From: Zanthoxylum bungeanum
Taxonomy: Eukaryota; Streptophyta; Magnoliopsida; Sapindales; Rutaceae
Assembly (NCBI GenBank): GCA_019454045.1
Contig: SKCR01029088.1
Location: forward strand, 124,001-188,000
Reading direction: 5' to 3'
Length of the DNA stretch: 64,000 bases
The translations under genes and the position numbers were made by a program. The number at the start of each line of letters is the position of its first letter. Position 1 is the stretch's first letter. The notes beneath the pieces are model-generated. The model did no database searches. It was given only the letters and a program-made list of their open reading frames with translations, and was not told where the DNA came from. Below are positions 1-64,000 of the stretch, piece after piece.

Positions 1-426
1 TTAACAAGACTCGTATATCCACACTTTCGAAGAGTGGGTACTAGGACGAATTTGATTCTATTCAAATGATGTCTACAAATCTAGTTTATTAGGCAAAGTG
101 CCTAAAACACCTTTTACTTGGTAAAAGCACGAGTGCCACCGATCTGTTAGCCATCGTTCATAGTGACGTAAGTGGGCTCATATCTAGCTAGGCTAGAGGT
201 GGATATGAACACTTAGTAACCTTTACGGATGTGGCATCGCGTTATGGTTATGTGTTTCTTTTGAAACACGAATCGGAAACTTTTGATAAATTCAAAGAGT
301 TTCGACACGAAGTATAAAAAACAGACCGGAAAGAGTATTAAAACATCACGATTGGACCGTGATGAAAATACTTAAGCAATAAGTTTCTCAATTACTTGAA
401 ATGGTATAGTATTATTTCAATGTGGA
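1..426 (+). pseudogene. copia pre-integrase/integrase fragment (broken)
   Basis: Plus-strand translation gives a GAG-pre-integrase end (GKMPKTPF-like, then DLLAIVHSDVSGP-like around 130-180) and an integrase core start (LVTFTDVASRYGYVFLLKHES around 215-275). These match the Ty1/copia integrase family in order and spacing. A stop near 317 and shifted frames break it. The reading is cut at 426 by a solo LTR and resumes at 2572 after the duplicated GTGGA. It would have integrated cDNA into chromosomes; it is now non-functional. Confidence 0.8.
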
Positions 427-616
427 TGATGAGTGGTATTTATATCACTATTTCCCACTCATTTAACCTAATATTTTGTATAGTTTCTTGAGTTTTGTGA
501 ACGTTTTGATGTGTTTTGTGTTATTTTGTAGATAAATAAAGTTTCAGGACATTCTGGAGGTGATTTGGGCCAAAACAGTGAAAATTGGACAAAAAGGACA
601 TTTCAGTAAATTATCA

Positions 617-1225
617 GCGTCGCGACGCCAAGACCTTTCGCGTCGGGACGCCTAAAATGCGCCTAACAGTGCTAACGTGTGCCGGGTCCACAAATCAGAA
701 TCTGAGAAAAGTTTGACTTTGCTAACGTGCGTCGTGCCACGTGTCACCATCACAGTCGATCTGCTAACATGCGTCGTGACATGTGTGAGCATCATATGGT
801 GCCGACAGTCATCATCGCCACGTGTGCCACGTGGCATCCTACGTGTCTCCATGTCATCAGCCACGTCAGGAAGTCAACAAGTCAACATTACCACCTCACC
901 GCTACGTCATCATCAGCCAATCAGGAAGTGCCACGTGTCGCAATCCTGCAGTGCCGACAGTCTCTTTCCCACGTGTCGCCACGTCATCGCCACGTCAGCG
1001 CCACGTCAACATCAATCATTGAGTATCTAATCCTTATCTGACACGTGGCGGATAAGAATCTCATTGACCAATCAGAAGCCGCCACGTGTCACAATAATTG
1101 AAGCCCAACCACCGCGCCATGTGTCACCTTATCAGCTTATCCAGAATCTTCAAACCGGTGAACCAGAGCGTGCCACGTCGACAAAAGCTGGCGTAGCGAC
1201 GCTGAGGGCCCTGGCGTCGCGACGC
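617..1225 (+). repeat. 12-bp palindrome GCGTCGCGACGC, two exact copies
   Basis: The perfect palindrome GCGTCGCGACGC is at 617-628 and again at 1214-1225, bracketing the G-box cluster of the solo LTR. A degenerate copy (CGCGTCGGGACGC) lies near 640. The same TCGCGA-centred motif recurs in the unrelated copia-B LTR at 30496, 30518 and 30549. Confidence 0.75.
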
Positions 1226-1250
1226 TGGAAGCCTACTGAGGCCTATAAAT
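738..1250 (+). promoter_or_regulatory. G-box-dense LTR U3 promoter with TATA box
   Basis: CACGTG occurs at 738, 819, 828, 932, 970, 1042 and 1083, with many additional CACGTC or ACGTG cores between. A TATAAAT box follows at 1244-1250 and a CT-rich stretch (1279-1320) lies just downstream, as in a plant core promoter and leader. CACGTG is the core bound by plant bZIP and bHLH factors, including ABA-response and light-response regulators. That this LTR responds to such signals is inference. Confidence 0.6.
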
Positions 1251-1560
1251 TGAGCTCGAGATTTCAGAATTCAGTGTACCACTCTCTCTCTTCTATTCTC
1301 TGTAAAGAGAGAGTTTCTCTCTATAGATTCTTTAGTTTTTAGTTTTTTTTTATTTTGTTTTTAGTTTTTGTAAATAATTTTAATTACGTTTTGTTATAAT
1401 AGTAATTTAATTTTTAATTTTTACTTTTTACAGTTTTTACTATTTACCATGAGGAGGTAACTTCCCCAGCTAGGGTGAAAGGTAATTATTTTACTATTAC
1501 TATTTAGATTAATCTCCCTTAAAAATAATATATTCACTATTTAAAATATTGACTTAAAAA

Positions 1561-1655
1561 TGATACCGCCAGATTGGTCGGTTGGTAATTCATTTTAATC
1601 TGGTTTAAACCTGACTAATAAAGGATACCGCCAGATTGGTCGGTTGGTAATATTA
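1561..1655 (+). repeat. Two-copy ~63-bp tandem repeat in the LTR
   Basis: A unit containing GATACCGCCAGATTGGTCGG followed by TTGGTAAT occurs twice, near 1561 and 1624. The same motif appears in reverse three times in each LTR of the Athila-like element (40262-40440 and 48045-48215), so it is a conserved module of this LTR family downstream of the transcription start. Confidence 0.7.
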
Positions 1656-2571
1656 TCACAAGTTTATATATTATTTTATGGGAGATATCTAAAATAGTAA
1701 ATAGTAAAAGTAATTCCTTTTACCTTAGCATTTTATTTTATTTTACTTTTCAGTTTTACTTTATGTCTTTTACTTTTCAGTATTTTTACTTTATGTCTTT
1801 TACTTTTAAGTATTTACTAGCCCTAGTTATGTGTTAGTTATCTGGGGTTGTGACGAATTCTAATATCACCGGTTTATAAGGGGTTATTTTATAGTTTGGG
1901 TAATTTAAAGGTTTACTTGTTAAGTCTTAAGCTTAATGCTTCTTGTTGTCTGATCACCAATAAGATTGATGTGGTAAATCTAAAATGAACTAGAAATATG
2001 GATTTTAGGTTTCAGCCTTAGACTTAATAGCTCACGATCTTCCTTGAGGATAGATAACCCTTTAATAGATTTCCTTACAGGATAGGAATATACCTGTCGG
2101 GCGAGGGTAGCCATAATTGGAACTTAAACTTAATGAATCCAGATAATTTGGTTGACATAGACATATGGTTCAATTGGGTTAAACTGGGTATTTGCGTCTG
2201 ACCATCGACATAGGCTTTTGCATAATTTAGTGTTCCAGGTTAGTAAACTGATTTATTACACAAACATAAAATAATCACTTCATCTTTTAAGAGATATTAG
2301 AATGATTCACAACCTAGATCTTTGTGTCTTTTGTTATTTTCCTTAGTATTTTCTTTTGTCTTTTTATTTATTTATTTATTTTGCAAAACTACAATCAACC
2401 AAATCAATCAAGCAATCATTCTCTTATCCCTCAATTAGATATATGTAAATAAATAGATTCAATAATTAATAACAATAGTAGGAATTAAGTCCTCGTGGGA
2501 TCGATATTTTTATACTACTTGAACGATACGTGCGCTTGCGTTATACGTGTGTGTTTACGCCGGTCAGTGGA

Positions 2572-4589
2572 CTCTTCACAGAACACCTCAATTTGACGGT
2601 GTGTCCGAACAGAGAAACTGAACCTTGTTGGACATGGTAAGGTTAATTATGAGTCGCTCTGAGCTACCATTTTCCTTCTAGGGATACGCATTAAACAGTG
2701 CAATACTTATTTTGAATAAGGTTCCATGAAAAAATCTGTTAGACAGATTTTATATTAGATATGAACAGGAAAGAAACCGGGTTTTCTCATTCCTGAAGAT
2801 TTGGGAATGCTAGGCATATGTTTGGATGATACCAAACTAAAACCCAAATCAGATAAGTGTCTAATTTGTAGGTTATCCTAGGGAAACCAAAGTATAGTAC
2901 TTATACAACTCTCAAGAGAACAATGTAATTGTTGGTCTCCATGCGGTGTTCCTAAGAGGAATACCAATATGCAGTGGTAATTGGGAGGAAAGTAAAACTC
3001 GATGAAAATCGGAGTAATACTGTTCTAGGCACCGATTCTTTAATGGAACACAAACAGTTCATCGGGGATGAAACTGTACCACAATCTTCGAATACACAAG
3101 AACCGCGTAAGTCGGAGAGAGTCAGAAAACAACCTGGGAGGTATGAGTTTCTGATCTCACCTCATGAAGATTTCAATCTTATTGAGGAAGATGAATTGGC
3201 TACGTATGAGGAAGTGATACAAGGTATCAACTACCTATCATGGCAAAATGTCATGAAATCTGAAATGGATTCCATGTATACCAACCAAGTTTGGACACTG
3301 GTTGTTGTACCATAAGGCATTGTGCCTATAGGTACTATATAAGTCTTCAAGGAAGACATACATGGATGACAACATACCAACGTACAAAGCTAGGCTTGTG
3401 GTGAAAGGGTATCCTCATCAACATAGTGTCGATTACGACGAAACCTTTTATTTGTTGCCATGATTAAATCCATTTGGATAATGCTTGCTAATGCTGCATG
3501 TTACATTCATGAAATATGGTAGCTGAACGTCAAAACCGCTTTCCTTAGACGGAAACCTTTTTGGAGGATGTTTACAACATCCTGACGGTTTTGTAGTACC
3601 AAAGACAAACAAACAAGGTTTGCAAGTTAATTCGATCCATTTATGGATTGAAGCAAGCATTGCGTTCTTGGAACCAGCGTTTTGATGTAATCATAAAGGT
3701 ATATGATTTAATTCAAAACGAAAATGATTCTTGTGTATATAAGGAGGTTAGTAGGAGCGCACTGACAATGATTGTCTTATATAATGATGACATATCATTT
3801 CTTGTAAATGACATTCCCATAATACAATCGGTGAAAGCTTGGCTTTCATAAAATTCTCTGTAGACTACTTGGAAGAGACAACCTTTATTATAGGAATAAG
3901 GATCTACTGGGATAGATCTAAAATTTGTTGGCACTCTCTGAGAACTCATACATTGAAAGATATGTACGTGACCTGGTGTCTCATATGCTTTGAGCATATG
4001 GAGTCACAATCAGGCCAATCCAAGTGATAGTCACTGGATTGATGTTAAGAACATCCTTGAGTATCTTAGATGATCTAAGGATGCTTTCTTAAGCTATGGA
4101 GGAGGAGAACTTGAAGTGACTGGGTTCACCGTTGCAAGTTTCCAAACCGACAAAAAATGACTATTAGTCGATATAAAGGTACTATATAGTTTGAATAACG
4201 GAACAGTGTGCTGGAAATCTTCCAAGCAAGATACTGTTGCCGAATAAACAACAAAGCGGAATATTGCTGCAGCTGAGGCAGCAAAAGAAGCAATTTTGGA
4301 TCTGTAAAATTCCTAATTAGATTGGGAGTAGTTCTGTTAGCAGCTGAGCTAGGCTACAGCACAGGCTAAAGAATTAATGATCTCATCAACGATCTAAATA
4401 TGTACTTCAATTATTTCATCTGATTCGTCGGATCATACATCGTGGCGATGTGATGATCGTATAAATCGCATCAGATGATAACCTTGCAAATCCGCTGACG
4501 AAAGCTGTTTCTCAGCAGAAATTTGAGCGACCCATACATAGTTCAAGTATAGGACACTTGAGTGATTGGCTATAGGCCAAATGGGAGAT
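2572..4589 (+). pseudogene. copia integrase end, reverse transcriptase and RNase H (broken)
   Basis: After the solo LTR the copia frame resumes. Recognisable pieces are a linker with a KSERVRKQPGRY-type motif and the RT start (W-x2-MKSEMDSM, then NQVW; ORF 2974-3315), a VKTAFL block near 3530, a KQALRSWNQRFD block with YNDD in place of the usual YVDD (3648-3851), and an RNase H end with the ADPLTKA-type tail near 4490-4505. Frames change repeatedly and stops are frequent. It is a reverse transcriptase relic with no plausible product. Confidence 0.85.
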
Positions 4590-6524
4590 TTTTGGACAAT
4601 TATGACCCATAGCATCACTATTTGTACAGAACATGGTATTGTTGTACAAATTAACTATATGACAAAGGAAATTTCTCTTTTATCATTTGTAATTGGATTA
4701 CCGGGATATATAAATGATAAAAGTCCATATGATTAGTTCTGGATTAATAAGATATAAGACAGTATTAATTCATTAAGGTTTAATCATTAAAACATCCCTA
4801 GTCGTAGTATTATCGAGATTGGACATCGATAATACAAAATAGACTAGTATTGCACTTATGCGCGTTGTGGGAGCATAACGGCATAGTTCTCATATATTTA
4901 AAGTATTGGATACTTATGCAAGTGTGATAGGAGGTTGTGTTTATCGATGTTACGGAAACAGCTTCGCTCTGGATAGACCCCTCAGAATTCCATTGGTAGT
5001 ATGACTATGTGTCTATGGAAGTCCGAATCAGGGTATGTGTATTTGGTCTTAACCTGAGACTTGCATCGCTAATACTTGCGACAATCAATATACTTTGGTT
5101 TTGGTCGTCCAGTGCTTTAACAGGTTCTGTGTACGCCTCTTCTGGGTATATTGAGAATCGTAGTGTATTGGGTGTGATGTCAAGATGGAAGTATCACTCC
5201 AGTCATATGGAGATGATGATCACGCAGGATACAAAACTAATACTCTTTAGTACTGCAGTCATCGGGATAATATGACTATGTCATGTTTATCCGATTATAG
5301 AGACTAGTTACCAGAGATCCGATATATGCTTCGTACGGGGCAAACACTATTCCAGCCCCAGGCCTTGCATGTGACATCCGATACTGGATCGCAATACGCA
5401 ATACTACGTATACTACGCCTGATACAGATTATATATTCCATTAAGAATATTTCTGGAGAATTTGGTAGGCACGGTGCTTTGCTAGAAGCCAACCATGTCT
5501 CATAAATCGGTAAAAACGTAGTACTAGGTATGTACGTGTTCGGATAGTCCGACGACCGGATTTACTGCCAACATATCCAGGGATCTCATGGGTCGCTTCC
5601 CAAAGATTCACCGATGACGTATGACTCGAACATAATTAATCTGGGATTAATTATAAGAGAGAGAAAATTAATCTAGGATTAATGACGGAGAATTTTATCT
5701 GGGATAAAATACAATTTAAAGAGAGAGAACGATTAATTTGGAATTAATCGATAAAATAATATATTCGATATATTAAACGAAATTAGATTTCGACGTGGAA
5801 TTAAAATTAGATTTTAATTCGGGCTAACGAGTTAATTTAGAATTAATTCGCTAGCGACGTGAATAGTAATTTTGCTAGGTATAATTATTTAATTAAATTT
5901 GATTTAATTACGTCGCAACAGAAAATTCGTTAAATCAGAATTAGCGAACCGGAGCCCAGGATTTGTTGCGGGCCCACTCGGATTTTAGATCAAGCGGGGC
6001 CCACATGTCACATCACAAGTCACATCACTAGTCAACTTTGTCACTTTAAGTTGATGGAAGTTGTTGGTAGGTGATTGTGTGTAAAACACACAAGTGTGAT
6101 GGATTGAATGACATTTACCATTTTTATTATTTTTTGGTATATGACTTTCATTTTTGTAATTAGATTACACAACACACTCACCCCATCTCTCACGGCATTG
6201 TACCATTTTTTCTCTCCCAATTTTGGCTTGGCCGAATCTTGCTAAGAAGATGAAGAAAAATTGTTGCAATTTTTCAAGTGCTAGCACACACAAGGAGTCA
6301 TTCAAAGGTGATAGGGAAACCAATCCTTGAGCTTGGAATCAACACACAAAGCTTGGAGCTTGAAGATCAACACAAGGAGCTTGGCCGAATTCTTCAAGGA
6401 GCAGAATTTTTGTGTTCAACGCATCCAAAATCCGATCAAAGTGAGTATTTTCCGCATTCTTACTTTGATGTATTCACCTATTTCATTGCTTAATTGATCT
6501 TGGTTTGACCTAGAAAACCCAACA
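4590..6524 (+). mobile_element. 3' LTR of copia-C
   Basis: A purine tract (AAATGGGAGA) just before 4590 follows the RNase H relic as a polypurine tract should. The LTR then starts TTTTGGACAAT (a decayed TGTTGG) and ends AAAACCCAACA at 6524, about 1935 bp. It holds no credible ORF. The matching 5' LTR is outside the window, so the target duplication cannot be checked; the five bases after it are GAAAA. Confidence 0.7.
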
Positions 6525-8280
6525 GAAAAGACTTGACTTATTGAAGTCAAATGTGAGAGTGATAAATTATAAATGGAATTACATAATTAATAAAATGAAA
6601 AGACCCTTAGACATCTTCCATATAAGTTTAATAGGATATCAGAATCATTTGTGAAGTATTTGATACTTAATGATTTGACTATTTTCTTATTGAAGAAAAT
6701 TATCCTATAACTTATAGTGGAAGCGATATCTGATATCGATCCCGGAAGTTAGCATTGAACCATAGATATAAGATTGTTCTTAGCTTACTACAATCAAGTT
6801 TTGAACTTGATTGAACTTTTATTATGAATCGTTCATAAAATGTTCAAATAGTTTCCGCAGTAAAAGCAAAGTGAGCTTATTAAAGGTTTGACCTTTATAG
6901 TATAACAGTGAGAAATGTTATACTCAACAATCTATTGTAGATTCTGAGGAAACTTTTCTCTAGTCGCACTAATTGAATAATTAAGGATATGTTGGTTAAT
7001 GTAGTTATTAAACTATTCATTTTGGCTAAAGAATGCAAAGTGGCGTTCCGTTCTGGAATAACCATAGAGTTTGTATTCTGCTAAGATCACAGTTTGATAC
7101 ACTAGTTTATTAAGCCTATTAAAGACTTGAATAAGCTTTCCAGAGATGTGTGTTCTCTAATTTTGAAATGAGTCAGATTATCTAATTTTATCAAAATGTA
7201 AAGAATGCATATGTAATTGTAGGGTCGGTGGAAGTGTACAAATTTCTTTCTAGTGTTGTATATTCTAACGATATTATCATTATTAATGTAATAATGAGAT
7301 GTTTATTAGGTAAAAGATTTACCTAATTCTTCTTTTCTCCGTGAATGCAGTGAGAGTAGTCCTGTTATATTCGATATAAAATTTTATATATGACATAAAA
7401 CTAAGAGACTTGTGAGATACTCTTATTAATTACGCATTAGATATGATCTAATAAAGGAAACAACAAGACTATATTTGTGACAATTAGTATAAACTATTTG
7501 ACAATTAGTGTGTCTCTTATATACAGTATTCATCTTTCGTAAATGATGATTCTTTAGTCAAAAGAGAAATTGATTAGAATGTCTAATCAATCTTATGCAT
7601 CATAGGATGATGGCATAATGAATACTATATTATGTGCGATTAAAGATATCAATTTAATCATAATTGTTACGAGCTATTTTGATACGATGTGGACAATAGG
7701 ATAGGTCTTGAAATATGTTCTTTATTATCTTTGGGATATTAAGAACGAGTTTCTTATTCAAGAAGAATAAAATCTGCAACTATTAGGGTAAGATTAGTTT
7801 TGAATCTCATTATGACGTTAAACAGTCTACGTCATATATAGTCAGAAAAGATGCAGTGGGAGTGTCACAGATGATTCTACTGTGTGAGTAGAATTAGTTG
7901 AAACTTATGCAGTATTGACTCATAAAGTTGCATAGTGACCTTGTAAATTAGGAGTTTTGATATTAGTGTTGTGCTTATGATTGTCTGCATAGTATTTTGG
8001 ATTTGATCCTTAAATACTTAGACAACTCAGTAGCTGTAGCACAATACTGACGTCGCATCTGAGTCATATTGATGTAAAACATAAGTTTTACAAAATATGA
8101 ATGATGCTGGCTAAGGGAAACGTTTGTCTTTGTTGGACAAACTCAAAGTGTAATAACGGACCTACTCGTTGTTTCCTACCTCTTGAGTGCTAGATGACCT
8201 ATTGAGGGCCATACACATGTGATACATATTTAGATGTGTATATGATACCATGGATTGGCACTAGAGCAAGTGGGAGAAAT
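6525..8280 (+). mobile_element. Highly decayed copia-like internal region (copia-D)
   Basis: There is no open frame of note. Near the end, 8030-8100 translates to a DNSVAVAQ-like block followed by ISHIDVKHKF, which resembles the last part of copia RNase H. At 8267-8280 lies GCAAGTGGGAGAAAT, a typical copia polypurine tract directly before an LTR start. The upstream 1.4 kb is AT-rich and not recognisable; calling it the same element is inference from position. The 3' LTR of copia-C ends exactly where this begins, so copia-C probably inserted into it. Confidence 0.45.
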
Positions 8281-10485
8281 TGTTAAGGTTGGTGCTCAGA
8301 GCGCCAATCTGAATCATATTTATGCCTGATTCATGAATACGTACAATTCCTTTTTCCGTAATATTACTTATTTATGGTTACACCTCTAGTTTTTATATAC
8401 GTATTCAATCTGATAACGATTAGATTAAAACTTAATCTGATTTAGTGATATGTATATATTAGACAAAGACCTCAGGATTTACAACGTAGTTTGTAATTGA
8501 CATTGAAAAGTGTCACTATAAGTTGTATATTCTCAAATAAAGTTCCTGATCAAGATTTACTAACACTTTGATGGCAGTCATGTCATCGATCTATTTAGAT
8601 TAGACCTTCGCCTTTTCGTTGGGTGTGGACTCATGCTCATGATATCCTGTGAGTATCAGATAGAATCCGTCAGTCCTGTGAACAGGGCATAAGTATCCTA
8701 TATGTGTTTGTGATCTGTTATAACCATGCATGATACACTGCGGAAGCGAGTTCTTAGTGTTATATAGAGATCGTAAATTTGTAAGTCGACTATATTATAC
8801 CTTAGAGATTTGAAGTTCACATCTATATCCCCGGTTCAATATGGATAGCCTTTGACGGATGGATTACACCTATGCAATGACCTCGACTTGCATAGTTTAG
8901 CGAGATTATCCGTGGTCGTCATAATTTACGAGTGGGTGAATTTTATGAAATTGGATTCCGTGATGGATAAACTGGAACTTAGAGAGTCCCACAATATGAA
9001 GTGTACTCGTTGAGAACTTGGGCAACACATTATGAATAATACATATTATACGTAATATTTAATCAGATTAAATGAATTAATTCGAATCATTCAACGGTTA
9101 AACAAAAATACATGCATAGTGGCACTTCGGTCATTTCCTAATTAATGTGTATTTGTATTTAATATATGATTTAATTAAATACACAATAATTAATTGTCAA
9201 ATATGATATTTTGATATTTTTCATTACTATATGTATTTGGTTATTTAGTGTAAATAAAAATACACATATATATATATATTTTTATATATTTGTATTAATT
9301 AATTAATTATTAAATAATTAAGAATTAAAAATAAAATATCTAATATCATCATTTGCCAAATTAATGGCTTGTTGTAATTGGTTACACATGGCTATTGACT
9401 TTAATAAAGGTTATTGTTATCAAATTAGTTTTTCTCTTTAATTAGATTAAAAATTTGCAAACCAATTTTAACAAATAATTCCCCAAAAATTCGGCCATTG
9501 TGGAAAATATATAAAGTGAAATTTGTTTCACTTGCTTCAAGAAGTTCAAGCTTCCAAGAACGTAGAAAAATAGAGGTTTGAGAGAAAATAAAAATGATAG
9601 AGCTTTTGTTGAAGAAAAATTAAAAAACTAAGGTATTTTTCTTACTTTCTTCAATTTGAAATTTGTTTCTATTGTTCTATCTATTTAAATATGATGTAGA
9701 TTTATTTTTCCCTCTCTTGAATATATGTTTAGATGGTTGGATGCTTTGAAAATGGATATATGCTTTGTAATATTTTCAAGTAAGCTAATAAGTTTAATTA
9801 ATGTAAAGTAAGCTTGTTTAGATTCTTTGATAACAAGTTGTCATTCTAGAGTGTTATGACCACTCTAATAATACCTACAATTGTTCTTAAGTTCTTCATT
9901 TGTGGAAACTTTGAATGGTGTTAAGATTAATATGATTAATGTTAAGAAAATTTGATTTAAAGCATGAAACATGTTAATTTCATATTCTGTTTTTAGGGCT
10001 AAAAAATTCAGAAATTTTCTAATGAAAAATATATTATTTAAATATATTGGATATTTATTGGGCATTAGAATAATTGCCAGAAATTGTTTTGGAGTCAAAA
10101 TACATGAAAACGGTAAAAAAACGTCGTTACCGGGTAACTTTTGAGCTAACCAGGTAACGGCTGTCTAAACAGTGAATTTATCATTGTTCGGACAGCACAT
10201 GAACTGTCAAGTACTATTGGGGCTAACCTGGGCAGCTCTCGTGTGTATTGACTGGTCGGTTTAGTCGAAAACATTTTTTATGCTATTTTACGGAAAAATA
10301 TTTTCGTAAAAGCTTCGCAATGTTTTCTAAATTATTTATATTGTTATTTGATATCGAATATAATATTAAGGTGAAATATGAATGAATTATCCATATTGGA
10401 TATTTAATAATTTTTTTGGTAAGTTTAAAAAAAATTAAACTGCGATTTCACCTGAACTACGCTTTTGCCCCGTAAAACCCAAACA
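8281..10485 (+). mobile_element. Probable 3' LTR of copia-D
   Basis: Starts TGTTAAGGTTGGTGCTC immediately after the polypurine tract. This resembles the LTR start of copia-A/B (TGTTGGAGTTGGTGCT) on the other strand. A TATA-like ATATATAAAG lies near 9508. The end is placed at CCCAAACA (10485) because Ty3/gypsy protease sequence starts soon after; that boundary is less certain. An (AT)n run is present near 9268. Confidence 0.5.
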
Positions 10486-12270
10486 ACAAGATGGTGATGA
10501 TGTTGTATTTGGTCTTTTTCGGGTATCAAGTATACTTGTTAGAGATGTTTTTTTGATACAGGTTCTACGCATTCATTTATTTCCACTACTTGTATTCATT
10601 GTCTAGGTAGTATACCGAAGTTTAACATGATTCTTTAAATTATGATTCTTCTTCCGGTAAAGACATCATGATAGATACAATATACTCATGATTGAGCATT
10701 GAGATTAAGAGAAGACATCTACTAGTTATACATTACCCATTAGAGATTGAGGACTTCAATATGATTCTAGGAATGAATTGGCTGACAGCCCATAGAGCCA
10801 TTATTGATTGTAGCAGAAAAAAAATGAGGTTTAGAGCAGAAGAAAAAGAGTTCAAGGTAGTCAGCGATCGTAGCCGGTTTGTGACGCCTATCATTTCTAC
10901 TATGTTGGCTTGTATGATGATTAGAAATGGGCGCAGAGGCTTTTCGGTGAGTATCTTTGCAGTGGATGGGGAGGAATCAACGCAGATATAAGATATTCCA
11001 GTTGTGAGAGAGTACCATGATGTGTTTCGTGATGAGCTGCCATGATTACCTTATCATAGAGATCTAGAGTACACTATAGATCTGATGCCAGGTACTGTCC
11101 ATATTTCAGTAACTCCTTATATTATGGCCCCGACAGAAATGGAGGAGTTGAAAGAACAGTTACAAGAACTGTTAGATTGAGGATTTATTAGACTCAATGT
11201 ATTACCTTGGGGAGCATCAGTATTGTTTGTGAAAAAGAAAGATGACATCATAAGATTGTGTATTGATTATCGTCAGCTCAATAAGGTGACGGTCAAAAAC
11301 CAATACATGTTACCTCATATCGATGACTTGTTTAATCAACTTCATGGAGCCTTGGTATTTTCAAAATCGATCTTCGATCGGGATATCATTAGATGAGGAT
11401 CCGAGAAACGGATATTCCCAAGACTGCATTCCGAACGAGATACATACATTATGAGTTTCTAGTGATGCCATTTAGACTTACTAATGCACCTGCAACATTC
11501 ATAGGTTTGATGAATAGAGTGTTACAGCCGTATCTAGATAAGTTTGACGTAGTGTTTATTGATGACATCCTTGTGTATTCGCCTTCTCGGATCATGAACA
11601 ACAAATTCAATTGATATTAGAGACTTTGAGAAGAGAGCAATTATATGCTAAGTTCTCTAAATGTGAATTTTTGCTAGACAAAATAGTATTTTAGGAGCAC
11701 ATTATCTCATGAGAGGGTATTTTTATAGATCCGTAAAAGGTTGAAGCAATTTTGAAGTGGGAGATACCGAGAACGATGACAAAGGTTCGAAGTTTCCTGG
11801 GATTAGTAGGCTATTACCATCTCTTTATTCGAGGTTTCTCTATTATTACTGCTCCGATGACTTAACTGGCAAGAAATGAAGTACTGATTGTATGGACTGA
11901 TGATTTTGAGAGGAGCTTCCAAACTTTGAAGGATAAATTAACTATTATACCGGTACTTACTCTACCGTCTAGACTTGATGGATATGTTGTTTATACAAAT
12001 GCATCACATTAAGGGTTAAGATGTGTACTGATGCAACATGGGAGAGTGATTGCCTATGCCTCAAGACAGTTGAAGACTCATGAGAAGAATTATCTCACCT
12101 ATGATCTAGAGATGACGGTGATTGTAATGCTCTAAAGACTTGGAGGCATTATTTATATTGTGCCAAGTGTGAGATTTATATTGATCATAAGAGTCTGAAA
12201 TATCTTCCTACACGGAGAGAGTTGAATTTGAGGCAGAGACGTTGGATGGAGTCCCTAAGTGACTGTTGAG
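10486..12270 (+). pseudogene. Ty3/gypsy protease, reverse transcriptase and RNase H relic
   Basis: Plus-strand fragments in gypsy order: a retropepsin end near 10552-10600 (codons for a DTGSTHSF-like motif are out of frame), FNMILGMNWL and a following A-x-IDC at 10755-10810, then RT blocks [13 protein letters not shown] and [14 protein letters not shown] (11210-11290), a [17 protein letters not shown] block and FIDDILVYS with the catalytic Asp pair intact (11393-11614), and RNase H-like sequence with [15 protein letters not shown] near 12050-12090. Stops and frameshifts separate the pieces and no integrase follows. Dead element, probably chromovirus-like. Confidence 0.85.
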
Positions 12271-13130
12271 ATAAGATTGGTGGATTGAGTGCAAAACTTG
12301 GTTGTAGTGGATGATGTTGGTTGTTACTTAATATTGTCAAGTTTTGTATAATAGTGATCAGAAACGCGAGGTTAGCAGAGGCGTGTGGCTTAATCCCCCT
12401 CTTGCACAATTATGCGAGGTTATATGATGGGAAACCTTAAAAGAGATATTGATACTATCTTAATGGTTTCAATCCACTATTCTACCGAATTCAGTTAGCA
12501 ATCGTTATTTGATTGATGTTGTTTTGTTGTGAGTAACTGAGTATGATTTGAATGAGATAGTTTTGTATATAACAAATATTTTTTTCAAATATTTACCAAT
12601 ATATATATATTATTGGTAAGATCATGTAGAGAGTTTGAGTGCTTTACTTACTGAGCCTTTTAAGCTCACCGCCCATTTTACCTAACATCCTAGGTAGTTC
12701 GCCAGTACAATAGTAGTAGTACCAAGATTTGATTCGCTTACCACAATCGCTCTTCAGGTCGGTCCAAATATTTCTTTCAAGATAGGAGATTTAGGACATT
12801 ATTTTCATTTTCGAGACTTTTGCTGTAAAAATTATTTATTGAGATTTTTCGAAGATTTGATGAATTATATTTTGAGAATTATTATTTTCTTTGCAAATAC
12901 ATTTGAATTGCATGACATGTAGAATACTCGACCTAAAATGGTTCACGAACCACTTTCTAGGGTTGGATTCGCTCTAGGGAGGGGACTGTGACATTAAATA
13001 AGTAAACTTTTATTAAAAATTATAAGTAGTAATAGAGCACACAATGCGTTCGATAAAATGTCAATCTTAGGTAGGCGTATACCATTGATGTGTGATAGGT
13101 ATGTGACAGCACACATCACACAACAAAATG
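12271..13130 (+). mobile_element. 3' tail of the gypsy relic with possible PPT and LTR start
   Basis: No coding sequence is recognisable. At 12968-12988 the text GCTCTAGGGAGGGGACTG is purine-rich and is followed by TGTGACATT, the arrangement expected for a polypurine tract and LTR start. The intervening 12271-12967 is AT-rich with a (TA)n at 12599-12611. Only about 140 bp of a putative LTR remain before the tandem repeat at 13134. Confidence 0.35.
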
Positions 13131-13133
13131 ACA

Positions 13134-13230
13134 GTGCGATGGGTGTGCATTGACACCCATCTCACGGTGCGATGGGTGTGCGATGACACCTATCTCACGG
13201 TGCGATGGGTGCCATCGCATGGTGCGATTT
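13134..13230 (+). repeat. 33-bp tandem repeat, three units
   Basis: A unit beginning GTGCGATGGGTG starts at 13134, 13167 and 13200, a period of exactly 33 bp; the third unit is shortened. Because 33 is a multiple of three, the stretch gives a repetitive open frame (TVRWVC repeats) that I do not regard as a gene. Confidence 0.85.
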
Positions 13231-13340
13231 CGCACAACCATCACACTGTTATTGTTTTTTGCTGCTATGAGTTGGTTTCAAGGATAATTTTGTCCAACTT
13301 GCTAATTGGATAATAAAAACATAATAATGACTATTTATGC

Positions 13341-14122
13341 TAGTAATGAGCAAAACCGGTTTGGTTCCAGTTCCGCATGGAACCAGAACCTACCCGGAAA
13401 AAATCGGTTTCTAACTAAGTGGAACTGGAACCTACCCAATTAAATAGGGTACCCTATTATTCGGTTCCAATTCGGTTCCGGTCCGGTTCCGAATTACCCT
13501 ATTAACAAGATTGATGTGATGATAATAATTTATATTATACTAATAAATGGACCTTAACATGCTCTCTTATTTGTGCTTTGTTTCAGTGAGTGAGCTACCA
13601 AATTCAACTTCAACAACTGTGCAATGGGTTTTTTGATTGAAGCAATTTTAACCTTGAGTTACTTAAAATTGATATTTGCTTCCAGAATGCCTCCACATTT
13701 AAGTTATTGTACTGACAATTCAAAATATTGCTAATGAAATATTTTCTACTCGGTGTGAAATGAAACAACTGCATGTAACGGTAGTTCACAAGGGATATTG
13801 CCTTTTCTTTTCTAATTAAACTTTCAAAGATGCATTTTAAAATGATTTTTTTCCCTGTTTGTTTGGTTGTTGTGAAAGTGTAAGAAAAGAAACCGTATTC
13901 GTTTGGAATTCTATAATTTTGTTTGTATGTAAGAAAAAAAACCGATTCCGGTTCTATGGTCCGGTTCCGGTTCCGATTATTCTGGAACCGGACCGGTTAT
14001 AACCGGTTCCTTATATTTGGAACCGGAACCGGACCGGTTACAACCGGTTCCGGTTCCAAATCCGAATTTCCGGTCCGGTTCCAACCGGTTCCGGGTAGAC
14101 CCGGAACCGATGCTCACCCCTA
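13341..14122 (+). mobile_element. hAT-type non-autonomous element with 8-bp target duplication
   Basis: The left end TAGTAATGAGCA and the inverted right end TAGGGGTGAGCA match at 9 of 12 bases, and both ends are followed inward by GGTTCCGG-type repeats. The 8 bases ATTTATGC flank both sides exactly (13333-13340 and 14123-14130). An 8-bp duplication and a TAGGGGTGAGCA-type end are typical of the hAT superfamily. The 782-bp body has no transposase. Its ends are rich in CCGGTTCC direct and inverted repeats that could fold into long hairpins. The open frame across 13923-14123 is a product of that repeat. Confidence 0.85.
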
Positions 14123-14130
14123 ATTTATGC

Positions 14131-15709
14131 TATATACTATTTTTTGATTACTTTCTATAATTCCCCATTATTAAATCAAGTGATATAGATTGGACCCATT
14201 TATTACCTTAAAACAATTGTTTTTTTAAAAAAATAAAAATAAAAATAAAACTCATTTTTAGTGTTTTTTAATTATAATACAGATCTACACATATATAATT
14301 TGAAATCTACTGAGTTAGTGAATACATACATTTATAGTACACCCAGAATACAACGTATATCTATAAGCGAGATATCTACTCCCACTCAAATATAGGGAGA
14401 AATCTACTCATAAATTGGGAGAATTGAATCTTATAAATAAAGGAATCCTGACACCCATGTTTCTTAGTGTTGAATTTTATAAATAAACGATTCCCGACAC
14501 ATATTACTATCCTAATAGCCGGATCTAAGGAAAACAAAACCAAATATTTTTTTTCCTAACTGATATATTTGATCTCTTGATGAATGTCTTATGGAACAGT
14601 AAGCTTATCCTCAACTCTTATGCGTGAACAATTAATAAAAGTTTAACTTTTCTTGAAAAAACCAAAAACAAATACAAAAAATCTCTTAATCAAAGACGTG
14701 TGACAACATAATAATCACAATTCCAGAAATTTTGTTAAGCAAAATAGGATCCTAAACCAATCAACTAGTGGTTTTTTTGCACCCAAATATCCCTTTCAAT
14801 AGAAAAAGATCCATCCTGATTCGGCTTCCACACCACTGCATCTGAATTATATTAAAAGGACTTTCTCAAAATTAAAAATATATACTAATCATGCAAGTAT
14901 CACCCCAAACTGACCTATATATTCCTTTATTTTACTTGTTCCTTTCATGGTATCTTTAAAGTAATTAAAATGAATGCTTTGATAAGTGCCCTCTGGTTTG
15001 TTCTCTTTAATTCAACATCATCTGGTCCCCTGCAGTAAACTGTTGTTGGGATATTATTATGTTTGCAGTTCATAGCTAAAAACATCATCAACAGCAAAGA
15101 CATGCATGACATTGACAGGGCCATTCTTTCTTCTCTTAACAAACGAGGCTTGGATATGAATTATTTAAGGGACGTAGTTTTTAGTCTATCTATTTATATT
15201 TTTATATATGGAAAGTTTTTTTTTTTAAAAAAAGAAAAGAAAAATCATCTTTGTTTTATCTCAGCTCATGATTCAAATGAGTCGCACTTACACATTTGTA
15301 CATGATCCTCTTCGGAGGCAGGAGGAGCCAAAACCAATTGTCTCCATTATTAGATTTATCTGAACCATACTATTTTTAAGAAAAATCACCCGTTCCGATT
15401 GGTTTTTCCATAACTTGTTTGCTAACGAAGATAGATTAGTCAAAATAAATGAAAATTGGTGAACATATATAACTCAGTTAATATTATAAAGGGGAATGTT
15501 CGTCGGCTTCTAATACTTACAACTGAATTAAAACCAAATTTCCACAAATAGGGAATGCTGAAGCTTCACATATTGAGGTTAATAGCAGTAGTAATTTACA
15601 AAAAGAGCTTCCCACACTTGAGAAATTTAGAATTCTCAAAATTAGAAACTTCCAACCTCCTAGATACTGTATTTAGAATTTAGAAGCCCCTCATGAAGCA
15701 TTCATAAAT
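14131..15709. other. Intergenic stretch downstream of LOG, with two weak coding-like scraps
   Basis: AT-rich and mostly featureless. On the minus strand, 14848-14769 reads SDAVVWKPNQDGSFSI, which resembles the zinc-binding region after a LINE reverse transcriptase, but it is too short to be sure. On the plus strand, after an intron-end-like TTTGCAG, 15069-15170 reads FIAKNIINSKDMHDIDRAIL and continues to YLRDVV; it looks like an isolated exon but I do not recognise the family. Confidence 0.4.
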
Positions 15710-18700
15710 TCACCTAGAGATATTAATATCATACTCTTGAGTATAGCCAAGCTGCTCCATCTCCCAATTCAACTTTGAAGCAACTCTTTCATGGCAAGGG
15801 ACATACTCCTACAGAAAATAAAATAACAGAGTAAACGCGAGAAACAACATGAAAATAAAAGTGAAGGAGTGTAACATGTTTGGGAAGAATTAGGATCCAG
15901 TGTTGAGCTGAGTTTGTGTGATCAATGGTCAGAAAATAACTCCACAATAGATTTATCTTGACAATTGATTCAGTGTTCTGCACAAACTCATCTCACCACT
16001 AAATCCTTATCTGTTCCAGAGATCCAGCAAGAGTTTTTTATATAAGAATTACATGAAATATGTTGTCATTATACTACCTCCAATTTCTTGACCAACTCCT
16101 TGACTGTTGGAGCAGAAACAATGATTTGGCGTGCACTTGGACTAATAAATCCCTCTTCCACAGCTTTGTCAATGAATGAGAGCAAGGAATTGTAGTATCC
16201 ATCAACATTCAGCAATCCCACCTGAAAAAAGAAAAAAAAAAAAAAAAAAAAAAAAGGAAAAGGATTAGGTAACATCATTTTGTTCCACAAAAGTAGTAAC
16301 CGTCCCATAAGCAATTACTAATAAAAGCAAGAGACATACAGGTTTGTCATGAATCCCAAGTTGAGCCCAGGTAATGACTTCAAGTAGTTCTTCTAGAGTC
16401 CCATAACCACCTGCATGCCATGTTACGTGGGACTTTTTCATTAATTTGAATCCTAGTCAAATCTTGAAATGATAAAAGTGATACCCAAACACAACATTGT
16501 GTACTATGATTAGTGCCACCTATGGCTTTGAGAAAGAGGAAAAAGAAGGGACATAGAAAAAGTTAACTCATCATATTAACTACTTACACATGAACTCAGA
16601 GCCAAAAAAACATAAGAGACATCCCACAGTATTAATCATTATGTCCTTAGGCTCTAAGAAGTAAGGATTACTACAGCTCCACTTCAACTACAATTCATTT
16701 GATAGGTTTCAGCCAGGGTTTTGCTAATGTGCCCCTGATATCTATATCGGAGATATTGAAGTTGAAATATAGATCATTAAACTTCAAACGGGGACCATTG
16801 AACTTGAAACTGATACATTTTTCATGTTCAATTCCATAAATTTCAAGTTCGCAAATTCAATAGCCATTGTTTCAACATCAAAGTTCTTATATAAGTACCG
16901 GGGTAGCTATGCCCATCAAGCCATAAACAAAAGAGTTGCATGACTATTTTGGCCCATGCCCTTTTTCCCACAATCCAAACCATGTCATTTATTGTTCCCA
17001 TCCTAGGTCATAATGTCTTTCATAGTAACATATTACAAATTTACTATTCACTGTCTTGAAAAAATCTCTATGAATAAGGAAATGACTGTTATACCCTGGC
17101 AAGACTTCCCACCTTCCCAGGTTGTCAAAAATCAGGATTAAAGATAATAATTAGTCCTTAATGTCGGCCCTAAAAGAAGAAGAGAGGCAAAAAAAAAAGG
17201 GAATGGTTTTTGAAAAGGGGTGAGCATGATTTCCTGTTAGGTGAAGGAGCTAGTTGGCAAAAACTATTTGGTGAAAGTTTTATGAATGTCCTTTACTCCT
17301 AAAGTGGTAGGGGAAAAAACAAAGGCTGATATAATAACATTGCAAGCTAAGCAATAGGACTATAATAGGCAGAAGCAGGGTGCCTCAGAAGCTCCAATTC
17401 TCAGTGTCAGATGTTGATGGGCCAAGAACTAGGGTTTGAAGGGTTGTTCTCTAATCATGAGTCTTGGGTTTTGTGACACAAGGTTTTAAAAAAGCATATG
17501 ACATTTTTATGATTAATAAAGATGCTCTCACAGCATTAACTATTCCAACAAACAGTTAAAATTGCTATTTTCATTTAACAATGAAAGTCAGCAATCCACT
17601 TGAATCAATTATCAATTCATATAGTAAAAAGAAAAGCACCTAATGGTAGATGTAAGTTTGCTTAACTTGCCTAAGAAATTTGATGTCATATGGAAATTTG
17701 GCAGGGGGCTTAACACTAACCTGGTAGGGCAATAAAAGCATCTGAATGCTTAGCCATCTCAGCCTTTCTTTGGTGCATATCTGCAACTGCTTTCACTTCC
17801 CCTACTGTTTCACCAGTTAGCTGCAAAAGGGCACAGAAAACATAATAAAAAGATTGAAATTTGAATAGAGAGAATTTGGAGTGCTGTGCAAAAAACAAAT
17901 GATGAATCTTATTTAATCCAAAGACTTCAAAGTAAATTATTTTAGCAAAAAATAAAAATAAAAAATTCTAATTTCAGAAGAAGCTATGAAGGAAAAGACA
18001 AGGAAAAAAAAAGTTATACAGATTTGTGAAAATAGCAAAAATCAAATATACATATGATTCCAAGTGCCAACTTCCCAGCTAGCATCAAAGAAGCTGAAGG
18101 CCATCTCCAACCCAAAATGTCAATTTGGACAAACATTTGCATAAAAGGGCCAAACTTTCAAACAATTTATTTTTTTGCATCTCCAACCCATTGATACAGT
18201 GTTGGAATTGCGCAGAAATTGCACCGTTGCTATAATGTTGCGCTAAATTTAGCGCATCCCAATAGTAAACTCTATTTTGGACCACAAATTTGGGGCAAGG
18301 TTGGAGAGCAATGTTTACTTTCTTTACTGTTTTGCGTCAACTTGGAGATGCTTTAAAGAAACAAACAAAGAATAGTAAAAGGATCACTGAAACAGTAAAA
18401 ACCAAAAAGACAAACAAATGAAAAGAAACAAGAAGATATGTTTAATAAAGACAGAAAGTGAGGTAGAAGAGGAAGTGAACCAAAATGTAAAAGCCATCAA
18501 TGGTGGAAAGAGAGAGAGAGAAGGCAAAAAAAAATAAAGCAAATAAAAAAGAATCTCTGTAGGGATTTTTCTTTTGCTTTTGGTTTTGTTTTTAATATAA
18601 CAGGAAAAGGTGGAAGACTTTCTGTAGATAGAGCAAACAGACATACCTCTCGAGGCATGAGTGTCTTGGGAATAACTCTGCAAAGAGACAATAACATGAC

Positions 18701-19407
18701 CAAAAAAAAAAAAAATCAATTGTAATAGAGAAACAACACCAACAAAACCAGATTTGAAGGGAATAGAAGAAAAAAATGGGCTTACCCAATAACATGGCGA
18801 CCCCCATCATGAACTGCTTGTGATACCAAACCCATCAAACCTATGCTACCACCTCCATACACAAGATCAATATTCCTAGAGACCTGCAACATAGCATTAG
18901 CATATATGTAAAGAGACTAAAAAAAAAAAGCTTTTTCATTTCTTCTTGAAGGAAATGGAATAAAATTGGAAAGGACTGTTTGATTCCTGTTTAACAACAA
19001 TAAAGGTACAAACTTTGAAGAGGGTAAAATTAGGAAGATGAACAATTACAACAAGTGACCCCTTTTGACAAACAGGCATATTTGAAATAGACACTTTACA
19101 TAAACAATGCATGCCAATTAATAAAAAATGTCAAAGATGAAATTTTTAAGCAACTTTCAATAGACTTCAGACAAAACCCATCTCAGGTTTCTAGCACATT
19201 TGCTAAACCCACAAACAATACTGGAAGAAACCAAAACAAAAACATGTGAAATTGAAGGGGGGGCAAAAAAAAGATAAGATTAGATACCAATTCTTTGCCA
19301 AGCTCAATAGCTGCATCCTGGTAGCTACTCTTCTTGCCTTGGCTGCTCCCACAAAACACACAAATCCTCTTAAACTTAGACAGCTGAACTTCACTTGGTA
19401 CCTCCAT
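15710..19407 (-). CDS. LOG: Cytokinin riboside 5'-monophosphate phosphoribohydrolase (LOG family)
   Basis: LOG enzymes release active cytokinin bases from their riboside monophosphates in one step. Seven exons on the minus strand: 19407-19288, 18883-18786, 18677-18647, 17820-17721, 16410-16340, 16221-16078, 15808-15710. All introns are GT-AG and the phases join into a 220-aa protein, normal for plant LOGs. Diagnostic blocks are ICVFCGSS (15-22), [11 protein letters not shown] (48-58), MHQRKAEM (98-105) and PGGYGTLEE (116-124), the last being the family's catalytic signature. The C-terminus ends DINISR. The start ATG at 19407 opens the first exon in the family's usual place. It resembles the LOG1/LOG5 type most. 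No internal stop or missing key residue was seen, so I expect a functional cytosolic or nuclear enzyme. Introns 3 and 4 contain MITE-like insertions. Confidence 0.96.
16725..16915. mobile_element. MITE-like element in LOG intron 4, copy 1
   Basis: Ends look like imperfect inverted repeats: GCTAATGTGCCCCTGATATC on the left, and GATAAGTACC-like sequence with GGGGTAGCTATGCC on the right. A related sequence, with the same ends and similar AACTTGAAA/CATTAAA body motifs, lies at 20763-20951. Two copies around one gene support a small non-autonomous DNA element. The superfamily and target duplication are not clear. Confidence 0.45.
18097..18356. mobile_element. MITE-like element in LOG intron 3
   Basis: The left end AAGGCCATCTCCAACCC and the right end CTTGGAGATGCTTT form an imperfect terminal inverted repeat, and further inverted matches occur inside (CCATCTCCAACC against GGTTGGAGAGC). 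About 260 bp, no coding capacity. GGCCATCTCCAACC-type ends are common in plant MITEs. I could not fix the target duplication. Confidence 0.5.
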
Positions 19408-19543
19408 TTAGAACTGTTTGTGTTTTGAATAAATGGCTCTAAATTTCAAGAATATGCTCTGTATCAATACTTGCTAACCTATGCATTTGTCACACAAGTA
19501 GTAGAATGTCAACTCTGTTTCAACTCTTGCTCTTCATGCGTAT

Positions 19544-19553
19544 TTATAAAACT
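19544..19553 (-). promoter_or_regulatory. Probable LOG TATA box
   Basis: On the minus strand the sequence reads TTTATAAATA, about 140 bp upstream of the LOG start codon. That spacing would give a 5' leader of roughly 110 bp. A GCGCGCGCG run (about 19613-19621) and a (TTC)n tract lie further upstream. Confidence 0.5.
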
Positions 19554-21445
19554 TTGTAGCACGTGAGCACGCTTCCAATTGCAACCCAACCCGCACCATA
19601 CAGCTATTGTTGGCGCGCGCGTGGACTACTTGTTTACTTCTTCTTCTTCTTCTTCTTTTCTCTTTAAAATAAGATAAATTAAATTAAAACTCCCCTCACT
19701 TATTCACATCTTCTCCCTTAGTTGATTGGCCTAAATTTAAATATTTTCTCCTGGTAAATTTTCTTGAGCATAAATATAATTGAAAATGTTGTTATCTTTT
19801 TTTTTTTTTTTTTTTTTTTTTTATATATTAGACTGAGGTCGGTGAGGGTGGCCCATCTTCAAAGCACATCCAAATATTAACATTGTCTCGTGGGTCATCT
19901 CTAAATTACTAATTCTCGAGAATTTTTTTTTTAATATAAATATATTCATATTCCAACTCTTTAGAGAGATTGTCACTTATAAATTCATTTCAACATATTT
20001 CCCAACCGATATGGGATGTCTCATACTATGTAGTCTCATAGTATGTACTCCTGAGTCCCCATGACAATATTAATCAAGTTGAGACATCATTGATAAAAAG
20101 AAATAATTTGATTAATTTTACTTCTCAACAGCCCAAAATTTCTTTCAACGGTATTTATATGGAAAGGTTAATGAGGATTCTTCAACACGGCAGAATCTTT
20201 GGTTTCTAATTTAATGCTTAATTAATCAGTTTTACCCAATGGTGTAAAGAAAATTGTTGACTGTGGCCATCCCCATTAGGGCTTTTTTTTTTTTAAAAAA
20301 AAAAAAGTGTTTAATGCATAACTTTTTAGATCTATGACAAACAATTCTCTTTTTGGCAGATAAAAGATCAAATATGGACATACTGAGATGGGTATAATTT
20401 TTTTTTATTTTTTATTTTTTATTTTTTATCCTTGGTGACATGGGGCATGGCATAAAATTGGAATATTCATTTTACAATTTTCAATACAAATTAAAAACAT
20501 AATATTTTTCTGATGATTCTGGAGCACAACATATATAATTAATTAAATAAATAAAGTTGTGCATTGATGATGATTGAATAAAAACATTGCGCCCTCATTG
20601 TCATCCACCACTTCTTACTGAAACAAATTTTGTTGTTTGCATAGGAAACATTTTATTTTCTTCGCACGCATCCCTTTTTCTTCTCTCCAAGCATGCTGTC
20701 CCCAGTCCCAGTTCCTCTTTTATTTTTTTCCTAATGAAATTTGCCTCTTTTCCACCGAGTTTTGTAAATATACCCCGGTAACTATATCAACAATCCGCAT
20801 TTCAACTTGAAATAGGAGGCCATTAAATTAGAAAATTTCACCATTAAACTTCAAATAAACGTATTTTATATATTTAATATTAAAAGTTTCAAGTTCAATA
20901 TATACCACCATTTCAATAAGTTAATTCAATTCAAGGTGGTGTAACTATGCCGACCAATCACAAAATAGCCCACAATTTTTAACATCAATTTTTAGGCAAA
21001 CCCATTTGCTAATTTCTTATTGTTTTTTTTTTTTTTTATTGAATCTATTAACTCGTTGTTGTTTTTTATTCTTATTTTCAGTTGCCAGGATTGCAGGAAC
21101 TGAACCCATGCTCTTAAATTAATAATACTATACTAAGATAAACATCCTCAATCCCAAAATTAATTGGCCTTTTTCTAGCTGTTTTTTTTTTTTTGGCTAA
21201 ATATATACAAAATTACAAATACTTTGTTTACTTTCTGTCTACTAATTCCTGCCCACTCCCTATGTTTAGAGATTTTAAACTCATAATTACTATTGCTAAT
21301 AAAATATTTTTTTCAGCTTCTGCATGCTTGCATGCGCATTTAACCCCATATATATGTTTTTATATGTTTGTTTTTAGTGCCATTTTGCGTGTATATGTGA
21401 GTTCACTCAAGTGTATGCCATTGTATTTGCATTCACATTCTATTC

Positions 21446-21477
<32 letters not shown>

Positions 21478-21892
21478 TTTTTTTTTTTTTTTTTGCCTCC
21501 AAATAATAATTACCATTTACCACGCAAACAAGGAATTTTTTTTTTACAACCCACATGAATTTGGAAATCAACAGCTCTCGAGAGAGATTTACTACCATTT
21601 GTTTAAAAATATCTATCCATATATCAAATTTTTTATACAAAAATTAACCTTTGAGTCTATAAAAACTCAAACTCATGCCCTCAACTACTTTTAAGGTTAA
21701 AGGCGTGAGTACCACTAGATTATAAGCTCAAATGACAGCAAACAAGGAATCCCATGTTTTTGACTCTGGATTTGGCAATTTCATTCCTATAAAAGGGCTT
21801 ACGATTTGGTTCTCATATTCTGAATTCGAGTACATGAGATGTATTTTTTTGTAAGAATCTGGGGCAGTCGGAGATTTTACCTACTCCACTTA
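19554..21892. other. LOG upstream intergenic region with simple repeats
   Basis: No gene seen. Simple-sequence tracts: (TTC)n near 19638-19660, poly-T at about 19796-19822, A/T blocks at 20281-20306, TTTTTATTTTTTA runs at 20400-20430, and (TTC)n plus a long poly-T at 21446-21495. ORFs here are produced by these tracts. One MITE-like repeat is listed separately. Confidence 0.7.
20763..20951. mobile_element. MITE-like element upstream of LOG, copy 2
   Basis: Diverged relative of 16725-16915. It starts TGTAAATATACCCCGGTAAC and ends GGTGGTGTAACTATGCC, with matching TTCAACTTGAAATAG and CCATTAAA motifs inside. It lies about 1.4 kb upstream of the LOG start codon. Confidence 0.4.
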
Positions 21893-23261
21893 TGTTGGTT
21901 TTCAGAGTTCATGCGCGGCGGAAATCGTGTTTGGTAACAGGAAAAAATTAATTTTCACACAAGAACAATCAAAACCGGATCCGTATTTTCTAGTATATTA
22001 ATAATAAAATTATTTAGAACTCAGGTTAGAAATATACCTGTAGATCTGGATCTGTTTGTAAATTGATTCTTTGAACCACGATCTTCATCGTCTTATCTCC
22101 TCACCTCAAATGGCACGTGTGTGCGTGAAAATAAATGCGAAGAACACTCTAATTTTGGTGAAGGATACGTGTACTCAACACATGAGACGAATCCTTGGTG
22201 CTATTTTATTTTTGGTTTTCTCAAAACCAAAATCAAGAAAAACAGAAAAATGAAAAACACCTTTTTTTTTTTTTTATTTTTTTATTTTCTTCACAGCATC
22301 TCACGTTGCTGTTGTTTTTCTTTTGATTTTATTGAATGATCAAAAAGCATTTCAATTCATACCTAAATACTAGCTCACGTCCCTTTTTGTATTTTAAAAG
22401 GATTTTTTTTCTCTTGATTAACTTTGATCAATATCAAATTCTTATCAAGCAAATCCATTAAGGATATTATTAATTAATTTTAATTTTCTAAAAAATCAAA
22501 AATAAAATCCTTTGATATTTATCCTATAAATTATCAAAGATAATTCATTAAAATAAATTATCAAATTTTCAACTTTTGAAATATTATCCTTTTAAATTAA
22601 AATTTAATTAATCAAATCAATTAAATATTAATTTTCATAAATTAATAAATAGATACATTATCTATTAATAAATATATTAAGACAACATTTGTCATAATTT
22701 CCAAACATGAGCTATATGGAATAATTAGAGTGTAAAATAATTCATAATTATTTTAAATAATTCACAACTATTTTTCTTCGCAATTATAATCGTTCGAATA
22801 GTGATAGAAGACGACGAGGGGACCGATGGACCTATAATTCTAAGCTCCAATAATTCCGTCGATTAATTATAAACTCTTTTATTAATCAAACGAAATTATT
22901 AATTCTGAAGTAACTCCACTAAATACCCAGAATTGCACTCTCAGAATTATAGAATTAATTACTCAAAGTATTCGTCCATTGATATAGTCATTACCTATGC
23001 AATGATCCTCAATAACAGATTCGTAAAGGAGCTAGGTATAAAATATCCGTCAACCTCTCCAGTTACATCTTTATCCTTGACTTCCATTAGTTCTCAAGTG
23101 AACAATTAATTCATAACTTTTATGAATTTGCGCGCTAATCGTTCAGGTCCTGAACTAACAAACAAGAGAATCTTATGAACGGATTTCATTATATCAGGTT
23201 AGCATTCCCAGCTATTCATTCAACTCATTCCCAAAATACAAGGTTTACGAAATGTAATAAA

Positions 23262-23600
23262 CACTACAAGAAAAAATGCCTTTACTGACACTAAGGTTAG
23301 TGACACTAGGCTAAAAGTGTCAGAAACGACGTGTAAATGGGCCTATTTCCGTGTTTTTCACTTAAATATCAATAATTACTGACACTATGGTATCAGCGAT
23401 TTTAGTGTCAGTAATTACTATTACAATAGTATCAGTAAGAAATAAAAAAAAAAAACAAAAAACGCGTAGTCGTCTGGAGTCGAACCAACACCTCGCGGAA
23501 GTGACGTTTTTTCGCATATATTACTGACACTAGAGTATCAGTAAATTTAGTGTCAGTAATTAATGATACCTTAGTATCAGTAAAAAAATTAAAAAAAAAA
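23262..23600. repeat. 5' subterminal repeat block of the CACTA element
   Basis: Short motifs TACTGACACTA and TAGTATCAGTAA recur many times in direct and inverted order, for example near 23281, 23376, 23521 and 23570. Such subterminal arrays are the binding sites for the DNA-binding transposon protein in CACTA elements. Confidence 0.8.
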
Positions 23601-23639
23601 ATTATTTCCTTAAGTCTGCTGGGACTCGAAATTGTAACC

Positions 23640-24470
23640 ATTGATATAAATTTTTTTTTTTATTGTAAGGCTTTACCACTGGGTCAAATCGTGACTTTTG
23701 TTCCTTAAACCGCGGTTTATAAAAATATATATGTATTTGTCGGGTCAAAAACAAGCAGCCTCACAGCTTTCCAACGCCCAAAGCAACCCTCTTCATCGCC
23801 AATAATTCATCTTCACGCCACATTTGCACTGCCCCTTCATCAAATCAGTCTGCCCACTTCCTACCCTTAAACAGACCTCACCCTCACAGCCACGACACCT
23901 GCTTCTTGACTCTCACTCACATACGACATCAACACTTTCGAAGCTCCTGCACGGCAGAGGAACACTCAAACAAACGCAGACACAAACCCTAGGAGACACT
24001 CTCCCTCTCGGCAAACAATGAAAGAACCCTAATCACGCCTCCAGCGCACACTGCTCACAAGATCCACACACGGCGATTCACCATATTGAAGGTAACACAT
24101 ATCAAAGAACCCTAAATCTCTCTTGGATCTTGGATTCTCTGTTGCGCTCTCTCAACCCACTCATGGCCTGACCAAAAATCAACAACACACACATACTAAC
24201 TGGATAAAACAGATCTCACTGAGCCAAACACTCAACCTTAAGCCACACATACATGCAGCCCATCACGTAAGCAATAAATTGATTCACCCAAAGTAAGATA
24301 CACACGGCACTTACACACTCTCACCAAAACCATCACACACGGCTCACTCTCCTATCCACACTGCACACATTGCCTTCATCAAACCTTCTCTACACTGCCT
24401 TTACCTTGCCGCAAGCCCAAATCATCCACTGCCCCTTATTTCAGCTCCATATTCATGACAATACAGCCCC
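23640..24470. other. C-rich, G-poor stretch between the two CACTA left ends
   Basis: The top strand has many CACTGCC, CACACA and CCCTAA-type runs and few G residues. No credible ORF. It could be the untranslated leader of the transposon gene or DNA trapped between two transposon ends. Confidence 0.4.
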
Positions 24471-24473
24471 CTG

Positions 24474-24512
24474 CACTATAAGAAAAAAGGCATTTACTGA
24501 CACTAAGGTTAG
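24474..24512 (+). repeat. Second CACTA 5' terminus inside the element
   Basis: The 39 bp starting CACTATAAGAAAAAAGGC match the outer left end (23262-23300) apart from a few bases, including the following TTACTGACACTAAGGTTAG. They lie 1212 bp inside the element, just before the region where the gene begins. Confidence 0.85.
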
Positions 24513-24989
24513 GGAGTTTGATATTACTTAATTGCATAACCCATCTGCAGAGCTTTCGGGACAAGAATTTTGGTGGGGTTTATAATCTAATTCAGCTGCT
24601 CACTTGCTGTGATAAGGTGATTGTTTAATGTTTATGTTTAATATTTTACAACCTTACTGATTTACAAAGTATTCTGTTCTTCCAAATCCAGCATAACGGT
24701 TTGCGAGCTTCTCATCATGGCCCAATTTTGATGCTCAGAGTTTCATGTCTGGTTTTACTAGAATTTATGTAGATTTCGAACTGACATATAGAGCTGTTGG
24801 TAATATTATATTATCAAAATGTAAAAAGTAGATTTCTAACAAAAGAAGTTTCACAGGATCATTGTTTAAAGCACGCTTCAAAAAGTTATAATACCACCAA
24901 GTGCTCGGGCAGTCCTCAAAGTGGAAAGGTACACAAAATTTTATGATTTTCTATATTAAGTTAGTGCATCTTATGGAGGTAATTGAAAT

Positions 24990-27816
24990 GAGCTGAGAAA
25001 TTACATAGGAGTTATCGTTCGGGAAACAATTTCGATTACATATGATGATTGGAGGCGTGTGCCCTTAGAGGTGAAGGAGTTCCTATGGCAACATTTTCAG
25101 GTTGATATTTTCTTACAATGACAACTATATTGTTAAATATTTATAGTGCTAATTTTTCTTATTTGTGTATAGAAAAAATTTGCTTTGAGTTTAAAGATGA
25201 AAGGACAAGTGCTAAAGTTGATGGGAGTTTCTTTAAGGAACTTCAGGAGTGAGTTGGCAAATGAATTTATCATACCTAACAAGAATGACATGAAATCACT
25301 TAGGTCACCTCCAATTGAGTATCCAAGCATAAAAGATGGCGATTGGAAGTTGTTTGTAAATAAAGTTTTGTCAGCAGAATTTCAGGTGCGTTTAAAGTTG
25401 ATTGTGTGTATATGATTAAGTATTTATTAAAATATTTTATCTTTGTGTAGGTAAAAAGTCAACAAGCCAAAGAGAAGGGCGAAAAATACCTACAATCATC
25501 ACTTGGGAAGCACGGGATACAGTGGCATGTTATATAGACATGTATGTATTTTTATTTTTACATTATTATTTATTATTTTCTGGAATCATAACTGATTTAC
25601 AACCTGGCACAGAAATTGAAAACTGGAACATCCGAAAATGAAATTGATCGGAGTGATGCTTGGATAATGGCAAGAAAAGATAAGGATGGCAATCTACAAC
25701 CTGCAGTGGCTGCGATAGAGATGAAAATAGTAAATGAACCATAACTCTTAATAGCTGATATAGAAGCATGTTTAATTTCTTACTTGTATTTTTCTGTTTT
25801 TTTAGAGTGATCTTAAGAGCCAAGTTGAAGAAGGTTCTTTTCATTCTCAAGGCCCGAAAGATATTTTGACTGAGGCTATTCAGAAGCAACCTAATGGATC
25901 TAGAGTGCAAGGAATAGGTCAATTTATCACACCATCCATGTACTTTCAAGTTCCTGAATCTTCAGAGTTTGCAATGGAAAGGAAGAAGTATCAGGAGAGC
26001 TTTCAATTTATGACAGCGCAACTTGAGTATATGAATGCAAGGCTGAATGCCTACAGCAACACTGAAGTAAGTAGTTCTAACTTTCCCAAGGCAAAATCTT
26101 CAAGTGGCGCTTGCTTAGAGCTTGAACGTTCCCCGAGCATACTTGGAAAAAGAAAGGTTAATACATTTGGCGTCTTTTTTAATATCTTCATATATATGTA
26201 TTATTAAATACTAATAATGAATTAATCCTACAGGTTCAGTTAGTTGTGGGTAAAACTTCACCAAAGTCTGTGAAGAGCAAAATATTGGAGGATCCTATTA
26301 AAGTTAGTGTGCCAAATGATGATCAAAAGAACAAAACATTGAAGCAACTTTAAGAATAACTCCAACGAAACCTAAATTGACTCCAAGAAGATCTCCGAGG
26401 TTAACTCCTGCAGTAAAGGACCAAAAAATGAAGTAGTTGTGAAAAAACAAATTGCAAGAAAGCTGGTTCTTAAAAAGAACACGAGGGCAGCTGCACAAAC
26501 AAGAAAACAAAATAAGAGTCCATACATGCAAATGTTTTTTATGCTTGTTAAGAGCTGTTTTCCGAATTTGATAAAGATTGATTATGACATACCAATTTTT
26601 GGTATTACTTGGAAGTCATACTTAGACAAAGCAATTTGCGAAGAAATCATGGATTTTAAGGAGGTCTCAAACTGTGCTATTAACATATGGATCAAGTATG
26701 TTTTCTTTTACCTCTTTCTTCATTTGTTCTAAATGTTTTATAAATATTTACTTTGTTTTTATGTTTATCTTGTCTTAGGCACTTATACGATGAGATGGAT
26801 AAAACTGAAACTGCCAAACCAGTTCAGTTTGGAATTTTGAGATGATACGTCCATCAAAGGTTGCTTTGAAAGAAGGACCTCAATACATTTCAAAACTGTT
26901 AGGTATGATAGAGTTGGGGCAAATCATATTGATCCCATACAACCCAAGGTAATAATTTTTTAATTTTTTAGTATTCAATTTCAAGTTATGTAATCCAGAT
27001 TTTTATTACCCTTTCTTTCTTATTTAGCTTTCACTGGGTGCTTCTTGCAATTGACATAGTACGACGCACGATATATTATCTGGATCCTAAGGGGAATAAT
27101 CCTACTGATGAGTTGATGCAAATTGTTAATCAGTTAAGTTATAGTTGTTTTCTCTTTATTTTAACATTGGGTTTATTGTTGCATTATTTATATGATATCC
27201 AATTATAATTTTTTGTAGGGGAATTAGAGTGTATCAATCTTTACATTCTAATAATAAGAGCGGTAGTGTGACTTGGGTATCTGTGAAGGTACAAAGTTAT
27301 GATATATATATATATTTTTGTGATATGCAACAATGAGAATATTTAGAATATGTCTAAATGAACTAATATTGATATGATAATTCTTTTTTATAGTGTCCAA
27401 TGCAGTCTGGAAGTTTTGAATGCGGTTATTATGTGATGAAATACATGCAGCAAATTGTAACAAATGTGAACATTCTAAAAGACAATGTAAGTTAACAATA
27501 GTTAAGTTTTATCACTAGTCAATTAAGATATCTTTTCAATTAAGATATCTTACTGTTTAAAATTCTAACTTATAAATATTTAAAGTTCAAGGGGATTAAT
27601 GAGTACACTCTGGAATATATAACGCAACTCCGTGATGATTGGGCAATATATGTTGCACATATAATCACACAGTATAATGAAGAGGTAATTACAAGGACAT
27701 GTTTTACAGAGGTGATTATTACTTCCTATTTTTTCACTTTAATTCATGACATATTGGGAAATCTTCTATTCTTGCAGAATACAAATGACAAGGACAACAT
27801 AGCTATTGTTCGTTGA
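24990..27816 (+). pseudogene. CACTA-encoded Transposase_24-like plus Ulp1 (C48) protease gene, decayed
   Basis: Exons recognised on the plus strand (GT-AG): ~24990-25100, 25173-25385, 25451-~25543, 25613-25729, 25806-26156, 26234-~26695 (damaged), 26779-26948, 27028-27132, 27219-27288, 27394-27486, 27586-27684, 27778-27816 with stop TGA. The first exons give plant transposase-24 motifs (VIVRETISITYDDW, NEFIIPNKND, IDRSDAWIMARKDKDG). The last exons give a Ulp1/SUMO-protease domain with its triad visible: His in FHWVLL (27032-27034), Asp in YYLDP (27083-27085), Cys in ECGYYVM (27421-27423), plus the oxyanion Gln (27403-27405). A stop near 25536, a TAA near 26351 followed by a frame change, and a break near 26845 disrupt it. 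The protease end is best preserved. The start codon was not identified. Confidence 0.8.
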
Positions 27817-28539
27817 GTTAATGAAGTAGTATGGTATTTCTCTTTTCTGTAAATTAATACATTCTTGTTTCTACTTTTAGCTTAGAATTTTTTTCCCCAG
27901 ATTTTTTACTTCAGTGAAAGCAATATGAATCATATCTTTTATTTCAGTTTTATGCCCTGATGGTTTAATTTGGTGGGTTAATTTGTTTTATTTGTGAGTT
28001 TTGCTAGTGGGTAAGATTGCTTTGAGACTTGAAAGTTAAAACAATCATGATGTAAAATATTCTATTAACAGTGTCTCGATGTTCTCTATGTCAGACATGA
28101 ACTTGGAGATAGTTTTTTACCTAATGAAGTTTTGCCATGTTCGGATTGATACTTTTGGAAGTCCATCTAATTCTTAACATTTGGTTTATAATTTCAGATT
28201 TTGTGCCAGATATCATATTGTTGGGGGATTGTTGCAGGCTTCTCAACAAGTATCATGAATTTTGGTGGGGGCATGACATTTGATGGGACTTTAAGAGTAG
28301 TTTTTGAAATATATATATGTTAATTTAAAGATTGTCTATGGAGTTTTTGTATTCATCATGTGATACTGTTGAATTGATTAATACGATTAATCTATTATAT
28401 TGCGAATTTTATATAAATGTAATTTTTTAGTTTTTTATTTCATTGAGTTGGTATATATATATATATATATATATTATGATTATTTAATTACAAAAAATAA
28501 GAAATATAATTGTGAAATAATACGATTTTTAAATTTTAA

Positions 28540-28896
28540 AAGATATTGACGGATATTGATACTATAGTAACAATAATTACTGACACTAAAAATCAAATAT
28601 ATGCGATATACTGATACTGCAGTAACAAAATTTACTGACACTATAGTATCACTAAATACTGATGATATAGTGTCAATAATTTACTGACACTAAATAGTGT
28701 GAGAGATTACTGATACCATAGTGTCAATAATTTTCTGATACTACAGTATTAACGTTTACTGACACTAAGAATCACTGACACTAGAAACTAGTGTCAGTGA
28801 TTTCTGGCTGCGGCAACACTGACACATTATATAGTGTCAGTAAAACCCTTTACTGACACTAATTTAGTATCAGTAAAAGCCTTTTTTCTTGTAGTG
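28540..28896. repeat. 3' subterminal repeat block of the CACTA element
   Basis: The same TACTGACACTA/AGTATCAGTAA motif family as the 5' block, more tightly packed, running to the terminal inverted repeat. Inverted pairs such as CACTAGAAACTAGTG near 28780 could form hairpins. Confidence 0.85.
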
Positions 28897-29420
28897 AAAT
28901 ACAAAACCATACCGAGTAATTAAAGAATATTTTATGAATATGAGTCTGCTAAATATAATGATTTAAGATCATCACATATATGACCATCATTATGATAAAA
29001 TTGATGTTCCATATTTAACGGAATTATTAGAACTTTTCAATTTTATCGGGTCCTGTCCAATATAATCTTATTATATAAAATACATTCATTTTTATGTCTC
29101 TACATAATATAGTCTGGATAGAACTATACCATTCATAATGAATGAACTGTATTTATGACTTTGGATTTGAAGATTCCCAACTTCAAATCATAGTCATGGA
29201 CAAATTTTGATTATTACTCTTTAAATTTTATCCATGCATATATGCATGTAACATTTTACATACACATATATGTTAATTTAAAGCTACATAAATAATCACG
29301 GAATTTTCATGAATTTTATAAAGCAAATCAAAATGCATACATGGAATAAAATAGAATCAAAAATTTATTAATCAATCATGTTTCGAACATATTTGCTTGT
29401 CGGGCATACAAATCCCAACA

Positions 29421-29794
29421 AATTAAACCCGAATCGGGTGGTTTAACGACGAGATTTCTAACATTTGCAACAAAAAAATAAAGAAAATGAATTAACAATT
29501 AAAACAATGGATTATATTGAGTTATCATAGAATTGAAAGTTAAAACACCAATATATGACTTTATATTTTGGATTAAAAATCCTTGGCAACAGTGTAAAAT
29601 GATTAATCTTGAGTGTAAAACAAACCAGTGAAGAGATCACGACCCATTGCAATCATGATGTATTTTTATGAGTTGAATCATTTATATCGTAGAAATATAT
29701 GCCAATTTATAAACACTCCATGTAATAGTATATAGTTTATGCCCAATTAATTGATTATAGCTAAAACACAACATATACATACTGCCTTAGTTAG
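29421..29794. other. Unassigned AT-rich stretch
   Basis: It lies between the solo copia LTR and the first recognisable copia-A sequence. No coding signal, repeat or terminal motif seen. It may be host DNA at the truncated end of copia-A. Confidence 0.5.
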
Positions 29795-30221
29795 AACTAT
29801 ATATTTTGATATAACTTTGTTAAGTATGTAGACAGCAGTAAGTAAAGCATAACCTTAAAGGTAATATGGAAGATCTGTATTGCTCATCATAGATCGTAAC
29901 ATATCTAATAAAGTACAATTTCTCCACTCAGACATACCATTGTGTTAAGGAGTTCATGGTGGGATATATTTGGCGAGAATCTCATTCTCCCTTAAATAAC
30001 ATCTGAATGTATCGCTCATGAATTCACCAGCTCGATCTGATTGAAAGCACTTGATAAATTTCCCGATTTTTTCTAACTTCATTTCAGAATCTTTTAAACT
30101 TTTCAAATGTTTCCGATTTATGTCTCATCAAATAGACATATTCATATTTTAACTAACCATCCATGAAAGTCATGAAGTATGTTGAACCATCATGAGTGAC
30201 ATGATATAATGGACCACACAC
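29795..30221 (-). pseudogene. copia-A integrase fragment
   Basis: Minus-strand sequence is homologous base by base to the copia-B integrase (34700-35100), including the segments encoding RNHTS-type and MTFMDD-type motifs. It contains stops. The fragment ends at the copia-B insertion point within CACAC (30217-30221) and resumes at 49480. Confidence 0.75.
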
Positions 30222-32841
30222 TGTTGGGGCTGTTGTGGGACCCTTAGGGTCGGATCAGTGCCCTGCACAGTTGAAATGGGTCTACCCATGGTAGTCAAAT
30301 ATGGGTGTATTTTTAAATTATTTCGTGGAATACTATATTCCGTTACGAGATCGTAGAAAAAAACCGGGGCTGAATCGAAGTCTGGAAACTACGTAACGGA
30401 GAAAATGAAGTTTCAGCGCTCATGGGCAGCAACTCTCAGCGTGTTGCGACGCGCAGACTTGAGAGTCGCAACGCCCAATATGTGAATGCTCGGCATCGCG
30501 ACGCGTAGGGGTAAGCGTCGCGATACCCGCAGCTCTGAGAATTGATTATCGCGACGCCAGAGATCTGAGTCGAGGCACTGCCTTATGTAAAATATTGGCA
30601 GTGAATAAATTTGCCTTGAATCTAATCTAAAATACTTCCAATTTTCTCCAAATACTTTAATACACCTAAATTCCAGTTTTAACATCAAAACCAAGATCAA
30701 CACATGTTATACAACAAGCATACATGTATTCTAAATACATATATGTATTTCTTTGAATCAAAACATAAACTAAATTAGAATCCCACAATGAGGTGACTCA
30801 TGAACAATTCTAGATCACTCAAAGGTGGTCAAGTGATTCTAGAATGGTAGTCATAGCTTTAAACTATCATCTAGAGATCCAAACTCTAATTTAATGTTCC
30901 ATATCCAACATGAATATTTTGACCCAATCACAAGGTATATTGTGTTTATGCTTCCAAAGCACCCATACACAAATTATTAGCTTAATTTTAACATCAAATT
31001 ATGTTATTATGTATTCAATACATAATACGCCACTATATATTTCATTAATAAAAACAACACACTAATGAAAACATACATTTAGAGAAGATCAAACTTACCT
31101 AGCAAGCCTGATTCCAAGATCCAATCTTTTTCTCCTTGTTGAAATATTGTAAAGAACTTCCAAAGCTAGCAAGCTTGACTCGAAGATCCAATCTTCTTCT
31201 CCTTGTTATTGTAGAGAACTTTCAAAGCTAGCAAGCTTGATTCGAAGATCCATTCTTCTTCTCCTTGTTGTTGTAGAGAACTTCCAAAGCTTCTCCCACA
31301 AAAACTTTACTTAGGTTAATATTTCTTTCTTTTGTTTAATGTTTGTTTCATCTTGTTTTGCATTGTTTAAAAACTTCCTCAAGCTTGCCTTTTATAGCAA
31401 AATTTATACAATTTTTAATTAATAAAAGTCTCAATCAACTTTTATGTGAGCTTAATCCAATTTGTCAAATATGTATAATTAGGTGTGACTAATCACTTTT
31501 GTCTAGCACTATGATTTCATCAAATTAAATCAAGACAAAGTTTAATCAACGGATTAGTTCAATGTCTACCACTTTAATTTAATCCAATTAAATCAAGCAC
31601 TTATTATTACACATTTATAATTACCAAAATATCTTCCGATGGTAGATATATTTATGAAATTACAACAAAGCTCTTGTGTGATTTTGGATTAATCCAATTA
31701 ATCCAATTGGGTTAAAGTAAATAATTAATGTTATCTAATAACACTTAATTATTTTAATTGATAATTATAATATCAAATATTATTTATTATCAAACAGTAT
31801 TGGCTACGAAGTGCTCAATGAGTACACTTCATATTGTGAGACTCTGTAAGTTCAGACACGTTCATCATATAAGCCTAGCTCATATATACACAATTCGGCC
31901 ACCTCTGAATTTGCAAAGAAAACGAATGAATTTTTTGAACTATACAAGTCGAGGTCGTCACATATGTTAAACAATCCCTCCGTCGTAGGCTATCCAAGTT
32001 GTGCTTAGGAAACATAGATTATACTGTCAAGTTTCCGAAGTGCACATCTCATGTCGACATGTCCACGATTCTTTAAAACTAATTAGAAATCATTTCTGAT
32101 ATATGTGATCCACCCTAGGTGATCAGCTTTGGCCAAAGTCTTAAGAATCGTGACTTACTCACATGTATACCTAAACCCCTTATAGTTCATATACAGGCCG
32201 ACAGATCTTATCTTGATATGTACTTAATTAAAGAATGCATCGGTCTACACCCAACGAATATCTAACGGTCAGACCATGAAAAGTCTTTGACATAAATGAC
32301 ATCAAAGTGTGGAGGATCACACAAAAAATCTATGTTATCCTATAGTCAAAAGATCACATATGCTACTTGACTCGAAGAGATTTATATTGACGGTGGTGTG
32401 TACATCCAACTATTAGGAATCACATGTGAGTCATTTAGTATTCGCTCCAACGAATACCCACATGTCTATATGAGCTTCCTTTATTCATGGTACATCGAGT
32501 TAAACCATTGGAACTCGAAATTCCAATATACGACATGTGCTAGTCTTCTAGGTTATAGGAATATGACCGTATTACAAAACCAACGACTATGAATATTTTG
32601 CTTTAAAAATTGTTTATAGCAGTAATATTATCCCAATATCGGACCACCCAGTATCCAGTATTAATACATGACTATTCTAAGGTCGATGTCATTCTTAGCA
32701 TATTTATATATCAATCTAATATGCATAATGATATTACCATTAACAAGGTTGAAATGAAAATGTAGTTATTTTATTAATAAATAATAAAATATAATGTATA
32801 ATATATTATTCAGATTTGCATTCCAAGCACCAACTCCAACA
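30222..32841 (-). mobile_element. copia-B 3' LTR (2620 bp)
   Basis: On the plus strand it starts TGTTGGGGCTGTTGTGGGAC and ends CCAACTCCAACA. It is about 450 bp longer than the 5' LTR, which lacks segments equivalent to about 30270-30420 and 31975-32250. It contains TCGCGA-centred CpG-rich motifs at 30496-30554 and a threefold ~60-bp repeat (AGCTAGCAAGCTTGA with TCTTCTCCTTGTTG) at about 31095-31290. Confidence 0.88.
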
Positions 32842-32843
32842 AA

Positions 32844-32856
32844 CTCCCGCTTGCTT
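32844..32856 (-). promoter_or_regulatory. copia-B polypurine tract
   Basis: The minus strand reads AGCAAGCGGGAG immediately before the 3' LTR start TGTTGG, separated by two bases. This is the plus-strand primer site used in copia reverse transcription. Confidence 0.75.
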
Positions 32857-33099
32857 AGTGCCAATCCAGCTGGTACTGAAGTCTCATCTCCTCCACATAT
32901 TTCTCCTCCACATGTTTATCGAATAACTTATGAGTTAAGTCTTTAGTAAGCGGGTCTGTTATATTTTCTTGTCCTTGAACCTTTAAGACCAATATGTCTT
33001 TTCGTTCAATGATTTATCTAATCACACGATATTTCCTTTCCACGTGTTAAGACTTGGAATGCACTCTCGGCTCCTTAGCCTGCGCAATGGCTTCACTAT

Positions 33100-36000
33100 T
33101 ATCACAGTACAATGGGATCAAATCCTCAATACTAGGCACATGCCAAGTTTCGTGATAAAATTTCTAATCTAAATAGCTTCTTTAGAAGCTTTTGAAGCAG
33201 CTATAAATTTCACCTCAGTTATGGAATCAGTTGTTGAGCCTTGCTTTGACCATCGCCAACTAACCGCACCACCATTAAAGGTAAATATACATCCGGATGT
33301 AGACTTTCTACTATCCAAATCTACCTGAAAAGTCGAAGTCTGTATAACCCTTAACTTGTAGCTCATCTTCTCCATATATGAGAAACTTATCCTTATGACC
33401 CTTAAGATATTTTATGATATGTTTCATGACTATCCAATGATCATTACCTGGATCAGATTGATATCGGCTAGTCACACTGATGCCAAAACTGATGTTAGGT
33501 CCCGTACATAACATATCATGCATAATGCTTCCAATATAAGAAGTATATGGCAAGTTAGACATTCTAACTCTATCTTCCTCAGTCTGAGGTGTCATTTTCT
33601 TCGAAAGATGTATGTCGTATCAATAGGTTTTCACAATTTGCATCAATCATATATCATTCCCAATGATAAGGATACCGTCTACATACAATACAATGAATAC
33701 TATCATGCTCCCACTAATTTTCTTGATGAATTCATATAATTTAATTATCTCATCAAAATGACGATTCCAGCTTCGGGATGCCTGTTTAAGTCCATAAATA
33801 GACTTCTTCAGCTTGCAAACCAAGTTTGAAGTCTCATTGGATATGAAACCTTCTAGTTGTTCAATATAGATATCCTTATCGAGGAATCCATTTAGGAACG
33901 TGATTTTCACATCCATCTGTCATATATCATAATCGTGATATGCATCAATGACTAAAATAATTCTAATGGATTTTAGCATGGCTACTAGTGAAAAAGTTTC
34001 CTCATAGTCAATCCCAGGACGTTGAGTATAACCCTTCGCTACCAGTCGGACCTTAAAGGTTTCCACCTTTCTATCGGACCCTCGCTTCCTTTTATAAATC
34101 CATTTACAACCAATAGGTTTAATTCATTCAGGAAGTTTAACCAAGTCCCAGACTTGATTGTCATGCATAGAATCTATCTCGGACTTTATGGCATCCTGCC
34201 ATTTTCCCGAATCGATATCCAACATCTCCGATTTATACGTAGTTGGATCCGTTTCCTCCAAGAGGAGAATATCAAGGCTCATATTAGGTGTTAAAAATAA
34301 TCTCTCATGAGGCCTTGATATTATATTCGACCTACGTAGAACCTGTGTTTAGATCCTTCATCCAGTTGGATCTCTGTTTCATCTTCGGTTCCTCTATGTT
34401 GGGATCAAACTCATCGAGTTCAATCTTTCTACAGTTCTCACTTTCTCTCAGAAATTCTTTTTCAAGAAAAGTGGCAAAACGAGCAACAAATACATTTCGT
34501 TGCTCAGAATCGTAGAATTGATATCATAAAGAATTTTCAGGATACCCAACGAACCTATATTTATACCCCATGTGTACTAGTTTATCCCGCTACGTGACTT
34601 TAACATATGTGGGACAACCCCAAATCTTTAAATATCTAAGATTTTGATTTCTACCGTACCATATGAGATATGGGGTCGTAGAAACAGCTTTCAATGGAAC
34701 TTTATTAAGTATGTGGGTAGCAATAAGTAAAACGTAACTTGAAAAGTAATATGGAAGATATGTATAGCTCATCATAGATCGTACCATATTCAATGAAGTA
34801 TGATTTCTCCGTTCAGACACACCATTATGCTGAGGAGTTCCTGGTGGACTATATTGGGCAAGAATCTCATTCTCCCTTAAATAATTTTTGAATTCGTCTT
34901 TCTTGAATTCACCGCCACAGTCTGATCGAAGGCACTTGATGAATTTCCCAGTTTATTTTTCTATTTCGTTTCGAAATATTTTGAACTTTACAAATATTTC
35001 CGATTTATGTCTCATCAAATAGACATATCCATATCTTGAATTATCATCTATGAAAGTCATGAAGTATGTTGAACTATCATGAGCGACATGATTTAATGGA
35101 CCACACACATCACTGAGTACTAGTTCTAATAAATCTTCAGTACGGTGTCCATCACCAAGAAATTGGGCCTTTGTCATTTTCCCTTGGATACATGACTCCC
35201 AAATCGGATAAGGATCTAAGGTAAGATCTTCAATCAAAACATTCTTAATCAATTTTGATAGATGTATAAAACCTATGTGGCCCAATCTCATATGTCATAA
35301 TTCAGTATTATTTAATTCAGATCTTTTACTTGTGTTTTCTTTTATATTAAAGACATCTTTATATGTTTCCAAAACATAATGGCTGTTAGATAAAGAATAT
35401 TTACATATCAAATATTTTTCTTTATCATATAAACATAAAGCACCATCTTTAATGTTTATTTTATATCCCTCATTAGCCAATATTGGCAACGATATTATCT
35501 GTCTAATAAGAGATGATACATAATAACAGTCATGTAAAATTAATTTACATTCATTATGGAGATCTTGAACAACTGTTCATGTGGCTTTGATATTCAATAT
35601 CTCGCCATTCCCAACTCTAAGTTGGATTTCCCTTTGTTCAGCCTTTTTTTAACCCTTATAACCTACATGAAGTTGCAAATATGAGTGGGACTTCCGGTAT
35701 CTAATACCCATCCACTATTTGTATCTAAGGCTAATGAGATGTCAATAATAGGAAAAATATGATGTGTACCTGAGGGTTCTGCCTTTCCTTTCAGCTTTGG
35801 ACAATCTTTCTTCCAGTGTCTAGAATTCTTGTAGTGTAGATATGCATCACGAGCTATATACGGTCTTGTAGCTTTGTCCTTCGAGGAGTTTCTCTTTGAT
35901 ATCTTATTCTTTCCTATTTTTATTTTCTTTGACTTTCTAGAAGTCTTTAAAAAGCTTGCTTCACCATGGAGGTACAAAGTGGGATTGCCATTCTTTAAAT

Positions 36001-36586
36001 CATGCTATGTTGTGCGAAATATTTTATGAAGTTCTTCATAACTGACTTGCATCGAATGCATATGAAAGTTTAACACAAAGCCAATGTTAGTACCGAGGTA
36101 AAGAAGATATAATCAAATTTCGGCCTAACCGTTCATCGATCATAATGCTTTGTCGTTCCAAATATCGAATATGGTATATCATGTTCAAAACATAAATAAT
36201 GACCGATCTTTCATCCTTGAACGTAGCACAGAATAATTCCTTAGATATATTTCAATTTCTTTATTTGATTCGAATAACTCATTGAGTGTTCTCATAATGT
36301 TCCAAGCATCAGATACCTCTATGTACTGTCTTAACAAATCTGAAACTATCGATCCTAAAATATAGGATTTCACCTTAAGGTTATCATCCTTCCATTTTTC
36401 AAAAGTATCTCGCTCTTCAGGAGTGGAATTAGGATCGATTTCAACAGGCAATAGATTTATCATCACATAGTTCAACTTTTCTGACTCCACGACCAGACGG
36501 ATGTTCATTTCCCCTTCAAAATAGTTCTCGGCTCCTTTCAATTTATTAGAATCCAAAAGTTGTGATAATGGATTTGCAGCAGCCAT
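33100..36586 (-). pseudogene. copia-B gag-pol relic
   Basis: From right to left on the minus strand: gag (36586-36185, starts MAAANPLSQLLDSNKLKGAE; UBN2-type), a decayed zinc knuckle (HYKNSRHWKKDC near 35820) and protease VLDTGSPTHIC (near 35680-35710, catalytic DTG intact), pre-integrase (35291 downward, MRLGHIGFIHLSKL and LVLSDVCGP), integrase (SERRNHTSLNMVRSMM at 34820), reverse transcriptase (DVKITFLNG and ASRSWNRHFDEI with VLYVDGILI in place of YVDDI, 33916-33647), then RNase H (DSRKSTSGCIFTFNGGAVSW, 33340-33260). At least seven frame breaks; no function expected. The RT change of the second catalytic Asp to Gly is itself inactivating. Confidence 0.9.
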
Positions 36587-36774
36587 CTACAAGACAACAA
36601 TTAAACACTAACAGAACATCTTTATTTCAATATAAAAACACTAATACGATTATGGATTTTAAATCAATTAGTGTCCTCCTACTACTTTAAGTAATTCTGT
36701 AATCTCCTTTAACGGAAAAATAGAAATTTGACATCACAATTTCATAGCGGGAAGTGAATCCCATGATATTTACT

Positions 36775-37080
36775 CCAGCCTCACAATAATGATGGTCTTG
36801 GCCTTCATAAACTCATTAGGTAGACCTCCAAGTTCAATCACATTCATGTGACTCACAAGTTTGGTCTTGAACCGTTTATTATCCTCACAATAATGAGGTA
36901 TTGAATTAAGACGTATTCCAGGTGTATACTTGTCAATGTGTACTAATAAGCTTCGTAAGTACACCCTCACAATAATGACGGTATTGGGTTACTACGTTAA
37001 CTCATCACGCTACATCTAATATTTTACCGGAGCGACCGAAGTTCCGACCATTTATACCCTCACAATAATGACGATTGTGC
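36775..37080 (-). repeat. copia-B leader: four spaced copies of a ~22-bp motif
   Basis: Plus-strand text CCTCACAATAATGACGGTATTGG and variants occur near 36779, 36883, 36964 and 37058, between the primer-binding site and gag. The spacing mirrors that in copia-A. Confidence 0.7.
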
Positions 37081-37350
37081 ATAAGTAATAAGAACTCATT
37101 CATCTCTTTATTGACAATACGGATCATCCAATAATGCTCCAACATATTAATTCTAATACTTAAGAAAAAGTAATCACTTAATCATGGGAGATTTATGACA
37201 ATCAAGACATTAACATGTTTAGGTCAAAATAAAAATTTTAATTTAAAACATGCAATGCATATCCTATATGACTCATGTATAATTAAATTAAATTATAAAG
37301 GCATAGATTCAAATACATTTCAAACATGCAACATGAGTTATGTGGATAAA

Positions 37351-37366
37351 ACCTGCGCCGATACTA
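37351..37366 (-). promoter_or_regulatory. copia-B primer-binding site (initiator tRNA-Met type)
   Basis: The minus strand reads TAGTATCGGCGCAGGT three bases after the LTR end CCTAACA. This is close to the TGGTATCAGAGC-type site complementary to initiator tRNA-Met used by most plant copia elements, and it fixes the 5' LTR boundary at 37370. Confidence 0.8.
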
Positions 37367-39216
37367 TTTTGTTAGGACAGTTGTGGGACCCCTAGGGTCG
37401 GATCGGTCATGACGAACAGACTTAGGAGTCAAAATGCCCAATCTGTGAATGCTCGGTATCACGACATGCAAGGGTGAGCATCGTGATCCCCACAGCTCTG
37501 AGAGCTGAGTGTCGTGACGCCAGAGATCCGAGTAGAGATGCTGCCATGTGTAAAATGTTGGCAGTGAGCAAATTTATCTTGATACCAATCCAAAACACTT
37601 CCAATTTTCTCCAAACATTTCAATACACCTAAAAATCCAATTTTAACATCAAATCCAACATCAAAACATGTTATACAATAAACATACATGTATTATAAAT
37701 ACATTTATGCATTACTTTGAATTAAAACACAAACCAAATTAGAATCCCATAATGAGGTGACTTATGAACACTTCTATGTCACTCAAAGGTGGTCAAGTGA
37801 TTCTAGAATGGTAACCATAACTCCAAGCTATCATCTAGAGTTGTAAACTCTAATTTAATATTACATGTTCAACATGAAAATTTTGACCCAATCACAAGTA
37901 TAATGTGTTTATGCTTCCAAAGCATCCATACACAATTCATTTGCCTAATTTTAAAATCAAGCTATGTTATTATGTATTCAATACATAATACACCACTATA
38001 TGTTTCAATAATGATAATAACTCACTAATGAAAACACACCTTTAGAGAAGATCAAACTTACCTAGCAAGCTTAATTCTAAGATCCAATCTTTTTTCTCAT
38101 TGTTGAAATATTGTAGAGAACTTCCAGAGCTAGCAAGCTTGACTCGAAGATTCAATCTTATTCTCCTTATTGTTGTAGAGATCTTCCAACGCTAGTAAGC
38201 TTGATTCGAATATCCAATCTTCTTCTCATTATTGTTGTAGAAAACTTCCAAAGATTCTCCAAAAAAACTTTACTTAGGCTAATATTTCTTTCTTTTGCTT
38301 AATGTTTGTTTAAGATTATTTTATCTTGTTTAAAAACTTGCTCAAGCTTGCATTTTATAGCAAAACTTATGCAATTTTTAATCAATAAAAGTCTTAATCA
38401 ACTTTTATGTGGGCTTAATCAATTTGTCGAAATATGTATAATTAGATGTGACTAATCACCTTTGTCTACCAATTTGATTTAATCCAATTAAATCAAGATA
38501 AAGTTTAATCAGTGGATTAGTTCAATGTTTACCACTTTGATTTAATCCAATTAAATCAAGCCAAATACATTTATTATTATACATTTATAATTACCAAATT
38601 ATTCTCCAATGGTATAGATATTTATGAAATTACAACGAAACCCTTGTGTGATTTTGGATTAATTCAATTAATCTAATTGGGTCAAAGTAAATAATTAATG
38701 TTATCCAATAACACTTAATTATTTTAATTGATAATTATTTTATCAAATATTTTTTATTATCAAACAGTATTGACTACCTAAACGTTCAACGAGTACACTT
38801 CATATTATGAGACTCTCTAAATCCAGACATGTTCGTCATACAAGCTTAGCTTATATGTACTCAATTCTGCCACCTCCAAATTTATGAAGAACACGAACAA
38901 CCTTTCTAAACAATACAAGTCGAGGTCATCATATATGTTTAATAAACACACCCAACAAACATCAGTGGTTAGACCATGAAAGGTCTCTGACATATATGGC
39001 ATCAAAGTGTGGAAGATCACACACAAAATCAATGTTATCATATAGTCAAAGGATCATATATTCTACTCGACTCGAGGAGATTTCTATTGACAATGATGTG
39101 TACTTCCAACTATTTAGAATCACATGAGAGTCATTCGGTATTCACTCCAATGAATACCCACATATCTATACGACATTCTCTTGCTCATAATATATCGAGT
39201 TAAACCATTGGAACTC

Positions 39217-41364
39217 TGACCGGTGCGTAATCACACAAATATAACGCAAGCGCATGTATCGTTCAAGTAGTATAAAAAGTATCGATCCCACGAGGACTTA
39301 AAACCTTTGCTATTAATTTTTTATGAGGTCAAATGTTTACAAGTATCTAATAGATTGATTGTTTGATTGGGTGGTGACTTTAAAACTTAAAACAAGTAAA
39401 TAAATTTCTTGAAAGTAGATTGAAGAAAATTCAAATTTATAAAACTATCCAGGGTTGTGAATCCTTCCAATATCTATTAAAGATGAAGTGGTTATCTTAC
39501 AGTTGGGTAATATATTAATTTATTAACCTGGAACACTAAATTATGTAAAAGCCTCTTCCGATGGTCGATTACAAATACCCAGTATAACCCAATTGAACTA
39601 TATGTCTATGTCAACCAAATTACTGGATTCATTAAGTTTAAGTTCCAATTATGGCTACCCCCGCCCGACAGGTATATTCCTATCCTGTAAGGAAATCTAT
39701 TAAAGGGTTATCTATCCTCAAGGAAGATCGTGGGCTATTGAGTCTAAGGTCTTTAACCTAAAATCCATTTTCCAAGTTCATTTTAAGTTTACCTAATCAA
39801 TTTTATTAATGGCTAGTTATAAAAAGCATTAAGATTAAGACTCAATAAATAAACATTTATATTACCCAAGGTATAATCTAACCCCTTATAAACCGGTGAT
39901 ATTGGATTTCATCACAACCCCAGATAACTGGCTTAGTTACGACATATATTTACGGATAGTAAAAATTTAAATAAAATAAAAGACATAAAATAAAATACTG
40001 AAAATTAAATATTGAAAAGTAAATTGCTGAAAAGTAAATTGCTGAAAAGTAAAAAAAAAAAGTTAAAAGTTAAAGTAAAAAGTAGAAAAAAAAAGTAAAT
40101 TGCTGAAAGTAAATTGCTGAAGAGAAAATTGCTGAAAAGTAAATTACTGAAATTAAATAAAGTAAAAGTACAATAAAAGAAAATGATGGGGTTAGAGGAT
40201 CAACTTTTATTACTACTATTTTAGATATCTCCCTTAATATAATATATTAACTTTACGTGATAATTACCAACCAGCCATAAATGCGGTATCCTGATTAAGT
40301 CAAATTAATAATTAATTACCAACCGACCAACCAGGCGGTATCCATACTTAGTCAGGTTAAAACCAATTTATAATTAATTACCAACCGGCCAATATAGCGG
40401 TATCCTCATTAAGTCAAATTTTAAATAGTTTATATATTATAATTAAGGGAGATTAATCTAAATAGTAATAATAAAAGCTTTACCTTTCACCCCAGCAAAG
40501 GGGAATTACCTCCTCATTGCTTGAAAAATAAAAACTGCAAAAGTAAAGAAAGGAAATGATTGTGCGTAAAAGTAAATTGCGGAAAGTAAAAACTGAAAAA
40601 TAAAGAAAAGAAAGTGCGAAAGCGGAAATTAATTACTGAAAGCTGTAAATAAACAAACAAGATACAATCTTCTTATTTATTCTTTAGGAATTTCAAAGAA
40701 GAAAGTATGAATTTTAAATGAAATGGCTTGGTATTTATAGGCAAAATTTTGCCTCCGTCAAATCATCTATCAAATTCTCCACCAAATCCATTATTAATTT
40801 CTCCACTAATTACTCCACCAAATCCATTATTAATTGCTCCACTAATTGCTTATCATGTTTGGTGATGATTTGATGATTTGATGATTTATTTATTAATTTA
40901 TTTTTTTGCTTTGAAAATGATTGAAAATGACTTTAATAATTACACACAACACACTTCTGGATGGTTCATCAATATCGGTCATGAAATATTCAGAATTCGA
41001 ATATATTTTGTCTTTCAAAGTTGTAGATCTTTGAGTCTTCTTTAATCTGGCACTTGAATCAGCTCAATCCGATATCGGAGTAAAAAGTTATGCCAAAATA
41101 CGACAGATGTGCAAAACTGGAATTTCCAAAACTGCACTTTGTCAAAAACGCCATTTCAAGTTTCCAATCTCCAAAATTAAAATATCAAGTCCAATAATTG
41201 CCCTTATTTGACCCATATTTTGTCCTAAATAATTTCATTGAGACCCGATATTATTTTATCTGCAAAATAAACTAAAACACATCAAAACGTTCATCAAACC
41301 CGAGAAACTAAACAAAATATTAAGTTAAAGGGGCGGTAAATATTGATATATTTTCCGCTCATCA
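39217..41364 (-). mobile_element. 3' LTR of the Athila-like element (2148 bp)
   Basis: Near-identical to 47014-49157. It contains, on the plus strand, a minisatellite-like AAGTAAATTGCTGAA run (40015-40150), a three-copy ~60-bp GCGGTATCCTNATTAAGTC module (40262-40440), a TATAAATA box near 40733-40740 (minus strand CCTATAAATACC), and a CCACCAAATCCATTATTAAT tandem (40775-40850). Confidence 0.93.
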
Positions 41365-41379
41365 CACCCCCAAACCTAA
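41365..41379 (-). promoter_or_regulatory. Polypurine tract of the Athila-like element
   Basis: The minus strand reads TTAGGTTTGGGGGTG directly before the 3' LTR start TGATGAG. Position and composition fit the plus-strand primer of gypsy reverse transcription. Confidence 0.8.
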
Positions 41380-42660
41380 CATTTTGCTAGTCCTCGAGCA
41401 AAAAAAAAATATATATATATTAAACTAAGCCACTTTCGTAGGGATCACGGTTGCATTTAGCGTATGCAACAAGCCTTTAAACCCCTAGGTGTCCCTAGTG
41501 GACGAGTTGTAGTCTCGTGAGGGTTTACAGCAATGATACCCACAAACATTTTACAAAAGTAAAATGGTAGTAAAACTAATACACACAAAAGCAAAAAGAC
41601 AAGAGAAAAGAGAATAAAGAAAGTTAGTGACTAATCAGGTGAAACTTCTACTCCAAGTTACTAGTTGTTTTGTTTCTTTCTAAATTACCGAATAAGTAAA
41701 TTCTCCGATTATATTTACCATTCTCCATATACAAGCCAACAAAGTATTAATCAATCTCATTTTTGCCCACAACAGTCACAAGTGTAGTTGATAAGAGAGT
41801 AATATTTTTGTCCTAAAGTTCTATCAGATTTCACACCTTTTTTATGGCAATGGAATAATTTTTTTGATTTTTTTTTAAATATTTTTTTTATTTATATACA
41901 ATATCTTCCGTCTATGTAGCAAGCTTTAGGTCGGTGGCTCCCAAACCAGTTGGCTTTAGGGCACCAGGTTTAAGACACCCCTATGGACTTAATTACTCAG
42001 ACTTTAGATATATATATTTTGGAACATCCTCGATCATGTAGCGAGCTTTGGACTAGTGACTCCTAAACCAGTTAGCTTTAGGGCACTGGGTGTTAAGACA
42101 CCCTTACAGACTTAATAACTCGGATCTCGGATGTTTTTTTTTTTTACTCCATCACTTTCGGAGATGCTTCCTCCATTTAAACTAGAGCATTGAATATTAC
42201 AAACTTTTCAATTATAGCTCATGTCTGTATGTTTCCATGTATGTTGATAATACCTGTCAACTGAGCATATGAAGATCCATTTTAGTCCGTTTTATGGAGA
42301 ATTTACAAATTAAATAATTTAAAATGAAATAAACAAAAATTAACTTGTTTCGAAATAGGTTTGAGATACGTCTCAGGAGTGGAAACTCCTTACTCAGCTA
42401 TCTCTTACCAATTTCACTTTTTTTTAAGTCAAAATAAAAACACAAAAACGCAAAGTATTTTTGTAATTTTTGAAAATTTTTCAATTTTTTGTATTTTTCG
42501 AAAAAATTTGAACTAAAAATAAAAACAACACACAACTAAAAAGAAGATACTAATCAACTAATTCCCTCCCCCAAACCTAAATGAGACATTGTCCCCAATG
42601 TCTTAAACAGTAGAAGAAGAGTTTAGAAGATAGTACCTGGTTAGATGAAATTCTACACGA
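41380..42660 (-). other. Untranslated 3' internal region of the Athila-like element
   Basis: No coding sequence. A roughly 122-bp tandem duplication at 41905-42148 carries GTAGC-AAGCTTTAGG and TTAGGGCACCAGGTTTAAGAC-type text twice. The remainder is AT-rich. The CTCCCCCAAACCTAAATGAG text near 42565 recurs in part at the polypurine tract. Confidence 0.6.
41905..42148 (-). repeat. ~122-bp tandem duplication in the 3' untranslated region
   Basis: Unit 1 (41905-42026) and unit 2 (42027-42148) share CATGTAGCGAGCTTTGG-like, CCTAAACCAGTTAGCTTTAG and TTAAGACACCC-type blocks in the same order, with moderate divergence. Confidence 0.75.
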
Positions 42661-42664
42661 AAAG

Positions 42665-43317
42665 TTAAAGGTTAAGATCCAGATTAACACGACGCCTCTT
42701 ACCACGATCATCCTCGGACCAATTTATCTTTGAAAGGATAGGGTCAACTTGTGGTTCATAGGCTAAGATTTGGTCAATTAGATCCGGAGCAGTTCTGGCA
42801 GTAAAGAGGAGTTCTTTCATAGGTTTTGACAAGAACCCATTTCTTCGAGCATCATCAAGAAACAAACAAAGAAAATCATAAAATCCTTCAACGTTGTACA
42901 GTCCAAGCGGTTTCTGGTGTATGTTCAGGTTCACCCAAGATAACACTGTAAAAATTTCTCTAATGTACCCAAGCCACATGGCAAAGCAATAAAAGCATCA
43001 GCACGGTTAATCATTTCTACCAGTCGTTCAGACATACCTGGCACGATCAGTTCCTCTCCGTTTGATGATCCAATAAGATTTGCCTCTGCCAAGGGTTTTG
43101 GGATGATTCCTAAAATGTTACTACCTCCTTCATATACGGCCTTTGAAACGATCGCCATTAGTCCAAGATTGCCTCCGCCATATACTAAGTGCATATTTCT
43201 TGCAGCTAAGACTCGACCTAATTCTTGTGTTGCTTCTACGTATTGTGGTTTAGTACCAACACTACTACCGTAAAACACACAGATGTTTTCAACTCGTCTT
43301 CTTGAAGTGGCTTCCAT
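42665..43317 (-). pseudogene. Intronless LOG-family copy carried by the Athila-like element
   Basis: The minus-strand ORF 43317-42931 starts MEATSRRRVENICVFYGSS and contains HLVYGGGNLGLM (44-54), MSERLVEM (about 95-102) and ADAFIALPCGLGTLEK, the LOG signature with the second Gly of PGG retained and the first changed to Cys. The frame shifts by one base near 42955; the next frame (to 42665) continues the family: LSWVNLNIHQKPLGLYNVEG, then a C-terminus ending NLDLNL. Joined length is about 217 codons, normal for LOG. No intron interrupts the five positions comparable to introns 1-5 of the host LOG gene, so it was copied from spliced RNA. The MSERL block and C-terminus mark a LOG subclass different from 15710-19407. 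The frameshift lies at the active-site signature, so this copy should be inactive unless bypassed. Confidence 0.93.
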
Positions 43318-43369
43318 GTTTTACTCTGGATGTCTTCAAAAGTGTAATGGTGAGTTGAATTTATAACAC

Positions 43370-43406
43370 CTGAAAAGGGTGAGTAAAATAATAGCACTAG
43401 TACCTG
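43370..43406 (-). promoter_or_regulatory. Splice-acceptor-like sites upstream of the LOG copy
   Basis: On the minus strand, CATTTGGCAG (AG at 43405-43404) and CCCTTTTCAG (AG at 43371-43370) lie 50-90 bases before the LOG copy's ATG. They would allow a spliced RNA to present this ORF. Inferred from sequence only. Confidence 0.4.
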
Positions 43407-43707
43407 CCAAATGAAAATTATTAGTTTAACAGTAAAATAAATCGTGATAGTCAAAAAGGTCTGGATCCTGTCGGAGAAAATAAAAGAAAACAACAAAACA
43501 AATCACAATTATCAGGAAAAGACAAAGAGATATAATATGTGCAAGAAAAGTAGCGGCTTGATTGACGTCTATGCGTCAGGGACAAGCTTCCCATCCAATT
43601 TTCTTATAAATTGGCAAACAGGGTCTTTTTTAGTCAGATTCCCGAGACTTAACAGTTGTCTTTCCTTTTTGGAATTGTGCTTATAACACACGAATCTCGT
43701 GATACAC

Positions 43708-44118
43708 TCATCCACTGGGATGCGTCTCAAGAGTTTTAGATATGTCATCCAAAGACTCCTTACTCAAGCCATCCCTAATGACGTTAATCTTATCTTCGCG
43801 GTTATCAGACACCATTCCTAAATAACGACAACGAGTATTACAAAACATGCGAGCACATTTATAACAAACACACATTCTTTTGGCTCTTCTCTTTTTAGCA
43901 TAAGTGCTCCTTCCTAAACCAGGCAGATGTGAAATAAAAGAGTCAGAAGACTCACCTGCCAATCGGACCCGTGCTTCAATAATCCAACGAATGTCAGTAG
44001 GAATACATTTGATCATCAGTAGTCTCATCCGTTCCAAACGAGCTTTGTAGTCTTTTATCAGAGATTTTTGAGGGAGAGAAGGAAATTGCTTGTGAAGTTT
44101 TGCGAGAGCTTCTTCCAT
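43708..44118 (-). CDS. Unrecognised Cys-rich ORF in the Athila-like element
   Basis: An intact 136-codon ORF starting MEEALAKLHKQFPSLPQKSL (an in-frame ATG at 44151 lies upstream, before a splice-acceptor-like site). Features: an N-terminal charged helix-like half, a basic patch KKRRAKR, then five Cys within 15 residues (MCVCYKCARMFCNTRC), which could bind zinc, and a polar C-terminus ending THPSG. It is not gag, protease, RT, RNase H or integrase, and I do not recognise a family. It lies between the pol remnant and the LOG copy in the same orientation. Unlike gag and the LOG copy it has no frameshift. It may be a second captured host sequence or an accessory retroelement protein. Confidence 0.6.
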   Translation of the reverse strand: MEEALAKLHKQFPSLPQKSLIKDYKARLERMRLLMIKCIPTDIRWIIEARVRLAGESSDSFISHLPGLGRSTYAKKRRAKRMCVCYKCARMFCNTRCRYLGMVSDNREDKINVIRDGLSKESLDDISKTLETHPSG

Positions 44119-44134
44119 CTTGAAATTTCTAAAT

Positions 44135-44153
44135 CTGCAAAAACTAAACACAC
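44135..44153 (-). promoter_or_regulatory. Splice-acceptor-like site before the Cys-rich ORF
   Basis: The minus strand reads GTGTTTAGTTTTTGCAG with the AG at 44136-44135, 17 bases before the ATG at 44118. A pyrimidine-rich tract followed by GCAG is typical of plant 3' splice sites. Confidence 0.4.
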
Positions 44154-44216
44154 CAAATTAAATCACACCAAATCAAAATATATACAAAAATTGCATGGGT
44201 TGCCGCCCTGCGAGCG

Positions 44217-46007
44217 TTAAGCTGGATCTAAAAGTGTAACACATTCTTTTTGTCGCTCAAATGATTCTCCCCAGTAGTGCTTGACACGCTTGTTTTTAAC
44301 CTTGAAAGTTTTGTTGGAGTCAGGATCATGTATCTCAACGGCTCTGTCTTGTAAAACCTTGGTGATCACAAATGGACCTGACCACCGTGATTTTGGCTTC
44401 CATGGGAAGAATTTCACCCTTGATTTGTTTAACAGTACCTTCTGCCCTGGTTCCAGTTGTATGCGCACTAACTTCTCATCATGTCTTTTCCTTGCCTTTT
44501 CCTTGTACAATTTAGCATCCTCAAAAGGCTGTATGTGAAATTCCTCAAATTCGTTGAGCTGGTGGAACTTTTTCTCTTTTGTTGCTTGTAGTGCAAGAAT
44601 AGGCTTCTTCAGTACGCAATGCGCTTTATCTTCAGGCTCCACAGGTAATTGACATGTTTTAAGTTTGTCAGTAGAACTTTGTCTTTCATCAGAGTTCTGA
44701 TCGGTACTATGTATCACATCAAGTCTGAAATATTCCTTATTCTTTTCATCATCTGAGAAATTCATGGCCTTGAAAACATTGAATGTTACTTCTTGGTCTT
44801 GTACCCTCATGGTTAGTTCTCCTTTTTGTACATCAATAATGGTTCGACCTGTAGCCAAGAATGGTCTCCTGAGGATGATTGGCACGTCTGCGTCTTCCTC
44901 CATATCAAGGAAAATGAAATCTGTTGGGAAAATGAATTTGTCAACCTTGACTAGCACATCTTCAACTACACCTCTCGGAAATACGAGCGTTCTATCAGCA
45001 AGTTGTAGTGAGACTGAAGTGGGCATTGTTTCTCCAATCTGCAGTTTCCTGAAAATTGAAAAAGACATCAAGTTAACACTAGCACCTAAGTCATGTTCTC
45101 CTATAGTGCAAGGAACAGTGAAACTGCCAGGATCTTTCAACTTTGGAGGAAGTTTTCTCTGAATGATGGCGTTGCATTCTTCTGATAATGCTATTGTCTC
45201 ATAATCTCCCAATCTCCGCTTTCGTGAAAGAATGTCTTTCATAAATTTGGCATAGCTGGGCATTTGTTCCAACGCTTCTGCAAATGGAATGTTGATATGC
45301 AGCTTTTTGAACACCTCCAAGAATCGAGCAAATTGCTTGTCCAGTTTATTCTTCTGAATACGCTGAGGAAAAAGTGTAGGTGGAGTGATCTGTTCTTTTT
45401 CCTTTTCTTCTTTTTCCTCCATCTGTTGCTTTGTTTCTTTTGGAACTTCCTCAGCAGTTGTTTTGGCTCCAACATCTTTGTTGATTTCAGTACCACTTTT
45501 TAACATGATGGCATGACATTGCTTCTTCCCCATGTTCCTCGGATTTGGTTCAGTGTTGCTAGGAAGGTAACCTGGCGGTCTGTAACTCTGAGCATTAGCC
45601 AGTTGTCCAATTTGATTCTCCAATGCTTTAATAGAAGCTGATTGACTTTGAATTAATGCTGCTTGGGATTGAAATATAGCATCATATCTTGCTGCTTGAG
45701 AGTCATGATTTGCTTCTATCTTTTTCAAGTGATTCAACACTTCTGTTATTCCTGATTCATTTGCCTGCTCCTGGCCTTTGTTTTGTTGTTGGAATCTGGG
45801 TTGTGGATTGTTCATTTGCCTTGAATTGTTGCTCCATGCGAAATTGGGATGATTCCTCCACCCTGGGTTGTAGGTGTTGGAATATGGATTGTTCCCCTGT
45901 CTGTTGAAATTTTTGACATAATTCGCCGTTTCTTTATGATGGTTGAAAGATTCTGACTCAGGTGCTCCTCCAATTGGTGAACTTGTGGATCCACCATTAA
46001 CTTTCAT
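44217..46007 (-). CDS. Gag C-terminus and aspartic protease fused in frame to an integrase tail
   Basis: A 596-codon open frame. Residues ~25-75 are the Asn/Pro-rich gag end typical of Athila (NPYSNTYNPGW and following). 85-140 is a Gln/Ala-rich helical region, 180-210 is Glu/Lys-rich, and 285-410 is the retropepsin-like protease with the catalytic block HDLGASVNLM (Asp306) and ILRRPFLATGR. Around residue 454 (about 44650) the sequence switches without a stop to the C-terminal end of an Athila integrase: LNEFEEFHI, LYKEKARKRHDEKL, then KSRWSGPFVITKVL and FKVKNKRVKHYWG. Reverse transcriptase, RNase H and the integrase catalytic core that should lie between are missing. The long intact frame suggests selection or recent origin. 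The gag N-terminal part lies upstream (46884-46008), separated by a one-base shift near 46022. Confidence 0.9.
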   Translation of the reverse strand: MKVNGGSTSSPIGGAPESESFNHHKETANYVKNFNRQGNNPYSNTYNPGWRNHPNFAWSNNSRQMNNPQPRFQQQNKGQEQANESGITEVLNHLKKIEANHDSQAARYDAIFQSQAALIQSQSASIKALENQIGQLANAQSYRPPGYLPSNTEPNPRNMGKKQCHAIMLKSGTEINKDVGAKTTAEEVPKETKQQMEEKEEKEKEQITPPTLFPQRIQKNKLDKQFARFLEVFKKLHINIPFAEALEQMPSYAKFMKDILSRKRRLGDYETIALSEECNAIIQRKLPPKLKDPGSFTVPCTIGEHDLGASVNLMSFSIFRKLQIGETMPTSVSLQLADRTLVFPRGVVEDVLVKVDKFIFPTDFIFLDMEEDADVPIILRRPFLATGRTIIDVQKGELTMRVQDQEVTFNVFKAMNFSDDEKNKEYFRLDVIHSTDQNSDERQSSTDKLKTCQLPVEPEDKAHCVLKKPILALQATKEKKFHQLNEFEEFHIQPFEDAKLYKEKARKRHDEKLVRIQLEPGQKVLLNKSRVKFFPWKPKSRWSGPFVITKVLQDRAVEIHDPDSNKTFKVKNKRVKHYWGESFERQKECVTLLDPA

Positions 46008-46884
46008 GTTAAGAGTTTCCAGATTTTACAAATCACATTCAGCTTGGAATTCAGTGCTGTGTTGGCTCCAACTTCATAAATTCCTGCAATTCTTTGAATC
46101 ATGCTCCTTTCTGTTGGCCACAAGGAGTTTTTGTTGGCCATTTCTTTAATTAAGTCCCAGGCTTGATCTTCTCCTTTTGCCATCAAAGCTCCTCCAGCAG
46201 CAGCATCAATTGTGGTTCTCATTATTCCAGAAAGTCCATTGTAGAAGGTTTGGACTTGTAGCCACTTTGCGATCTCATGATGAGGACATTTCCGGAGTAA
46301 ATCTTTGAATCTTTCCCAAGCTTCGCAAATGGATTCTAATCTTGTTGCACGAAGGATGTGATGTCATTCCTCAACTTTGCAGTTCTGGCTTGTGGTGGAA
46401 AGTACTTTGCAAGGAATTTGGTGGCTAGAGTGTTCCAAGTTGTGATGGAACCTGCTGGTAACGAATGTAGCCAAGCTTTAGCTCTGTCATTCAAGGAATA
46501 TTGAAAAATTCGCAGTCTCATTGCTTCTTCTGATGCTCTGTTGTAGTTGAAAGTGTCGCAAACTTCCAGGAAGTTACTGATGTGGGCATTAGGATCTTCA
46601 GTTGCATTTCCCCCAAACTGTACTGACTGCTGAATCATCTAGATGCATGTTTTGATGTCACCCGCATTTGCTGGTAAAGGAGGAAGTACAATACAGGAAA
46701 TGAAGCCGTCAACCACCGAAATGGTTCTGTCTCGAATGGGAATTGGTGGTGCAACCTCCAAAGGTTCAGGTTCCATGTTGACTAAAGCTTCTTGGCCTTC
46801 TCGTCTTTCCCTTCTCAACTGTCTGATGGTTCTTTCAATTTCTGGGTCAAGCGGTCGAAGTTCAAAGCTTCTGGTTCGTCTCAT
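46008..46884 (-). pseudogene. Athila-type gag N-terminal region (broken)
   Basis: Starts MRRTRSFELRPLDPEIERTI. An in-frame TAG at 46641-46639 precedes MIQQSVQFGGNATEDPNAHI and the gag core (FLEVCDTFNYNRASEE, KAWLHSLPAGSITTWNTLA, KFLAKYFPP). A one-base shift near 46330 moves the frame to EAWERFKDLLRKCPHH and MANKNSLWPTERSM, and a second near 46022 joins the downstream 596-codon frame. The gene would make the capsid protein. The lesions are few and simple, so the reading frame was intact until recently. Confidence 0.9.
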
Positions 46885-46899
46885 GTAGTTTATGAGAAC

Positions 46900-46915
46900 C
46901 TGAAAAATAAGAAAA
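46900..46915 (-). promoter_or_regulatory. Splice-acceptor-like site before gag
   Basis: The minus strand reads TTCTTATTTTTCAG with the AG at 46901-46900, 15 bases before the gag ATG (46884). Confidence 0.4.
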
Positions 46916-46990
46916 CAAAAACAATAAGTAAAAAAAATTAGATACAAGTAACGTATCTAACCCCTAAACTAATAGTGAAAGATAAATAAG

Positions 46991-47008
46991 TCTCCGGCAA
47001 CGGCGCTA
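46991..47008 (-). promoter_or_regulatory. Primer-binding site, tRNA-Asp type
   Basis: The minus strand reads TAGCGCCGTTGCCGGAGA five bases after the 5' LTR end. It matches the complement of the 3' end of plant tRNA-Asp (TGGCGCCGTTGCCGGGGA) with two mismatches. Athila elements characteristically use this primer. Confidence 0.85.
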
Positions 47009-47013
47009 AAACT

Positions 47014-49157
47014 TGACCGGTGCGTAATCACACGCGTATAACACAAGCACACATATCGTTCAAGTAGTATAAAAAGTATCGATCCCATGAGGACTTAAAA
47101 CCTTTGCTATTAATTTTTTATGAGGTCAAATGTTTACAAGTATCTAATAGATTGATTGTTTGATTGGGTGGTGACTTTAAAACTTAAAACAAGTAAATAA
47201 AATTTCTTGAAAGTAGATTGAAGAAGAAAATTCAAATTTATAAAACTATCCAGGGTTGTGAATCCTTCCAATATCTATTAAAGATGAAGTGGTTATCTTA
47301 CAGTTGGGTAATATATTAATTTATTAACCTGGAACACTAAATTATGTAAAAGCCTCTTCCGATGGTCGATTATAAATACCCAGTATAACTCCAATTGAAC
47401 CATATGTCTATGTCAACCAAATTACCTGGATTCATTAAGTTTAAGTTCCAATTATGGCTACCCCCGCCCGACAGGTATATTCTATCCTGAAGGAAATCTA
47501 TTAAAGGGTTATCTATCCTCAAAGAAGATCGGGGCTATTGAGTCTAAGGTCTATTTATCCTAAAAATCCATTTTCCAAATTCATTTTAAGTTTACCTAAT
47601 CAATTTTATTAATGGCTAGTTGATAAAAAGCATTAAGATTAGGACTCAATAAATAAACCTTTATATTACCCAAACTATAATCTAACCCCTTATAAACCGA
47701 TGATATTGGATTTCATCACAACCCCAGATAACTGGCTTAGTTACGACACATATTTACGGGTAGTAAAAATTTAAATAAAATAAAAGATATAAAGTAGAAT
47801 ATTGAAAATTAAATACTGAAAAGTAAATTGCTGAAAAGTAAAAAAAAGTAAAAAGTAAAAAGTAAAAAAAAAAGTAAATTGCTGAAAAGTAAATTGCTGA
47901 AGAGTAAATTGCTGAAAAGTAAATTACTGAAATTAAATAAAGTAAAAGTACAATAAAAGAAAATGATGGGGTTAGAGGATAAACTTTTATTACTACTATT
48001 TTAGATATCTCCCTTAATATAATATATTAACTTTACGTAATAATTACCAACTAGACATAAAGGCGGTATCCTGATTAAGTCAAATTAATAATTAATTACC
48101 AACCGACCAACCAGGCGGTATACATACTTAGTCAGGTTAAAACCAATTTATAATTAATTACCAACCGGCCAATATAGCGGTATCCTCATTAAGTCAAATT
48201 TTAAATAGTTTATATATTATAATTAAGGGAGATTAATCTAAATAGAAATAATAAAAGCTTTACCTTTCACCCCAGCAAAGGAGAATTACCTCCCCATTGC
48301 TTGAAAAATAAAACTGAAAAAGCAAAAGTAAAGAAAGGAAAAGATTGTGCGTAAAAGTAAATTGCGGAAAGTAAAAACTGAAAATAAAGAAAAGAAAGTG
48401 CGAAAGCGGAAAGGAAATTAATACTGAAAGCTGTGTAAAAATAAACAAACAAGATACAATCTTCTTATTATTCTTTAGGAATTTCAAAGAAGAAAGTATG
48501 AATTTTACAAATGAAATGGCTTGGTATTTATAGGCAAAATTTTGCCTCCATCAAATCATCCATCAAATTCTCCACCAAATCCATTATTAATTTCTCCATT
48601 AATTACTCCACCAATCCATTATTAATTGCTCCACTAATTTCTTATCATATTTGGTGATGATTTGATGATTTTATTATTTATTTATTAATTTATTTTTTTA
48701 CTTTGAAAATGATTGAAACTGACTTTAATAATTACACACAACACACTTCTGGATGGTTCATCAATTTCGGTCATGAAATATTCAGAATTAGAAAATATTT
48801 TGTCTTTAAAAGTTGTAGAACTTTGAGTCTTCTTTAATCTGGCACTTGAATTAGCTCAATCCGATATCGGAGTAAAACGTTATGCCCAAAATACGACAGA
48901 TGTGCAAAATTGGAATTTCCAAAACTGCACTTTGTCAAAAACGCCCTTTCAAGTTTCCAATCTCCAAAATTAAAATATCAAGTCCAATAATTACCCTTAT
49001 TTGACCCATATTTCGTCCTAAATGATTTCATTGAGACCCGATATTATTTTATCTGCAAAATAAACTAAAACACATCAAAACGTTCATCAAACCCGAGAAA
49101 CTAAACAAAATATTAAGTTAAAGGGGCGGTAAATATTGATATATTTTCCGCTCATCA
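47014..49157 (-). mobile_element. 5' LTR of the Athila-like element (2144 bp)
   Basis: Same repeats and TATA-like CCTATAAATACC (near 48530) as the 3' LTR. It ends TGACCGG at 47014 and TCATCA at 49157, directly beside the AACTC duplication. It would drive transcription toward lower coordinates, through gag, the fused frame, the Cys-rich ORF and the LOG copy. Confidence 0.93.
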
Positions 49158-49484
49158 AACTCCAATTCCAATATATAACATGTGCTAGTCTTCTAGGTTA
49201 TAGGAATTCGACTGTATTATAAAACCAACAACTATGAATATTTGTTTTAAAAATAGTTTATAGTAGTAATATTATCCCGGATCACCCAATGTCAAGTATT
49301 ACTACATAACTGCTCTAAGGTCGATGTCATTCTTAGCATATTTATATATCAATCTAATATGCATAATGGCATTACCATTAACAAGGTTGAAATAAAAATG
49401 TATTTATTTTATTAATAAATAATAAAATATAATGTACAATACATTATTCGAATTGGTGCTCCAAGCACCAACTCCAACACACAC

Positions 49485-50938
49485 ATCACTGTGTACTAGC
49501 TCCAATAAATCTTCAGCACGGTGTCCAACACTAAGAAATTGGGATTTTATCATTTTCCATTGGATATATTACTCACAAATCAAATAAGGATCTAAGGTAA
49601 AATCTTTATTTAAACCATCTATAACTAATTTTGATAGACGTTTAAAACCTATGTGGCCCAATCTCATATGTTATAATTCAATATTATTTAATTCAAATCT
49701 TTCACTTTTATTTTCCTCTATATTAAAGACATCTCAATATGTTTCCAAAACATAATGATCGTTAGATAAAAAAACATTCATATATCAAGTTATTGTCTTT
49801 ATCATATAAACATAATGCATCATATTTAATGTTTATTTTATATCCTTCTTTATCCAATATTGGTAACGATATTGTCTATCTAATAAGAGAGGGTACATAA
49901 TAACAGTCATGTAAAATTAATTTACATCCATTAGGGAGATTTAGAACAACCGTTCATATGGTCCTGATATCCAATGTCTCGCCATTCCTAACTCTAAACT
50001 ACATCTCCCTTTTGTTTAGCCTTCTTTTAACCCTCATAACTTGCATGAAGTTTCAAATATGAGTTGGACTGCTGGTGTGTAACTCTTATCCATTATTTTA
50101 ATCTAAGGCTAATGAGATGTCAATAATAGGAAAAATACAAAGCATACCTGAGGGTCCTGCCTTTTCTTTAAGCTTTAGACAATCTTTCTTCTAGTGTCCA
50201 GACTTCTTGCAGTGTAGACATACATTACAAGCTACATGCAGTCTTGTAGTTTTTTTCTTCTTAGAGTATCTATTTGATATCTTCTTCTTTCCTATTCTGA
50301 CCTTTTTCGACAACCTAGAAGTATTTGAAGAGCTTGCTCCACCATAGAGGTACAAAGTGGGTTTGTCTTTCTTCAAATCATTCTCCGCCATGCGTAAAAT
50401 GTTATGAAGTTCTTCATATCTGGCTTGCATCGAATGCATATGAAATTTTAACACAAATCCAGCGTAAGTACTGGAAAAAAAGAAAAAATCAAATTTCAGC
50501 CTAGCCATTCATCGATCATAATGCTCTGTCATTCCAAATATCAGATCTGATCTATCATGTTCAAAAAATAATATTGACCTCTCTTCCATCCCTGAGCCTA
50601 GCATGGAATGATTCTTTAGATCTCCAATAAATTTCAATTTCTTGATTTGCTTCGAATAACTCTTTGAGTGTTCTAATAATGTTCCAAGCATTAGATACTT
50701 CTATGTATTTTCTGAGAAAATTTGGAACCATCGATCCTAAAATGTGAGATTACACCTTTAGGTTATCATCCTTATATTTTTTAAATGTCAACCACTTTTC
50801 GAGAGTGGAATCAGGATCGATTTCGACAGGCAATGGATTAAGTGTCAGATAGCTCAATCGCTCTGACTCCAAGATAAGGCGAATGTTCATTTCCCACTCA
50901 AAATAGTTCTCGGCACTTTTCAATTTATTAGAATCCAA
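49485..50938 (-). pseudogene. copia-A gag, protease and integrase start (broken)
   Basis: From right to left: a gag start with DSNKLKSAENYFEWEMNIRL (50938-50750), further gag (50691-50509, and 50508 downward with MHSMQARYEELHNILR), a zinc-knuckle-like CNVCLHCKKSGH near 50200-50230, then decayed protease and pre-integrase sequence to 49485. The parts match copia-B gag and pol in order. Frames are broken in several places. Confidence 0.8.
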
Positions 50939-51159
50939 AAGTCGCGCTAATGGATTTGCGACCGTTATCTACAAGATAATAATTAAACATTGTCATGACA
51001 TTTTTATTTCAATATAAAAACACTAATACGATTATGGATTTTAAATCTATTAGTGCCTTCCCACTACTTTACATAATTCTGTAATCTCTCTTAATGGAAA
51101 AATAGAAATTTGACAATCAAAATTTCATAGCGGGAAGTAGATCCTATGATACTTACTTT

Positions 51160-51465
51160 AGCCTCATAATAATGATAGTATTGGCCTTTATAAACTCATT
51201 AGGTAGACCTTAAAGGTCAATCACATCTATGTGACTCCTAAGTTTGGTCCTGAACCGTTTCTTATCCTCACAATCATGACGATATTGGATTAAGACGTGT
51301 TCAAGGTGTATACTTGCCAATGTGCACTAATGAGCTTCGTAAGTACACCCTCACAATAATGATGGTATTGGGTGACTACGTCAACTCATTATACTACATC
51401 TAATATTTTACCGAAGCGACCTAAGTTCTGACCACTTATACCATCACACTATTGACAGTATTGCA
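51160..51465 (-). repeat. copia-A leader: four spaced copies of a ~22-bp motif
   Basis: CCTCACAATAATGATGGTATTGG-like motifs (plus-strand text) lie near 51165, 51268, 51346 and 51443. The copia-B leader has the same series at similar spacing. Confidence 0.65.
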
Positions 51466-51663
51466 CATAAGTAATAAGAAATCATTCACATTCGTATTGA
51501 AAAAACGGATCATCCAATAATGCTCCAACATTATTAATACTATCACTTAAAAGTAATCACCTAATCATGGGAGATTTATGACAATATCTTAAAACATGCA
51601 ATGCATATCTAATATGACATATGCATAATTAAATTAAGATTACAGAGGCAAAATTCAAATACA

Positions 51664-52358
51664 TGACTTACTCACATGATACCTTAACCCCTTATGGTAC
51701 ACATACGGACCGACGGATCCTATCTTGATACACACTTGATTAAAAAGTGCATCAGTCTACATCCAACGAACATCTAGCGATCATACCATGAAAGGTCTCT
51801 GACATACATGGCATCAAAGTGCGAAGGATCACACACAAAATCAATATTATCCTATAGTCAAAGGATTACATATGCTACTCGACTCGAGAAGATTCCTATT
51901 GATGGTGGTGTGTACTTCTAATTATTAGGAATCACCTGTGAGTCATTCAATATTCGCTCCAACAAATACCTACATGTCTATACGAGCTTCCCATGCTCAT
52001 GGTTTATCGGGTTAAACCATTGGAACTCCAATTCCAATATACGACATATGCTAGTCTTCTAGGTTATAGGAATTCGACCGTATTCTAAAACCAACGTCTA
52101 GGAATACTTATTTTAATTATAGTTTATAATAGTAATATTATCCCAATATCGGACCACCTAGTTTCCAATATTGCTACATGACTATTCTAAGGTCAATGTC
52201 ATTCTCACCAAAATTTATATATCAAACTTATATGCATTATGACATAATAATTACTATTAATTAGGTTGAAATGAAAATATAGTTATTTTATTGATAAATA
52301 ATAAAATATAATGTACAATACAATATTCAGATTGGCGCTCCAAACACCAACTCCAACA
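51664..52358 (-). mobile_element. copia-A 5' LTR, partial
   Basis: About 695 bp homologous to 32150-32841 of the copia-B LTR. It ends CCAACTCCAACA (plus strand), the TGTTGG end of the LTR in element orientation. The part next to the primer-binding site is deleted, and the leader joins the mid-LTR at 51663/51664. Confidence 0.8.
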
Positions 52359-52889
52359 GTTCAGAGAACTCAAACCCATCCGAACCTCTAATGCATCCAG
52401 AGATCGAAACCTATATGTGTCTTTCATAACGATATAGGGCACAAGACCGACAATTATTTTACTTTGAGGAACCAGATTCAATGACTACTCTGGAATGGCT
52501 AACTACAACAGTATATGCAGACTGATGGACCATCCAGAAGTCAGGAAATGACCCGAAAGGCAGGACTGAGTGCGACGGAAGATGAGTGTCCCCCGGTGGA
52601 GATTGCAATGATAAGTGTAGGCACTGCATTTTTGCATGTAAGTCCCGATGATGAGTCTCACATGGAGACACTACCTCTTTAAATTGTGGAAGTCGTGGGA
52701 AACGGACGTCGGAAGGGAAGAGTCAGGAATTGACGTCTTATTGGATTTAATTCGCTTGTTTAGCTTCGTGTTTGCTTGTTGGACCTCTGTTTTAAAACAC
52801 ATCCAAAGCCCAAAACCAAAGCCACACGCCCACATAGCCCAAGCCCATTAAATCACATCCAAAAATAATTAAAAATATTTAAAACACAT

Positions 52890-52965
52890 GTCACAAATTA
52901 AATTAAATTAATCCAATTAAATTAAATTAAATTAAATCAAATTAAATTAAATCAAAACAAATCTC
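52890..52965. repeat. AATTA-type pentanucleotide microsatellite
   Basis: Runs of TTAAA/AATTA with AATCA variants, inside the 5' part of the large solo LTR. Confidence 0.7.
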
Positions 52966-54379
52966 ATTCCAAAATTAAATAATTCACCTTCATAATTACC
53001 AAAGATCTAAATTCAATTAATAATTCACTCACCAAATTTAAAGATATTCCCCACCAAAATTACATAATTTATTTCCCTTTTAAAATTAATTAAAATACAC
53101 ACATGTCTAATTGATTTGTTTCCTTTTCAAAACCCATGCATAACCCTAATACATCACTATAAAAATAACACAAAACCCTAAACTCCCTGGGCTTCTCTCA
53201 TTCAACATTCATGGCAACTTTTCCAAGAAAAATAAACCCTAAGCTTCACGCCACTGCATCTCTCTCTCTCGACCCCACTGGCTCATTCTGACCAAAAACC
53301 ACAAAGAAACCCTAGCCTACTTCACGCATCCAATAACCCTAAGCAGCCCCAATTCACGCACACCACGATAACACTCACGTAACAAGCCTTCAACAGCCCC
53401 ACTCACGCCTAATAAACTCCACAGCAGCCCCTCAACTTCACAAATCAAATCTGTCCATTCAACAGCCCATTCAACGCCACCTGCCTCCTTCAACACTCAC
53501 GCATAAAACCCCCACTGCACACGCACAACACTGCCCTTCACAGCTGCGAAAACATCCCCCACTGCACACATAAAAACGCTCACTGCCCATCACCGAATAC
53601 TGCTCACTGACCAGCCACTGCACGGACAAAAACACTCACTGCCCACCACCGAAAACTGCACATTGTCCAGTCCCTTAAACTGCCGCACATACCCTCATAA
53701 AACTGCCCAGTTTGCCACGTATTAGACCCCTGAAAACGCCCCTGAAACTGCCCAGAAACTGTCCTAAAACTGCATTAAAAACTGCCCATAAACCCTTCCA
53801 AAATCGTAACCTAACACACCTCCAAAATCGCCAAAACAGTCCCTTATTTACCTTAAAATAGTGACCAGAAAATACAGTGAAAACAGCAGCGAAACAGAGT
53901 GAAAACAGCGGCCCAAACAACAAAACAGTGAATAAAAACATTGAACCAGTGAACCGGAAGAGTTGTGGAGCATCTACCCTTCCGACAGCCGTGTAACACG
54001 CCTTCGAGAGAGGACAAAAGAGGTTAGACCTGAGGGCACCTTCTTTATTTATCATCTTTTGTTTTTCTATTTATTTTAGTACTTTATTTCATATGAGTAT
54101 TGTGGATTGGTGCATGATGGATTTCCGGATGAACGGAATATATGTTCTCTCTTGTGGTATATCGGATGGAAACCCGGACGTAAATTCCGTAGCCGAATTT
54201 GAATGGACGGTATTGCTGTTTGCACTCGGGATACAATGCAACGTACCACTTGAGAGATTCACACATTTCGTTTCATCCAACCTTGCGTTTTAAGCATGAT
54301 TTAGTCATTAGTATGTTATTTTTAAGCATGATTTAGTCGTTAGTGTGTTATTACTTTCTGCATGTTACTTATTTATGCA

Positions 54380-55060
54380 TGATGATATAGTGCGCATGGG
54401 CTAACTAGGGTGGATTAAAGGTCCTCTATTCGAGGGAAAAGCCAAAGGGCTACCTTTGCCACGATGTTTTGCCGCGCCGGACGAAGTATGTTTGATTGAA
54501 TGTGAGATATGTTTAATCGGATATACAGAGTTCCATATTATTGTCTCATTCATTTGTATGCATTGTAATATAATGCGCATGGGCTAACTATGGTGGATTA
54601 AAGGTCCTCTATTCGAGGGAAAAGCCAAAGGGCTAGCTTTGCCACTATGTTTTGCCGCGCCGGCCGAAGTATGTTTGATTGAATGTGAGATATATTTAAT
54701 CAGATATACGGAGTTCCACATTATTGTCTCATTCATTTGTATGCATTGTAATATAATGCGCATGGGCTAACTAGGGTGGATTAAAGGTCCTCTATTCGAG
54801 GGAAATGCCTGAAGGCTACCTTTACCACGATGCTTTACCACGCCTTTTATTATGTCATTTACCATTTGCATACCATTGCTTTATTTATGCATACATTGCA
54901 TTATAATGCGCATGGGCTAACTAGGGTGGATTAAAGGTCCTCTATTCGAGGGAAATGCCTAAGGGCTACCTTTACCACGATGTTTTGCTGCGCCGGACGA
55001 GGTGCACTCGATTGAATGTGAAATATGTTCAATGGGGCATACTAGTCCTACATCGTGTAT
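54380..55060 (+). repeat. Tandem array, 183-bp period
   Basis: GCGCATGGGCTAACTA starts at 54392, 54575 and 54758 (period 183) and at 54908 (shortened, 150). Each unit continues with GGATTAAAGGTCCTCTATTC, a TACCTTTGCCACGATG-type block and a CGCCGGACGAAGTATG-type block. The LTR at 61743 has related units at 63310, 63496 and 63645. Confidence 0.92.
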
Positions 55061-55104
55061 TTATTCAATCATAGGTGTGTTTGTGTCATTTCAGATGCCA
55101 TTTT

Positions 55105-55700
55105 GGCAATCTCGTTCGAACGCGTTCCCAAACGCTACATGAACATTTGCATCCTGCCTTATCTCATTCGAATGCGTTTACGAACGCTACATGAACTTAT
55201 GCATTCTGTCTCATTTTCATTCAAACGTGTCTCAGAAAGCTACTCGAACACGCATGCATTTCATTGTATCATGCATCAGGTCTTATATCGTTCGAATGCG
55301 TTATCAAACACTATACGAATGTGGACATTTTGTTTATCGTTTGAACGCATTATCAAACGCTACTCGAACGTTTGCATTCTGTTTACCGTTCGAACGCGTT
55401 TCCAAACGCTACACGAACGTTTGCATCCTGCCTCATCCCGTTCGAACGCGTTTACAAACGCTACACGAACGTATGCATTATGTCTTATTTCCATTCGAAC
55501 GCGTCTCAAAACACTACTCGAACGCGCATATATTTTATTGTATCATGCATCAGGTCTTATCCTGTTCGAACGCGTTATCAAACACTATACGAACGTGGAC
55601 ATTCTGTTTATCGTTTGAACGCATTATCAAACGCTACTCGAATGCTTGCATTCTGTTTACCGTTCGAACACGTTTACGAACGCTACACGAATGTGCACAC
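55105..55700 (+). repeat. ~50-bp tandem array with 274-bp higher-order repeat
   Basis: About eleven units of the type CGTTCGAACGCGTTTCCAAA then CGCTACACGAACGTTTGCAT, each centred on the palindrome TTCGAA. The block starting ATGCATCAGGTCTTAT at 55271 recurs at 55545, and the units following it match one to one, a 274-bp higher-order period. All three forward frames stay open across much of it because the unit lacks stops. Confidence 0.92.
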
Positions 55701-56211
55701 ACTGGACAGATTCCTTCATCATGTTTCATGTACGTTTGTTCCCCTAGTCATTCCCTTCCCCATCATATGTTTAGTTAGCTATCTTCAATATTTATGCACT
55801 TAATTGCCTCTCTTTAATATGCATGCTTGAACAATTATTATTTATTTGCGTCTCTGTGTTTATCAATATAATGTGTTCATGAAATTATATGCTTACCGTT
55901 ATTCCAATTTATTTTTTTTATGCATGAACTTAGAAGTAGATTATCCTTGGAAATATATGTTGCTTAGGCTTGGTTAAATTATTGCACAAATCTTTTCATT
56001 ACAAGTGGCTTAAGTAAGGGACCATTCCGAACCCAACAGTTTGAGGTCTTCCATTGCGAGGGGTGAGTGCGGCCTTAAATCATTTTCCCGGTTCACACGG
56101 GTGGCGACTCCATGTTATTTCTCCGGTTTAGTTCCCCCGCGGGCTATTCTGTACTCCCAACCGGGCCGTGAGCCCCGGACAGCATCGCCGATTTCCGTGT
56201 CCTACAATAAG

Positions 56212-57060
56212 CCATTAGAGAAGATAGATGGTGGATGAAGTGACTGCCCAATTTTCGGAGATGAAGAACAAGCCAAGACATACATGCACAATTCACATGA
56301 GGTTAGTAGATAGTGAATTTGTAGAGTCTTGGAAAGCACATGACAGGAAAACCTATTAGGCAAATAGGTCCAGAGTAGAAGAAGCTCCGGAAGCCACCAT
56401 TAGGGTAGTCAGTGAAGATCGGGCCTCATTCATATTCAAGAGAAATGATCTAAGTAATGTAGATTTTCCTCACATGGATCATTTGTTTATTTCTCTCGTG
56501 ATTGGCAGTATAAAAGTACAACGTATCATAAGCAATGGTGGAAGCAGTGCTTACATTTTGTTTGGGGATACAATCAAGAAGATGAAATTGAAGCAACAAG
56601 ACTTACATCATTGTTATGTACCTCTCATTGCTTTTGAATGAACAATACTAAATGTATGAGGAATAGTCTCTTTGCCCATGACTACAAGTGAGAAGACGTT
56701 GTATTTATATTTTTTGGTGGTTGATGCACCTTCTATGTACAATGTCATAGTCGGGAGGCAGTGGATTCACAGCATGGGAGATATCCCCTCTACACTTCAC
56801 CAAGTGGTAAAGTGTGTTAACTTGGACGAGAATGAGACGTTTGATAGAAAGGGAGGTCGACAGACATCCATGCAGTGTTACACCTTAACTGTTCATTCTG
56901 CATATGATAAAGTTGGAAATAAGGGCAAGAGCATTTTGGAGGAAGAAAGGCCACATAAGATGGACAAATAGCAATTACATGATCCAACCCCGAAGTGGTT
57001 TGTGGATGATAGTGAGTACAAGATTCTGAATATTGAAACATTTGAATCATGACCATTGGA
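56212..57060 (+). pseudogene. Tat-lineage protease region (broken)
   Basis: Translation shows the block SFIFKRNDLSNVDFPHMDHL and ISNGGSSAYILFGDTIKKM (the retropepsin motif, here with NGGSS in place of the usual NGSS type), then YFLVVDAPSMYNVIVGRQWI and PSTLHQVVKC, diagnostic of the Tat protease. Stops separate the pieces. Confidence 0.8.
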
Positions 57061-59300
57061 TCTGACATGCCTTGTAAGTGTGGTACACGTCGGAATAAAG
57101 TTGACAGAGCATATGAAAGAAGAACTGATGAAGTTTCTCCTAAAAAATGAAGATATCTTTGCCTGGACGTATGAAGATATGCCGGGTATAGATCCGAGTT
57201 TAGCCTGTCATAGGCAGAGTGTCAACACTTATTATGCAGAAGCAGAGAAGATTTGATCTAAAGAGGAATCAAATTATTTTCAAAGAAGCTGACAGATTAT
57301 TAAACGTTGGCTTCATAAAAGTAGTAAGTTATACACAATGGGTCTCTAACGTGGTAGTGGTTCAAAAAAAGAATGGGAAATTGAGAGTGTGTGTTCATTA
57401 CACGGACTTGAACAAAACATGCCTAAAGGATCCCCATCTGCTTCCGAAGATTTATCAACTTGTGGATACGACTACAAGGTATGATAGGTTATCTTTCTTG
57501 GATACGTATAGTGGGTACAAGCAGATCCCACTTCACCCGGATGATCAGGAAAAGACAATTTTCACAAAACCTCAGGGTCGTATTGTTATAAAGTCATGCA
57601 TTTTTGGTTGAAGAATGTATGATCCACTTATTAGAGGATGATTAACTACATTTTCCAAGAATTGATCGGGAAGATTGTTGAAGCATATATTGATAACATT
57701 GTGGTAAAAATTTTATAAGCTCGTGATCATATTGCAGAATTGGCTAAAGTCTTTAAAGTGGTTTGTAAGCACAATCTGAGAATCAATCCTAGTAAGTGTG
57801 CCTTTGGGGTTTCATCAGGCAACTTCCTAGGACATGTGGTGAGGCAGAGATGGATTAAAGCAAATCCAGTCCAGGTTAAGGCTTTGCTGAAGATCACCAC
57901 CATGAATAAGAAAAGAGATATCCAAGTACTTACTAGAAGGGTTACAACCCTTAGCAAGTTCATTTCCAGAATGTCAGATAAATATCAGGATTTCTTTCAA
58001 GTCATCAGATTTGGGAACGGAACATCATCAGATTCGGAACAAGCTAAAACTTTGGAGCAGCCGAAAGGTTATTTGAAGCAGCCTCATATTTTGATAGCAC
58101 CCACGGCAAATGAATATTTGTTTATGTATTTAGAAGTATCCCATTACTCTACCAATGTTATACTGCTGAAAGAAGAAGATGGAAGGCAAAAGCCAATATT
58201 TTTCGCCAGTCAGACTTTACTCGATGAAGAAATATGATACACGACAACAGTAAAATTGGTTTTGGCCATTCACCATGCAAATATGAAGTTTTGACATTAC
58301 TTGAGAGTCACAAGATAGTGGTAATGACTTCTTATCCACTACGATTTATTATCAACAAGTCAGACATTATGGGGCAAGTTGAGAAGATAAAAATGAAGTT
58401 TTCTATGTATGACATTGAATATCAATCTCGGAGCACCAAGAAAGGTCAGATGTTGGCGGATTTCTTGCTTGAATGTGAACCGAATCTGAAAGATAAAACT
58501 CTTCACTTGAACAATATGAAAGATGAGGTATGAAATATTTACGTGGATGGATCGAGCAATCATTCCGGAGCCGAAATTGGTTTGTATCTTGCTAGTCCGG
58601 ATGGATTGGTGATAGAAGAGGCAATTCAACTATCATTCTCAGCAATAAATAATGAAGCCTTGATAGTATGGATCAGGCTTGTAAGAAGTCTTTGTGTAAA
58701 AAAGATATATGTTTAAATGACTCGGCTTTAGTGGTATCACAATGGCATAAAGACTTTTTGACCAGAGAATTCCGAATAGAGAGTTATTTGAGTCTGGCAA
58801 GGTAGATGGCTCCATCTTTTGAAAGTTATCAGATATGAAAGATCCCCCAAGTAGAGAACTCAGAGGCAGACTGCTTGGCAACATTGGTCTTTAGAGCGGT
58901 GAAGAAATTATGGAGAGAAACTTGCATCGTAACTTTTAACAAACCCTCAATTTCATAATCGGGACGAGAAGTCGTGAGTGTGAGTTCGGATAATTTCTGG
59001 ATGAACCCTTGTATTATTTATCTGCAGAATCAGACGCTATCAGATAATAGAAATTAGGCCCGCTGGATACAGAAAAATCCAAGAGATACTACTTAGTAGA
59101 TGGAGAGTTGTATCAGAGATCTTATTCCAGGCCACTCCTCATATGTTTAACTGAGCCAGAAGCGAGAGAGGTGTTGTTAGAAATTCATGAAGACCAACCA
59201 GGAAACCATTATGGAGGATGGACCCTACAACACGAAGTACTCTGGGAAAAAATCCATTCCGATAAGAAACGACGGAATAAGCCAACATTAACATGAAAAA
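57060..59300 (+). pseudogene. Tat-lineage reverse transcriptase, RNase H and integrase zinc domain (broken)
   Basis: Recognisable in order: LLKNEDIFAWTYEDMPGIDP (57146-57200); RT with GFIKVVSYTQWVSNVVVVQK, GKLRVCVHYTDLNKTCLKD and FLDTYSGYKQIPLHPDDQEK (57219-57611); the catalytic box as AYIDNIVVK (57683-57709), where the second Asp is Asn; RT end and RNase H (57740-58237, PIFFASQTLLDEE); RNase H core IYVDGSSNHSGAEIGLYLAS (from 58535), with NNEALI lacking the usual Glu-Tyr; and an integrase zinc region EIHEDQPGNHYGGWTLQHEV (59185-59245). No integrase core follows. Stops and frameshifts make it inactive. Confidence 0.85.
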
Positions 59301-59379
59301 ATCCCTATGTAGCTTTGAAATTTGTTCGGAGTAACTCTCCTCTAGTATTTTCCTCGTAGCTACTTCAGAAGACAATGAA

Positions 59380-61742
59380 GACTAGAGATAAGCAAGTTCT
59401 TATTCAAGCTTCTAACCTTGATAGATAATCGGTCAGCAGCAGCATTGACATTCTGCTTTTGCTTCTCTAACTCAGGCAATTAGGTAAAAGCTAACTTCTT
59501 TTCAATTAAATTCAATGAACTTTATGCTTTTGTCAGCTCCGAGTCTCTAACATTCAAAAACTTTTGGAGATGCACCAATTCTTTCTTACTTTCTAGGACA
59601 ATTCCTTCCCTATGTTCCTAGCATTATTTAGGGCAATTATCCTCTTGTCCTGATCAGAAAGAGTCTGCATCAAATCCTGGATAGCTTGTAAATTATGAGT
59701 CAAAAGACTTAGAAATTTATTTCACCAAAAAATACTTAAGGGAAAATGAACAAACTACTTACCGTGATCATGGCGTGGAGAAAGACTGATCTAACTTGTC
59801 TCTGTGTCGGCCTCAGAGGTAGGGTTTGTCCCTTGGAGTGTAGAGACACTGAAGAACTCCATAACATGATGGAAGGTCATTCTAGAGTGTCTCACCCTTA
59901 CAAAGGATCAGCTTAGCTTCATGAAGGCCGACCTACAGATATCCAGATATCCATTCCGGATAGCGAGAGGATGATCACATGATAGAGGTGACTCGTCTTC
60001 ATTGGAATCACCTTATAGAACCCCTAAAGTTCTCTCCCCTTCGGATGTTCCCCCTATGAATAGAGAACATTGGAAATGAGACATAAGCGAGAGGCTCCTC
60101 CCCAATATTGGTAAGAGCTGACGGCCCTTCTCCGACATCTATTTGAGCTATAGACTTTTCTCCAACATAAGAGGGTGGTGGAATTTCAACAACAAGTCCA
60201 CCACCCTCATCCTTAAGATTAAAAATAAAGTAAGAAAAATCTAAGGTAAAATACAACATAGTAAGCTCAAAGTACGAAATTATACATGTGTGTGTGATCA
60301 GAGTAAGAATGGGTTCAGACACCCTTGCAACCTTTGAAGCTGCCTCCGTCTCCGTAGTTCTAGTGCCCTTTCTCTTAATCACTCTTTTTCGGAGTGTCGA
60401 AAGTTCACCCAAAGCCTTTGATGCATGAGAGATTGAAACTGCTACCTGCGGGGTAAAAACTATTTCAAAAGGTCTCACCTCCGTAGCAGAAGCAGACATA
60501 TATGAGGCATGAGAAGTTACTTCAGTGACCGGCTCAGCAACCCTAGAAACATTTCTAACAGCTCCATCAACAGCCCCATATGTTTCCATTTTTGGCTTGT
60601 GTCATGATATTCCAAGAACGTCCTCAGATTGTTGATGTGTTCTCTTTTGTGGAATCATAGCAATTTGTGGAAGGATTGGAGTACTCATTAGGATGTCATT
60701 TGTTCGAGCAGTCAAAAGGAGACATGGCATAGGAAAATCCACTTTGAGCTCTGGGATGTTTTGGACTGGAGCAGCGAAGATAGGAACCATGACTTTGGGG
60801 AGGGAAGGCATTGTCTTGGATAATTCCTCCCTTAATTTCGTAATTGCCTCCAACCTGGCAGTTGACTGGCTAGGGTCAGCATTTTCTCTCTCCTATCGAC
60901 TCACTACAAACAGAAACGAGTGCATTAGACTTAGAAAAATATAAGTTCTTTCGTACTTATGTTGGTGAAATTCACCAGCCAAGATTACCTTCAACGGGAT
61001 TTTCCTCCAATTTGATGGGGATGAGAGATGCTCTACGAACTTTCATCGTTCTTTTTTTACTTTCCGAAGTAGTGTTTTTCTTCTTCTTGGGCTCCGAATA
61101 GGCCTTTGAGCTTCTTGCTCCTCCATTGTCTGGCATAGAAGCCACCTTAGCACCCGGAGAGACCTTCAGATGCCCCAAAATTTTTATTCCTCATGCTTCG
61201 GTGGAGTCAGTGGCTTCTCGAGAAAACTTCCCTTAAGGTAATGGTTGGATGGCTGGAACTACCCTACGAATATCTCTTGACCATTCCCCAGTTGATTCTT
61301 AGTCTATAATCCGCTAATGTCTTTAGCTGATTCCAAAGATACATTATGAAGCCTAGCATGTAAGCCTTCTTCAACTTCATTTCGAAGTTAAATGCCTCAC
61401 CACTGGCATCTACCTTATCACCTCCTGAAGGGCCTTTCTGCAGAGGCACTTTGGATCAAGAGAGTCATTCTTGAAGGGATACATATACTTCTCATAGTGT
61501 GTGACCCTAATATTGGAGGAGACAGACCTCATAATATTTCCAGCAGCAAATACAAATAGACATCAATCAGTACCAATATCGGATAGTAAATTAACGCAGT
61601 AGTGATGGAAATTACTTATGTATATCTTTACTGAAGGTATGAGAATAAGATATGATTAGTGCTCAGACCTTCTCCAAGCACCAGTAACTTTAAGAGGGGG
61701 AACAAAGCCCCAATCTCTGAACTCCATCTCCAGAATGAAGGC
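59380..61742 (-). pseudogene. Antisense ORF relic of the Tat-lineage element
   Basis: Minus-strand open segments run against the pol direction: FILEMEFRDWGFVPPLKVTG (61742-61680, followed by a GT donor), NIMRSVSSNIRVTHYEKYMY (near 61550-61470), 61449-61264, a Lys-rich segment with EPKKKKNTTSESKKRTMKVR (61178-60972), 60853-60602, 60589-60008, and a Glu/Lys/Leu-rich coiled-coil-like tail (59700-59380). Antisense ORFs between pol and the 3' LTR are known in several Tat-lineage elements. The product's function is not known to me. It is fragmented by stops. Confidence 0.55.
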
Positions 61743-64000
61743 TGTAGGAACTGTATTTTTGCATATAAGTCCCGATGATGAGTCTCGTACGGAGGCACTA
61801 CTCTTTAGGTTGCGGAAGTCGCGGAAAACGAATGTCGGAATGGGAAATTCAAAATAAGTATGTCATCAGATTCAATTCACATGTTCACTGCTTTCGCGTT
61901 CGTGCTGCGTTCGTGAGCACGTTCGGACGTCAAACAGATTGCGGGCGTTCGTGTAGCGTTCGAATCGGTGTTCGAACGGTATCGGTACTTCTGGTTTTGC
62001 TGTTAGCCTCACGCCCAAGCCCAATTAGCCCACCAAAACCCATCCAAAAATAATTAAAATATTTAAAATACATATCACAAATTAAACTAAATTAATAAAA
62101 ACAAATCCCTTCCTAATCTAATCAAATATATCATATTCCTAATCAAGACAAATCACATTCCCTAATTAAAAGACACAAATCAAATCATATCAAATCTCTT
62201 CCCTAATCAAACACCAATTAAGATATTCACTCCCTAAATTAAACCCATCTTTGCCTTTCATAAACAATCAAAACACTTCCTTTTTTTGAGGATTCCCTTC
62301 CTTACCTAGAAACCATAGCAAACCATTATAAAAAGAAGCCTTCACCAACCTTTCACACCCTAGCTCATTCTCACAAAAACACAAAAGAAATAAACCTAGC
62401 TGACACGCCCAAGACAACAAGAACAAGCAAACAAATAATCATCTTTTCATCCTCTCTCTAGCAACCGAATACTCACACATCCAAACCCCCTACATTGCCG
62501 CACAACCAGACCGAAAACACTCCTCTTTACATCACCGAAATAGTCCCCAAACTACACCATAACATCACCGAAAACACTCCCCTTACATCACCAAAATAGT
62601 CCCTAAACTGCCTTAAAACACACCACTGTAACCACCGAAAATAGTCCCCGAAACTGCACTGCAGTAACCGAAACATCACCCCCCAAATAGCAGCCCAAAC
62701 ACCAAAAACAGTAGCAAAAAATAGTCCCCTTAATATAGAAAAACAGTGACAAAAAAATTGCACTTCAAAACCCTTAAATTACCGCAAGAAACAGCAGCAA
62801 AACAACAGTAAAACAGAGGAAACGACAGCTCAAAACAGCGAAGCAGCGAACGAGAGTAGTGGACCAGTGAACCGGAGGAGTTGCGGAGTATCAACCCTTC
62901 CAACGGCCGTGTAACGCACTTTCGAGAGACGTCCTAAGAGGTTAGACCTGAGGGCACCCTTCTTATTTATTCTCATCTTTTTTGTTGTTTATTAGAATTC
63001 CTTCGCATGAGAGTCGTTTGTTGATATATGTTGTGGTCCTTGAATGAATGGAACATGTGTTCTCTCTTGTGGTATATCGGATGGAAACCCGGACGTAAAT
63101 TCTGTAGCCGAATACGAATGGACGGTATTGCGGTTTGCACTCAGGATACAATGCCACGTACCACTTGAGAGATTCACACATTTTGTTTCATCCAACCTTG
63201 TATTCGAGCATGATTGGGTTGCTAGTATGTTATTTATTTTTTAAGCATGATTTAATCGTTAGTATGCTATTACTTTCTGCATTTTACTTTCTATGCATTG
63301 TGATGTAATGCGCATGGGGTTAGTATGTTGGTCTAAAGGTTCTCAATTTGAGGGGAGAAAAGTCCAAAAGGCTACCTTTACAACAATACTTTACGCGTCG
63401 GACGAACTGTGTTTGATTGAATGTGAGATATGTTTAATCGGATATACGGAATTCCACATTATTGTCTCATTCATTTGTATGCTTTGTAATATAATGCGTA
63501 TGGGCTAACTAGGGTGGATTAAAGGTCCTCTATTCGATGGAAATGCATGAAGGCTACCTTTACACGATATTTTACCGTGCCTTTTATTATGTCATTTACC
63601 ATTTGCATATCATTGTTTTATTTACGCATGCATTGCATTCTTGTGCGCATGGGCTAACTAGGGTGGATTAAAGGTCCTCAATTCGAGGGAAATTCCTAAA
63701 GGCTACATTTTCCACGATGTTTTGCCACTACGGACGAGGTGCACACGATTGAATGTGAAATGTGTTCCATCGGGCACACGAGGTCCTATATTGTGTATTT
63801 GTTTATCCATGTATGTGTTTGTGTCATTTCAGATGCCATTTTGGGCAATCTCGTTCGAACGCGTTTCCAAACGCTACACGAACTTATGCATTCTGTCTCA
63901 TTTCATTCGAACGTGTTTACGAACGCTACACGAATATATGCATTCTGTCTTATTTCATTCGAACGCGTTTACGAACGCTACACGAACGTATGCATTCTGT
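61743..64000 (+). mobile_element. Second large LTR of the 52616-56206 family, cut by the window end
   Basis: Starts TGTAGGAACTGTATTTTTGC, matching the start of the solo LTR, and follows it in order: TATAAAAAG at 62327-62335, C-rich leader, GTAACGCACTTTCGAGAGA block (62910), three units of the 183-bp array (63310, 63496, 63645) and the start of the TTCGAA array (from 63849). Divergence from the solo LTR is considerable. No polypurine tract precedes it, and the antisense coding relic runs right up to it, so it looks like an independent insertion (solo LTR or 5' LTR). A GTTCG-rich segment (61890-61985) is absent from the solo LTR. Confidence 0.85.

What the first reader, a model, noticed from the sequence alone, without database searches (positions are those of the whole stretch)
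42665..43317. Cytokinin-activating LOG gene copied into an Athila-like retrotransposon
A complete-length, intronless LOG-family sequence sits in sense orientation between the pol remnant and 3' LTR of an LTR element with exact AACTC duplications. The host LOG gene in this window has six introns, while this copy reads through the comparable positions, so capture went through spliced RNA. A mobile, LTR-driven source of a hormone-activating enzyme could matter for development if intact relatives exist in the genome. The single frameshift near 42955 suggests recent loss in this copy.
Basis: partly seen in the sequence, partly recalled or inferred. Interest (0 to 1): 0.93.

Follow-up and report, generated by a model that had tools for sequence, protein, structure and literature searches.

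The report
Retrotransposon family carrying a cytokinin-enzyme gene
A family of plant jumping genes, found in many copies in this genome, carries a gene of the hormone-activating LONELY GUY type, usually next to a plant-virus-like zinc-finger gene, and both show signs of selection, although the copy in this window is broken.

Summary
An intronless LOG-family gene lies at 43317-42665 (minus strand), in the env position of an Athila-like element with AACTC duplications. One frameshift breaks it, and this copy lacks RT, RNase H and the integrase core. In the window's 3.96-Gb genome the 40 scored DNA matches (of 6,412 first-look candidates) are full-length at 94-100%, and the 150 best family matches span the domain, 147 without a stop. 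In 28 copies, variants shared by three or more are richer in silent changes (N:S 25:26) than singletons (130:40; p=4e-4); shifted frames show no such excess. Some LOG-bearing relatives carry RNase H and integrase. LOG in such elements is in print for Citrus and Populus (section read; an older paper recalled). My searches found no report of the virus-type partner or of selection on LOG. Enzyme activity and expression are untested.

The parts
49158..49162 (.). target-site duplication AACTC (right side)
   Evidence: sequence
47014..49157 (-). 5' LTR, TGATGAGCGG...ACCGGTCA
46990..47013 (-). primer-binding-site region, AGTTTTAGCGCCGTTGCCGGAGAC
   Evidence: tRNA-Asp resemblance recalled
44220..46638 (-). 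gag-protease region in three shifted frames; gag matches PF03732 (protease by eye, no Pfam match)
44220..44612 (-). integrase C-terminal remnant (by eye and by position in relatives) joined directly to the protease region; RT, RNase H and integrase core absent
   Evidence: one match covers the same junction in 25 of 57 other loci
43708..44118 (-). intact 136-aa zinc-finger ORF matching Viral_NABP PF05515 (2e-8) and Carla_C4 PF01623 (4e-5); C-x2-C-x4-C-x3-C after a basic YAKKRRAKR stretch
43404..43405 (-). candidate splice acceptor TTTTCATTTGGCAG|GT 88 bp upstream of the LOG ATG, conserved across subfamilies
   Evidence: use not shown
43370..43371 (-). candidate splice acceptor CTCACCCTTTTCAG|GT 54 bp upstream of the LOG ATG, in the best conserved non-coding block of the divergent set
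   Evidence: use not shown
42665..43317 (-). LOG-family gene, intronless, one frameshift near 42955; C-terminal KRRRVNLDLNL
42565..42578 (-). internal purine tract GGTTTGGGGGAGG downstream of LOG
   Evidence: GGTTTGGGGG occurs in 53 of 58 loci
41365..41376 (-). polypurine tract GGTTTGGGGGTG next to the 3' LTR
39217..41364 (-). 3' LTR
39212..39216 (.). target-site duplication AACTC (left side)

Best explanation
This is a decayed, RT-less member of an Athila-like Ty3/gypsy family whose 3' accessory region holds two genes in tandem: a virus-type cysteine-rich nucleic-acid-binding protein and a LONELY GUY type phosphoribohydrolase. Shown: the arrangement recurs, LOG and the zinc-finger frame evolved under purifying selection in the lineage that makes new copies, LOG motif residues are kept in most sampled copies, and some LOG-bearing relatives carry RNase H and integrase. 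Inferred: LOG was captured long ago through spliced RNA, is translated from a spliced subgenomic RNA in the manner of env, and raises active cytokinin where the element is transcribed, favouring dividing meristem or germ-line cells; the zinc-finger protein binds nucleic acid and blunts silencing or alters transcription, as related viral proteins do.
For: Recurrence. In-frame selection with out-of-frame controls: LOG N:S singletons 130:40 vs shared 25:26 (p=3.9e-4, 28 copies chosen by DNA) and 204:67 vs 53:72 (p=4.9e-10, 54 copies); zinc-finger frame 102:16 vs 20:26 (p=6e-8, 24 copies) and 117:26 vs 29:30 (p=5e-6, 35 copies). Pairwise dN/dS is 0.20-0.28 among 16 intact Pfam-chosen copies. Motif columns: Arg98 kept in 54 of 58 loci, first Gly of PGG in 51, second Gly in 56, Glu121 in 55 (the 58 include the window copy as L014). 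RNase H and integrase core upstream of LOG in L051 and L059, integrase zinc domain and core in L060. Candidate acceptors conserved. Viral relatives as silencing suppressors and growth-altering factors: PMC12172455, passages seen.
Against: No expression, splicing or enzyme data. Element LOG has Leu at the column where the four host LOG genes and both Arabidopsis LOGs have Lys (HQRKA/HERKA), and a long stem branch in the tree, so its chemistry may have changed. By a strict criterion LOG is broken in 17 of 29 DNA-chosen and 11 of 28 Pfam-chosen copies, the zinc-finger frame in 23 of 29 and 14 of 28 (8 of these 28 have none). The loci were picked because they hold LOG, so the share of family copies without LOG is unknown. 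The window copy cannot work: frameshift, PCG, no RT.
Confidence: 0.7

Rival explanations
1. The LOG-derived protein is kept but repurposed: not a cytokinin enzyme, but a structural or nuclear co-factor, helped by its conserved basic stretch and LDLNL tail (an EAR-like repression motif by recall).
For: Tail KRRRxNLDLNL: most of its residues kept in 46-55 of 58 loci; not present at the ends of three host LOG genes seen (window gene, L064, L066; the end of L065 was not seen); Lys to Leu beside the conserved Arg; long stem branch.
Against: Arg98, PGGxGTxxE and the YGGGNL stretch are conserved in most loci.
Confidence: 0.22
2. Chance event: a LOG pseudogene dropped into this one copy, or passenger DNA carried without selection.
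For: The window copy is frameshifted; a 9-bp direct repeat TAGTACCTG flanks the LOG segment (4.3% of shuffled flanks share a 9-mer).
Against: LOG with the zinc-finger frame upstream, whole or in part, in 49 of 57 other sampled loci; in-frame selection with out-of-frame controls.
Confidence: 0.02
3. Repeated recent capture from a host LOG gene makes the frames look selected.
For: Host LOG genes are present.
Against: Fifteen element LOG rows and the element-like L067 form one group apart from four host genes and two Arabidopsis LOGs.
Confidence: 0.05
4. The LOG came from a bacterium or another non-plant donor rather than from a plant transcript.
For: It falls outside the plant LOGs sampled, on a long branch; its C-terminal half scores 43.8 bits against Bacillus YvdD and 44.9 against Arabidopsis At5g11950.
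Against: The closest solved structure is a plant LOG for both halves; the three bacterial matches found are 35-38% identical over part; long branches make the placement unsure.
Confidence: 0.08

Closest known systems
Athila-like elements with a LOGL4-like extra ORF (Steinbauerova et al. 2011, Genetica 139:1543; content recalled, paper not held)
   Same: Athila lineage, LOG-like extra ORF; as recalled, two elements.
   Different: Here many copies with in-frame selection, a conserved motif and tail, and a virus-type partner ORF.
LTR retrotransposon consensuses with a YgdH/LONELY GUY domain in Citrus sinensis, C. clementina and Populus trichocarpa (PMC9289625, section 12 read)
   Same: Gypsy-type elements carrying a LOG-type domain; at least five consensuses in each Citrus species.
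   Different: The section read names the domain only; no selection test, partner gene or anatomy for it.
Carlavirus, allexivirus and mandarivirus cysteine-rich proteins (Viral_NABP PF05515, Carla_C4 PF01623)
   Same: Basic stretch followed by a four-Cys finger; both Pfam models above cut-off in the window copy, L010 and L060.
   Different: Encoded in an LTR element; not compared residue by residue with viral proteins; function untested.
Orchid Ogre-like elements with an AlkB m6A demethylase ORF (PMC9289625, abstract passages and section 12)
   Same: A host-type enzyme fixed as an accessory gene of a Ty3/gypsy family; viruses also encode AlkB.
   Different: Other enzyme, other element lineage; there the activity was shown in vitro.
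env-like ORFs of Athila elements (review PMC7264820, part 1 of 3 read, passages of the rest)
   Same: Sense accessory ORF between pol and 3' LTR.
   Different: Enzyme and zinc-finger genes instead of an env-like protein. The review says transduced genes are present in one or a few copies, and, of antisense accessory ORFs, that they lack similarity to viruses; these sense ORFs do not fit that pattern.

Membership tests
LOG cytokinin phosphoribohydrolases | PF03641 match over the whole domain | tested here: met
   Window halves 59 and 44.5 bits vs cut-off 27; L010 and L060 127.9 and 126.7 bits, positions 1-131
LOG cytokinin phosphoribohydrolases | PGGxGTxxE motif and preceding Arg (motif recalled) | tested here: met
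   Met in most of 58 loci; not met in the window copy, where the first Gly is Cys and the frame breaks just after
LOG cytokinin phosphoribohydrolases | Releases free cytokinin base from its riboside monophosphate | not testable with these tools
   needs protein
Athila lineage of Ty3/gypsy | Gypsy gag and RNase H - integrase order | tested here: met
   PF03732 gag; RNase H, H2C2, rve in L051 and L059 (H2C2 below its cut-off in L051), H2C2 and rve in L060
Athila lineage of Ty3/gypsy | Place in an RT tree | not tested
   no RT in the window copy; no reference set held
Athila lineage of Ty3/gypsy | tRNA-Asp-type primer binding site and long LTRs (recalled) | tested here: inconclusive
   Sequence fits by eye from recall; LTRs 2.1 kb
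Viral_NABP cysteine-rich proteins | Pfam match above curated cut-off | tested here: met
   PF05515 34.9, 26.8, 29.9, 26.9 bits vs 23 in four of four copies scanned; Carla_C4 above cut-off in three of four
Viral_NABP cysteine-rich proteins | Four-Cys zinc finger after a basic stretch | tested here: met
   Cys at 85, 88, 93, 97 in 40, 42, 42, 42 of 50 loci with a match, some not covering the place
Viral_NABP cysteine-rich proteins | Same fold as the viral proteins | tested here: inconclusive
   Single-sequence model pLDDT 42.9, unusable; no fold search made
[quoted passage not shown]

The most novel reading that the evidence does not exclude
An LTR retrotransposon lineage has assembled a two-gene host-manipulation cassette in the env position: a flexivirus-type zinc-finger protein (silencing suppression or growth-altering transcription) and a cytokinin-activating LOG, so that cells in which the element escapes silencing are pushed to keep dividing, the plant counterpart of a retrovirus carrying a growth gene, but kept by selection across the family.
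Probability: 0.25. Interest if true: 0.93.

Novelty: new variant of a known kind. Interest (0 to 1): 0.74.

Why it matters
A review (PMC7264820) describes transduced cellular genes in LTR elements as present in one or a few copies. Here a gene of a hormone-activating enzyme family is a selected part of a multi-copy element family, usually in tandem with a gene of plant-virus type. That makes the question of what plant 'env-position' genes do directly testable with two proteins whose relatives have known biochemistry. It also warns genome annotators: intact intronless LOG frames of this kind may be element genes, not host LOG genes, and could inflate gene-family counts.

Tried and rejected
Single-copy accident: rejected. 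The window's own LOG as donor: rejected (43% protein identity; separate group). Bacterial donor: a scan of the prokaryote genome collection with the N-terminal half confirmed none and with the C-terminal half three bacteria at 35-38%; not favoured. Viral contigs: no relative of the zinc-finger frame confirmed; for LOG two partial matches at 41%, not followed. The structure of the zinc-finger protein from one sequence was too poor to use. I did not send an alignment of copies taken from the whole genome for folding, because the tool's list of allowed sources does not name them. L067, a 59% identical intronless LOG with a similar tail, shows no matching purine tract in the stretch fetched and was left unplaced. 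In one search the bin of lowest dS gives LOG dN/dS of 1.26-1.31; conditioning on low dS inflates it, so I rely on the singleton/shared test. In one search frame 2 of LOG differs too (p=0.037 and 0.002), and frame 1 of the zinc-finger gene nearly (p=0.064), but in the opposite direction, as expected when the true third positions vary most. The 9-bp flanking repeat is weak (4.3% by shuffling).

Not answered: the genome search with PF05515 was asked 16 times and never served, so the genome-wide number of zinc-finger copies is unknown. The number of LOG copies is not known either: 47,331 and 6,412 are unscored first-look candidates.

Full report
What is in the window. On the minus strand lies an LTR element: AACTC at 49158-49162, 5' LTR 49157-47014, a primer-binding region, gag and protease in shifted frames, an integrase C-terminal remnant, ORF 44118-43708, LOG 43317-42665, purine tracts, 3' LTR about 41364-39217, AACTC at 39216-39212. 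Two gag pieces match PF03732; the 602-aa protease-integrase frame has no Pfam match and is named by eye and by its relatives. RT, RNase H and the integrase core are absent. LTR divergence is K2P 0.034 over 2,117 aligned positions, which is 1.3 to 2.5 million years at recalled rates of 1.3e-8 and 7e-9. A stretch of about 830 bp at 1731-2567 is 77-79% identical to the LTRs.

The LOG frame. Two halves in different frames both match PF03641 and Arabidopsis LOG structures. The host LOG gene of the window has seven exons, 19407 to 15713; the element copy has none of its six introns. Protein identity to the host gene is 43%, with pS 0.82 (saturated) and pN 0.39, so it is not a recent copy of it. From the LTR rates one expects about 0.4 stops and 3.2 indels in LOG since insertion; one frameshift is ordinary decay. 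No match in the 57 other loci is broken at that place. The window has PCG in place of PGG; Cys at that column occurs in 6 of 58 loci, the window among them.

Other copies. The window's assembly has 3.96 Gb in 51,709 contigs. A PF03641 search scored the best 150 of 47,331 first-look candidates: all 150 pass the cut-off and cover at least 130 of the 131 domain positions without introns, 147 with no stop in the match. A DNA search with the window's LOG scored 40 of 6,412 first-look candidates: all 40, the window copy included, span 1-650 at 94-100% identity. I studied 58 loci: 30 chosen by DNA similarity (L014-L043, L014 being the window itself) and 28 chosen by Pfam score (L006-L013, L044-L063). 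LOG is present in all 58 by construction. Not by construction: the zinc-finger frame lies upstream of it, whole or in part, in 50 of 58 (49 of 57 without the window), a different unnamed ORF in 7, and neither in one (L044). By a strict test LOG is intact in 12 of 29 DNA-chosen and 17 of 28 Pfam-chosen copies, the zinc-finger frame in 6 of 29 and 6 of 28.

Selection. If new copies decay neutrally while only working genes breed, variants found in one copy should be neutral and variants shared by several should be mostly silent. For LOG in 28 DNA-chosen copies the counts N:S are 130:40 for singletons and 25:26 for variants in three or more copies (p=3.9e-4); the neutral expectation is 2.5-3.3 to 1. 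In 54 copies it is 204:67 and 53:72 (p=4.9e-10). Variants in exactly two copies and changes of more than one base in a codon were left out. Reading the same DNA one or two bases out of frame gives no excess of silent shared changes; frame 2 differs in the opposite direction (p=0.037 and 0.002) (with duplicates kept is alike). The zinc-finger frame behaves as LOG does (24 copies: 102:16 vs 20:26, p=6e-8; 35 copies: 117:26 vs 29:30, p=5e-6). Pairwise dN/dS in LOG falls from 0.28 to 0.20 with rising dS among 16 intact Pfam-chosen copies, a set biased towards conserved copies; in 20 DNA-chosen ones it goes from 1.26 in the lowest bin to 0.37-0.46 above dS 0.1. The element's own integrase C-terminus gives 0.47-0.79 in 24 DNA-chosen copies and 0.10-0.59 in six intact Pfam-chosen ones. 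Pairs are not independent, so I give no error for those ratios. Premature stops in LOG: 12 singleton, 3 in two copies, 3 in three or more (58 loci).

Subfamilies. One match covers the protease-to-integrase junction of the window copy in 25 of 57 other loci (27 of 59 rows, the window standing twice); many of the rest are too short to tell. So the RT-less form has spread and is not damage to one copy. L068 and L069, upstream of two such copies, also show gag where RT would be. In L045, L048, L051, L054, L059, L060 and L061 the match starts only at residue 456. Upstream in three of these that were scanned lie RNase H and integrase core (L051, L059) or the integrase zinc domain and core (L060), followed in L060 by open zinc-finger and LOG frames. 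So LOG-bearing elements with replication genes exist; whether any is complete was not examined.

The partner gene. The 136-aa ORF matches Viral_NABP at 2e-8 and Carla_C4 at 4e-5. Three other copies match Viral_NABP at 6e-6, 7e-7 and 5e-6; Carla_C4 is below its cut-off in L013. A basic YAKKRRAK stretch and Cys 85, 88, 93, 97 are kept in 36-42 of 50 loci. Viral relatives act as silencing suppressors, and one (chrysanthemum virus B p12) as a transcription factor causing hyperplasia, according to the introduction of PMC12172455 (passages seen). Which way the gene moved between virus and element cannot be told here. A paper search for carlavirus, nucleic acid binding protein, retrotransposon and Athila (at least three of four terms) gave two papers, unrelated by title and abstract start.

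Expression. Two acceptor-like sites, 88 and 54 bp upstream of the LOG ATG, are kept in 93-100% of copies including distant ones, and the second lies in the best conserved 30-bp block of the divergent set (0.93 identity, other blocks 0.43-0.88; 29 and 28 copies). Three further pyrimidine-AG places were listed, of which the one at -18 is kept as well. This suggests, but does not show, an env-like spliced message.

Origin. A 133-column tree of 25 rows puts 15 element LOGs and L067 in one group (support 100/99) apart from four host LOG genes, Arabidopsis At2g37210 and At5g11950, and three bacteria. The branches are long and the root is arbitrary, so I claim only that the sampled host genes are not recent donors. 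The tail KRRRxNLDLNL marks the element group.

What is known. PMC9289625 (section 12 read) reports the YgdH/LONELY GUY domain in elements of two Citrus species and, with a laxer filter, Populus, 'in line with' Steinbauerova et al. 2011. That paper's abstract, as I recall it, names two Athila-like elements with similarity to LOGL4; it is not held. Searches for LONELY GUY with Athila (that paper alone) and YgdH with retrotransposon (that paper alone) added no other report. No paper held LOGL4, Athila and retrotransposon together (20 of 339 with two terms listed). Searches listed nothing on LOG in elements among the rows shown. Subscription journals are mostly not held. So LOG in Athila is known; the pairing with a virus-type gene, the selection test and the two kinds of subfamily were not found in print by these searches.

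Noticed in passing
window 1411-2567: Stretch 77-79% identical (70-71% in its left part) to the LTRs of the LOG element, opposite orientation: part of an older LTR of a related element.
   Followed up: no
window 29813-39216 and 49164-52358: The LOG element sits inside older repeats: segments 35102-37318 and 49478-51664 (83%), 30448-31974 and 37411-38945 (86%) repeat each other, with a Copia-like integrase fragment (by eye) at 34590-34952; nested insertions.
   Followed up: no
window 54369-55694 and 63288-64000: Repeat arrays at both places, alike to each other, which create long repetitive ORFs; gypsy RT-like remnants by eye at 57204-58237.
   Followed up: no
L067 (G000:C739:201900-204600): Divergent intronless LOG, 59% identical to the element LOG, with tail KKRRLDIDLN but without the family's purine tract in the stretch fetched: a second LOG-bearing repeat or an old relative.
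   Followed up: partly
L006, L007, L008, L012, L055, L057, L062: LOG copies whose upstream ORF is not the zinc-finger gene but another frame; that of L008 has no Pfam match above cut-off. Another LOG-bearing subfamily.
   Followed up: partly
L010:1081-1992: The LOG frame is open upstream into a hydrophobic stretch (TFLVIIISRCLFLIIVICFVVFFYFL), with no Met before the usual start; may be chance or an env-like remnant.
   Followed up: no
window 42631-42639 and 43398-43406: 9-bp direct repeat TAGTACCTG on either side of LOG; 4.3% of shuffled flanks share a 9-mer.
   Followed up: partly
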